DNA from: Oscillatoria sp.
GTDB taxonomy: Bacteria > Cyanobacteriota > Cyanobacteriia > Cyanobacteriales > Laspinemataceae
NCBI GenBank assembly: GCA_011390515.1
Contig: JAABSJ010000022.1
Location: forward strand, 1-45,536
Direction of reading: 5' to 3'
DNA: 45,536 nucleotides
Each line of letters starts with the position of its first letter. Within the stretch, counting starts at the first letter, position 1. Under the pieces are notes generated by a model. It was not told the origin of the DNA, did not search any database, and worked only from the letters and a program-made list of their open reading frames with translations. Below are positions 1-45,536 of this stretch, one piece after another. The position numbers and the translations under genes were made by a program.

Positions 1-36
1 TATGATTAATGGAGTTGCCCGTTTGTTTGCCTAGCA

Positions 37-834
37 ATGATCCCAGCCCCTCCCTTGCGATTAGCTCAAATCACGGATCTTCATTTATTTGCCCGCCCCG
101 ATCGCAAATTGCTTGGAGTCCCCACTCTTTCATCCTTTCAGGCAGTTTTAAGAGGATTGCTCTCCCTGAATTATGCCCGAGATCTCCTCCTACTCACCGG
201 AGACCTCTCTCAAGATGAAACCCCAGAATCTTATCAAGTTCTCCAGGATTTAATCCGTCCCTTGCAAATTCCCACCTACTGGGTTCCCGGCAATCATGAC
301 AATCTCTCCGTGATGGAGTCTGTTTTAACCGACAGTCCCCTTTGTGCGGACAAATCCTTTGAAATGGGCAACTGGCGCTTTATCCTGCTCAACTCTCAGA
401 TACCAGGGGCCGATGGGGGACGACTCTCTAGGACGAGTTTGGAGTGGTTGGACTGGGAATTATATAAAGCTGGCAACCAGCCAACCTTGATTGCCCTGCA
501 TCATCCCCCGTTTCCTGTGAACTCAGAATGGTTGGACCAAATTAATCTGGAAAATGCTGAGGCATTTTTTGGGATTTTAGACCGTTATCGCAATGTGAAA
601 TTGGTAGCTTGCGGTCATGTTCACCAAAATTTACTGTTTTATCGGAAAAATGTCGCTTATTTTGCGACCCCTTCGACTTGTATCCAGTTTATGCCGAAAA
701 GTATTGAATTTGCTCTGGATGATGCGGCCCCAGGGTTTCGCTTGTTTAATCTCTATCCCAATGGCACTTGGGAAACGAAGGTGGAACGGGTGCCGATCGC
801 CGCGCAACCCGATTTAACCGCCCTGGGATATTAA
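37..834 (+). CDS. cpdA: CpdA-type 3',5'-cyclic-AMP phosphodiesterase
   Basis: This is a 265-residue calcineurin-fold metallophosphoesterase that would hydrolyse cAMP to 5'-AMP in the cytoplasm. The metal-binding motifs appear in order: D14-x-H16 (QITDLHLF), GD56 (TGDLSQD), GNHD near residues 85-88, the histidine pair in ALHHPP near 155, and CGHVH at 192-196. The segment ATPSTCIQF and a Gly-Tyr C-terminus also match the CpdA (Icc) pattern, and the length is normal for the family. There is no signal peptide. Only 36 bases of upstream sequence are present, so operon membership cannot be judged. A class III adenylate cyclase lies at about 17-19 kb, so the window holds both a source and a sink for cAMP. 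Some members of this family act on other phosphodiesters, so the substrate is inferred. Confidence 0.9.
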   Translation: MIPAPPLRLAQITDLHLFARPDRKLLGVPTLSSFQAVLRGLLSLNYARDLLLLTGDLSQDETPESYQVLQDLIRPLQIPTYWVPGNHDNLSVMESVLTDSPLCADKSFEMGNWRFILLNSQIPGADGGRLSRTSLEWLDWELYKAGNQPTLIALHHPPFPVNSEWLDQINLENAEAFFGILDRYRNVKLVACGHVHQNLLFYRKNVAYFATPSTCIQFMPKSIEFALDDAAPGFRLFNLYPNGTWETKVERVPIAAQPDLTALGY

Positions 835-853
835 CAAAAACCCGCACCCTCAA

Positions 854-1215
854 ATGTTTGTAGTAACGACTTCAGTCGTTACCGCGTGATGAAAGCTTAA
901 GCTTTCGTCACGCCCCACCTCGTTGGCAGATCCAGCCCCTAAACCGGCGATGAAGCCGCTGATGGTGCGTGTCATGGCATCATCCATGACACTCTTGGCA
1001 ACGACTAAAGTCGTTACTACGAACGTGAGCAAGTACCAATGTTTGTAGTAACGACTTCAGTCGTTACCGCGTGATGAAAGCTTAAGCTTTCGTCACGCCC
1101 CACCTCGTTGGCAGATCCAGCCCCTAAACCGGGGATGAAGCCGCTGATGGTGCGTGTCATGGCATCATCCATGACACTCTTGGCAACGACTGAAGTCGTT
1201 ACTACGAACATGAGC
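854..1215. repeat. Tandem 185-bp multi-hairpin repeat, two copies
   Basis: Two near-identical units, 854-1030 and 1039-1215, are repeated with a period of 185 bp and differ at only three positions. Each unit is bounded by an inverted repeat (GTAGTAACGACTTCAGTCGT at the left, its complement at the right). Inside are two more perfect hairpins: GTGATGAAAGCTT with its complement, and GTGTCATGG with CCATGACAC. The minus strand is open in both units, but the resulting peptides are simply readings of the repeat. The repeats fill the gap between the convergent cpdA and cofG genes. The structure fits a non-autonomous mobile element that duplicated in tandem. Confidence 0.8.
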
Positions 1216-1226
1216 CGGATTCTGTC

Positions 1227-2189
1227 TTAATCATATCCAGCTTGGATCAGGTACGATCGCAGCCGAGGACTTAACCCTTCATAATATTGTGGATAAACCG
1301 GCGATCGCTCCACTAATTCCCACCCTGCTGGTTCTAAAATGCGTTTCAGTCTATCAACCTGGAGATGAGGATAGTCCGGATTGACTTCATCCGTGGGTCC
1401 GATTCCGCCTAAATCTCGGCATCCCGCCTCTAAGCAAGCTAATAAAATCTCCGGTTCTTCGATTAAGTTGGGGGGGACTTGCAGGGCGACTGCCTCGGGT
1501 AAAATTGCTCTAGCTCTTGCTACTTCTACGGGTAATTCTCTCAAGTCGAACCCAGGGGCCTCGCCGCTTTGGTGGGTTCCGGGACGATAGGGTTGGATAA
1601 TCACTTCCTGGATATGGCCCCAGCGCTGGTGAATTTGACCGATCGCCTCTAAAGTCGCTTGGCGATCGCCTGGAGTCTCCCCAATTCCCAGCAATAATCC
1701 CGTGGTAAAAGGAATTTTCAGTTCTCCCGCCCATGCTAATTGTTGCAGTCGCACTGCTGGCACCTTGCTGGGGGCGTGACGATGTACGGTTTCCCCCAAA
1801 CTCGGGGTCACCTGTTCCACCATTAATCCCATAGAAACATTAACGGTTTTCAGTCTTGCCATTTCCTGAAAACTGAGCGGACCGGCATTGGTATGGGGCA
1901 GAAATCCCAGTCCTAGAGCCAATTCGCATAACTCATAAAGGCGATCGCACCAGTCTGAACGCTTCTCAGAATTCGGATGCACTTCGCCACTCAAGATTAA
2001 AATTTCCCGAATCCCCGTCCCAATCAGAGATTTCAAGATTCGTTCCGCTTCGGGTAATTCCAACCAGGGGCTTTTTCCGGGGTCTTGGCGAAAGTTGCAG
2101 TAGCTACAGCGGTTAAAGCATTCGTAGGTTGGAACCAAGGTGTAGGCGGGACTGTAGGTGATTTGGCGGGAGGGAGAAGTGGTCAGCAT
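1227..2189 (-). CDS. cofG: 7,8-didemethyl-8-hydroxy-5-deazariboflavin (Fo) synthase subunit CofG
   Basis: This is a 320-residue radical SAM enzyme. The iron-sulfur motif is CFNRCSYC near residues 24-31, that is C-x3-C-x2-C. A conserved aspartate/glycine-rich core follows (LSGEVHPNS, GLLLGIGET, GGIGPTDEVNP). With CofH it makes Fo from tyrosine and 5-amino-6-ribitylamino-uracil. In cyanobacteria Fo serves mainly as the antenna pigment of DNA photolyases. The partner cofH is at 41.7-42.9 kb and is not in an operon with this gene. cofG is transcribed divergently from psbA, and the two start codons are about 150 bp apart. The length is normal and no key residue is missing. Confidence 0.93.
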   Translation of the reverse strand: MLTTSPSRQITYSPAYTLVPTYECFNRCSYCNFRQDPGKSPWLELPEAERILKSLIGTGIREILILSGEVHPNSEKRSDWCDRLYELCELALGLGFLPHTNAGPLSFQEMARLKTVNVSMGLMVEQVTPSLGETVHRHAPSKVPAVRLQQLAWAGELKIPFTTGLLLGIGETPGDRQATLEAIGQIHQRWGHIQEVIIQPYRPGTHQSGEAPGFDLRELPVEVARARAILPEAVALQVPPNLIEEPEILLACLEAGCRDLGGIGPTDEVNPDYPHLQVDRLKRILEPAGWELVERSPVYPQYYEGLSPRLRSYLIQAGYD

Positions 2190-2245
2190 GGCAATTGATA
2201 AGAAAATCTAATAGCAATAATCAGGAAAAATTTTTATGAAAACCC

Positions 2246-2274
2246 TTTACAAAGCTTAACAAGTTGTGTAAGGT
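2246..2274 (+). promoter_or_regulatory. psbA promoter with HLR1-like element
   Basis: A TTTACA -35 box (2246-2251) is separated by 17 bases from TAAGGT (2269-2274), about 64 bases before the psbA start. The -35 region reads TTTACAAA-GC-TTAACAAG. The first half matches the HLR1 half-site bound by the response regulator RpaB exactly, and the second half matches 6 of 8 positions. RpaB control of psbA is known in other cyanobacteria; here it is inferred from the motif. Confidence 0.55.
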
Positions 2275-2280
2275 AGTAAG

Positions 2281-2311
2281 CAAGGTAGAGAAACCTCTAC
2301 CGACTACCTTG
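2281..2311 (+). promoter_or_regulatory. Alternative hairpins in the psbA leader
   Basis: GGTAGAG (2284-2290) pairs with CTCTACC (2295-2301) around a four-base loop. The overlapping stretch CAAGGTAG (2281-2288) also pairs perfectly with CTACCTTG (2304-2311). The two stems are mutually exclusive and lie directly in the predicted psbA 5' untranslated region. Their role, if any, is unknown. Confidence 0.45.
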
Positions 2312-2337
2312 AAAACCTCATAGCAATCATAAGAAAT

Positions 2338-3420
2338 ATGACGACAACCTTACAGCAGCGCGAGAGCGCTAATCTGTGGGACCGCTTTTGCGAGTGGGTC
2401 GCTTCTACCGAAAACCGCCTTTATATCGGCTGGTTCGGTGTGTTGATGATCCCCACCCTCTTAAGCGCCACCGTTTGCTACATCATTGCCTTCATCGCGG
2501 CTCCCCCCGTTGACATCGACGGTATCCGGGAACCCGTTGCCGGTTCTTTGCTGTACGGAAACAACATCATCTCTGGTGCTGTTGTTCCTTCTTCTAACGC
2601 AATTGGTCTGCACTTCTACCCGATTTGGGAAGCAGCCAGCTTGGATGAGTGGCTCTACAATGGTGGCCCTTACCAGCTCGTGATTTTCCACTTCCTCATC
2701 GGCATCTTCTGCTACATGGGTCGTGAGTGGGAACTCTCCTACCGCTTAGGTATGCGTCCTTGGATCTGTGTTGCTTACTCTGCACCTGTTGCAGCAGCTT
2801 CCGCAGTGTTCTTGATCTACCCGATCGGACAAGGTTCTTTCTCTGACGGTATGCCCTTGGGTATCTCTGGAACCTTCAACTTCATGTTGGTGTTCCAAGC
2901 TGAGCACAACATCCTGATGCACCCCTTCCATATGTTGGGTGTTGCCGGTGTGTTCGGTGGTTCCTTGTTCAGTGCCATGCACGGAAGTTTGGTGACCTCC
3001 AGCTTAGTTCGTGAGACCTCTGAAACCGAATCTCAAAACTACGGTTACAAATTCGGTCAAGAAGAAGAAACCTACAACATTGTCGCCGCTCACGGTTACT
3101 TTGGTCGTTTAATCTTCCAATATGCTTCTTTCAACAACAGCCGTTCCTTGCACTTCTTCTTAGCGGCTTGGCCGGTTGTCGGGATCTGGTTCACCGCTTT
3201 AGGTGTGTCCACGATGGCCTTTAACTTGAACGGATTTAACTTCAACCAGTCCATCATTGACTCGACAGGTCGTGTTGTGAATACCTGGGCTGATGTGATT
3301 AACCGGGCTAACCTGGGTATGGAAGTGATGCACGAGCGGAATGCTCACAACTTCCCCCTTGATTTGGCTGCTGGTGAAGCGACTCCGGTTGCTTTGACTG
3401 CTCCTGCTATCAATGGTTAA
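2338..3420 (+). CDS. psbA: Photosystem II D1 protein, E130 (high-light) form
   Basis: This is the 360-residue D1 reaction-centre protein of photosystem II, a five-helix thylakoid membrane protein. Functional residues are in place: TyrZ Y161, D170 and the C-terminal [14 protein letters not shown] as Mn-cluster ligands, H198 for P680, and H215/H272 for the non-haem iron. Residue 130 is glutamate (CYMGREW), the form typical of high-light D1 copies rather than the Q130 low-light form. A 16-residue C-terminal extension after A344 would be removed by CtpA. The gene is single-standing, with a strong upstream promoter and a terminator directly after the stop. Other psbA copies presumably lie elsewhere in the genome. 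Confidence 0.99.
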
Positions 3421-3433
3421 TCTGAGAAAAGAT

Positions 3434-3467
3434 TAAAAAAAGCGCCTCCAATTTGGGGGCGCTTTTT
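3434..3467 (+). terminator. Rho-independent terminator after psbA
   Basis: A GC-rich stem, AGCGCCTCC paired with GGGGGCGCT across a short AT loop, is preceded by A7 and followed by T5. It lies 20-45 bases after the psbA stop codon and is the clearest intrinsic terminator in the window. Confidence 0.85.
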
Positions 3468-3556
3468 ATTTGGGGATTTTTCCGACTGATATCAACTCGC
3501 ACTCCGTGGGATGAATTCGGGAATCGTGCGGTTGTGGGTAGCGGATACTCAGGGGG

Positions 3557-4489
3557 TTAGAGTTTCCGCAAACAGGGTAAACGGCGACGACGGCGATCGG
3601 GTCGGAATTCTAAACCAAAGGTTTGATAATCGGAGGCACTCAGTACCCGGAAGCGATTTAATTTGACGGTGCGATCGCCATCGATACTAGAAATAATCGA
3701 TTCTGGGTCACTGGCATCGCCGCCTAGTTTTTCAAATGCCTCTTTGACCGTGAGCCATTCTATCGTCCCCCGCTTGTTTTTTGTGGCAGCAGGGGTAGTG
3801 ACCTCTGGAGTAGATTTAGCGCGAGTTCTGCGTTTAGTGGGAGTGGGTTCCTCTGCCGGAGGCGCAGAAGCGATTGTTTTTGTTTTAGAGGTTTCTTTTG
3901 CTGCGGGGAGCTTTTTTTCGGCTTTAGCCTGACGCCGCCGTCCATTGGTCGTTTTGGTTGTGGTTTTAGTTCTAGACTGCTTAGAGGCTGGGGGTTCAGC
4001 GGGTTCTTTGGAGGCCGGGGGTTCCGAAGGTTCTTTGGAGGCCGGGGGTTCGGGTGGTTCTTTGGAGACCTTGCTGGCCTTGGTTTCCTTGACCGTGGTG
4101 GTTCTTTTTTGGCCTTTGGTTGCAGTTTTGGTGGTACTCGGAGTCTCGACCGGGGTCGGAGGTTCGGAGGAACTTAATCCTTCTTCTAAGACGCTGACTC
4201 GTTTGGTTAGACGGGAGAGAACATCAGAATCTAAGCGATCCATGACGCTAGAGATTTTGACCTCTAGTTCTTCGAGTCGTTTTAGGAGGGTGGTATCGGG
4301 AGTTGTTGCAGGGGTTGCAGTTGTTTCAGGAGTTGTCGTCGGGGTGGGTTGATCGGCTTCTCCGGAAAAGACTTGTTGGAGAGCTTTAACCACGACTTCA
4401 GTGCGATTGGTATCGGTGGAGGCAACAATCTCATCGATCGCCTCTAAGAGTTCTTCGGGTAGTCTTAAGGTAACTGGTTTGGTTGGCAT
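3557..4489 (-). CDS. Ribbon-helix-helix DNA-binding protein with repetitive linker
   Basis: This is a 310-residue protein of unknown target. Residues 1-43 (VTLRLPEELLEAIDEIV and the following helix) form a ribbon-helix-helix (CopG/MetJ type) DNA-binding domain. A Thr/Pro-rich stretch and a predicted coiled coil (LLKRLEELEVKISSVMDRL, about 68-105) follow. Residues about 110-235 form a Lys/Thr/Ala/Pro-rich, probably disordered linker. It contains three 9-residue repeats of the type SKEPxEPPA, encoded by 27-bp repeats at about 3985-4068. A compact C-terminal domain (EWLTVKEAFEKLGGDASD onwards) ends in a run of arginines. RHH proteins bind DNA as dimers and often repress their own promoter. The paired 15-bp repeats just before the start codon fit that. 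No toxin partner is adjacent, so this is probably not a simple toxin-antitoxin antitoxin. Confidence 0.75.
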   Translation of the reverse strand: MPTKPVTLRLPEELLEAIDEIVASTDTNRTEVVVKALQQVFSGEADQPTPTTTPETTATPATTPDTTLLKRLEELEVKISSVMDRLDSDVLSRLTKRVSVLEEGLSSSEPPTPVETPSTTKTATKGQKRTTTVKETKASKVSKEPPEPPASKEPSEPPASKEPAEPPASKQSRTKTTTKTTNGRRRQAKAEKKLPAAKETSKTKTIASAPPAEEPTPTKRRTRAKSTPEVTTPAATKNKRGTIEWLTVKEAFEKLGGDASDPESIISSIDGDRTVKLNRFRVLSASDYQTFGLEFRPDRRRRRLPCLRKL

Positions 4490-4497
4490 TTTCTATA

Positions 4498-4551
4498 ACG
4501 TCATACAGGGTTATCCCATCCTATAGCGTCTTGGGGACGTCATACAGGGTT
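4498..4551 (-). promoter_or_regulatory. Paired 15-bp direct repeat before the RHH gene, possible operator
   Basis: ACGTCATACAGGGTT occurs exactly at 4498-4512 and again at 4537-4551, a period of 39 bp. The near copy begins 9 bases upstream of the RHH start codon, over its ribosome-binding region. Exact spaced repeats in this position are what an autoregulatory RHH repressor would need. Binding is inferred. Confidence 0.45.
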
Positions 4552-6927
4552 GATTTGGGATTTATAGATCGAAAATACATCGAAGCGCGTCCACTTTTAG
4601 CAACGAATATTACTAGAAGGCTTAGATCGCGTTTACGAATGTGATCAAAGGTTGCTCTGAGTTGGCAGCCGATCGCGCTTGTAGACGGACGTTCTCCCTT
4701 GGGAGTGCGCCGTTCTGTTAACCTTTATAACACGACTAGAAAACAGTTTCCTACTGACAAGTCTAGTTATTTGATTGGCCCGATCGCCCTGGCGTTGAAG
4801 ACGTCAGGTCAAACAATCCGGTAGCAAAGCACTTGGGGAACCCTGATCCAATCTTTTTGTCCGTAAGACCGTCTGTCTTGCGCTATTGATTGGACCGATC
4901 GCGATTCAGCCGATTGTCCCTACTGTGGTATTGACATGGCTCTGCATTACCAATCCTGTTTTTTATTGTAAAGTCAAGCTGTTGATTTCGTCAAAAACTT
5001 TTGTTTTTTGATTCGCCGATCGCCACCGGAGTGCGATCAACTGGTTACTTCCCCTACTCTACCCCGCTGAGTTGACTTGAAAGAAAGAAGGCTTTTATTA
5101 AAAGGAATACCCTCTAGGAGTAGCTGGTTAATTGTACAGAATGGAACGGTTCGCTATTCTTGATCCGTCCCGGAATCCTTACCCCCGAGGATGCCGGTAG
5201 AGTGGTTGAACACCGGGACAAGAAACCGGGTTTCTCGATGAGATTGGTGGCGAATCCGCAGAGATTTTAAAAAGAAACCCGGTATGTCTTCCCCTTACTG
5301 GATCGCTGCTCTCTTTTGAGGCGATCGCCGGATGAACTGTGGCTGTACCGCTTGCCAAATACTTTAAGTTGGATAAAATAGATGGGTTGCAAATCCCCGG
5401 GTGCAGGCCGTCCTCAATCCTAATTTATACCAATTTGGGTTTAACCGGACTCCATTCCCGGACTCCAACTCAGGGGCGATCGCCTCAATCAAATGTTTCC
5501 CCCTACCCCCTAAAATAAGAGCAGGATTCCCTCGATTACTGATTTGGGCTTAAACCCATCAAACATCGGTTGAATCCCATCAGGAGTTGCCTAACAGTCG
5601 AGGGCGATCGGCCCCTTGCACTGAGGCTGGGATGGATCTTCAATCCCATGCGATCGCCATAATACGACTCAGAGCACTCCGGTGAACATTCGGCAATCAA
5701 ATCCGTTCAAACCCCTCTAGTATTTGTACCGTAGGTCCCCCGTCCTTGTCCTAATCCGGTTGACTCTTCAAGGGATAGCTACCCTTTACCCCAGGGAAAA
5801 AACCCGCTCAGATTGAGCTAAAATTGAGGGGGATTTGATATCAGGAATTTCCCCCGGAGGCAAGCTGTACCCAGAGAAGAGATCCAGGAAGTTGGCAGTT
5901 GCCTGATCCGGTCACACTTGTCATATCCGGGAACTCTAACCCCGATCATATTCCCATTGACCGGGCTCAGGACAAGGCTGTACCTTATGCCTCCTTTGAA
6001 AAATAGGAGAATTTTTTTCAGAAAACCCCGATTTGGGGAAGCTGATGCGATCGCCTCCCCACATCAGGTCTTAATCCGGGGCAATAACTGCTGAGACGCT
6101 CAAAACTATCCCCCTGAGAAAAGCGCACATTATTGTAATATTTCGCAATATTCATGACAGTTGGGCGGTGGATAAATGGGGTTTGAGAATGGAAACCCAG
6201 AAGGGGTGAAGTGGCGATCGCTGACGATCACAAAGACTCTCCTTTGCGCTAAACTCCACGGTTGTCAGCGGGGAAAGGGCCCCTCCCATCTCACACCCCG
6301 GAGAATGGTGACCCGAGTAAAACCGTCACAAATCCCTAGGTATGGATCACTACTGTTCTTTATACAGAGTGGCAATTCATCAACCGTAGAACCCCGCAGA
6401 ACCCCGTTAAACCCTTAAAACACCAATCTTTTCCGGGAAATACATCGTTTCCAACTCCGGGCAAAACCCTGGAGAAATATAGGCAATTAAAAGCCGGTGG
6501 ATAGCCTTGCAATTGCACCCGGGTGAGGCAGTGAAATCTCCCCTAACCCAGAAGGGAGTGACCGGATGACCAGAAAGAAGAAAGATTCAGGTGTTCCTAA
6601 AACTCTAACCGACTGCCCCGAAATTGAGGGCAACTCAGGGGCGAACCTTGACCACTCGGCCTGCGATCGCCCCTAAAGCCTTCCCCGCTTCCAACTCTCG
6701 GGTTAGACTAAGGCAGAAGTGACATTAAGCCTGAAATTGAGTTGGGCAACTGCCGAGCCAAACATCCCGCCATCCTCTAGCCTGGAAGCAATTCAGTATT
6801 TTTTCTGGGCCAAAAAATAAAGAAACCATTAAAATCACCAACAGCATAGTAACTTTTCCCGGGAAAGGTTGAATCTTAGAATAGTTCACTCCAAAATTTA
6901 AAGTCGAAATAAAAAAAGGTATATCAA
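4552..6927. other. Gene-poor region of about 2.4 kb
   Basis: No open frame here looks like a protein. The longest forward frame (6176-6418, 80 codons) has no recognisable composition, motif or ribosome-binding site. The stretch contains many GCGATCGC octamers, one copy of the dispersed palindrome AGAAACCGGGTTTCT (5221-5235), and scattered short inverted repeats such as AACTTTTCCCGGGAAAGGTT near 6849. It could hold decayed genes, a long leader of the downstream kinase or a structured RNA. None of these can be shown by eye. Confidence 0.5.
5221..5235. repeat. Dispersed palindrome AGAAACCGGGTTTCT, copy 1
   Basis: This near-perfect 15-bp palindrome recurs exactly at 12147-12161 and 38753-38767, always between genes. 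A partial relative lies at about 5271-5282. Confidence 0.6.
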
Positions 6928-9900
6928 ATGGTCATTCCCGTAGAACCCACCCCACTCTCATCCTCAAGAACTCGCCAATTGACTCCGATTAAATCCGTAG
7001 AGTCTAGTCAACCCAGCGCATCGACTCGCAATCCAGGGATTGTGTTGGAACTGCTCGATCTCGCCTGGAATCAGGACGATGAGACTATTCCTGAAACCTT
7101 TGAGGGGAAAACCCGTGCTACATCTGTGCAGAATCAGGAAAGTCATCCCCAAGGACAGTCTAAACCTGTTCGGGTTGAGGTGAGTTTTCGCCTAGATTCA
7201 GACCACTGGAAAGAGTTGATGCAATCAATGGCGATCGCCATTGAGGAACAACAATCCTGGCAATGGGAAGGTCGCCTGATCAGTGCGAATCCTCAAACGA
7301 GTCAGCAACAGTCGGTAGAAACTCCGGCGCAAACCGACCCTCCGTTGACCCGGGAAGTTGCCCGGGTCAAGGGTTGCTCAAACCGGAGTTCGTTTCATTC
7401 ACAAAGCGATTTCTCTGGGGGATGCCAGGGGGACCTTGACCCTGAACTGGATCATCCCAGTTCTGATTCATCCTACCTCACGGCGTTGGTGGAGATTCAG
7501 GAACAGTTATTGATGGCTGTAACCCCTGATTTCGAGAGTGAAACTCAGCTCTATCAAGAGATTCTACAACGACTGGCCCAGGTGTCTGGTGCAACGGGTG
7601 CCTACTTCTGGGAAACCCAGGGGACAGGGAATGGGGGGGGGACGGGTTTACGATCGCAGTGGTATGCGGACAATTTCCCCAGTCCGGGGATGGTCCCGAA
7701 TTTACCGGATTTAGAGCAGATCAGCGCCTCGGGGTTCCAGGCGATTTCTCTGGCGGTGGCGGAACTGCCGGAATCAGACCGGTCTTTTTTTGCCGATCGC
7801 CCGATCGCCTCGATTCTGCTAATTCCCGCCATTGCCGATGACTGTTGTCGGGGATGGATGGGGTTGGAGTATCCCCACCAAAACCCGGTCAGTCCGGGGG
7901 AAATCTCGATATTGCAAACCGCAGTCCGGGCGATCGCCGCCGATCGACGACAGTCTCAGGGAGATATTCAGGGGAGTGGTTTATTTTCTGTCCCAGAACC
8001 CTGGGGGGCGATCGCCCTGCTAGACCCCGAGGGAACCCTTCTGGAGATTGAAACCCTGGGGAACAGAGGCGGTGGTGATTCCGGGATGGCAGAGGACGTG
8101 GGTCTGCCCTTTTGGAACAATCGAGGGTGGAGTCCTCCTGAATGCCAGGAAACTTGCCATCAGAGTCACGAGACACAAGAACAATTAAAGCAGGCGATCG
8201 CGACTGCGGCGGAGGGGAAATTCGTTCGCAGTTACTTTGAACTCGACTTACGCAACGGCAGCAGCAAGGGGGTGAATTTTTCTATCAAACCTGTTTTTGA
8301 TCGCCATCATCAAGTCTTGTTCTTGATTTGGAAGGGACTCAGGGCGATCGCACCGGACCGGGTTCAGACATCGGAAGAATCATCGGAAGCACCGGAGAGT
8401 CTGACATCGGATCCGAATCCTCGGGATTGCCCGGGAGTAGAACCGATTCCATTACAATCCTCGATGTTATTAACCGTCGAATTGAGACAATCGCGGTCCT
8501 GCATTCGCAAACCTCATCCGACATCCGCTCATCGGGACGCCTCAACCGGATTGTTCCTCAAACATCCCAAACACCCGAAGCACATTCGGGTGAGGATTCC
8601 CACGCGAACTCAACGGAATCTTGAGGGGGAGCCGATCGCCTCTGGATCGTGGCTGGAGCGGGGTGTAAATGAAGCCTCCGATGCCATTGCCATCACCGAC
8701 CTCCACGGGACTCTCACCTATCAAAATAGAGCATTTCAGGAACAATTTGGATATAGTCGTGATGAAATCAATGCAGCCGGAGGGATTTGCCAACTGTACG
8801 GCACTCCCGAACTCGAACGCGAAATTTGCCAAAGCGTCCGCCGAGGGTATCGTTGGTGTGCAGAAGTCTTGTTACAAACAAAAGACCGAACCGGCAAGCG
8901 GGCCTGGTTGCGAGCTCATCCGATTCCCGATGAAACCGGCGCAGTTGTGGGGATTTTTAGTATTTATACCAATATTTTAGAGGCGATGGACGGGGATTGC
9001 GCGGGAGAACCCTGGTCGCAATGCGATCGGTCAAATCAGAAGTGCCTCGATCGCCTTCAGGAAAGTAACCGACGCTTGCAATTAGCCCTCGAAGGCAGCA
9101 ATTTGGAATTATGGGATTGGAATCTGGAGACGGGAGATTTGTTTATTGGGAAAAAATGGCGGGCGATCGCCGACTGGTTGCCCGATGAAACCCTGAATCC
9201 GGTCCAATCCTGGCGCAGACTGATTCATCCCGATGATTTGCCTCGGGCGATCGCCGACTGGAACCACCATCTCAACGGCGGGGTTCCGGTTTGTGAAATT
9301 GAATACCGAATTCGCACCAAAACCGGGCAATGGCAGTGGATTCTCGACCGGGGTAAGGTGGTAGAACGAGATTCCCAGGGCAAAATACTCCGGATATTAG
9401 GGACTCACAAAGATATCACTCCCCGCAAACAGTACCAAGAAGCTCTGGAAAAGGAACGTCTGCAACTGCGAGAAATCATCAATCGCGCACCTGTGGCGAT
9501 GGCAATGCTTGATCGCAATCTGCGCTATATTGCCCATTCTCAAAAGTGGTTCAGTGATTACAATGGCGATCGCTGCGGCAACCCTCCTTCCTGGATCGGA
9601 TGTCACTTTTTTGACGTGATACCGGATCTGTTTGAACGCTGGCATCCCCTGTTAGATCGGGTTCTCGCCGGAGAAGCCTTTTCTTCCCGGGAAGATTGCT
9701 GGGAACGGGCTGACGGGTCTAAACTCTATCAGCGTTGGGCGATTCAGCCTTGGTACAGTCCCACTGGGGATGTTGGAGGAATTGCCATTGTCACGGATAA
9801 TATTAATGAACTGGTGGAAGCTCGGGAAACTGCCCTAGAAGCAGCCCGAATCAAATCCCAATTTCTTGCTAACATGAGCCATGAAATTCGCACCCCCATG

Positions 9901-12030
9901 ACTGGGGTGTTAGGCATGACGGGTTTATTATTACAAACCCCACTTTCTAATCAGCAACGGGATTGTGCTGAAACCATCCGCATCAGTGGGGAACATTTGT
10001 TGCGGGTCATCAATGATATTTTGGACTTTTCAAAGCTGGAAGCCGGAGAAATGAATCTCGAATCTTTAGATTTTCAACTGTCAACTTGTATTGAAGAAGT
10101 CGTGTATTTATTAGCGGCTCCAGCTCATGAAAAGGGGTTAGAATTAGCGGTCTGGATTGACCCGAAGGTTCCGCAACACTTAATCGGAGATCCAGCCCGC
10201 CTCCGTCAGATTCTGTTAAATTTGGTTAACAATGGGATTAAATTTACTCAGCGCGGGGAGGTGGTTGTTCAGGTCAATCAGTCGATGAAGCAGGAATCGT
10301 TAGATCCAAAAGGGCAAGAAGTTTGGCTGCGGTTTACGGTGCAAGATACGGGGATTGGTATCCCCAGTTCTCGCCAGAAAAAACTGTTTCAATCTTTTTC
10401 TCAAGTGGATACTTCCACCACCCGAAGCTATGAAGGGACAGGGTTGGGACTGGCGATTTGTAAACAATTGGTGGAACTGATGGGGGGCGAAATCGGGGTA
10501 GACAGTTACCCCGATCAAGGCTCTAATTTTTGGTTTGAACTCAAGTTTCGCAAACAGGGGACTCGGGTATCTGGTTCAATTCCCCGTTGTGCTCTGCCGA
10601 TGGCTTTCTCTTCGGTTAAGGTATTGGTGGCTCACCCGAGTGCCTCGACTCGTCAATCGTTACGATATCTAGCTGCAGATTGGGGAATTGGTCTTGATGA
10701 GGTGGAAAATTATAGCAAGTTGTGCCAGACTGTGCAAGAGGCAGCCACCGCAGGACAACCCTATCAAGTGGCGATCGTTGACCTCCATTTGCTCTTAGGA
10801 ATTGAGTGCGATCGCCAGGAGAACGGAGACTTTAAAGATGATTGTACAGATTGTAGCCTGAGTCACGAGTCTAATCCCGCCCTCGTCGAGGAATTTATTC
10901 AAAAATTATCCCCGTTTCCCCCAGAAACTTCCTTATTTTTGATGACAACCCTCCCCTATCGCGATCACGCCTTGGCACTGGTCCAATCCTCACAACAGCG
11001 GGGGTTGAGTTTTGTGGAAGGACATCTGGTCAAACCCGTGCGATCGTCCCAACTGTTGAATAGTCTGATGACTGTGGTCCTACGCCCGCAAACCGTGGAG
11101 GATCAATCCGGGGGAGGCAGTCCCCCCGTTTCTCAACCCGCCCAAACCCCAGTGGAACCCCGGACTCCTTCCACGGTGAATATTTTAGTGGCGGAAGACC
11201 ACCCGATTAATCAACAGGTGATTCTCCACCAATTAGAGGCATTAGGCTATCAAGGGGAATGTGTGGAAAATGGTGTCGAAGCGATCGCCCGCCTCGGCCA
11301 AAAGCGCTACGATATCGTCTTAATGGACTGTCAAATGCCCGGATTAGATGGCTATCAAACTACCCAAGAAATCCGCAAACGGGAAGCAACTGGGTCCCTC
11401 TCCCCCTCTGCCGATGGCGATTCCTCGGACCCGTCCCCACCTCACAAAACCGTTGTCATTGCTCTCACGGCTCATGCCATGTCTGCGGAACGGGAGAAGT
11501 GTCTCTCCGCTGGCATGGATGACTATATCAGCAAACCCGTCCATCTGGATCACTTGAGTGCGCTTTTAGAACGGTGGATTGCTCGATCCGATCAGCCGAT
11601 CAACCCATTGAGTCAACCCCCAGAACCGGATTCCTCGACTCCGGATCTACCTGCGGATCCTGCCGAGGCGATCGCTTCGGACGACCCCCCCTCAATCAAC
11701 CTGAATCGTCTGGAAGAAGTCTCTCGCGGCAAAAAAGCACTCCAGCGCCGCTTGTTAGAGGCATTTGCCACCACAGCCACTGCGGATACCCAGGCGATCG
11801 CCTCCGCCATTCAAGCCAATGATTGTGTTAAGGTTGACCGGGTATCTCATCGACTCAAAGGCTCCAGTGCCAATGTCGGCGCGCAAGGGATGTCGGCCCT
11901 CGCTGAACAGATAGGCACTCTCGCTCGGGAAAATCGCTTATCTGAAGCCAACTCCCCTTTATCTCGCTTGCAAGCTCAATTACAGAGCGTTCGCGAGTTT
12001 ATTGACACTCATCTAACCGAGTTACCTTAA
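6928..12030 (+). CDS. Multi-domain hybrid histidine kinase with receivers and HPt
   Basis: This is a 1700-residue soluble sensor kinase with no membrane segment. The order is: low-complexity N-terminus, GAF (about 185-335), a weak PAS-like region (about 355-465), PAS (575-683), PAS_3 (715-836), PAS_4 (845-958), HisKA with phospho-accepting H985 (NMSHEIRTPM), HATPase_c (about 1090-1212 with DTGIGI and GTGLGLAI), a degenerate receiver, a complete receiver with D1467 (LMDCQMPGLDG), and a C-terminal HPt with H1641 (HRLKGSSANVG). The expected route is H985 to D1467 to H1641 and then to an unknown response regulator. The first receiver (about 1228-1375) has lost its acidic pocket (VLVAHPSAS) but keeps D1285 and the lysine in LVKPVR. 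A weak AAAGG lies before the ATG. A receiver-kinase follows 436 bp downstream and may belong to the same pathway. The signal is unknown. Confidence 0.92.
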   Translation: MVIPVEPTPLSSSRTRQLTPIKSVESSQPSASTRNPGIVLELLDLAWNQDDETIPETFEGKTRATSVQNQESHPQGQSKPVRVEVSFRLDSDHWKELMQSMAIAIEEQQSWQWEGRLISANPQTSQQQSVETPAQTDPPLTREVARVKGCSNRSSFHSQSDFSGGCQGDLDPELDHPSSDSSYLTALVEIQEQLLMAVTPDFESETQLYQEILQRLAQVSGATGAYFWETQGTGNGGGTGLRSQWYADNFPSPGMVPNLPDLEQISASGFQAISLAVAELPESDRSFFADRPIASILLIPAIADDCCRGWMGLEYPHQNPVSPGEISILQTAVRAIAADRRQSQGDIQGSGLFSVPEPWGAIALLDPEGTLLEIETLGNRGGGDSGMAEDVGLPFWNNRGWSPPECQETCHQSHETQEQLKQAIATAAEGKFVRSYFELDLRNGSSKGVNFSIKPVFDRHHQVLFLIWKGLRAIAPDRVQTSEESSEAPESLTSDPNPRDCPGVEPIPLQSSMLLTVELRQSRSCIRKPHPTSAHRDASTGLFLKHPKHPKHIRVRIPTRTQRNLEGEPIASGSWLERGVNEASDAIAITDLHGTLTYQNRAFQEQFGYSRDEINAAGGICQLYGTPELEREICQSVRRGYRWCAEVLLQTKDRTGKRAWLRAHPIPDETGAVVGIFSIYTNILEAMDGDCAGEPWSQCDRSNQKCLDRLQESNRRLQLALEGSNLELWDWNLETGDLFIGKKWRAIADWLPDETLNPVQSWRRLIHPDDLPRAIADWNHHLNGGVPVCEIEYRIRTKTGQWQWILDRGKVVERDSQGKILRILGTHKDITPRKQYQEALEKERLQLREIINRAPVAMAMLDRNLRYIAHSQKWFSDYNGDRCGNPPSWIGCHFFDVIPDLFERWHPLLDRVLAGEAFSSREDCWERADGSKLYQRWAIQPWYSPTGDVGGIAIVTDNINELVEARETALEAARIKSQFLANMSHEIRTPMTGVLGMTGLLLQTPLSNQQRDCAETIRISGEHLLRVINDILDFSKLEAGEMNLESLDFQLSTCIEEVVYLLAAPAHEKGLELAVWIDPKVPQHLIGDPARLRQILLNLVNNGIKFTQRGEVVVQVNQSMKQESLDPKGQEVWLRFTVQDTGIGIPSSRQKKLFQSFSQVDTSTTRSYEGTGLGLAICKQLVELMGGEIGVDSYPDQGSNFWFELKFRKQGTRVSGSIPRCALPMAFSSVKVLVAHPSASTRQSLRYLAADWGIGLDEVENYSKLCQTVQEAATAGQPYQVAIVDLHLLLGIECDRQENGDFKDDCTDCSLSHESNPALVEEFIQKLSPFPPETSLFLMTTLPYRDHALALVQSSQQRGLSFVEGHLVKPVRSSQLLNSLMTVVLRPQTVEDQSGGGSPPVSQPAQTPVEPRTPSTVNILVAEDHPINQQVILHQLEALGYQGECVENGVEAIARLGQKRYDIVLMDCQMPGLDGYQTTQEIRKREATGSLSPSADGDSSDPSPPHKTVVIALTAHAMSAEREKCLSAGMDDYISKPVHLDHLSALLERWIARSDQPINPLSQPPEPDSSTPDLPADPAEAIASDDPPSINLNRLEEVSRGKKALQRRLLEAFATTATADTQAIASAIQANDCVKVDRVSHRLKGSSANVGAQGMSALAEQIGTLARENRLSEANSPLSRLQAQLQSVREFIDTHLTELP

Positions 12031-12146
12031 ATCCAAAGGTCAAACGGTTAACCCACCCCCTCCGATTTTTTAACCGGAATTGAGTTGTTAATCAGCCCCT
12101 CTTGTCCAGGGGGGTTTGGGGGGATGGGTTGAGAATTCAAACGACC

Positions 12147-12161
12147 AGAAACCGGGTTTCT
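12147..12161. repeat. Dispersed palindrome AGAAACCGGGTTTCT, copy 2
   Basis: This is an exact copy of the palindrome at 5221-5235, located between the two kinase genes. Confidence 0.6.
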
Positions 12162-12211
12162 AGTCCTCACAGACTGGAGTAGAACGTCCATGTTTTGGCA
12201 ACCTCCCCAGG

Positions 12212-12327
12212 GGGAACATCTCAAGAAGGACAGTTGGCCCTCACCCTAAATCCCTCTCCCAACCCTTCGACTTAGCTCAGGGGGAGAGGGATTTAGGGTG
12301 AGGGCGACCCTTGAAGGAGATGCTCCC
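12212..12327. mobile_element. MITE of the GGGAGCATCTC family
   Basis: A 116-bp element is bounded by GGGAACATCTC and GAGATGCTCCC, an 11-bp terminal inverted repeat with one mismatch. Its core is a long perfect hairpin, with arms 12238-12260 and 12282-12304. The ends match the MITE inserted in the PIN toxin gene at 36833-36942. No clean target duplication is visible. Its hairpin could also stop transcription between the two kinases. Confidence 0.7.
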
Positions 12328-12466
12328 GAACCAGGTTATCAATGAGAATACCGATACTTTAACAGTAGCCGGTCTAAATTATCATAAAAATCAGGGTACA
12401 TTATGTTTAGAGTTCCAGGGCAACGGGAAAAAATTAAACGCAAAAATTATCAATGATAACTAGATT

Positions 12467-13744
12467 ATGGGTAAAATTTTAGCGATTGATGATGATATTA
12501 CGGTACAGATTGTTTTGCAAGACTTGCTTGAAAGTGAAGGTCATGATGTGGCGATCGCCTCCGATGGGGAGGAGGGTATCCACCAAGCAGAGCAACTCCG
12601 TCCCGATTTAATTATTTGCGACTGGATGATGCCTCAACTGGATGGATTAGCTGTCTGCAAGCACGTCAAAGCCAACCCCGCTTTATCCAGTACCTTTTTT
12701 ATTCTTTTAACCGCCCGCGAACTGGTGACCGATCGCGTGATTGGTTTGGACTCCGGGGCCGATGATTTCCTCTCTAAACCCATCGACACTGAGGAACTTA
12801 TGGCCCGGGTTCGCGCCGGTTTACGCCTGAGTAAAACCCTCAAGGATTTACAACGCGCACAGTCTCAATTAATCCAAAGCGAAAAAATGTCCAGCATTGG
12901 TCAACTTGTCGCTGGAGTCGCTCATGAAATCAACAATCCCGTTACCTTTATTTACAGCAATCTCAGTCATCTCCAAGACTATACCCAAGACTTAATTGAC
13001 CTGGTGCAGTTATATCAACAAGCAGTCAATCAACCCAGTGATGCGATTCAAACCAAACTCGACTCCATCGATTTGAATTTCATGTTGCAAGATTTACCCA
13101 AAGTTATTGGTTCCATGCAACATGGGAGCGATCGCATTCGTAAAATTGTCCTATCTCTCCAAGAATTCACCCATTTTGAACGCTCCGGACTCCAGTGCAT
13201 TCAAATCAATGAAGCCCTGGAAAACACCTTGTTAATTTTAGGTCATCGCTTGCAATCCAACGAAACTCATCAACAGATTCAGGTGATTAAAAATTACGGA
13301 AAATTACCCTCGATTGAATCCTACGCCGCCCAAATCAATCAAGCCTTTTTACAAATCCTCAATAATGCCATTGATGCCATAGAAACGACTCCTCTGCACT
13401 CCGCTTCTCATCCAGGTTGTTTGACCATTAACACTGAAAGTTTGAGCGAAAATAGAGTTTCAATTCGGATTGCCGATAATGGTCCGGGAATTCCCGAATC
13501 CGTTAAATCCCAAATTTTTGACCCATTTTTTAGTACAAAATCCGTCGGTTCAGGAACCGGACTCGGATTATCAATGGTTTATCAAATTGTCGTGCAGCAA
13601 CATCAAGGAACCATTGAATGTATTTCTCATCCCCAAAAAGGAACCGAATTTAAAATAGAATTACCCATTCGGATTCAGTCGGCTAAAGCGAGCGATCGGC
13701 CAGGTATCAAAACTGAAGATTTTCCCTTGCAGCAACCCGAGTGA
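12467..13744 (+). CDS. Receiver-histidine kinase fusion
   Basis: This is a 425-residue cytoplasmic protein. An N-terminal receiver (residues 3-120) has the acidic pocket DDD at 8-10, phospho-acceptor D52 ([12 protein letters not shown]) and the conserved lysine in LSKPID. A coiled-coil linker leads to a HisKA domain with H153 ([11 protein letters not shown]) and a HATPase_c domain ([19 protein letters not shown]). The order REC-HisKA-HATPase means kinase activity is probably controlled by phosphorylation of its own receiver by an upstream kinase or HPt. The large HPt-containing kinase just upstream is an obvious candidate donor, but that is inference. Genes of this layout are common in filamentous cyanobacteria. 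Confidence 0.92.
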
Positions 13745-13898
13745 GAAATAGTAAATCACAGGAAGTTGTAAATTTATCCCCCGCCTGTAGGGGCGATTCG
13801 AGAATCGCCACGACTCCTAAATCCCGTCCATAGTTCTAATTTCAGACGAATTTAAGTTAAGCTAAAACTAGAACCTACTCTTTCCCCTAACAGTGCTG

Positions 13899-15071
13899 AT
13901 GTCCGATCGCCCCATTTATCTCGACTGTCATGCCACCACCCCGGTAGATCAACGGGTGATGGAGGCGATGTTGCCTTATTTTACCGACTATTTCGGGAAT
14001 CCTGCCAGCATCAATCATCAATATGGATGGGAAGCAGAAGCTGCCATTCAACAAGCTAGAGAGACCCTAGCGGATGCCATTCATGCCTCCCCAGAAGAAA
14101 TTATTTTTACCAGTGGTGCAACGGAAGCTAATAATTTAGCCATTAAAGGGGTGGCGGAAAGTTATTTTCAAAAAGGACGGCATATCATTACGGTTCAAAC
14201 GGAACATAATGCCGTTCTCGACCCCTGTGCCTACTTGGAAACTTTGGGATTTGAAATTACTTATTTGCCGGTTAAACCCGATGGATTGCTAGATTTATCC
14301 GAATTAGAAAATGCCTTGCGTGCGGATACGGTGTTGGTATCTGTAATGGCAGCAAACAATGAAATTGGCGTTTTACAACCGTTGGCAGAAATTGCGTTAC
14401 TCTGTAAAGAAAGAGGGATTATTTTTCATACAGATGCCGCCCAAGCGATTGGTAAAATACCCCTGGATGTGCAGGAGATGCAGGTGGATTTAATGTCATT
14501 AACCGCCCATAAAATTTATGGACCAAAAGGGGTGGGTGCACTCTATGTTCGTCGGCGTAATCCTCGGGTGAAAATTGCGCCTCAGATTCATGGGGGAGGA
14601 CATGAACGGGGATTGCGATCGGGGACCCTGTATGTGCCTCAGATTGTCGGATTTGCCAAAGCGGTGGCGTTGGGATTGGCAGAAATGGAGTCAGAATGCG
14701 ATCGCCTGATGACATTGCGACAGCGGTTATGGGAACAATTGCAATCTTTGGAGTCGGTGTTTTTGAATGGTCATCCCACCCAACGATTAGCGGGTAACTT
14801 AAATATTAGTGTGGCGGGAGTGGATGGTCAAGCGTTGTTGTTAGGACTACAATCGGTGATGGCAGTGTCATCAGGTTCCGCTTGTACTTCGGCAAAAATT
14901 GCGCCATCTCATGTGTTGGAGGCAATCGGGCGATCGCCAGAGTTGGCATTTGCTTCAGTGCGATTTGGCATCGGGCGATTTAATACGGTGGAGGAGATTG
15001 ATAGAGTGGCGCAACAGGCGATCGTCACGATTGAATCGTTACGGAAAGTGCGGGGAGGATTGGTGAGGTAG
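13899..15071 (+). CDS. Cysteine desulfurase, NifS/IscS family
   Basis: This PLP-dependent class V aminotransferase-fold enzyme takes sulfur from cysteine for iron-sulfur cluster and thio-cofactor assembly. It begins RPIYLDCHATTPVD. The PLP lysine is K205 (SLTAHKIYGPKG), and the catalytic cysteine is C329 in the loop SSGSACTSAKIAPSHVL, which resembles group I (NifS/IscS) enzymes. The length is 390 residues from the ATG at 13899. An in-frame GTG at 13893 would add two residues, and neither start has a clear ribosome-binding site. No iscU, nif or suf gene is adjacent. The stop codon lies inside a direct repeat whose second copy closes the following two-gene cassette. Confidence 0.93.
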   Translation: MSDRPIYLDCHATTPVDQRVMEAMLPYFTDYFGNPASINHQYGWEAEAAIQQARETLADAIHASPEEIIFTSGATEANNLAIKGVAESYFQKGRHIITVQTEHNAVLDPCAYLETLGFEITYLPVKPDGLLDLSELENALRADTVLVSVMAANNEIGVLQPLAEIALLCKERGIIFHTDAAQAIGKIPLDVQEMQVDLMSLTAHKIYGPKGVGALYVRRRNPRVKIAPQIHGGGHERGLRSGTLYVPQIVGFAKAVALGLAEMESECDRLMTLRQRLWEQLQSLESVFLNGHPTQRLAGNLNISVAGVDGQALLLGLQSVMAVSSGSACTSAKIAPSHVLEAIGRSPELAFASVRFGIGRFNTVEEIDRVAQQAIVTIESLRKVRGGLVR

Positions 15072-15128
15072 AGGGATGAACCACTGATTTCACGGATTTT
15101 CACTGAGGGATTTGGGGATTTGATTGAG
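15065..15128 (+). repeat. Direct repeat flanking the ATPase/DUF4276 cassette, left copy
   Basis: This copy starts GAGGTAGAGGGATGAACC, identical for 18 bases to the right copy at 17121. After a 4-base gap it continues nearly identical through TTTCACGGATTTTCAC and GGATTTGGGGATTTGAT. It covers the stop codon of the cysteine desulfurase. Read on the minus strand, it also preserves the frame and stop of the adenylate cyclase 3' end seen in the right copy. Confidence 0.85.
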
Positions 15129-15142
15129 AGTGAGCCTAAAAC

Positions 15143-15171
15143 TTGACAATTGCCACACAATACTTGAATAT
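15143..15171 (+). promoter_or_regulatory. Possible promoter of the ATPase/DUF4276 cassette
   Basis: TTGACA (15143-15148) is followed 17 bases later by GAATAT (15166-15171), about 94 bases before the ATPase start. The cassette would then carry its own promoter just inside the left direct repeat. Confidence 0.35.
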
Positions 15172-15264
15172 TTCTAATATTTTCTATTTCCAGATAATTA
15201 AACCCCCAAAACCCTACAATTTTCAACCTGATATCATTTCACACCCTAGCCACCCCTGAACATT

Positions 15265-16476
15265 ATGTTTTCACGAATAACATTGGAGAACTTTTTCAGT
15301 TTCCGAGGTCCAACCACCATAGAACTGAATCCCGGTCTGAATATTCTGTTGGGAATTAATGGCAGTGGAAAATCCAATTTACTCAAAGCCATTCAGCTAT
15401 TATCCCAGTCGATTATTGGGAATGGCTTGGAATTCATATTTTTAAAGACCTGGGGCGGATTTCCCACGGTAGCAAATTTTAATGCCTATGAGAAAGACTA
15501 TATTAAATTATGTTTTGAATTTAATAAAGAAGTCATTAATAGCATAAATAATCACCAAGGGTTTCAATTTCGGCAGAATCCCATTTATGAACTAACGATT
15601 TATAAGGTGGGGTTAACGTCTTATGGGGTAGCCGAAAAATTATATTCTAAAAATTTTCCTAACCCTGATTTTATTTTTATGGAAATGAATAATGCTCAGG
15701 GAATAATTTCTACAAGGGAAGAGGGAAGGGTTGGCATCCAAAAATACCCCCAAGACCATCAAAAAGTTACTTTCAAATCAACTGAGCCGGTTTTGAGGCA
15801 AATTTCCGATCCAGAAAGATTCTATCCCCTGTTTACCCTGAAAAGAGCCTTAGAATCTGCTGCTGTCTATTCTGATTTTGATACAACTTTTTCTAGTCTC
15901 ATCAGACAACCTGCCAACTATGGCACAGAGACCAAGTTATTGCCTGATGGACAAAATTTAATAACAATTCTTAATAAAATTAAAAATATTCATTCGCTCT
16001 CCTATGAGAAAATTGAAGAAGCCATTCAGAAAATCAATCCCTTTTTCAAGGATATTAATTTTGATTTTATCGGTTCCAAGTTATATCTAGTTCTTCGGGA
16101 AAAGAATTTAAGTCGGTCTGTTTCTATTGACCAGATTTCCGATGGAACGCTGCGCTATCTTCTGTTGTTATCTGTATTATTTAACCCCGAACGGGGCAAT
16201 CTAGTCTGTCTTGACGAACCGGAAACTAATCTTCATCCGGACATGATTAATACGGTTGCGGAAGCCCTGAAACAAGCCTCAAAAGAGACTCAAATCATTC
16301 TGACGACTCATTCACCCTTGCTCCTGAATTTATTTGAGCTAGAGGATGTCTTGGTTTTTGAAAAAAACGAGGGCAATGAAACGGTCGTCAATTACAGTTT
16401 TTCGGATGAAGTGGATGAAGATGTTTTGGTGGGACAAGCTTGGTTACAAGGGTTGATAGGTGGCAAGCGATGGTAG
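15265..16476 (+). CDS. OLD/RecF-like ABC-type ATPase of a two-gene cassette
   Basis: This is a 403-residue ATPase of the AAA_21/AAA_15 group, ABC-type and related to RecF, SMC and OLD. It begins with the family's usual MFSRITLENFFSFRG. Walker A is GINGSGKS at residues 30-37. An ABC signature-like ISDGT lies at 291-295, Walker B LVCLDEPE with D317/E318, and the switch histidine in LTTHSP at about 349. The middle part (about 60-280) is diverged and AT-rich. It overlaps the downstream DUF4276 gene by 7 bases, so the two are translationally coupled and probably act as a complex. Such pairs resemble class 4 OLD/PARIS-type abortive-infection systems, in which the ATPase senses infection and a TOPRIM partner acts as effector. 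That role is inferred from family and layout. The gene is more AT-rich than both neighbours. Confidence 0.85.
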   Translation: MFSRITLENFFSFRGPTTIELNPGLNILLGINGSGKSNLLKAIQLLSQSIIGNGLEFIFLKTWGGFPTVANFNAYEKDYIKLCFEFNKEVINSINNHQGFQFRQNPIYELTIYKVGLTSYGVAEKLYSKNFPNPDFIFMEMNNAQGIISTREEGRVGIQKYPQDHQKVTFKSTEPVLRQISDPERFYPLFTLKRALESAAVYSDFDTTFSSLIRQPANYGTETKLLPDGQNLITILNKIKNIHSLSYEKIEEAIQKINPFFKDINFDFIGSKLYLVLREKNLSRSVSIDQISDGTLRYLLLLSVLFNPERGNLVCLDEPETNLHPDMINTVAEALKQASKETQIILTTHSPLLLNLFELEDVLVFEKNEGNETVVNYSFSDEVDEDVLVGQAWLQGLIGGKRW

Positions 16477-17135
16477 TCAATGTGACAATTTATATTGAGG
16501 GGGTCTACTCAGAAAATCCTTCGGTATTAACTGTTGATAATACGGCTGTTTTTCGGGAAAACTTTTATAAATTATTATCTCAAAAGCTATCCCCTGACGA
16601 CTTTAATCTCATCATTCAACCCTTTGGAAGTATCAGCCAAACCAAAAAATATCTTGAATTGATAGAAAAGCACCATTCTAATGCAGTTATTCTCATTGAT
16701 TTAGATGGGCCAAAAGAAAAAATACCCGAAAGATTGGCGCGATATCAACCGTTTGATACAACCCGGATTTTTTTTATGATCCAGGAAATGGAAGCGTGGA
16801 TACTGTCTCAAGTTGATAAAATTGAAGAATTTGGGAAGAGTGAAGGATTGACTCGAAAAAAAGAAAATCAAGATATCGGCAGCAATCCTTTACTTAAAAA
16901 TAAACATCCGGAAGAGATTGACAAGCCTAGTGAAAAATTAAAAACTCTGTTCGGCCAATATTTTGAGTCGGTAAAAGTTGTTAGGGGACAACAGAGAACA
17001 AAAAAGAAACAATACTCGAAAGCTAAGGATGGACCAAAATTAATAGGATTGCTGGATTTGGAACGGTTGATGGAGGATTTTGATGAAGTTGAGCGATTAA
17101 TTGATTATATCGGCTCAATTGAGGTAGAGGGATGA
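16470..17135 (+). CDS. DUF4276 TOPRIM-like partner of the ATPase
   Basis: This 221-residue protein matches DUF4276 by its ordered motifs: IYIEG with E10, VILIDLDGP with D77 and D79, and IQEMEAWILS around 104-113, followed by a lysine-rich segment (KKKQYSKAKDGPK) and a leucine-rich C-terminal helix. A single Glu then D-x-D is the metal-binding pattern of TOPRIM nucleases, so it could be the effector half of the pair. The start is the ATG at 16470, with AGGTGG about 7 bases upstream and a 7-base overlap with the ATPase stop. An in-frame TTG at 16440 is less likely. The last four codons and the stop lie inside the right direct repeat. Nuclease activity is not demonstrated by sequence alone. Confidence 0.75.
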   Translation: MVVNVTIYIEGVYSENPSVLTVDNTAVFRENFYKLLSQKLSPDDFNLIIQPFGSISQTKKYLELIEKHHSNAVILIDLDGPKEKIPERLARYQPFDTTRIFFMIQEMEAWILSQVDKIEEFGKSEGLTRKKENQDIGSNPLLKNKHPEEIDKPSEKLKTLFGQYFESVKVVRGQQRTKKKQYSKAKDGPKLIGLLDLERLMEDFDEVERLIDYIGSIEVEG

Positions 17136-17188
17136 ACCCAACCACGGATTTCACGGATTTTCACGGAAGGATTTGGGGATTTGATGGA
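17121..17188 (+). repeat. Direct repeat flanking the ATPase/DUF4276 cassette, right copy
   Basis: This is the counterpart of 15065-15128. It contains the stop codon of the DUF4276 gene and, on the other strand, the last codons and stop of the adenylate cyclase. Both outer genes therefore end inside a copy of the same sequence. Confidence 0.85.
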
Positions 17189-19185
17189 GGAAAATCGGGA
17201 GTTTGGTCGATTAGCCAGTAGGTGATCATTTGTCCTTTTCCTTTGATGGTGATGGGTCCTCGTTTTTGGAATAGAAATTTGTGTTGTAGGCGATTATAGG
17301 TTTCGGTGGTGACTTGAATTTTACCGGGAAGGCCGGAGGATTCCATGCGGGATGCGACGTTTACGGTGTCTCCCCAGAGGTCGTAGATGAATTTTTTGAG
17401 GCCAATGACTCCGGCGACGACGGGTCCGGTATTGATGCCGATTCTGATTTGAAAGTGTTGGCCGGTCATGATGCAGAAGTCTTGGACGGCTTGCTGCATT
17501 TCTAGGGCCATTTCTGCGATCGCCTCGGCGGAATCAGAACGGGGGACGGGGAGTCCCCCGACGACCATATAGGCGTCGCCGATGGTTTTGATTTTTTCTA
17601 ATCCATATTTTTCCGCAAGGCGATCGAAGGTGGAAAAAATGTGATTTAGCCATGAGACTAATTGGATGGGAGAGACGCGAGAGGAAAGGGTTGTAAATCC
17701 TACAATATCGGCAAATAAAATGGTGACATCGGGGAAATAGTCGGCGATGGCGGTTTGATTGTCTTTTAACCGTTTGGCAATGGCGGCAGGGAAAATATTG
17801 AGTAATAATTGTTCCGATTTTTCTTGTTCAGCTTGGAGTGCTTGGGTGCGATCGCGGACTTTTCGTTCGAGCGATCGCGAATATTCGGCCAGTTGTTCAT
17901 GAGAGGATTTGAGTTGAGCACTCATCTGATTAAAGGCTTTGGCTAAGGTCCCCAATTCATCGGACCGATCGACCCAAACCCGGCGTTCAAAATCCCCATT
18001 GGCGATCGCCATACTCGCTTGACTCAGTTGCCACAACGGATAGGTAATCCATCGCGCCGTGATTAACCCCACCCCAATCGCGACAATTAACGCCACCAAA
18101 GATAACTGAATGGTGGTGCGGGTATTCACCTGAATTCGTTCCATAAAATCGGATTCGGGCACCACTACCACAATCAACCAATCCAAGTTTTCCCCATCGG
18201 AAAATGGCACAACTTGGACAAATTTGAGGTCCCCTTTTATCTTAAAGGCTAGTTGCTGGGGAGCGTTAATCTGAGTCAGGTCTCCAAAATAAGTCTTTAA
18301 ATACTTCGCGCTTTCCCGGATTAACAAATCCTCGACCTCTACTGCGGCAATTCGATTCACCCGATCGCCTTCGATTTGATAGGGAAGTTGTGGGACTGAA
18401 GTCGCCACCAACAGTCCCGATCGCTCCATAATAAAGGTCTGTCCAGATTTGCCAATCTTAATCGTTTCTAAAAATTCCCGAATATGGGATAACACAAAAT
18501 CCACTCCTAAAACCCCGCGCAAAATTTCCCCCTCTTGATAAAGCGGTTGTGCCAAGGTAATTTTCAGCCTGGGGTCTTTAAAATCCACATAAATATCACT
18601 CCAAATCGGTTGATTGGCCTGCACCGCTTTCTCATACCAGGGACGAATTCGCGGGTCATAAGGATTACCAGACTCTAATAATTCCCCCGGATTGCCGAAA
18701 TTGTCAACGGCGTAACTGTGAAAATTTCCCCCAGTAGAACGACCGGCGCGACCAATTTCCCATCGGTTATTATTTTGAAAGCCTAATCCGATAAATTCCC
18801 CATCAGCACCTCCTAAATAAATCGCTGAAACTGTAATGCGATCGACTAAATTTCGCTGACGCCAAAATTGCCGAGTTAGACTGCCTGTATCTTGGGAATT
18901 CAGGTGACCTAAATCGAGCGCATTAGCATTAATTTGATTGATCACCCGAGGCGCTTGCAAATAATCCCGCAACTGGGTCTCAATCCGTGCGACAATTTCA
19001 GCGCGTAACTGCGCTGCCAGGTCATTAACCGCTTGTTGTCCATTTTTTAAAGATAACCAACCCGTCAATCCCACTGCCACGGAAATTTGCAGGACAAATG
19101 GGACGACGAGCACCAGACGGATTGGGAATTTCCAGGTCTGAAACAGACGTTTGGGATTCAATCTTAAATTGCGTGTCACGCTCAT
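17161..19185 (-). CDS. Membrane class III adenylate cyclase with dCache sensor
   Basis: This is a 674-residue inner-membrane enzyme that makes cAMP. The order is TM1 (about 22-46), a periplasmic dCache-type sensor (about 50-345), TM2 (about 355-378), HAMP (378-432), coiled coil, then the catalytic domain (about 490-650). Metal aspartates are in ILFADIVGF and TIGDAYM. The adenine-selecting residues are the Lys in KIKTIGDAYM and the Asp in IYDLWGDTVN, and the catalytic Asn and Arg follow in NVASRM. Guanylate cyclases carry Glu and Cys at those two selecting positions. The start is the ATG at 19185, with AAGGGG six bases upstream. The in-frame TTG at 19269 has no such site and abuts a MITE-like element. 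The signal is unknown. The 3' end lies in the direct repeat shared with the cassette. Confidence 0.92.
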   Translation of the reverse strand: MSVTRNLRLNPKRLFQTWKFPIRLVLVVPFVLQISVAVGLTGWLSLKNGQQAVNDLAAQLRAEIVARIETQLRDYLQAPRVINQINANALDLGHLNSQDTGSLTRQFWRQRNLVDRITVSAIYLGGADGEFIGLGFQNNNRWEIGRAGRSTGGNFHSYAVDNFGNPGELLESGNPYDPRIRPWYEKAVQANQPIWSDIYVDFKDPRLKITLAQPLYQEGEILRGVLGVDFVLSHIREFLETIKIGKSGQTFIMERSGLLVATSVPQLPYQIEGDRVNRIAAVEVEDLLIRESAKYLKTYFGDLTQINAPQQLAFKIKGDLKFVQVVPFSDGENLDWLIVVVVPESDFMERIQVNTRTTIQLSLVALIVAIGVGLITARWITYPLWQLSQASMAIANGDFERRVWVDRSDELGTLAKAFNQMSAQLKSSHEQLAEYSRSLERKVRDRTQALQAEQEKSEQLLLNIFPAAIAKRLKDNQTAIADYFPDVTILFADIVGFTTLSSRVSPIQLVSWLNHIFSTFDRLAEKYGLEKIKTIGDAYMVVGGLPVPRSDSAEAIAEMALEMQQAVQDFCIMTGQHFQIRIGINTGPVVAGVIGLKKFIYDLWGDTVNVASRMESSGLPGKIQVTTETYNRLQHKFLFQKRGPITIKGKGQMITYWLIDQTPDFPPSNPQILP

Positions 19186-19273
19186 AGTTGACCCCTTAGC
19201 GGGAAGAATTGCGGACCCGTCTTTGACCCTCGGGTTGGTCTGGAAATAGTCTAATATAGACTCTCTCAAGTTG

Positions 19274-19376
19274 TAAGCTGTTCACTGTCTAAATTGGGAA
19301 GCAGAAAATCATGAAACCTTGGGAGTGCGAGCATCTTGCTCGCTAACAGTACCCAATTTAACTGCCGAACAGCTTA
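19274..19376. mobile_element. MITE-like element with TAAGCTGTTC ends
   Basis: A 103-bp segment has imperfect terminal inverted repeats of about 25 bp. The left end starts TAAGCTGTTC and reads to AAATTGGG; the right end starts CCCAATTTAA and ends GAACAGCTTA. A small internal hairpin (GCGAGCA with TGCTCGC) lies at about 19327-19343. It sits about 90 bp upstream of the adenylate cyclase start. Confidence 0.6.
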
Positions 19377-19503
19377 TCTATTTCCCAAACCCGAGTGAGT
19401 AGGTTATCCAGTTTCGGCTAAACAAGATAGAATCAATCTGCCTAATTTATTCCTTAATACAGATTAACTCGATGTTTTACCCTAGCCGGTATTCCCACTC
19501 GCA

Positions 19504-20691
19504 TTACCAAACCATTTGCGATCGCTCATTTACCACGCGATCATAAACCGCTTCGGTTTGTTGAGCCAATTTCGGCCAACTAAATCGCTGGTTTAAATCC
19601 GCATAAGCATTATCAATCAACCACTGAACATACTCTGAATTTTTCAAAACATCGAGGATTCCCCAGGCAAGGGAGTCGGGATTATTGGTCCAGGTGACCA
19701 CGCCGGTTTTGCTATGTTGGACCACCTCGGGTAATCCTCCGGTATCGGAGACAACCACAGGAACCCGGGCGGCAAAACTTTCTAAGGCGACAATGCCAAA
19801 GGGTTCATAGAGACTGGGGAAAACGGCACAATCGGCGACGGTTTGAAATTTGTGCAGGTCATCCTCAAACATGAAGCCGGTAAAATAGCATTTATCCCAG
19901 ATATTTAAGGCCGAGGCTAATTGTTTGAGGTGGTCAGTATTGCCACCGCCCACAATGGCAAATTTGACCAATCCTCCCATTTCCCAGAGAATTTTGGGGG
20001 CAGCTTTTAATAAAACTTCGACGCCTTTTTCATAAGTCATCCGACCGACATAATACACGATTTTTTCATGATCGCCTGCAAACTGACGGCGAAAGGTTTG
20101 GGCATCAAAATCCTGCCACCGGGGTTTTTTTTCGGCCCGGATGCCATTAAAAATGACGTCGATTTTATCCCAGGGACAGCCTAATGCCTGTTCCAGTTCT
20201 CGCCGCATATAATCGCTACAGACGATGGTCCGCCAGGAGTTGTACACCAAGTCTTGCTCTTTCTGGGCGATATACCCCTGGATCTCGTTATGAATGCCGT
20301 TGTTGCGGCCATGTTCGGTGGCGTGGATGGTGGCAATCAGGGGAATTTTAAAGTGGTGTTTGAGGGCGATCGCCGCATCGCCGACTAACCAATCATGGGC
20401 GTGAATCAAATCGAAGGGTCCTTCTTCTAAAATCAATTTGCCCCCATGAAGTCCCATACTCTCGTTCATGTTGGCCACCCAGTGGAAGAAGTCATGTCCA
20501 TGTTCGACGGGGACCCGATGCACGTCAATCCCTTCGAGTTGTTCATACATCGGGGCATGACCAAATTCCACGGTGATTAAATGGACGGAATGGCCCAATT
20601 TCACCAATTCCGGATATAATTCCGCAACGTGCCTTGCAATACCCCCGACAATCCGGGGAGGAAACTCCCAAGTGAGGACCAAAATTTTCAT
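19504..20691 (-). CDS. Glycosyltransferase family 4 protein
   Basis: This is a 395-residue GT-B fold retaining glycosyltransferase. It starts MKILVLTWEFPPRIVGGIAR, with the nucleotide-sugar loop glycines, like bacterial glycogen synthase-type GT4 enzymes. IHAHDWL lies near residue 95. The C-terminal half has YVGRMTYEKGVEVLL and the donor-binding motif PSLYEPFGIVALE (E-x7-E), then DTGGLPEVV. No signal peptide or membrane anchor is present. The acceptor sugar cannot be told from sequence; a polysaccharide or alpha-glucan role is possible. It is followed, in the same orientation, by a MITE-like element and the adenylate cyclase. The DUF2079 gene lies upstream on the same strand across about 110 bp that include a perfect hairpin. 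Confidence 0.9.
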   Translation of the reverse strand: MKILVLTWEFPPRIVGGIARHVAELYPELVKLGHSVHLITVEFGHAPMYEQLEGIDVHRVPVEHGHDFFHWVANMNESMGLHGGKLILEEGPFDLIHAHDWLVGDAAIALKHHFKIPLIATIHATEHGRNNGIHNEIQGYIAQKEQDLVYNSWRTIVCSDYMRRELEQALGCPWDKIDVIFNGIRAEKKPRWQDFDAQTFRRQFAGDHEKIVYYVGRMTYEKGVEVLLKAAPKILWEMGGLVKFAIVGGGNTDHLKQLASALNIWDKCYFTGFMFEDDLHKFQTVADCAVFPSLYEPFGIVALESFAARVPVVVSDTGGLPEVVQHSKTGVVTWTNNPDSLAWGILDVLKNSEYVQWLIDNAYADLNQRFSWPKLAQQTEAVYDRVVNERSQMVW

Positions 20692-20763
20692 CGACGCAGT
20701 TTACACAAGTTTAGATTTAGATAGAACTGTCATTTTGCAGCAGTGGTAACAACCGGCGGGGTG

Positions 20764-20803
20764 GCGATAATCGGCGGGGGTTAAAACCCCCGCCGATTAT
20801 CGC
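20764..20803. terminator. Perfect 19-bp-arm hairpin after the DUF2079 gene
   Basis: Arms of 19 bases (GCGATAATCGGCGGGGGTT and its exact complement) flank a two-base loop directly after the DUF2079 stop codon. There is no T-run, so it may be a repeat element acting as a 3'-end hairpin rather than a classical terminator. Confidence 0.55.
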
Positions 20804-22669
20804 TTACGCATCCGGTTGCAATAATGGCTCAATCTCTTCACGATACCGTTGCCATGCCGCTAATGCTGCTGAATTTGAGGGAGTTTGTCGGCGCATTAAA
20901 ATCACCCCCTGTTCAAATCCAATGATGCCATATTGGTTTGTGGCATGGAGTTGTTCGATGAAGGGGACTAAATCCTCAAAGAGCTCACGGTCATGTTTGA
21001 AGGCGGGGAGATATTGCTGGAGTTTCCACAAGTCGGCGATCGCATATTCGACGTTGACCTCTTCTGAAGCATCATTGCGGAACCTCATAAACGGAAAGCG
21101 CAGAATCTCTCGGCGTCCAGAGAGGGAAGGCACTAAATAGGTGGTCGCTGAAACACTGGCATCCGGGGGAATCTGGGAGGTTAAGTTGCGGATGTGGCGA
21201 CTATGTTCCCACTGCTGCGGCAGGGAAACGTACACCCAGGGGTTGATGGAGTCGGGAATAATAAAATAAAAGGTGCGATTGGGGTTGGAGGTAAAGGTAA
21301 ACAATAGGGACAACCCGATGCAAATGGCCCAAAAGCGCTGCATGGAAATTTTGAGCAGTTTGGGATGGGTTTCCCACCAGTAGTCGGCTTTTTTGCGGAG
21401 GGGTTCGAGGATGGTATTCAGGCGATCGCCCCAGGAGGCAATTTTGCCGGTTAATAAATTGGTGTCCGGTGTGTGGTGGGGTTCATTGATGGGGACGGGT
21501 GGTGGGGTGGGTTTATTCCAGAGTCCCTGACGAATCACGTCCCGGACTGGGGTTTGTAGGGACTGTTGCCGGTAGGACCACCAAAGAATTGCCCCATAAC
21601 ACAGACCCGGGACGACGGTCATGGCATAGCGGATATTAATGGATAAGGCGGTTTGACCTTGTTGTAAGAAAATCGCCAACAGGGGAAATCCGGCGATCGC
21701 CCAGGCACTGGGGGAGAAGGCGGGAATAAAGGCCAAGGGCAACCATTGTCCCAGGAGATACTTAATTTTTCCCCCGATTGGGGTAATAATCTCCCAAATC
21801 ACTAATCCCGGTTGGCTGATGAAGGCCCAGAGAATCTCCAAGGTGGTCGCTTCTTCTTTGTCTACATACTGCCCGAAGCGTTCAATGGTGAACCGGCGAG
21901 AAATATCGTCGGAAAATAGGGGCATGATCAGGTTGGTCAAGAGGGCGATATAGGTGAAGCTGAGGGTGCAAATGAGTAATCCCTGTTTGGGATAGCGTTT
22001 GCTGAGGGTCATGTAGACGCCGACGCCAAACAGGGAGATGCCGCCATCGGCGCGGACGGCGAGGATGCAGAGGGCGAGGGGCCAAAAGAGCCACCACCAG
22101 CGTTTTTCCATTGCCAACAACAGACTGAAGACAAACAGGGGCATCTGGAAGTTGTCATGGAAGTTGGAGAGGGTGGGACCGGCGATCGCATTGGCGGCAT
22201 AGTAGCTAACGGCAATCCAACTGGCGATCGCCGGTTGCAGGTAGACTCGGGCGAGGAGATAAAGCACCCCTCCAGCAGCGGTGACCAGGGTAACATGGAG
22301 CACGCTCAAGGTGACTGGAGAGGGAAACAGGCTGTAAATCGGTAGCCAGAGTAAGAGGGCCGGGGTAAAATGTTGTCCCAGACGGTGATAGGAAACGTCT
22401 GGGACTTCTTGATCGTGAACGACATTGGTGGACAGACCCGAGGAGAGCGAACTTTGAAACAACCGTCCCTGGGTGCTATTCCAAAAGACTTGGTTGAAAA
22501 TTCCTTGGTCAAAAGAGGCGTAAAAGGTGTAGTAGCGGTGGAGGGTGAAGACTAGGGTTACTACAAAGAAGGCGATCGCAACGGTCACCACCCACCGCGC
22601 CCCTGAATTTTTCTGCAAGTTTGACAACATTCCTCGCTTAAGTATTAAGAAAATGTTAAGGTTTGACAA
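20804..22669 (-). CDS. DUF2079 multi-pass membrane protein
   Basis: This is a 621-residue integral membrane protein with about ten hydrophobic segments. The family hallmark is near the N-terminus: FDQGIFNQVFWNSTQG, followed by HRLGQHFTPALLLWLPIYSL. An acidic residue just after the first helix and the loop/helix layout resemble GT-C glycosyltransferases and polyprenyl-linked sugar transferases, but the function of DUF2079 proteins is not established. The C-terminal 150 residues (PQQWEHSRHIRNLTSQIP onwards) form a soluble domain. It is co-directional with the GT4 gene downstream, which hints at shared glycan work. It is divergent from sasA across about 260 bp. Confidence 0.85.
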   Translation of the reverse strand: MSNLNIFLILKRGMLSNLQKNSGARWVVTVAIAFFVVTLVFTLHRYYTFYASFDQGIFNQVFWNSTQGRLFQSSLSSGLSTNVVHDQEVPDVSYHRLGQHFTPALLLWLPIYSLFPSPVTLSVLHVTLVTAAGGVLYLLARVYLQPAIASWIAVSYYAANAIAGPTLSNFHDNFQMPLFVFSLLLAMEKRWWWLFWPLALCILAVRADGGISLFGVGVYMTLSKRYPKQGLLICTLSFTYIALLTNLIMPLFSDDISRRFTIERFGQYVDKEEATTLEILWAFISQPGLVIWEIITPIGGKIKYLLGQWLPLAFIPAFSPSAWAIAGFPLLAIFLQQGQTALSINIRYAMTVVPGLCYGAILWWSYRQQSLQTPVRDVIRQGLWNKPTPPPVPINEPHHTPDTNLLTGKIASWGDRLNTILEPLRKKADYWWETHPKLLKISMQRFWAICIGLSLLFTFTSNPNRTFYFIIPDSINPWVYVSLPQQWEHSRHIRNLTSQIPPDASVSATTYLVPSLSGRREILRFPFMRFRNDASEEVNVEYAIADLWKLQQYLPAFKHDRELFEDLVPFIEQLHATNQYGIIGFEQGVILMRRQTPSNSAALAAWQRYREEIEPLLQPDA

Positions 22670-22932
22670 CTAACGCTCTGCTGCTTCAACAGGTTGAAAG
22701 TTGAGGTTCCGTTGAGTGGGTTTAGACCAGTCCGGAGGCCCTAGCTTTTTTCCTCCTGGGCAGTTAAGTCGTGACGAGAGTCGAATCCTTTGTACTCTTT
22801 CACGAATCGACAATAAACAGGATAATTTATAAATATAAAGAAAAACCAAAGAACTGCTAGGGCGATCGAGTTACTTGTCTCCAGATCAAAATCAGTGTTA
22901 CTTTTTTAGCCGCATTGCCGCAAGGGGATTGC

Positions 22933-24114
22933 ATGAGGGCAGTTCCGGAAAAAACCATGCATCAGAACGATGAAGTACCTTTACAGCTTGTCCTATTTGT
23001 TGATAGGCGTCCAAGATCCAGTGAACAAATTCGCCAAATCCGTAGTTATTTTCAGAAACTGCGGACAGGTATCCCCTTTGACTTGGAGATCATTGATGTC
23101 AGCGAACAGCCTTATCTAGCTGAACAGTTCAAACTCGTAGCGACTCCAGCTTTGATTAAACTTCACCCAGGACCCAGACAAGTTCTAGCCGGTAGTAATT
23201 TAGTAGCGGAACTCGATAAGTGGTGGGATCGCTGGCAGAAGTCCGTGGAAGAGTATCTCAGCAAGCAGGCATCATCGGAGGCGATCGGACATTATCCCAG
23301 GAAACCCATCTCTTCTCAACTGGCACATTCGGCTGAATTAATGGAACTCTCCGATGAAATTTTTCGCCTGAAGCAGGAAAAAGAAGAACTGCTGGACCAA
23401 CTCCATTTTAAGGACCGTCTGATTGCCATGTTAGCCCATGAGTTGCGAAATCCTCTAACGGCAGCTTCCCTGGCTTTAGAAACCCTAGAAATCACTTACA
23501 AACCGGAAAAATCTCTCAATCCCGAGGCGGCATCAGCACTGCGATCGCGATTAATTTACCATGCTCGCACTCAAACCCGCCTGATCGATCGCATGATCTC
23601 AGATATCCTCGTTGCTGCTCATAGCACAAATAGTGCCGACTTTCACATTCATCCCCAGAAACTAAATCTTAAAACCCTGACTTTGAACATTCTGGAAAAT
23701 TTCAAAGACCGCCTATTGGCGAAATCCCATACCCTCAAAACCGACATTCCCAACGATTTACCTTCAGTTTATGCCGATGGAGAAAGGGTGCGCCAGGTGA
23801 TTGTCAATCTGGTGGACAATGCTATTAAGTACACGCCTCAAGGCGGACAAATCGAAGTCTGTATCTTGCACCGCACGACACAAAAGGTTCAAGTTAGCAT
23901 AATCGACAACGGTCCCGGGATTCCCGCAGAAAATCAGGAGCATATTTTTGAGGATAAGTTTCGTCTCCAGCGCGATGAACAAAAAGATGGATATGGCATC
24001 GGGTTAGGCTTATGTAAGCGGTTAATTCGAGCTAATTGTGGGGAAATTTGGGTGGATTCTTCTTGCAATAAAGGTAGTGCATTTCACTTTACTCTACCCG
24101 TGTATCGACAGTAG
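22933..24114 (+). CDS. sasA: SasA-type circadian output histidine kinase
   Basis: This is a 393-residue soluble kinase. Residues about 15-105 form a KaiB/thioredoxin-like domain (LQLVLFVDRRPRSSEQ and LVATPALIKLHPGPRQVLAG) that in other cyanobacteria docks on KaiC. After a linker with a short coiled coil come HisKA with H169 (AMLAHELRNPL) and HATPase_c (IDNGPGIP, YGIGLGLCKRL). SasA autophosphorylates in response to KaiC and passes phosphate to RpaA, setting circadian gene expression. No kai gene or rpaA is in the window, as usual for sasA. The start is the ATG at 22933 with AAGGGG six bases upstream; the in-frame TTG at 22915 lacks such a site. Some lineages carry several SasA-like kinases, so direct clock function is inferred from domain order. 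Confidence 0.92.
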   Translation: MRAVPEKTMHQNDEVPLQLVLFVDRRPRSSEQIRQIRSYFQKLRTGIPFDLEIIDVSEQPYLAEQFKLVATPALIKLHPGPRQVLAGSNLVAELDKWWDRWQKSVEEYLSKQASSEAIGHYPRKPISSQLAHSAELMELSDEIFRLKQEKEELLDQLHFKDRLIAMLAHELRNPLTAASLALETLEITYKPEKSLNPEAASALRSRLIYHARTQTRLIDRMISDILVAAHSTNSADFHIHPQKLNLKTLTLNILENFKDRLLAKSHTLKTDIPNDLPSVYADGERVRQVIVNLVDNAIKYTPQGGQIEVCILHRTTQKVQVSIIDNGPGIPAENQEHIFEDKFRLQRDEQKDGYGIGLGLCKRLIRANCGEIWVDSSCNKGSAFHFTLPVYRQ

Positions 24115-24174
24115 AAATGAGCAGATTAAATTAAGTCCGGCAGGATGGGAGTATCTCAATTTTGAAAAGAGACC

Positions 24175-24279
24175 TATAGCGTTTCTCATGTCCATAAGGT
24201 ACAGCCCTCACCCCAAACCCCTCTCCCAGAACGGGAGAGGGGCTTTGAAAAGTACCTCATCAGTCCGGGAACCGCTATA
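24175..24279. mobile_element. MITE-like element with TATAGC ends
   Basis: A 105-bp element runs from TATAGCG to CGCTATA, with further inner matches (AGGTAC on both sides). Its core is a hairpin of CCCCTCTCCC with GGGAGAGGGG. Ends of this kind, with TA at the boundary, also occur at 38806-38991. It lies just downstream of sasA. Confidence 0.6.
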
Positions 24280-24289
24280 ACCCCCAGCC

Positions 24290-24428
24290 CTTACAAGAAT
24301 AAATTTTTTACGCTTAAGGGAACTCCAAAAAATAAAATCTCCAATACCCACACCCTCAAGGGTGGGGCACTCGCAGACGAAGCCCGTGGTTCGACGGTGC
24401 TCACCAGAGCCCTGCGCGGGCTAAAAGA
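24290..24428. repeat. Composite of two dispersed repeat families
   Basis: Bases 24290-24315 begin CTTACAAGAATAAA and match the ends of the inverted-repeat element at 39734-39997. Bases 24316-24342 are an exact 27-bp inverted copy of 43416-43442. The rest (about 24349-24428) contains CACCCTCAAGGGTGGGGC and GCGCGGGCTAAAAG and belongs to the family at 32.2 and 43.1-43.6 kb. This stretch therefore looks like nested element remnants; no gene is visible in it. Confidence 0.55.
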
Positions 24429-24512
24429 GACTTGTTAGTTCCTTAATCATCGGATGTGGACGATTTATTTGTTGGAATACCCCAATCAAAACTCCCACAA
24501 TCGCGAAATAGA

Positions 24513-24770
24513 CTAACAAGTTTTAAGGTCCGGACTGTTCCATCGCTTCACCAAGGTAACGCGGACCCGGGGGGTAGAATCGCGACGGAGAATTTTGATT
24601 TTTGCTCTGAGTTCTAATTCATTCAGGGCACATTTAACTTGGGTTAACGTCAATCCTGACAATTTAGCCAAGTCTTGGGGGGCGATCGCATCTTGTTGTT
24701 TCAGGGCTTCAAGTACAGCCCGAATATGTTCGGGCCGGGGTTTTAGGCGAAAATATCCAAACGACGACAT
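24513..24770 (-). CDS. Small winged-helix-like DNA-binding protein
   Basis: This is an 85-residue protein I do not recognise by name. Residues about 13-60 (HIRAVLEALKQQDAIAPQDL, then AKLSGLTLTQVKCALNELEL) look like a helix-turn-helix of the winged-helix class, with a basic wing at KIKILRRDSTPRVRVTLVKR. It could be a local transcription regulator. It stands alone, with repeat remnants downstream and about 600 bp of empty sequence on the dnaK3 side. The coding frame has normal composition and the start ATG at 24770 is plausible. Confidence 0.65.
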   Translation of the reverse strand: MSSFGYFRLKPRPEHIRAVLEALKQQDAIAPQDLAKLSGLTLTQVKCALNELELRAKIKILRRDSTPRVRVTLVKRWNSPDLKTC

Positions 24771-25389
24771 TTTCCAACTCCTCGGAATCAGGTTTTAACG
24801 TCGATTCAGGACTGACCTTCCTCCAGCTATCCGTCCTGAATCAACCCGAAATGGGTCATCAACCGTACCCTTTGTACGGCATCCAGGAAAGAAACCCAGA
24901 AGCGGTCAGTCTCGCCCCTCACACCATCAATTTTGCTGCTTACCTGCCAATCTCCTCCACCGAGGCGATCGGCAACACTCCTTAATCTCTAGTTTAGCCT
25001 CCCAAACCCGACTCCCGACCAAAAGTCAACTCCCTCAAGCTAGACAGGACTGACGCAGATTTGGAGAACCCACCCTAAATGTAGGGGCGATTCGCGAATC
25101 GCCCCTACATTTAGGAGGTCATGGTACAGATTGCCTAAGTCCTGTAGGGGGTTTTCCCAGGCATCCTGTAGGAGAGTCATGGAGACTGAGGCCAAAACCC
25201 CTACGGTGCTGACGCGAGATAGAATAAAGTCAGAAAGCAATATCCTGAGTATTGCAACTTAGGGTTAACTGTTATGTCGTCACTATTCGTGGCGATCGCT
25301 TCTTGTAAAAAGTTCCAACGAGCCAACCAACCCAAAATCAGTTGAATTGTTAATCCAAGCAGTAAAACACGAGAGGTGGAGACAACAGC
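24771..25389. other. Intergenic region before dnaK3
   Basis: About 620 bases lie between the small HTH gene and dnaK3. The only structures seen are a 42-bp perfect palindrome at 25074-25115 and the dnaK3 ribosome-binding site (GGTGGAG, just before the ATG). A 66-codon minus-strand frame at 25040-25240 runs through the palindrome and is not convincing. Confidence 0.5.
25074..25115. repeat. Perfect 42-bp palindrome
   Basis: The arms 25074-25094 and 25095-25115 are exact complements with no loop, centred on GATTCGCGAATC. The core TAGGGGCGATTCG recurs in part at about 13787, which suggests a dispersed repeat family. Confidence 0.8.
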
Positions 25390-27576
25390 ATGGGCAAAGT
25401 AGTCGGCATTGACCTGGGGACAACCAACTCAGTGGTCGCAGTTATGGAGGGAGGCAAGCCGGTGGTGATTGCCAATGCAGAAGGAACGCGGACAACTCCC
25501 TCCGTGGTCGGTTTTAGCAAAGAAGGGGAACAGCTAGTCGGGCAAATGGCCCGACGGCAAGCAGTGCTTAATCCCCAAAATACCTTTTATGCCATCAAGC
25601 GGTTTATGGGCCGCCGCTATGGGGAACTTTCCTCGGACTCCAAGCGAGTTCCTTACACCATCCGACGGGATGAAGAGGACAACATCAAAATTAAATGTCC
25701 TCGTCTCAAAAAAGACTTCTCTGCCGAAGAAGTCTCGGCGATGATTTTGCGGAAACTGGTAGATGAAGCCAGCCGCTATCTGGGAGAACCCGTAACCGGC
25801 GCTGTGATTACAGTTCCGGCTTATTTTAACGATGCCCAAAGACAGGCCACCCGCAATGCCGGACGGATTGCCGGGATAGATGTCAAGCGGATCATCAATG
25901 AACCGACAGCCGCCTCATTAGCCTATGGCTTTGACCAGCTAGATTATAAAACCATTCTCGTCTTTGACCTAGGGGGTGGCACCTTTGACGTTTCCATCAT
26001 GGAAGTTGGGGATGGGGTGTTTGAGGTCAAGTCTACCGCTGGGGATACCCAGTTGGGGGGCAATGATTTCGATAAAAAAATTGTAGACTGGCTGGCGGAG
26101 CAATTCCTGACCACAGAAGATGTAGACTTGCGACGCGATCGCCAAAGTTTGCAGCGGTTGATTGAAGCCGCAGAAAAAGCCAAAATAGAACTCTCTGGCG
26201 TCCAAGTCACCGATGTCAACCTGCCCTTTATCACCGCCACCGCTGAAGGACCCAAACACCTAGAAACCAAACTGACGCGATCGCAATTTGAAGCCCTCTG
26301 CGGCGACCTAATTCGACGACTCCGCATTCCCCTCAAGCGGGCATTCACCGACGCAGGAATGAGCCCCGCCCAAATCGATGAAGTCGTCCTCGTCGGCGGT
26401 TCTACCCGGATTCCCCTGGTCAAAGAACTGGTCCGCAGCTTAATCGATCGCGAACCCAATCAAAACGTCAACCCCGATGAAGTCGTCGCCGTCGGTGCCG
26501 CCATTCAAGCAGGAATTCTCGCCGGAGAAATCCGCGATGTCCTGCTGTTAGACGTCACTCCCCTGTCCGTGGGACTGGAAACCATCGGTGGGGTGATGAA
26601 AAAATTAATTCCCCGCAACACCACCATTCCCGTGCGACGTTCGGATATCTTTTCGACATCGGAGAATAATCAAACCGTCGTAGAAATTCATATTGTCCAG
26701 GGAGAACGGGAAATGGTTGCCGATAATAAATCCTTGGGACGGTTTAAATTGACCGGAATTCCGCCTGCACCTCGGGGAGTTCCCCAAATTCAAGTATCCT
26801 TTGATGTGGATGCCAATGGAATTTTGCAGGTGACTGCCTTAGACCGGATGACCGGGCGAGAGCAGAGTGTGGTGATTCAGGGGGCATCTACCCTCAGCGA
26901 ATCAGAAGTGATGCGGATGATTCAGGAGGCCGATGAATATGCCCAAGTCGATCGCGAACGCCGGGAACGAATCGAAAAACGTAACCGAGTCGAGGCATTA
27001 GCCTATCAAGCGGAACGGCAACTCAGAGAGGCGACTTTGGATTATGGCATCCAATTTGTGGCCCCTCATCGCGGACGGATTGAAACCGCCATCCGAGATC
27101 TGCGCCAGAGTTTAGAACGGGGGGACGAACGGGGAATCGACTTAGCCCAGTCTGACCTTCAGGATGCAGTCTACGAACTCAACCGGGAAATCTATCGGCG
27201 CACTCAAGAGACGGAGGAGGAAGAGAGTATTTTTGGCTCAATCCGCCGTGCTTTTACCGAAGACCGACCGGAACGAGAGTCTGTGAGAGATGATTTCTTC
27301 GAGACTGCCTATCGGCAACCGCGAGAAATCTATCCCGGAGACAGTCGCGCAGCCCAATCCCGAGATATCTATTCCGCAGACAATCGCGGACCCCAATCCC
27401 GAGAAATCTATCCCGGAGACAGTCGCGGATCCCAATCCCGAGACTTTTATCCCGGAGACAGTCGCGGACCCCGACGTCGAGGACGGTCCTCGGTCTCGGG
27501 GACGAGTGGCCCAAACCGTTACAATAATCCCTACCAGGATGAAGATTGGGATGACGATGATGAAGAGTGGTTGTAA
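25390..27576 (+). CDS. dnaK3: Hsp70 chaperone DnaK3
   Basis: This is a 728-residue Hsp70. The ATPase domain (1 to about 380) has [31 protein letters not shown] and [12 protein letters not shown]. The linker [11 protein letters not shown] precedes the substrate-binding domain, and a helical lid follows to about residue 620. The sequence [20 protein letters not shown] and the adjacent J-protein gene mark it as the cyanobacterial DnaK3 type, which is associated with thylakoid membranes and is essential where tested. The C-terminal tail replaces the usual EEVD-like end. Residues 645-696 are four 13-residue repeats of the form [13 protein letters not shown], then a basic patch and an acidic end ([12 protein letters not shown]). 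The start has GGTGGAG upstream. It is probably co-transcribed with dnaJ, 180 bp downstream. Confidence 0.95.
27322..27477 (+). repeat. Four 39-bp repeats in the dnaK3 tail
   Basis: Four consecutive in-frame 39-bp units begin at 27322, 27361, 27400 and 27439, each encoding a 13-residue unit like [13 protein letters not shown]. Because of the repeat, the opposite strand is also open for over 150 codons, but that is a by-product. Confidence 0.85.
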
Positions 27577-27756
27577 AATCAAGCGTGCGCGAACGATTTT
27601 GGATTGCGATCGCGCTTTGGTGAGGGGAAGGGGGGTGCGGTCGGGTCCCCTCGCGCCGTGGCAGGGGCAACCCAACCGCAGTCCCCTCCATAACTCCAAG
27701 GTCGTCCGTCCATCTAATTGATAACAATCCAAAATCTAACGTCTAAAATCGCGGAT

Positions 27757-28764
27757 ATGCAGAACTGGCGCAATTATTACGAAATTCTCGGATTGACGAA
27801 AGAAGCCTCTACGGAGTCGATTAAAAAAGCCTACCGGCGACTGGCAAGGCAGTATCATCCCGATCTGAATCCGGGCAATAAAGTCGCCGAGGAAAAATTT
27901 AAGGACCTCTCGGAAGCGTATGAGGTCCTCTCGGACCCGAACAAGCGGGCGCAATACGACGAATTTAGTCGGTTTTTGGGCAAGAAAGGTTTTAAAGGTC
28001 GCGCAGCGGTGCGACCCCCAAGCTGGAACAGTCGCAGCAATCCCTTTGCGGCAGGGTCGTCCCGGGAACCTCAGAACTCCAGCAATTTCTCGGAATATGC
28101 CAATTTTGACAGCTTTGTAGATGAACTGCTGGGCCGTCGGGAAACCCGGACTGCGGGGGTGGGGGTAGGGACTACGGCTACCGCCAGCGATCGCGATGCC
28201 TTTCAACCCCGCAGCAGCAAAACTGCCTATACGATTCCGGCGCGTCCTAATCCCCGGGATGTGGAAGCGCGTCTGACTTTACCTCTGGAAAAAGCCTATA
28301 CCGGGGGTCGAGAACGGATTCGCCTGGAAGATGGCCGATCGCTGGAAGTGACGATGCCAACAGGCATGGTCACGGGTCAGCGGATTCGTCTGCGCGGTCA
28401 AGGCATGAATGGGGGGGATTTGTATTTAAAAATCACCGTTGCCCCCCACGGGTTTTTTAAGGTTGAAGGTGCGGATATCTACTGTGTACTCCCGATTTCC
28501 CCCTGTGAGGCGGTCCTCGGTGGGGCGGTGGAAGTCCCGACCCTGGATGGGTTGGTGAAAATGACTCTCCCCCCAGGGGTTGGACCGGGTAAACGGTTGC
28601 GTCTGGCCAATAAGGGCTATCCCACTGGGGATGGCAAGCGGGGTGACCAACTTGTGGAAATTGTGATTGCGGTTCCGAAACAGGTCACGGACCAGGAACG
28701 AGAACTCTATGAGAAATTGCGTCAGATTGAAACATTTAAGCCGCGTCAGGATTTGCTGATTTAG
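27757..28764 (+). CDS. dnaJ: Type II DnaJ-family co-chaperone
   Basis: This is a 335-residue J-protein that would stimulate the ATPase of the adjacent DnaK3. The J domain is at residues 5-70 with the HPD motif at 34-36 ([10 protein letters not shown]). A Gly/Ser/Phe-poor linker (about 75-160) is followed by two beta-sandwich substrate-binding domains ([39 protein letters not shown]). There is no CxxCxGxG zinc finger, so it is type II (CbpA/DjlA-like rather than canonical DnaJ). The ATG at 27757 fits the family start ([13 protein letters not shown]). An in-frame TTG at 27718 would add 13 residues. A hairpin about 20 bases after the stop may end the dnaK3-dnaJ transcript. Confidence 0.93.
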
Positions 28765-28782
28765 GGACAAGTGTCGGTGAGT

Positions 28783-28811
28783 GCGGAGGCATTTCGGGGG
28801 ATTGCCTCCGC
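28783..28811 (+). terminator. Hairpin after dnaJ
   Basis: GCGGAGGCA (28783-28791) pairs with TGCCTCCGC (28803-28811) around an 11-base loop, about 20 bases after the dnaJ stop. No T-run follows, so termination is only possible, not clear. The rest of the 354-bp gap to the next kinase shows no gene. Confidence 0.45.
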
Positions 28812-29118
28812 TGAAAATAGTAGCCTTAAATACAATACGAAACGGCCAGAATTTTTTATAGCATTGCTGTGAAATGATTTCTCTGAAATCTCTACAATCT
28901 CTTGGGTAAAATAGGATAAGCTAATTAATGAAGGGAAAATTTTAACGCCCTAAAACCGTTTCGGTTTAAAAAATGCCAACTTCTACAATCTCCTGATCTA
29001 TCAGGGCAGAAGAGGCAAATCCCTGGCTCAGTTGTAGGGGCCTCAGATCCATCAGGTTTTGCTTTCGTAAAAATAGCTATCGCTGACTTGTGGGTAATTG
29101 AATAAATATGAGAGTGTG

Positions 29119-31965
29119 ATGCGATCGCGATTGTCACCTTACATTGCTGCTGTCTGTTCGGCTGGCCTAGTTATCGCCGGAGTTTGGGCCCTGGCTAAGT
29201 CGGAAATCGAACGCAACCGTCAGCAAATTCGCACGGACGTCTTGCTCCAACTCAGTACCAAGCGAGCTAGACTCGAAAGCGCCTTAAACTCCCGACTGTT
29301 TATTACTCGGGGTCTGCTTGCCTACGTTTCCAACCATCCCAATGTGACTCCAGAGCAATTTGAGAGCCTTGCTCAAGTCATGGTTTCTGAGCAAACGGGG
29401 ATTCTGAATATTCAGTTGGCTAAAGATAATATTATCAGTCATCTTTATCCGTTCGAGGGTCATGAAACTGCCCTGGGTCTCAACCTCCTGGAATATTACA
29501 CCTCTCAACAGATTGTCCGACAAAGTATCGAGAGTAAAAGTACCCTCGTGGCCGGTCCGGCGCCGTTAGTTCAGGGGGGAACTGCCTTAGTGAGTCGCAC
29601 CCCCATTTTCCTGAATTCCCCGAATAGTCCCGGGGAGGGTGCTTATTGGGGTCTGGTTGCGATTATCATCGATCCGCAGGTGCTCTTCGCCGATGCCGGA
29701 ATCCTCCCCACCCACAAGGCGATCGCCACTCCTCCAGGACGCAAACCCACCCTAACTCAATCTCGCTTCAATACTCCCATTCCCGTCCAGTACGCCATTC
29801 GCGGAAGCGATGGCTTAGGGCCCCAAGGGGCTGTATTTTTCGGCGATCCAGACTTGTTTAATCGTAACCCGGTTCTCCTGGATGTTTCCTTACCCAACGG
29901 GTCCTGGCAAATGGCCGCTATCCCCTTGGAGGGATGGCCCGTGAGTAGACCCATTGGCTGGTTATACTCCCTCGGTGGGTTTTTAGCCTTCTCCTGTGGA
30001 TTATCTACTTTTATCTGGGTCAGAAAACCTTGGGAAATGGAGTTGGCGGTGGAACGGGCCACCTTTGCCCTCCAAAAGAGTCAGGAACGCTATGCGATCG
30101 CCGTTGCCGGGGCCAATGATGGGATATGGGACTGGGATTTGAACGCCCAAGAAATCTATTTTTCTCCCCGGTGGAAGTCGGCGATCGGCTGCGACCCCGA
30201 CGAAATCGGGTCCAATCCCGATGAATGGTTCAGTCGCATTCACCCCGATGACTTTGAACGAGTGGAAGCCGATATTCAGGCCCACTTAAAAGGACGGAGC
30301 CCTCACTTACAAACAGAATATCGGATCTTGCATACCAATGGGTCCTATCTTTGGATGCTGGTTCGGGGGATGGCGGTTCGGGATGCCGATGGCAATCCCT
30401 ATCGGTTTGCGGGGTCCCAAACGGATATTACCGATCGCCGACGGGCGCGAGAGGCCCTGCGCGTCTCTCAGGAAAAGTTTTCTAAAGCCTTTCGCGCTTC
30501 TCCCGATGCGATCGCCATTACCACCCTAGAGGAAGGTCGTTATATTGAAGTGAACGATCGCTTCCTAGAAATGTCCGGCTTTGAGTGGGCTGAAGTCATC
30601 GGCAACAACTCAACCGATCTGAATATTTGGGTCTATGAATCCGAAAAAATGACCTGTATTGAGGAATTACAAACCTGTGGTCGAGTCATCGATCGCGAAA
30701 TCCACTTTAGAATGAAATCCGGGGAAATTCGCGTCGGCTTATTCTGTGCCGAATCTATTGTCTTAGAGGGAGTTCCCTGTGTGGTTTCCATCACCCGAGA
30801 TATCACCGAGCGCAAACAGTACGAAGAAAAATTATACCATACCACGTCGGAACTCCAAGCCATTTTCAAAGCCCTGCCAGATTTATACTTCAAACTCGAT
30901 CGCCAGGCCACAATTTTAGATTATCAAGCCGGAAAAGTATCCGACCTTTACCGGCCTCCGGAAGAATTTCTAGGGCGGAAAATTAATGAAGTTCTCCCCT
31001 CAGATGTCAGTCAAACCTTTACAGATGCCCTGGATGAAGTCAAAGCTAATCGCAATTTAGTCTATCGCGAATACGCCTTAACCGTCAATGATCGCCTCAA
31101 ATACTTTGAAGCCCGACTTCTCCCTCTGCTGGAAAACCAAACCATCGTGATTGTCCGAGACATTACCAGTCGCAAACAAGCTGAACTCATGCTCTACCAG
31201 GCCAAAGAAGCTGCCGAAGCGGCCAATGAAGCCAAAAGTATGTTTTTGGCTAATATGAGCCATGAACTGCGAACCCCCCTGAATGCGATCGTCGGCTATA
31301 GTGAAATCCTCGAAGAAGAAGCCGAAGAAGTGGGCATCCCGGATTTTATTCCCGACCTGAAAAAAATTCAGTTTGCCGGAAAGCATCTATTGAGTTTGAT
31401 TAATGATATTCTCGACCTCTCGAAAATTGAAGCGGGTAAAATGGATATTTACCTAGAACCCTTCGAGGTGGCCCCAGTGATCGAGGCAGCAGTGGCGACC
31501 ATTCACCCCTTAGTCCAGAAAAATGGAAATCACCTCCAGGTTAACGCTCCCCCCGATATGGGCCAAATGTATTCGGATTTAAACAAAGTTCGGCAAGTGC
31601 TGTTGAACTTATTAAGCAACGCTGCTAAATTTACCGAAAATGGGACCATCACCTTGGAAGTGAGACTGATTTCCGACGGGGGATTTGCCCCGGATCAGCC
31701 CCCGGACTGGATTGAATTTCGGGTGATTGATACCGGAATTGGGATGACATCACAGCAGATGGAGCAGATTTTTAATGCCTTTACTCAGGCTGACCCCAGT
31801 ACCACCCGCAAGTATGGAGGAACTGGATTAGGACTGGCGATCGGTCAGCGATTCTGTGAAATGATGGGAGGGGAAATCACCGTTTCCAGCGAACTCGGGT
31901 CCGGATCGACCTTTACGGTCCGCCTGCCTTACCGCTTTCAGTTTCCGGCTAACCTAATGGAGTAA
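29119..31965 (+). CDS. Membrane histidine kinase with CHASE sensor and three PAS domains
   Basis: This is a 948-residue sensor kinase. TM1 (about 8-26) and TM2 (about 279-301) bracket an extracytoplasmic CHASE domain (about 45-230, with LEYYTSQQIVRQSIES and GGTALVSRTPIF). Three PAS domains follow (about 325-445, 452-570, 573-695); the first has the PAS_3 pattern DGIWDWDLN. HisKA with H715 ([20 protein letters not shown]) and HATPase_c ([18 protein letters not shown]) complete it. There is no receiver, so the phosphate must pass to a separate protein. The start is ATG 29119; a GTG at 29116 and a TTG at 29098 are in frame. The kinase downstream at 32.4 kb has a closely related catalytic core plus two receivers and may be its relay partner. 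CHASE ligands vary and none is predicted. Confidence 0.92.
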   Translation: MRSRLSPYIAAVCSAGLVIAGVWALAKSEIERNRQQIRTDVLLQLSTKRARLESALNSRLFITRGLLAYVSNHPNVTPEQFESLAQVMVSEQTGILNIQLAKDNIISHLYPFEGHETALGLNLLEYYTSQQIVRQSIESKSTLVAGPAPLVQGGTALVSRTPIFLNSPNSPGEGAYWGLVAIIIDPQVLFADAGILPTHKAIATPPGRKPTLTQSRFNTPIPVQYAIRGSDGLGPQGAVFFGDPDLFNRNPVLLDVSLPNGSWQMAAIPLEGWPVSRPIGWLYSLGGFLAFSCGLSTFIWVRKPWEMELAVERATFALQKSQERYAIAVAGANDGIWDWDLNAQEIYFSPRWKSAIGCDPDEIGSNPDEWFSRIHPDDFERVEADIQAHLKGRSPHLQTEYRILHTNGSYLWMLVRGMAVRDADGNPYRFAGSQTDITDRRRAREALRVSQEKFSKAFRASPDAIAITTLEEGRYIEVNDRFLEMSGFEWAEVIGNNSTDLNIWVYESEKMTCIEELQTCGRVIDREIHFRMKSGEIRVGLFCAESIVLEGVPCVVSITRDITERKQYEEKLYHTTSELQAIFKALPDLYFKLDRQATILDYQAGKVSDLYRPPEEFLGRKINEVLPSDVSQTFTDALDEVKANRNLVYREYALTVNDRLKYFEARLLPLLENQTIVIVRDITSRKQAELMLYQAKEAAEAANEAKSMFLANMSHELRTPLNAIVGYSEILEEEAEEVGIPDFIPDLKKIQFAGKHLLSLINDILDLSKIEAGKMDIYLEPFEVAPVIEAAVATIHPLVQKNGNHLQVNAPPDMGQMYSDLNKVRQVLLNLLSNAAKFTENGTITLEVRLISDGGFAPDQPPDWIEFRVIDTGIGMTSQQMEQIFNAFTQADPSTTRKYGGTGLGLAIGQRFCEMMGGEITVSSELGSGSTFTVRLPYRFQFPANLME

Positions 31966-32351
31966 CAAAACCACCCAAAACCACTCACGAGTTCAGGCAT
32001 TGTTTTGAAAAGTACCCAGTTTAAGGAGGGAAGGATGATCGGGTTTAAAACTAAGTTTGGGTTACGAAAAGAAAGCGGGCGTATAATAGCACTTCCCCTT
32101 GCCAAGACTAGCAAGGGACAGCCTGATGTGCCCCGACTCATAATCAATCCGATTGTCAAACACCTACTTGATTTACTTTACTCTGTAGCCCGCGCCCGCT
32201 GGCTTTGTCCGTATAGCCCCACCCTTGAGAGTGCGGGTTTTTGCTCTGTAGCCCGCGCCTGCGGGCTTTGTCCGTATAGCCCCACCCTTGAGGGTGCGGG
32301 TTTTTACACTGGGTCAGTATTTTCTGGATCAGTATAGGGAGGACCACAAGC
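31966..32351. other. Spacer between the two related kinases
   Basis: About 386 bases without a gene. They hold the tandem 63-bp repeat at 32181-32306 and, at the end, the ribosome-binding site AGGGAGGA of the next kinase. A forward frame at 32005-32337 runs through the repeats and is not a credible protein. Confidence 0.5.
32181..32306 (+). repeat. Tandem 63-bp repeat
   Basis: Two units, 32181-32243 and 32244-32306, each begin CTCTGTAGCCCGCGCC and end GTGCGGGTTTTT. Each contains the hairpin-forming CCCCACCCTTGAG. The same ends appear at about 836-852, 24.35-24.43 kb and 43.1-43.6 kb, so this is one dispersed family. Confidence 0.75.
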
Positions 32352-34496
32352 GTGCTTTATCCAGAACAAGACCAGCTAACCCTGGATTCAACCTTGGCGG
32401 ATTTACCTTCCCATGATTTTCAAGTCCCCGCCTCCACCCTCGGACAGGTTGTCAGCCAAGCCTTTCAAACTCACCTGGAGTTACCCGGCGTGATGATTAT
32501 CTCCGATGAACAACCCCTCGGCATCATTTCCCGTCGGAAATTTTTTGAATGGCTGAGTCGTCCCTACGGATTAGAAATTTATCTCAAACGTCCCATGTCC
32601 GTCCTGTGGAGCATAATCCAAGCGGTGGAAACCAAATCTGGCATCTATTCCCCGCCGCTGCATCTCCCCACATCCTGTAAAATCAACGAAGCGGTTGATG
32701 TGGCCCTGGCCCGTGACCCCCATCAAGCCTACGAACCGATCGCCCTAGTCTTCCCCGATGGACAAGTGCGATTTTTAGATTTGCATATCCTCTTAGTCGC
32801 ACATTCTCGCCTATTCCAACTGGCGAATCAAACCATTGAAGAGAAAAAAGATGCGGCGATCGCCGCCAACCGCGCTAAAAGTCAATTTTTAGCCAATATG
32901 AGTCATGAACTGCGGACCCCTCTCAATGCCATCCTCGGTTACAGTGAAATGTTACAAGAAGATGCCGAAGATATGGGTCAAGAAGACTTGAGCTTGGACC
33001 TGCAAAAAATTCACGGCGCTGGAAAGCATTTACTCGGGATTATCAACGATATCCTCGACCTGTCTAAAATTGAAGCGGGTCGCATGGAACTATACCTAGA
33101 ACCCTTTGACATTGAATCCACTCTCCAGGAAGTGGTCGGTACCGTCCAACCCCTAATCGAAAAAAATAGCAATCAGATGGCGGTCCGATATGCGCCGGAA
33201 CTCGGCTCAATGTGGGCTGACTTAACCAAAGTTAGACAAAATTTATTTAATCTGCTCTCCAATGCCGCTAAATTTACAGAAAATGGCACAATTTCCCTGG
33301 AAGTCACCCGCATCCCGAACCCCCAACCCCAAGATTCTGCCCATGAGGTCCTCTGTGCAGTTCTCGCACAACCGCCGGAATCTGGCTATGTAACTCCGGG
33401 ACTTCCTCACTCTGAATCCGATTGGATTTGTTTTCAAATCAAAGATACGGGAATTGGGATGACACCGGAGCAAATTAATCGGTTATTTGAGGCATTTACT
33501 CAAGCGGATGCCTCCACCACCCGCAAGTATGGTGGGACGGGTCTAGGGTTGGCGATCGCCAAGCGATTCTGTGAGATGATGGGGGGTGATATTACCGTCA
33601 CCAGTCAGGAAGGAGAAGGGTCTACCTTTACCATGCTTCTCCCCGCACAAGTTAAGGCACTTCCCAATCCAGAACAGGAGTCTTCCCCGATGACAGAATG
33701 GGATGCTTTACCGGAAAGTGGCAAAACGGTGTTGGTGATTGATGATGACCCGACAGTTCATGAGCTGATGCAGCGCTTTTTGACGAAAGAAGGCTGGGGG
33801 GTGGCGATCGCCTCCACGGGCGATCGGGGATTAGAACTCGCCAAAGAACTCCACCCCGATGCCATTACCCTCGATGTGATGATGCCCCATCAGGACGGCT
33901 GGTCCGTTCTCTGCGCCCTCAAAGCAGACCCCGAACTCGCTGATATTCCCACCATTGTCCTCACCATGATGGATAATAAGCCGATGGGGATGGCTCTAGG
34001 CGCTTCGGATTACATGACTAAACCCATTGATCGCCAACGCTTGATTGCACTGTTGCATAAATATCAGCAACGCCAATCAGAATCCTCCCCAGACAATCCT
34101 CCAGTAGAATCGATTCTGGTTGTGGAGGATGATCCAGCGACTCGGGAACTCCTTCATCGGGTCCTGGAGAACCACGGCTGGAAAACTTTTGTGGCCGAAA
34201 ATGGTCGGCGCGGTTTAGAGGCGATCGCCGCTTATCCCCCGGATTTAATATTACTCGATTTGATGATGCCCGAAATGGATGGATTTGAGTTTTTAAATGC
34301 ATTAAAACAATATCCTCACTGGCGAGCCATCCCCGTCGTCGTCATGACTGCCAAAGATATTACTCCCCAAGAGTATCTACAACTCAAAGGCTCAGTCCAA
34401 ACCATTCTCCAAAAACAAGGATTAAGTTTCGAGCGCCTCTGCACCGAAATTCGCACCATGATAGCCGAAGCTTGTCAGCATCAAAAAGTCGGATGA
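32352..34496 (+). CDS. Hybrid histidine kinase with two receivers
   Basis: This is a 714-residue soluble kinase. The N-terminal 165 residues are CBS-like ([20 protein letters not shown], then [12 protein letters not shown]), a possible small-ligand sensor. A short coiled coil leads to HisKA with H185 ([20 protein letters not shown]) and HATPase_c ([20 protein letters not shown]). Two receivers follow, with D508 ([12 protein letters not shown]) and D636 ([11 protein letters not shown]). The second lacks the usual Lys-Pro end (VQTILQKQG). The GTG start at 32352 is supported by AGGGAGGA about 9 bases upstream. Its kinase core is closely related to that of the CHASE kinase just upstream, with the same segments [19 protein letters not shown] and [10 protein letters not shown], so the two probably arose by duplication. 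Confidence 0.92.
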
Positions 34497-34510
34497 AACC
34501 CTCACGTTCT

Positions 34511-34565
34511 GGGAGCATCTCAATTTGGCCTCAAAGGGGAATTTATACGTCTTGCTCCCCCTTCC
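34511..34565. mobile_element. Half copy of the GGGAGCATCTC MITE
   Basis: Bases 34511-34565 start GGGAGCATCTCAATTT and match about half of the MITE at 36833-36942 (reverse strand), with a few substitutions. The match stops after CTTGCTCCCCCTTCC. The other end is missing. Confidence 0.65.
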
Positions 34566-34581
34566 AGCAAAGACATTCATT

Positions 34582-34628
34582 CCTTATACCAAATCCGGTT
34601 GTTAAAAGTCGGTTTTCGCTTTTAGCCC
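34582..34628. repeat. Truncated dispersed repeat next to the IS1634-like element
   Basis: The sequence starting CCTTATACCAAATCCGGTTG and running to TTTTAGCCC matches the outer part of the inverted-repeat family at 43.1-43.6 kb. It stops exactly at the left end of the insertion sequence and does not resume on the other side. Confidence 0.65.
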
Positions 34629-36312
34629 ACATTCCGCAGGTTTCATCAAGTCAGTAAATAATATTTCTGGCAGGAGGCCCCTAGGAACTGAAGGATCCAT
34701 CGCCGCTCATCAGTTAAATAGGTGATTTTCTTCACCCCATCAACCGTCAGCAAATGAATGGATTGAAAACATTGAAAAACCCATCGTAGAGTTGGGGTAC
34801 TGGTGGGTTTACCTACTTGATTCTTAATCGACTTTTTTGCTTGAGCCAGGGCCTCTCTTAATGCTCTTTGACCTAAACTATACACTAACAAACACAAGCC
34901 CATCACCATTGCCAGGGCTTCTATTCGTTCGGGATTTTTTAGGAATACACTATCGGTAAAAAACATCGGGTCTTTTAAAAACCGAAATCCTCTTTCAGTC
35001 GATTGTTGGTTTTTGTATTCTTTTAATACCTGTTCATCACTCAGTTCATTAACATCCAAGACGTTCGTAGCTAGGATAAATCTTCCCGCTCGGATTTTCT
35101 CTTGTTCTATGGCTGACTCGTTCTCGGCCAAGTCGGCTTGGATTTGATAATGATACCCAGCAGGCTTGGCTCCCTTGGGTGGTCTTCCGGGTTGGGGATA
35201 ATAGGGAACTGTTAATATTTCAACTCCGGTGATTGTATGATATCTTAGCTTCTTGTTAAATTGCTCAACTGCTTGTTGTGCATCAGGTTGACAAGCGAAT
35301 TTTTGTTGGGTTAAGCTCTTAAGTTCTGAGCGAGCTTTTCCTTCCAAATTTTTAACTTTTTTCTTTAATTGCTTTAAGTCAGACTCTTTTCTTTTTTCAC
35401 TTTCGACTAGCAGCCATCTTTGTTTAATTTCTTCATAAGTGATTTCACAACTTTTTATCCGGTATCCCTCCAATTGACAAGTTTGCAGGTCTTCTTCGGC
35501 GGGTTCGCTCAACAATTCTTTAGCTGCTTTTAAAGAAGCCGGAACTCTCGAAACCCAGTTCAAATGATTAATTTGTCTTAAATTTTCTTGATTATAAAGG
35601 GCGGCATCGGCTACAAATAATCCGTCCATGTCCCAATTTTCTCTAAATTCTTTCATTAATTTAGCAAAAATGGCTGAGTCAGATTCATTGCCCGAGGCTA
35701 CTCTTAAATAGAGCGGAATATCCCCGTCTGAAGTGCAAATTAAGTCTACGATAAATTGTTTTAAGTCCGGACGGTGGTCTCTTGAGTATCCATAAGTAAT
35801 CTCAATCGGAACGGGTTCTCCTGTTAGGTTAGGTTCGCGAAAATATTGTCCATGAACATGAAATGATGTGGAATCAAGGTGCTTGCTCTGGGTATTTACT
35901 CGGAACTTTTTAGCCGCAGCCAAGGCTATTTTGACAAATAGTTGAGTGATGCCTACTTTATAAAGTTCATCTAGGACTCTACCTAATCGGTCATCATTGA
36001 GCAGATCTGGGGTTATCCCTTCTCCCAGAAGATGTTCTGTCGCTTTGCCGACAAAGAATTGGGGAAATAAGTACAATGGGGCGCTCACCAACCCTAAACC
36101 ATTGAGAATCATTGCTTTGACAACGATTCCTGGACTCACCAGAGTGAGGGGGTGAGGCTCCAGTTCCCGGTTAATCAGCTCGACAAGCCCTATCTCATCA
36201 ATGATGCCCGAGACTATGCCACAGTGGTCAATATCTTGTACTATGATGTCAGATGCTATGTCTGTCATGGTTTTATAATATTCCGAACTTTCTTATTTTA
36301 TCTGCGGAATGT
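34629..36312 (-). mobile_element. IS1634-like insertion sequence
   Basis: A 1684-bp element has 11-bp perfect terminal inverted repeats: ACATTCCGCAG at 34629-34639 and CTGCGGAATGT at 36302-36312. It contains one transposase gene that fills nearly all of it. The bases outside the two ends (left ..AGCCC, right AGGCT..) do not form a direct repeat, so no target duplication is visible. Confidence 0.8.
34646..36268 (-). CDS. IS1634-family (IS4 group) DDE transposase
   Basis: This 540-residue transposase appears intact. The candidate catalytic triad is D132 (KHLDSTSFHVHG), D221 (GLFVADAALYN) and E425 (QSTERGFRFLKDP, the YREK-like region of this family). The N-terminus (LVELINRELEP) and a lysine-rich coiled segment at about 290-325 are typical of IS1634 members. 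It starts 44 bases inside the right end and stops 17 bases before the left end, as expected. There is no frameshift or internal stop, so the element could be active. It lies in a stretch already rich in other small elements. Confidence 0.9.
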   Translation of the reverse strand: MTDIASDIIVQDIDHCGIVSGIIDEIGLVELINRELEPHPLTLVSPGIVVKAMILNGLGLVSAPLYLFPQFFVGKATEHLLGEGITPDLLNDDRLGRVLDELYKVGITQLFVKIALAAAKKFRVNTQSKHLDSTSFHVHGQYFREPNLTGEPVPIEITYGYSRDHRPDLKQFIVDLICTSDGDIPLYLRVASGNESDSAIFAKLMKEFRENWDMDGLFVADAALYNQENLRQINHLNWVSRVPASLKAAKELLSEPAEEDLQTCQLEGYRIKSCEITYEEIKQRWLLVESEKRKESDLKQLKKKVKNLEGKARSELKSLTQQKFACQPDAQQAVEQFNKKLRYHTITGVEILTVPYYPQPGRPPKGAKPAGYHYQIQADLAENESAIEQEKIRAGRFILATNVLDVNELSDEQVLKEYKNQQSTERGFRFLKDPMFFTDSVFLKNPERIEALAMVMGLCLLVYSLGQRALREALAQAKKSIKNQVGKPTSTPTLRWVFQCFQSIHLLTVDGVKKITYLTDERRWILQFLGASCQKYYLLT

Positions 36313-36700
36313 AGGCTCCAGAAGTAAGATTGTTGTTATAATACCCAGTTTTTCTAGTGAAAAAAGAATATTCTTGTACACATTTTTATGAAGTTTTGGT
36401 GAAGAAAGAATCACAGATTATGTAGGGGCGGTTTAAATGCCCCTATATTGCCGATCGCTTCTGGTGGGGTCAACACAAACCGATTCACGGCATCCAGCAC
36501 TTAAGTGAGGCATTTCTGCGGGATATTGGCTAACAAGGGCCGGGTTGTCGGTTAAGACGACCCAGTGAGCAACCCGAAGCGAGTGGGTTGTTAACCTGGT
36601 TTCTGAGTGATTGTATTTTCAACGGGCGATCGCCTTCTTTTTCACTTAAGTAAGAACCTCTGCATTAATTATCTCACAGAACTTTTCACGGTCCAGTAAA
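36313..36700. other. Intergenic region between the IS and the toxin remnant
   Basis: About 390 bases. The first hundred are AT-rich. TGTAGGGGCGGTTTAAATGCC at about 36420 resembles a dispersed palindrome, and CAACCCGAAGCGAGTGGGTTG near 36571 can form a hairpin. No gene is seen. Confidence 0.4.
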
Positions 36701-37202
36701 TTACCAGAGGCGATTAATGCCATAATCGTCAAATTTAATGTCAGCACTAATGATGGGAATGTTTTCTGAGATTGCTTGAGATACCAACAGTCTATCAAAT
36801 GGATCCCGGTGATGTAACGGGAGTTTCGCGACGGGAGCATCTCAAGAAGGCAAAGAGACCTAACCCCCCAGCCCCCTTCCCTACGAGGGAAGGGGGAGCA
36901 AGATGTGTAAATTTCCCTTTGAGGCAAAATTGAGATGCTCCCTTCGCGACAATGTTTAAATGCGCGATCGTCACCGGCATCATCTGAATAGTGTTTTTGG
37001 CAATTTGTTCGGGAATAAATTTTTCATAGACATCGGGCAAAGTTAGTTTTTTCAAATTAACTTTAATGGCAATTTCCCACAGGCTGGCAATACTCAGCAG
37101 TATATCCGTATCCGATTCTAATAAATCAACGGCATTCTGACTGAGATGAGGGCTATCGTTGATGAACCATAGAAATATATGAGTATCGATGAGGAGTTTC
37201 AT
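36701..37202 (-). pseudogene. PIN-domain (VapC-type) toxin broken by a MITE
   Basis: The frame starts as a normal PIN toxin: MKLLIDTHIFLWFINDSPHL with D6, then SLWEIAIK with the second acidic residue. After HLNIVAK it runs into inserted DNA and ends as a 135-residue hybrid. Removing the 110-bp element and one 8-bp duplication restores a 127-residue protein. It continues LPLHHRDPFDRLLVSQA, then PIISADIKFDDYGINRLW and a stop at 36701-36703. The insertion adds 118 bp and so shifts the frame. The conserved acidic residues of RDPFDR and SADIKF are lost, so the ribonuclease is almost certainly dead. The start overlaps the antitoxin stop as TAATG. Confidence 0.88.
36825..36950. mobile_element. 110-bp MITE with 8-bp target duplication
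   Basis: The element is 36833-36942, with 13-bp perfect terminal inverted repeats: GGGAGCATCTCAA at the left and TTGAGATGCTCCC at the right. It is flanked by the 8-bp duplication TTCGCGAC at 36825-36832 and 36943-36950. Its centre is a hairpin of CCCCCTTCCCT with AGGGAAGGGGG. Exact joining of the flanks restores the PIN toxin frame, so both ends and the duplication are firmly placed. Confidence 0.92.
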
Positions 37203-37426
37203 TACATATATTCCTGAAAATCTTCTAAGGGTTCATCAAAATCTGGAGACATCCAAATTTGACCTTTGGCGCTGCCCCTTTGCCGCTTTTTTGCCCCTTG
37301 GGGAAACTGGCTCAGTTTCAGAATCGGTTGATTGTTTTGAGTAATGATGATTTCTTCACCCTTTAAGGCAGATTGAAGCCAAGAAGAAATCTGGGTTGTT
37401 GCTTGGGTAATGTCAACTTTCTGCAT
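37202..37426 (-). CDS. Phd/YefM-type antitoxin
   Basis: This 74-residue protein (MQKVDITQATTQISSWLQSA, then GEEIIITQNNQPILKLS) has the short N-terminal DNA-binding fold and central strand typical of Phd/YefM antitoxins. A charged C-terminus (SPDFDEPLEDFQEY) would wrap the toxin. Its stop overlaps the toxin start by one base (TAATG), the usual toxin-antitoxin layout. It appears intact although the toxin is broken, which is the harmless direction of decay. It would be expected to repress its own promoter. Confidence 0.85.
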   Translation of the reverse strand: MQKVDITQATTQISSWLQSALKGEEIIITQNNQPILKLSQFPQGAKKRQRGSAKGQIWMSPDFDEPLEDFQEYM

Positions 37427-37620
37427 TGTTTATTCCGGTAAAGAGCAACATTTAGTGCAGCTTTGGTCGTTGCACTGTGATTATGGACAGGGGTATTTTT
37501 TCTCCCCAGGGTTGGAGCGGGTGGCGGCTCAAAAATTGCTAGAACAATCCCCTCGGTGGTAAATCGTGACCCAGTTTCTTAATCCGACTTTTATGCATAA
37601 GTTGGTAATTTCGTCAAGGG

Positions 37621-37932
37621 TTAAAATAAATCATCCAGAGACGAGGGGAAATCGTCTCGGGGCGGGACTTGGCGATCGGCAAACTCCGAAGGGGGGCGAT
37701 CGCTACTCCAGGCCCACCAAACACAACCACAGTTCCCACACTCGTAAAACTCCTGCCACTTGCGACGGTGGTTTTCCGTATAAACCGGCGATCGCCGATT
37801 AATCCAAACCCGCTGCGCCTGCATAGAGGTCGCATGGCAGGAAGGGCAGTAGAACTCGTGAGCGTGAACTGCCTTCGTTATCCATTCCGGTGGAATTGGC
37901 TCAAAAGCTTCCATGTCTTCAACTTCACTCAT
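37621..37932 (-). CDS. Small zinc-ribbon protein
   Basis: This is a 103-residue protein of unknown function. Two cysteine pairs (FYCPSCHA near residue 28 and YECGNCGCVWW near 64) are spaced as in a zinc ribbon. The N- and C-terminal ends are acidic. It overlaps nothing convincing on the other strand, and the composition in this frame is protein-like. It is divergent from the DUF3318 gene and may share its promoter region. It could bind nucleic acid or a protein partner. Confidence 0.7.
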   Translation of the reverse strand: MSEVEDMEAFEPIPPEWITKAVHAHEFYCPSCHATSMQAQRVWINRRSPVYTENHRRKWQEFYECGNCGCVWWAWSSDRPPSEFADRQVPPRDDFPSSLDDLF

Positions 37933-38105
37933 TAAAATGGCCGATAGCTCCCCTAATATTCCCTCGAAGGGCTGGTTTGGTGTCCACCCACTCCCAAGGA
38001 GAAACGAATCGCACTATCGTATTTTATTGTAGGACGCTCTGGGCGTTTCTTTGCGAGTTCCTCCAAACTCTAACTATCCCCACTCTCAACCTGAATCAGC
38101 CTATC

Positions 38106-38714
38106 ATGGATCCATCACCCGAAATCTTCCGCTTATTAGACTTGATGCCTGCATCGGGTCGGATGCTGTGCAAAATCGTCAATAAACCGCAACAATCCAC
38201 GGCGATCGCGAGTTCCTTTCCCCTGCCTTGGGCGAGGGAACGCCCGATTTATATTAACTTTGACCTCTGGCGCAAATTATCCAGACCCCAAAGAGACTTG
38301 TTACTCCTGAGAACCGTTAGCTGGTTATTGGGGGTGAAATGGTTTAAACCGGACTTATATCAAGGGGTGGTGATTACTGGATTGTTAGGGACTCTAGTCG
38401 AACTCGTCCAAGGAGATGCGGTGGGAGTTGTCACCGCTGGGGGGTTAACGGCCCTAGCCGGGGCTCAAATTTGGCGGAGTACCCACCGCAGCGATCGCGA
38501 AATTGAGGCGGATCAAGGGGCGATTCAAGTTGCCCTGAGAAGAGGCTATAACGAACCGGATGCGGCTAGACATCTGTTGAGTGCGATCGAAACTGTTGCC
38601 ACCTTAGAAGGCCGACCCGGGTTAGATTTTATGGAACTGATTCGCGTCCAAAATTTACGGGCGATCGCCGGACTTTCCGCCGTCGGCATTCCCGAAGATG
38701 GGATTCGAGAATAG
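38106..38714 (+). CDS. DUF3318 family protein
   Basis: This is a 202-residue cyanobacterial protein of unknown function. The family signature is clear: MDPSPEIFRLLDLMPASGRM at the N-terminus, then FPLPWARERPIYINFDLWRK, LLLRTVSWLLGVKWFKPDLYQ and QNLRAIAGLSAVG near the end. A hydrophobic, glycine-rich segment (about 103-135) could enter or lie on the membrane. The frame is open from 37890, but the family start is the ATG at 38106; the upstream part overlaps the divergent zinc-ribbon gene and is not protein-like. Confidence 0.85.
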   Translation: MDPSPEIFRLLDLMPASGRMLCKIVNKPQQSTAIASSFPLPWARERPIYINFDLWRKLSRPQRDLLLLRTVSWLLGVKWFKPDLYQGVVITGLLGTLVELVQGDAVGVVTAGGLTALAGAQIWRSTHRSDREIEADQGAIQVALRRGYNEPDAARHLLSAIETVATLEGRPGLDFMELIRVQNLRAIAGLSAVGIPEDGIRE

Positions 38715-38752
38715 GAAAAAGAACGAAGGATAAACCATCAAGGTAGCGGGTT

Positions 38753-38767
38753 AGAAACCGGGTTTCT
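38753..38767. repeat. Dispersed palindrome AGAAACCGGGTTTCT, copy 3
   Basis: This is an exact copy of 5221-5235 and 12147-12161, located shortly after the DUF3318 gene. Confidence 0.6.
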
Positions 38768-38805
38768 TCACCACATCTCTAGCAATTTGCCAAAAATTTA
38801 GGCTA

Positions 38806-38908
38806 TATAGCAATCCTAAATCAGTTGTGGAAGACCCTCACCCCCAACCCCTCTCCCAGAACGGGAGAGGGGAGCTAAAAATGTTACAAATCATTTAGGA
38901 TTGCTATA
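38806..38908. mobile_element. MITE with TATAGCAATCC ends, first of a pair
   Basis: A 103-bp element runs from TATAGCAATCCTAAAT to ATTTAGGATTGCTATA (perfect 16-bp ends). Its centre is the hairpin CCCCTCTCCC with GGGAGAGGGG. The final TATA is also the start of the next element. Confidence 0.8.
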
Positions 38909-38991
38909 GCAATCCTAAATCAGTTGTGGAAGAGGTCGGCGGCCCCCAACCGTCGGCGACGTCTTCCACAACTGCTGCAAGGACTGCTATA
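38905..38991. mobile_element. MITE with TATAGC ends, second of a pair
   Basis: An 87-bp element begins TATAGCAATCCTAAATCAG, identical to the first element for its first 29 bases. It ends GGACTGCTATA, with an inner complement of GTTGTGGAAGA. The centre differs from the first copy. It abuts the stop codon of the IS607-type recombinase by about 10 bases. Confidence 0.75.
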
Positions 38992-38999
38992 GCTTGGTC

Positions 39000-39602
39000 T
39001 TAAAGCTCTTCACTAACTTTTTTTAACTCCTCAACAATCTTTTTATTCTTGTCACTTCGGCTACCATAAAGACGAGCAGAAAACACGGTAATGATTTCTA
39101 AAACATCGTTAGCTAAGTCTTCCTCAAAACTGGCATCCTCAGTCCGGTTTATAATGACAATCTCTACACCAAACTGCTCACAGATGCTGAACACCAGTTC
39201 AGCGCCGAATCTAAGTAACCTATCCTTATGGGTAAGAACCAGTCTGTCGATTTCACCCGATGTGATTAACCTAAGAAGACGCTTTAACCCACGCTTACTG
39301 TAATTCATCCCAGAGCCTAAGTCTTGGATAATTTCATGCTCCCAACCATTTTGAGCGCAAAACAATTCAATAATGGACTTTTGACGTTCTAGGTCTTGTT
39401 TCTGGTCGTGGCTACTGACTCGTGCATAGCCGATTGTGTAAGCTCTATGAGATTCAACACCGAGCAATTGAGACATCGAGTATCTCCGGTGACCAGACGC
39501 TGTGCGCTCAGGGATTAATTTCCCTTCTGATTCCCAACGTCTTAATGTAGATGGTGATACTCCTTTGATTTTGGCGGCTTCGGAAATACTAAACTTACTC
39601 AT
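39000..39602 (-). CDS. tnpA: IS607-type serine recombinase TnpA
   Basis: This 200-residue protein joins a MerR-like helix-turn-helix (residues 1-48, SISEAAKIKGVSPSTLRRWE and SGHRRYS) to a small serine recombinase domain (about 55-190). The nucleophile is probably S63 (IGYARVSSHDQKQDLERQ), with the conserved arginine region LTHKDRLLRFG. That order is typical of IS607-family TnpA. The usual downstream tnpB is absent: the gene ends about 10 bases from a MITE. It is intact and could still act. IS607 elements have no terminal inverted repeats, so the element ends cannot be drawn. Confidence 0.9.
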   Translation of the reverse strand: MSKFSISEAAKIKGVSPSTLRRWESEGKLIPERTASGHRRYSMSQLLGVESHRAYTIGYARVSSHDQKQDLERQKSIIELFCAQNGWEHEIIQDLGSGMNYSKRGLKRLLRLITSGEIDRLVLTHKDRLLRFGAELVFSICEQFGVEIVIINRTEDASFEEDLANDVLEIITVFSARLYGSRSDKNKKIVEELKKVSEEL

Positions 39603-39733
39603 AGCCTTACGATAGCATAAAAAATGAGTAAGTTTAAAAAACTTTGGTTAGAAATTTAAACCCTGTCTCTTGCCCTAAATCAGTTTGCCAGGGGACCCTC
39701 ACCCCCAACCGTTGGCGGCCCAGAACGGGAGAG

Positions 39734-39997
39734 CTTACAAGAGTAGGTTTTTTACGCCTAAATGCATCTCCAGTCTCCTCTCCTTGGCAAGGGGAGGGGA
39801 CCGGAGGGGAAACCTCTTCTTCGTGACGTGGCAAAGCACGTCACGACGACCCTACACCCACCCATTCCTCCGTGACGAGCGATCGCGCGTCAATGAGGAC
39901 CCCACCCTAACCCGGACCAAGACACAGGGGAGGGGACCGGAAGTGATTTTAAATGTGAGGCAAAGCCCCCTGAACGTAAAAAACCTATCCTTGTAAG
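39734..39997. mobile_element. 264-bp inverted-repeat element with CTTACAAG ends
   Basis: The left end (39734-39756, CTTACAAGAGTAGG then T6ACG) and the right end (39975-39997, ending TATCCTTGTAAG) are complements over 23 bp with two mismatches. Inside is a hairpin TCGTGACGTG with CACGTCACGA (39821-39846). A related end lies at 24290. It carries no gene. Short open frames crossing it in three readings are by-products. Confidence 0.65.
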
Positions 39998-40025
39998 GAA
40001 TGGGAGAGGGGAGCCGATCCAGGTG

Positions 40026-41051
40026 TCAAAGTGATTTAGACTCGCTATATCGTGGCGCGGGTTCAATGACTTCCCGAATCCGATAAATCGGGCGTTGCTG
40101 AGATTCATGATAGGTTCGCATTAATAACTCCGCCAATAGGCCAAAACTAAATAATTGCACCCCAGCCAAAAGCAGGACCACGGTCAAAATCAGTAAGGGG
40201 CGATCGCCAATACTTGCCCCAAATCCGAGTTTGAGAATCGTTAGGTACAATCCTAATAGAAAACCTAAGACCATAGAAATAATCCCAAACCCGCCAAAAA
40301 CGTGCATCGGGCGGGTGAGAAATTTCTTCATAAAGAAAACGGTCAATAAATCCATCAAGACCCGAATTGTGCGGCCTAATCCGTACTTACTTTGACCATA
40401 GCGCCGCGCATGGTGACGGACTGGAATTTCGATAATTCTCGCCCCTTCAATAAATGCCAAGGCAGGTAAAAACCGATGCAATTCACCGTACAGATTCATA
40501 TCCGCCACAATTTCCGTGCGGTATGCCTTCAAAGAACAGCCGTAATCGTGCAATTTGACCCCGGTTACCTTGCCAATCATGGCATTGGCAATTTTAGAAG
40601 GAAGCAAGCGAGTCAGGGCCGCATCTTGACGATTTTTACGCCAACCACTGACGAGATCATATCCCTCATTTAACTTCATCAGCAGTTCGGGAATATCGGC
40701 AGGGTCATTTTGCAAATCCCCATCCAAGGTGACGATAATCGGCGATCGCGCCGACTTAAATCCCGCCGCCATTGCCGCCGACTGTCCATAATTGCGGCGC
40801 AAAATCACCGCTACTAGGTCATTTCGCTTTTGCGCTTCTTGTTTGAGCAGTTCGGTGGAGCCATCGGTGGAGCCATCATCCACGCAGATCAGTTCATAAT
40901 GAAGTTGAGCATCACTTAGGGCCTGGGCGATCGCCCCTATTAGGTGAGGCAGACTTTCCACCTCGTTGTGAATAGGGACAACGACGGATACATCTAGGGG
41001 GGGAAGCGCCGGTTCGATGTGGGACGGGTGCAAAGCGGGTGAAATTTCCAT
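40026..41051 (-). CDS. Membrane-anchored glycosyltransferase family 2 protein
   Basis: This is a 341-residue DPM1/GtrB-like GT-A glycosyltransferase. It has VSVVVPIHNEVESLP near residue 21, the nucleotide-sugar site VDDGSTDGS near 57, and the metal motif TLDGDLQNDP near 108. Its acceptor-side helix and QSKYGLGRT match polyprenyl-phosphate glycosyltransferases. Two C-terminal membrane helices lie at about 250-275 and 285-315. It probably makes a polyprenyl-phosphate sugar used for envelope or extracellular polysaccharide. There is no flippase or polymerase next to it. The N-terminal 18 residues are extra and variable. Confidence 0.9.
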   Translation of the reverse strand: MEISPALHPSHIEPALPPLDVSVVVPIHNEVESLPHLIGAIAQALSDAQLHYELICVDDGSTDGSTELLKQEAQKRNDLVAVILRRNYGQSAAMAAGFKSARSPIIVTLDGDLQNDPADIPELLMKLNEGYDLVSGWRKNRQDAALTRLLPSKIANAMIGKVTGVKLHDYGCSLKAYRTEIVADMNLYGELHRFLPALAFIEGARIIEIPVRHHARRYGQSKYGLGRTIRVLMDLLTVFFMKKFLTRPMHVFGGFGIISMVLGFLLGLYLTILKLGFGASIGDRPLLILTVVLLLAGVQLFSFGLLAELLMRTYHESQQRPIYRIREVIEPAPRYSESKSL

Positions 41052-41723
41052 TTATCTGTAATAATCAAACTCAATAGTGGAATTTTACCTTCGGGGTAAA
41101 ATCGATGAGCAAGTGGAATCAATCTGGATTACAGGAATATCGAACCCCAAGGAGCAAGTATCTATTATGACGCAGGGCTGGGGTTTTGGAAAGGATCGGT
41201 AATTTTATTCCCATCTCATCATGTCATGTTTTGGGAACATCGCCTCCCAGTCTACCCGAATCAAAATTTTACCCTCCACTGGACTCTGGCTACTCTTCCC
41301 GAGGACGACGCTCCAGTAAAGGTTAAAAACTGATTTTTTCACAACCCACTGCCGTAAAAGCAGCCAATCTAGGCAAATCCTCAATGTTTTGTCCTGGCAA
41401 TAGAGCCAGTCTAAATGAATTTGACCTAGAGAAAGCCAGGTTTCTGGCTCCCACTCCCCGATTATCAGTTTGAGATCCATTGCCAGAAGGATTAAGGTTC
41501 GCTCTATGATAAAACTGGCTCGATACTTTAGAAAATCTTGGGGAAAATTTGAACGGGGAAATTCTACCTGGAACGAAAATTAATCCCAGACCTAGTGACT
41601 GGTATTGCAATTGTTAATTAAATTGGAGATACATTCTTTATTAAAACTGTATTTTTAAACAATTAGTCAATATTTTGCCGCCCAACTTTCTACTATGTAT
41701 GTTTGTTAACTTACCTTAATTCC
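41052..41723. other. Intergenic region between GT2 and cofH
   Basis: About 670 bases with no certain gene. The only candidate is a 91-codon minus-strand frame (listed separately). The last 130 bases before cofH are AT-rich and may hold its promoter. Confidence 0.4.
41205..41480 (-). CDS. Uncertain small protein
   Basis: This is a 91-residue frame starting MDLKLIIGEWEPETWLSLGQ. It has an unusually high tryptophan content and alternating hydrophobic and charged residues. No motif is recognised and there is no good ribosome-binding site. A second frame on the same strand overlaps it. It may be a real small gene because its composition is protein-like, but chance is not excluded. Confidence 0.35.
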   Translation of the reverse strand: MDLKLIIGEWEPETWLSLGQIHLDWLYCQDKTLRICLDWLLLRQWVVKKSVFNLYWSVVLGKSSQSPVEGKILIRVDWEAMFPKHDMMRWE

Positions 41724-42875
41724 ATGATTTTAAAACCTATTGATTCTATTCTATCCAGTGCTTTAGGGGGAACCGATATTTCTCCAACAGAAGCGGTTAT
41801 ATTGCTCCAGCAAACTGACCCGGAACAGGTGACTGCCATTGCTGAGGTTGCGGACAAACTCCGGCAGAAACAATCGGGCAATTCGGTTACTTATGTGATT
41901 AATCGGAATATAAACTTTACCAACATTTGCGAACAACATTGTAGTTTCTGTGCCTTTCGTCGCGATGCGGATGAAGAGGGAGCCTTTTGGTTGGATTGGG
42001 GTAAAATTCTGGAAAAAACCACCGATGCGGTGCAACGGGGGGCTACAGAAATTTGTATGCAGGGCGGTTTGCATTTGGAGGCTAAAATTGATGGGAAATC
42101 TTTACCCTATTATTTGAAGCTGGTGGGGACAATTAAAGATGAATTTCCGGATTTGCACTTGCACGCTTTTTCTCCTCAAGAAGTGCAGTTTATTGCCCGA
42201 GAAGACCAGATTACTTATGAGGAGACGATCGCCGCTTTGCAAGAGGCGGGAGTGGGTTCTATGCCGGGAACTGCGGCGGAAGTCTTGGACGATCGCATCC
42301 GCAATATTATTTGTCCGGAAAAAATTAATACTGAAACTTGGCTAGAAATTGTCAGTACAGCCCATCGTTTGGGATTACCGACAACGAGCACCATGTTGTG
42401 TGGACATATTGAAACGCCGCAGCAACAAATCGACCATTTGGAAAAATTGCGATCGCTCCAACAAACTGCCTGCGATCGCCACTATCCCGCCCAAATTACC
42501 GAATTTATTTTACTCCCCTTTGTGGGAGAACAAGCCCCCGCCCCTTTGCGCCATCGCGTCGGTCGAGATCAACCCATTCTCGCGAATACTTTGCTCCTCA
42601 CAGCAGTTTCCCGAATCTTCCTCGGCAACTGGATTTCCAATCATCAACCCAGTTGGGTGAAACTCGGATTAGACGGTGCAACAACAGCCCTCAACTGGGG
42701 ATGCAATGATATTGGCGGCACTTTAATGGAAGAACATATTACGACAATGGCTGGTGCGAAAGGGGGAAGCTGTATGGAACCAGAAACCCTGCGATCGGCG
42801 ATTACGGGAATTAACCGCCCATACCAACAAAGAAATACCCTGTATCGCCCGATTACTGTCCCAATTTGCCCTTAA
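41724..42875 (+). CDS. cofH: Fo synthase subunit CofH
   Basis: This is a 383-residue radical SAM enzyme (5-amino-6-(D-ribitylamino)uracil-tyrosine 4-hydroxyphenyl transferase), the second half of Fo synthase. The cluster motif is CEQHCSFC, followed by [16 protein letters not shown]. Further family segments are [30 protein letters not shown] and [10 protein letters not shown]. The ATG at 41724 is the best start; an in-frame TTG at 41703 adds 7 residues. Its partner CofG is at 1.2-2.2 kb on the other strand, so the two are not in an operon. The product Fo is the 8-HDF antenna of photolyases in cyanobacteria. Confidence 0.95.
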
Positions 42876-43120
42876 AAAATCTGACAGTTCGAGTCAAAAT
42901 AAAATCACCGGGTTGAGGTCAAATCCGATGAAACCAACCGGAACAGATTTTCAATTGACTTCCGTCTATGGGGTCAGTACAGTAGGGGGAAGACAACCGG
43001 GCTCCTGGAGAAAATCTGAAAATTTGTAGGAATTCGCCGTTTTCTGTGGGCGGTAAAACCGGGTTTTTCTCCTTTTTATCGAATACTGTACCCCTGGACA
43101 AAGAATTCACCCCAGGGATG

Positions 43121-43568
43121 TAATACGGAATTCGGTTGTCAAAGGTCTATAAAAACCCGCACCCTGAAGGGTGGGGCGTTTGCGGACGAAGCCCGCCTGC
43201 GCGGGCTAAAAGCGAAAACCGACTTTTACCAACCGGATTTGGTATAAAACAGTCCGTGAAATTTCTACTTAGGGGATTGCAAAATATAAATCCTCCAAAC
43301 GTTGCACTGGAAGGAAGGTAGGTGTCGGAGTAAATGCTTGCGCCCCAGGGCGCAAGCATTTACTCCGACATTGACGGGGCTATTCCGTTGATCCGTCACT
43401 ACGAACGAACGTTTTGGAGATTTTATTTTTTGGAGTTCCCTTATACCAAATCCGGTTGTTAAAAGTCGATTTTCTCTCGCAGCCTGCGTAGGCAGGCTTC
43501 GTCCGCAAACGCCTCACCATGCACGGGTGTGGGTTTTGACAGACCTATCACAACGGGATTCCGTATTA
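43121..43568. repeat. Large inverted repeat, about 127-bp arms
   Basis: The left arm 43121-43247 runs from TAATACGGAATTCGG to TTTGGTATAA. The right arm 43441-43568 runs from TTATACCAAATCC to CCGTATTA. They are imperfect complements over their whole length and both contain the GCGGACGAAGCC / AACCCGCACCC modules. The 193-bp spacer carries a separate perfect palindrome and an exact 27-bp sequence (43416-43442) also found inverted at 24316-24342. A truncated copy of the outer part lies at 34582-34628. Confidence 0.75.
43323..43370. repeat. Perfect palindrome, 23-bp arms
   Basis: The arms (starting TGTCGGAGTAAATGCTTG) are exact complements around a CA centre. It is nested in the spacer of the large inverted repeat. 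Confidence 0.85.
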
Positions 43569-43743
43569 AAAAAATGGCTGTTCCTTCCCTTTGATTCTTC
43601 CCCCAGCTTATTTCTGTATCCCCCGCCAGCAGGGGTATGGCGCTGGGCGGATCCCCCATTTTTGAGAATTGAGGAAGGATACCCGAAAGAAAGTAACAGT
43701 TTGCGTTAAATTGTCAATTGCACTCCTGACGCTCGGTAACATC

Positions 43744-45536
43744 ATGTCTGAGACTAACCCTGAGATCCAAGACAGTAAAGAGACCCCAAAAGAGACCCCA
43801 GAAATCAAACTGGAGAAACAGAAAGTTTCCATCGGGATCGCCGCTGTTGCTGCGGTCCTGTTAATCGGTGGCGCGATTACGGCATTCTGGGCGATCGCGA
43901 ACAAACGCCCTTTACCCGAGATTCCAGTGGGTGCCGAACTGATTCCTGAAGATGCTTTGATGACGGTTTCCCTGACTACCGATGGGGGACAGTGGCAAAG
44001 AATGCGCGAATTTGGCACCCCGGAAAGCCAACAGATGCTGGATAATTACCTAGTGCAGTTGCGCGATCGCTACCTCACCGCCAATGGATTCCAGTATGAA
44101 CAAGACATTCAACCTTGGGTAGGGTCCGAAGTGACCCTGGGGTTTTTACCGCCCTTCCCGGTGAATGCCGCTGGGGAAGATAACGAAATAGTGCCCTCTC
44201 CGGCAGCATTTTCGGGTCGCCAGTCTCTGCTGATGGTGTTACCGATCGCCAATCCCAGTCGCGCCAAGGAAATTCTAGAATCCGCCCAACCTCCACAAGG
44301 CGGCAGATGGGTCCCTCGAACTTACAAAAATATAGAAATTAAAGAAACCCAAGGGGTGCCGGATGAGAATCGCTTTTCAGTCACTGTCATCGATGGTCGC
44401 TATTTAGCGATCGCCAAGGATAGTGAAACCATCAACCGCGCCATCGATACCTTCCTCGGCGCACCCTCCATCGTCGATGCACCGGGCGCGATCGCTGCAT
44501 GGCAAAAAATCGAAACCCCCCGACCCTTTGGCCGTTTTTATGTCAATGTCCCCGTCGCTGCTGCCGTTGCCTCGTTAAACTCCGAGCTCCCGGTTCCTAA
44601 TGAAATTGCCCAGCAGCAACAAAACCAGGGATTCGCCACCAGTATCACCCTCCAACCCGAAGGGATTGCCTTTGATACCGTAGCATGGCTCAAACCGGAT
44701 AGCGAACGGAAATATGCCGTCGAAAATAATGCCAAAACCATGACAACGCGCCTCCCTGCGGACACCTTAATGATGATGTCCGGAGGAAATTTACAGCGAG
44801 CTTGGCAAGATTATAGCCAAGGGGTGGCAACCAATCCCCTGGCACCGATTAATCCCGAGTGGTTGCAAACTGCCATCCGCAATACCACCACCCTCGATTT
44901 AGAAAAAGACTTACTCCCCTGGATGCAGGGGGAATTTTCCCTAGCGATGCTGCCACCGGCAGAAAACAATACCTCGTTTTTTCCCGTCGGGGTGGTATTA
45001 ATGGTCCAAGCCAGCGATCGCCGTGCCGGGGAGGCGACGCTCTCTAAGCTGGATCAGGTGATGAGTGAACAATATAACTTTAGTGTTGAATCGGTCCAAA
45101 TTGGCGAACAGCCTATGGTCAAATGGACGGCTCAAAATGGTTCCGTGAGCGTCAACCACGGTTGGTTAGATGGCAATGTCGCCTTTATCAGTGTTTTGGC
45201 CCCGGTTGCTGAGAGAATCGCCCCCAAACCTCAAACTCCCCTGGGGATGAGTCAGCAATTCCAAAGCGTGGTCCCGTTAGAGTTGACTCCTAACAATGGC
45301 CATTTTTTCATGGATATGGAACGCACCCTCAATCAGAATACTCCCGCCTGGTTGCAACTGCCTCCCCAGCAACAAATCGCCATTAATGCCATGCGCGCAG
45401 TCGGGGTGACTGCTGCCATTGAAAACCCACGCACCACTCGTTATCAAGTGTTTGTGGCGATGAAAAAAACGGGGAGTAGACCCGAACCTCTCCCCCCTGC
45501 TACCCTTCCCAGCGCACAACCGACGACCCCCTCTCC
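43744..45536 (+). CDS. DUF3352 family membrane-anchored protein, cut by the window end
   Basis: At least 597 residues are encoded here; no stop is reached before the window ends. An acidic N-terminus (MSETNPEIQDSKETPKE) is followed by one membrane segment (about 29-51, IGIAAVAAVLLIGGAITAFWAIA), which would anchor a large extracytoplasmic domain. The DUF3352 pattern is visible in VGAELIPEDALMTVSLTTD near residue 62 and LPADTLMMMSGGNLQRAW near 338. The repeated half-domain layout is typical of the family. Its function is unknown. The final residues are proline-rich, which suggests the gene is close to its end. Confidence 0.85.
   Translation, partial: MSETNPEIQDSKETPKETPEIKLEKQKVSIGIAAVAAVLLIGGAITAFWAIANKRPLPEIPVGAELIPEDALMTVSLTTDGGQWQRMREFGTPESQQMLDNYLVQLRDRYLTANGFQYEQDIQPWVGSEVTLGFLPPFPVNAAGEDNEIVPSPAAFSGRQSLLMVLPIANPSRAKEILESAQPPQGGRWVPRTYKNIEIKETQGVPDENRFSVTVIDGRYLAIAKDSETINRAIDTFLGAPSIVDAPGAIAAWQKIETPRPFGRFYVNVPVAAAVASLNSELPVPNEIAQQQQNQGFATSITLQPEGIAFDTVAWLKPDSERKYAVENNAKTMTTRLPADTLMMMSGGNLQRAWQDYSQGVATNPLAPINPEWLQTAIRNTTTLDLEKDLLPWMQGEFSLAMLPPAENNTSFFPVGVVLMVQASDRRAGEATLSKLDQVMSEQYNFSVESVQIGEQPMVKWTAQNGSVSVNHGWLDGNVAFISVLAPVAERIAPKPQTPLGMSQQFQSVVPLELTPNNGHFFMDMERTLNQNTPAWLQLPPQQQIAINAMRAVGVTAAIENPRTTRYQVFVAMKKTGSRPEPLPPATLPSAQPTTPS

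Follow-up and report, generated by a model that had tools for sequence, protein, structure and literature searches.

Between an IscS/NifS-type cysteine desulfurase gene (13893..15071, plus strand; ORF call, Pfam and NCBIfam) and a gene for a Cache-HAMP guanylate/adenylate cyclase (17161..19269, minus strand; ORF and Pfam), the window (that is, the whole stretch of 45,536 nucleotides analysed here) carries two plus-strand genes bounded by direct repeats. The first (15265..16476) encodes a 403-aa AAA_21/AAA_15 (ABC/RecF-like) ATPase of the HEC-01A type, as judged from its ORF, profiles and a fold search, and the second (16470..17135) a HEC-01B-type DUF4276 protein of 221 aa, counted from its ATG at 16470 (ORF, profiles and structural model). 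Both reading frames reported in an earlier note on this DNA are present, with a 7-base overlap between the DUF4276 ATG at 16470, the start that yields the E10/D77/D79 numbering, and the ATPase stop ending at 16476. Just within the cassette lies a promoter-like site (15143..15172, plus strand; TTGACA, 18 nt, AATATT; 10/12 positions, a consensus match only), and the promoter-like TTGACAATTGC is found also in the genomes G002, G003 and G005. GC content between the repeats is 0.368 vs. 0.488 in the rest of the window, a value that none of 871 windows of equal length reached. The window ORF list shows just two plus-strand ORFs of at least 80 aa between the repeats, together with a 105-aa minus-strand ORF that begins there and extends into the desulfurase; no integrase, recombinase or IS was found among these ORFs, and an Rfam scan of 14500-17800 gave no match up to E=1. 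The seven flanking ORFs examined with Pfam (6928 to 24114) encode sensor kinases, the desulfurase, the cyclase, a glycosyltransferase and a membrane protein, with no dedicated defence neighbour among them. PADLOC assigns the name DndA/SspA to the desulfurase (3e-178) and PycC to the cyclase (1e-11); in NCBIfam, the desulfurase scores above the IscS-subfamily cut-off and below the DndA cut-off.

Among the PADLOC profiles, the ATPase matches the HEC-01A model PDLC04177 (E=1.2e-65, residues 2-403) and the DUF4276 protein the HEC-01B model PDLC04201 (E=8.4e-13, over 11-225; weaker than canonical copies), both matches being judged by E-value since PADLOC's own HEC-01 cut-offs are not displayed. The two genes are neighbours on one strand in the window, which is the arrangement by which HEC-01 is called, and Pfam scores are 41.3 bits for DUF4276 (cut-off 30.2) and 110.6 and 77.6 bits for AAA_21 and AAA_15, respectively, in the ATPase. 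Two further HEC-01 pairs in the same genome match the HEC-01 models at about 1e-180 and 1e-81. These profiles place the pair in the PADLOC candidate system HEC-01, as a divergent representative; hence, the less-described defence unit that the earlier note had proposed does score as a candidate defence unit, but one already listed by PADLOC.

The closest solved folds to the ATPase are PtuA of Septu/retron systems (best E=1.3e-14 against PtuA-complex chains in the fold search), followed by SMC and Rad50. The resemblance to Rad50 and SMC heads could also point to a DNA-repair or housekeeping SMC/RecF-like unit with no role in defence, and a cell-cycle role has been reported for an archaeal OLD-family ATPase (PMC12796447, in the part of the paper available). 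Such a unit is, however, quite improbable here, given that the distribution of the pair is patchy and polymorphic between species and that the three HEC-01 pairs occupy separate places of one genome, with no fixed synteny. DUF4276 matches were obtained in 26/386 cyanobacterial genomes, and the ATPase adjoins DUF4276 in 78 of the 80 related loci retained from genome contigs. HEC-01-type pairs are spread across phyla: records of sulfur bacteria and sulfate reducers share the window's DUF4276 subfamily, as do, at a greater distance, records of Bacteroidota, and horizontal transfer is indicated because the window's protein is 63-68% identical to those of Prochloron, Thiomargarita, Parabeggiatoa and Desulfobacterota records.

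For the DUF4276 protein, E10, D77, E108 and K184 are invariant in 54/54 aligned sequences and the structural model is of high confidence (pLDDT 91.6). When this model was compared with the PDB by Foldseek, no hit reached E<=0.001 and none of the 50 matches listed was named as a TOPRIM protein, and a PDB sequence search with the DUF4276 profile returned only two response regulators (E=1.4). Profile-profile comparison with hhalign gave a weak match to OLD-TOPRIM proteins (46%, E=2e-4, with the DxD in register), compared to 1.5% for DUF4276 vs. DUF4435, 2.5% for DUF4435 vs. the same OLD-TOPRIM proteins and 1.5% for the ATPase as negative control. A TOPRIM fold, as suggested earlier for this partner, is thus plausible only, with the weak profile match in its favor and the fold search against it, and the protein is probably a metal-dependent nuclease. 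A limited literature search found no plaque or nuclease data for HEC-01; several HECs, HEC-06 included, are said to be active in the accessible part of PMC12988326.

Alternatively, the pair might work as toxin and antitoxin, with the ATPase restraining the DUF4276 protein, be kept by addiction and act against phages only incidentally. Its two overlapping genes and mobility would be in line with this idea, as would the Pfam text, which calls AAA_21 a putative AbiEii toxin domain; yet in PARIS, the nearest characterised analogue, deletion of either gene is described as non-toxic (PMC9122126, available in part), and by this analogy we consider addiction improbable.

The direct repeats, which we take to be two copies of the target, span 15064..15128 on the left and 17120..17189 on the right, and align with 61/70 identical columns and one 5-nt gap; an ungapped 50-nt portion is 92% identical. 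Their score of 74 bits is above chance, the maximum among 300 mismatched flank pairs being 34.0. The details given in the earlier note hold: the desulfurase stop (15069-15071) lies inside the left copy, two stops lie inside the right copy, that of DUF4276 (17133-17135) and, on the minus strand, that of the cyclase (17161-17163), and the left copy, reverse-read, keeps the frame of the cyclase tail (QSNPQIPQ* vs. PPSNPQILP*). The right copy also encodes the last DUF4276 residues.

Part of the repeat, a 28-nt core of the form AACCAC(N)GATTTCAC(N)GATTTTCACGGA, is a dispersed element present at 19 genomic places with E<0.01, both window copies counted, and a 17-mer of it has 18 matches at <=1 mismatch vs. 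0 for a reversed control. It is therefore necessary to consider that the repeats are two chance copies of a dispersed intergenic element and that the cassette never inserted as a unit, particularly as dispersed-looking repeats flank the pair also at L184 (CACAGAG type) and at L217, L218, L225 and L232 of a second cyanobacterial set (below). However, the match between the window copies extends over 65-70 nt and takes in the end of the desulfurase gene to the left of the core and the frame of the cyclase tail to its right. The other core copies in the genome with E<0.01 show no alignment left of the core, and the desulfurase-end letters are absent from other core copies (17 listed of 20), while four copies (L007, L009, L011 and L015) align onward into the right part at 77-83%. 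Because both window copies also share the neighbouring-gene ends, beyond the dispersed core, we read them as a target duplication. The chance-copy account is further contradicted by four cassette-less congeners with a single copy at the site, and by Nostocales, Desulfonema and Sphingobacteriales records in which the repeat belongs to an adjacent protein-coding gene or to the leader of that gene; overall, we regard it as very improbable.

The comparison of relatives called for in the earlier note revealed both alleles of this target duplication: G001, G004, G006 and G007 lack the cassette and have one repeat copy each at the site, whereas among the Laspinema carriers two copies are found in 3/4 and the left copy of the fourth was lost through rearrangement (G005, at the left repeat). 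Within the set searched, 4/8 genomes of the genus contain the window's own DUF4276 subfamily. The single-copy empty sites agree with the earlier reading of an ancestral junction duplicated around an AT-rich cassette, but this junction need not have been desulfurase/cyclase because G002 has the cassette and two repeats, one shortened, without the cyclase. The insertion is not young, since cassette genes diverge by 8-15% and host genes by about 5-11% between carriers; the cassette dates from about the time at which the carriers diverged, and recent movement is therefore not seen at this locus. The local tree sets the outgroup G009 inside the genus, so that gain and loss are inseparable, and one gain plus one loss, or two gains, explain the allele pattern equally well. 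Left and right copies differ at 4/64, 0/64 and 4/43 positions inside one genome and repeats differ at 2/64 to 7/43 between genomes, which is no more than suggestive of homogenisation within genomes. Excision of the cassette between its repeats is possible based on this layout.

Flanking repeats of at least 36 bits (a threshold chosen after the mismatched-pair maximum was known) bound 12 of 76 HEC-01 loci vs. 6/936 random placements (p=2e-10), the 76 including one locus twice (G013 = L114) and related genomes. Counting each hit target site once, with the collapsing applied to hits only, leaves 7/71 (p=8e-6). Three loci account for the six random hits, and in two of these the matches are of low identity and resemble paralogues. 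In several HEC-01 loci, the duplicated segment comes from the leader or the 5' end of the gene that follows (mutS, rnfD-like, mnmE). The second lineage with a single-copy empty site is a Nostocales genus, where a stretch of about 143 bp that runs from upstream of mutS into the gene occurs once in an empty genome and twice in a filled one (G413 and G410 against G182). The second cyanobacterial set gave 8/24 loci at >=36 bits, leaving out a 25th locus that has no ATPase (L237) and including one that is the same record as L174 (L223). Of these eight, L217, L218, L225 and L232 resemble dispersed repeats and the right copy at L239 is 564 bp away, whereas L227 and L234 add to the mutS cases; a further locus that lies upstream of mutS, L230, falls under the cut.

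The scar is not special to HEC-01. An AbiEii control of 30 loci, 24 with sufficient flank, showed AbiE-type flanking repeats of at least 36 bits at 6/24 (p=0.36 vs. HEC-01), so this idea was rejected; the control is rough because the extent of each AbiE unit was a guess based on adjacent ORFs, and L262, L281 and L285 yielded no partner gene. Three loci are scar-like (L258, L262 and L271; 3/24, p=0.001 vs. random placements), whereas the repeat at L267 is a paralogous coding stretch, that at L281 resembles one and that at L285 is 68% identical. The repeat on either side of L271 measures 199 bp and its end resembles a tmRNA 3' end, and integrases that use gene ends restore the end of their target gene, as is also the case in the window. 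Hence, the repeats might be attachment sites, and the cassette a remnant or trans-mobilised passenger of an integrative element that targets gene ends. This alternative appears unlikely, however: there is no integrase between the window repeats, repeat length ranges across loci from 24 to 155 nt with unrelated target genes, and DUF4276 had no match in plasmids and phages (tblastn) or viral contigs.

Taken together, we consider it likely that the locus holds a divergent HEC-01-type defence pair, composed of an ATPase and a putative nuclease, that was inserted with long target duplication. In its presumed defence function, the ATPase complex would hold the DUF4276 protein inactive and, on sensing damaged DNA or a product of the phage, would license that protein to cut nucleic acid, halting the phage or the cell, by analogy with AriA/AriB. 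As for the molecular route, we infer that what entered the chromosome was no more than a transcription unit, from its own promoter to the DUF4276 stop, and that insertion would have duplicated about 65 bp of target, with the desulfurase and the right-hand neighbour staying intact; recombination between the copies could delete the unit cleanly and may homogenise them. With the same kind of scar at related units in other bacteria, a cassette this small may be mobile without encoding a recombinase. It is tempting to extend this to one recombinase-free mode of movement shared by HEC-01, AbiE-type and restriction-modification units, although as a joint reading we find it somewhat unlikely. Under this reading, bare operons would insert beside housekeeping genes, duplicating 24 to 155 bp of target and restoring the neighbour, whose leader or start would often be copied in front of the defence operon; later deletion could occur by recombination between the copies, and the defence proteins, as DNA-acting ATPase-nucleases, could promote the movement themselves.

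Small defence operons are often gained and lost, and many lie outside recognisable mobile elements. The empty/filled allele pairs in two cyanobacterial genera make operon movement directly testable, as does the same type of scar beside mutS, rnfD-like and mnmE genes elsewhere, and flanking target duplications offer a simple way to delimit such cassettes. HEC-01 in PADLOC and insertion with long target duplication for restriction-modification genes were already known; our results extend the latter pattern to another candidate defence unit.

Among known systems, HEC-01 has the same two genes in the same order, the window pair being divergent relative to the other two pairs of its genome. PARIS (AriA/AriB) is similar in its separate ABC ATPase and putative TOPRIM-type partner, and the window ATPase profile matches AriA chains at 8e-10; however, the partner is DUF4276 here and DUF4435 in PARIS. 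The PARIS detection rule, in the part of PMC9122126 available, combines AAA_15 (32 bits) or AAA_21 (27 bits) with DUF4435 (27 bits). The window ATPase exceeds both ATPase thresholds, but its partner has no PF14491 match at E<=1, nor was PF14491 found elsewhere in the genome (87.5% complete); thus, the PARIS-like layout with another partner noted earlier stands, but the pair is not PARIS itself. By sequence as well as by fold, the ATPase is matched best by PtuA of Septu and retron Ec78; the partner of PtuA is the HNH nuclease PtuB, and no PtuB-type HNH gene was found beside the pair among the window ORFs (Pfam). Finally, insertion with long target duplication was reportedly described by Nobusato et al. 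in 2000 for restriction-modification genes of Helicobacter pylori. The accessible parts of later accounts describe a gene unit between long, variable direct target repeats, and also link such insertion to inversion or translocation (PMC3031569, PMC1643837, PMC4978471). The locus studied here shares the long bounding repeats, the empty single-copy relatives, the lack of a carried recombinase and, at the left repeat of G005, a rearrangement, but differs in that its cargo is HEC-01 rather than restriction-modification genes and its hosts are cyanobacteria and other lineages.

The cassette consists of two open reading frames lying head to tail, an ATPase (15265-16476; Pfam AAA_21 at 110.6 bits, AAA_15 at 77.6) and a DUF4276 protein (ATG at 16470, stop at 17133-17135; Pfam DUF4276 at 41.3 bits), and the 7-base overlap claimed in the earlier note holds, with the second start at 16470 and the ATPase end at 16476. 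The flanking repeats that it had described were likewise recovered, as direct repeats at 15064-15128 (left) and 17120-17189 (right), between an IscS/NifS-type cysteine desulfurase (13893-15071) and a Cache-HAMP guanylate/adenylate cyclase (17161-19269). GC content is 0.368 between the repeats vs. 0.488 elsewhere. A consensus-type scan placed a promoter-like site (10 of 12) just inside the cassette, at 15143-15172, and gave 2 sites in 251 bases vs. 0.7 in shuffles; TTGACAATTGC precedes the ATPase-DUF4276 pair also in G002, G003, and G005, which belong to the same genus. The two neighbours received the PADLOC labels DndA/SspA (desulfurase) and PycC (cyclase), which are probably cross-matches of housekeeping enzymes. 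Specifically, the desulfurase passes the NCBIfam IscS-subfamily model (555.5 vs. a cut-off of 548), fails DndA (438.7 vs. 480), and has a match at E<=1e-100 in 38 of the 39 genomes searched, and is therefore read as housekeeping. About 17 kb from the cassette, an AT-richer stretch carries a DUF4277/DDE transposase (34646-36268).

The core of the repeat is part of an element dispersed in the genome, and hence is no proof by itself. In both window copies, the core is flanked on the left by the desulfurase end and on the right by the cyclase-tail frame; among the other genomic core copies aligned, four extend partly into the right part (77-83%) and none extends to the left. The left repeat, read in the cyclase frame, still gives QSNPQIPQ*, so the cyclase 3'-end frame is retained there as previously claimed, while the right repeat encodes the C-terminal residues EVEG of DUF4276; the relative in G013 has a different end.

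The earlier note had also proposed looking for cassette-less relatives with a single repeat copy, and four such genomes (G001, G004, G006, and G007) were found among the eight of the same genus (G000-G007) in our search set of 39, which includes the window's own. G006 and G001 have the desulfurase, one repeat copy, and the cyclase (degenerate in G001), and G004 and G007 have the desulfurase and one repeat copy (decayed in G007) with the cyclase absent. The window's DUF4276 subfamily adjoins the desulfurase in G000 (the window's genome), G002, and G003; in G002 the left copy is shortened, a right copy is present, and the right flank is like that of G004. In G005, the subfamily adjoins the cyclase, the desulfurase lies about 67 kb off with an altered end, the left repeat is absent, and the relative orientation of the desulfurase is as an inversion would give. 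The cassette-cyclase-glycosyltransferase block of G005 (L094, L095) is inverted relative to the desulfurase. The cyclase itself varies within the genus, as it was not found in G002, G004, and G007 and is degenerate in G001, which makes the desulfurase-glycosyltransferase interval a variable spot. Among the four carriers, the cassette genes are 8-15% apart and the host genes about 5-11%; hence the insertion is old or has been exchanged.

Flanking repeats recur at other HEC-01 loci. In each of 76 loci, the 630 bp surrounding the ATPase start (left border) were aligned to the 660 bp surrounding the DUF4276 stop (right border), with a 36-bit cut-off picked after the first control, in which 300 mismatched flank pairs reached a maximum of 34.0 bits. 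At least 36 bits were obtained in 12/76 loci vs. 6/936 placements of equal size at other positions of these loci (p=2e-10 by Fisher's test). Related genomes are not independent; the safer count, in which every hit target site enters a single time, is 7/71 (p=8e-6). In the hit loci, 15 to 156 bases separate the end of the left copy from the ATPase start downstream, and the right copy begins no more than about 50 bases from the DUF4276 stop; the exception is L112, which has two blocks, the stronger 317 bases past the stop and the other 31. The duplicated sequence is the mutS leader including the start codon in three Nostocales loci (L172, L174, L183), an upstream part of that leader in a fourth (L180), the ribosome-binding region plus initial codons of an NQR2/RnfD-family gene in L159, a Desulfonema record (155 bp, 0 mismatches), the first mnmE codons in L164 (24 bp), the following gene's 5' part in L112 or leader in L123, and a CACAGAG-type element in L184. 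The MutS, RnfD-family, and MnmE identities were borne out by Pfam.

The mutS site also allows filled and empty alleles to be compared. DUF4276 lies within 1.5 kb upstream of mutS in 6 of the 16 genomes of the genus of G182 (G081 has no DUF4276 there, but an ATPase-like fragment). On its left side, G182 follows the empty site of G413 through base 9 of mutS (94.6% over 1466 bp); on its right side, the match starts anew 134 bases upstream of mutS, i.e., about 143 bp of target are doubled; the picture is the same with G410. G416 has a shorter target duplication, and for G176, G412, G101, and G094 a left-side match to these two empty genomes was not found.

These sequence comparisons support movement by an insertion process in which the target is copied. 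The same scar might result when a template switch or break repair copies the cassette, or from crossover with a circle bearing target DNA, and recombination between the repeat copies would lose the cassette and yield a single-copy allele as in the relatives. AbiEii-type cyanobacterial loci given the same treatment also have flanking repeats (6/24 at the cut-off, three scar-like), and thus the scar is not special to the HEC-01 family. The three scar-like AbiEii-type loci (L258, L262, L271) are bounded by 103-199 bp direct repeats, and the L271 repeat ends in what resembles a tmRNA 3' end. In the portions of the literature returned by a search on flanking repeats of defence systems, nothing was recognised as to the point. 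Long target duplication of restriction-modification genes was reportedly described by Nobusato in 2000. According to one paper, restriction-modification systems of all types can insert with long, variable target duplications, and such insertions are linked to inversion or translocation (PMC3031569); two other papers treat the same pattern (PMC1643837, PMC4978471).

The best PADLOC models for the window pair are HEC-01A and HEC-01B. Its genome (draft assembly in 376 contigs, completeness 87.5%) holds two further HEC-01 pairs, on C220 (L104:3156-4945) and C34 (L238:5428-7232), which are near-canonical and far better PADLOC matches (about 1e-180 and 1e-81); after the C34 pair comes a protein of 890 aa that matches PDC-M37B/DolB/IetA, and a mad3-like protein is nearby. 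The window subfamily reappears, up to 63-68% identical, in records of Prochloron, Thiomargarita, Parabeggiatoa, and Desulfobacterota; this distribution points to possible exchange in mats and sediments. Among 54 aligned DUF4276 sequences, E10, G11, D77, M103, Q105, M107, E108, W110, and K184 are invariant, and position 79 is D in 45 and E in 9. In the predicted order, E10 closes strand 1 and D77 closes strand 3, as expected of a TOPRIM domain. Profile comparison of DUF4276 with OLD-TOPRIM was weak (46%) but above that of DUF4435 with OLD-TOPRIM by the same method (2.5%), and Foldseek of the DUF4276 model did not confirm a TOPRIM fold. The ATPase model matches PtuA, SMC, and Rad50.

Of the reading in the earlier note, which likened the pair to PARIS but with a different partner, the candidate defence pair stands by the PADLOC assignment; PARIS itself is excluded, since the published PARIS rule requires a DUF4435 partner and the window pair has DUF4276 instead. 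PARIS offers a model for how the pair may work: AriB is sequestered by AriA until a trigger binds (PMC12409363). By this analogy, the ATPase would most likely hold the putative DUF4276 nuclease, which would be released once infection is sensed.
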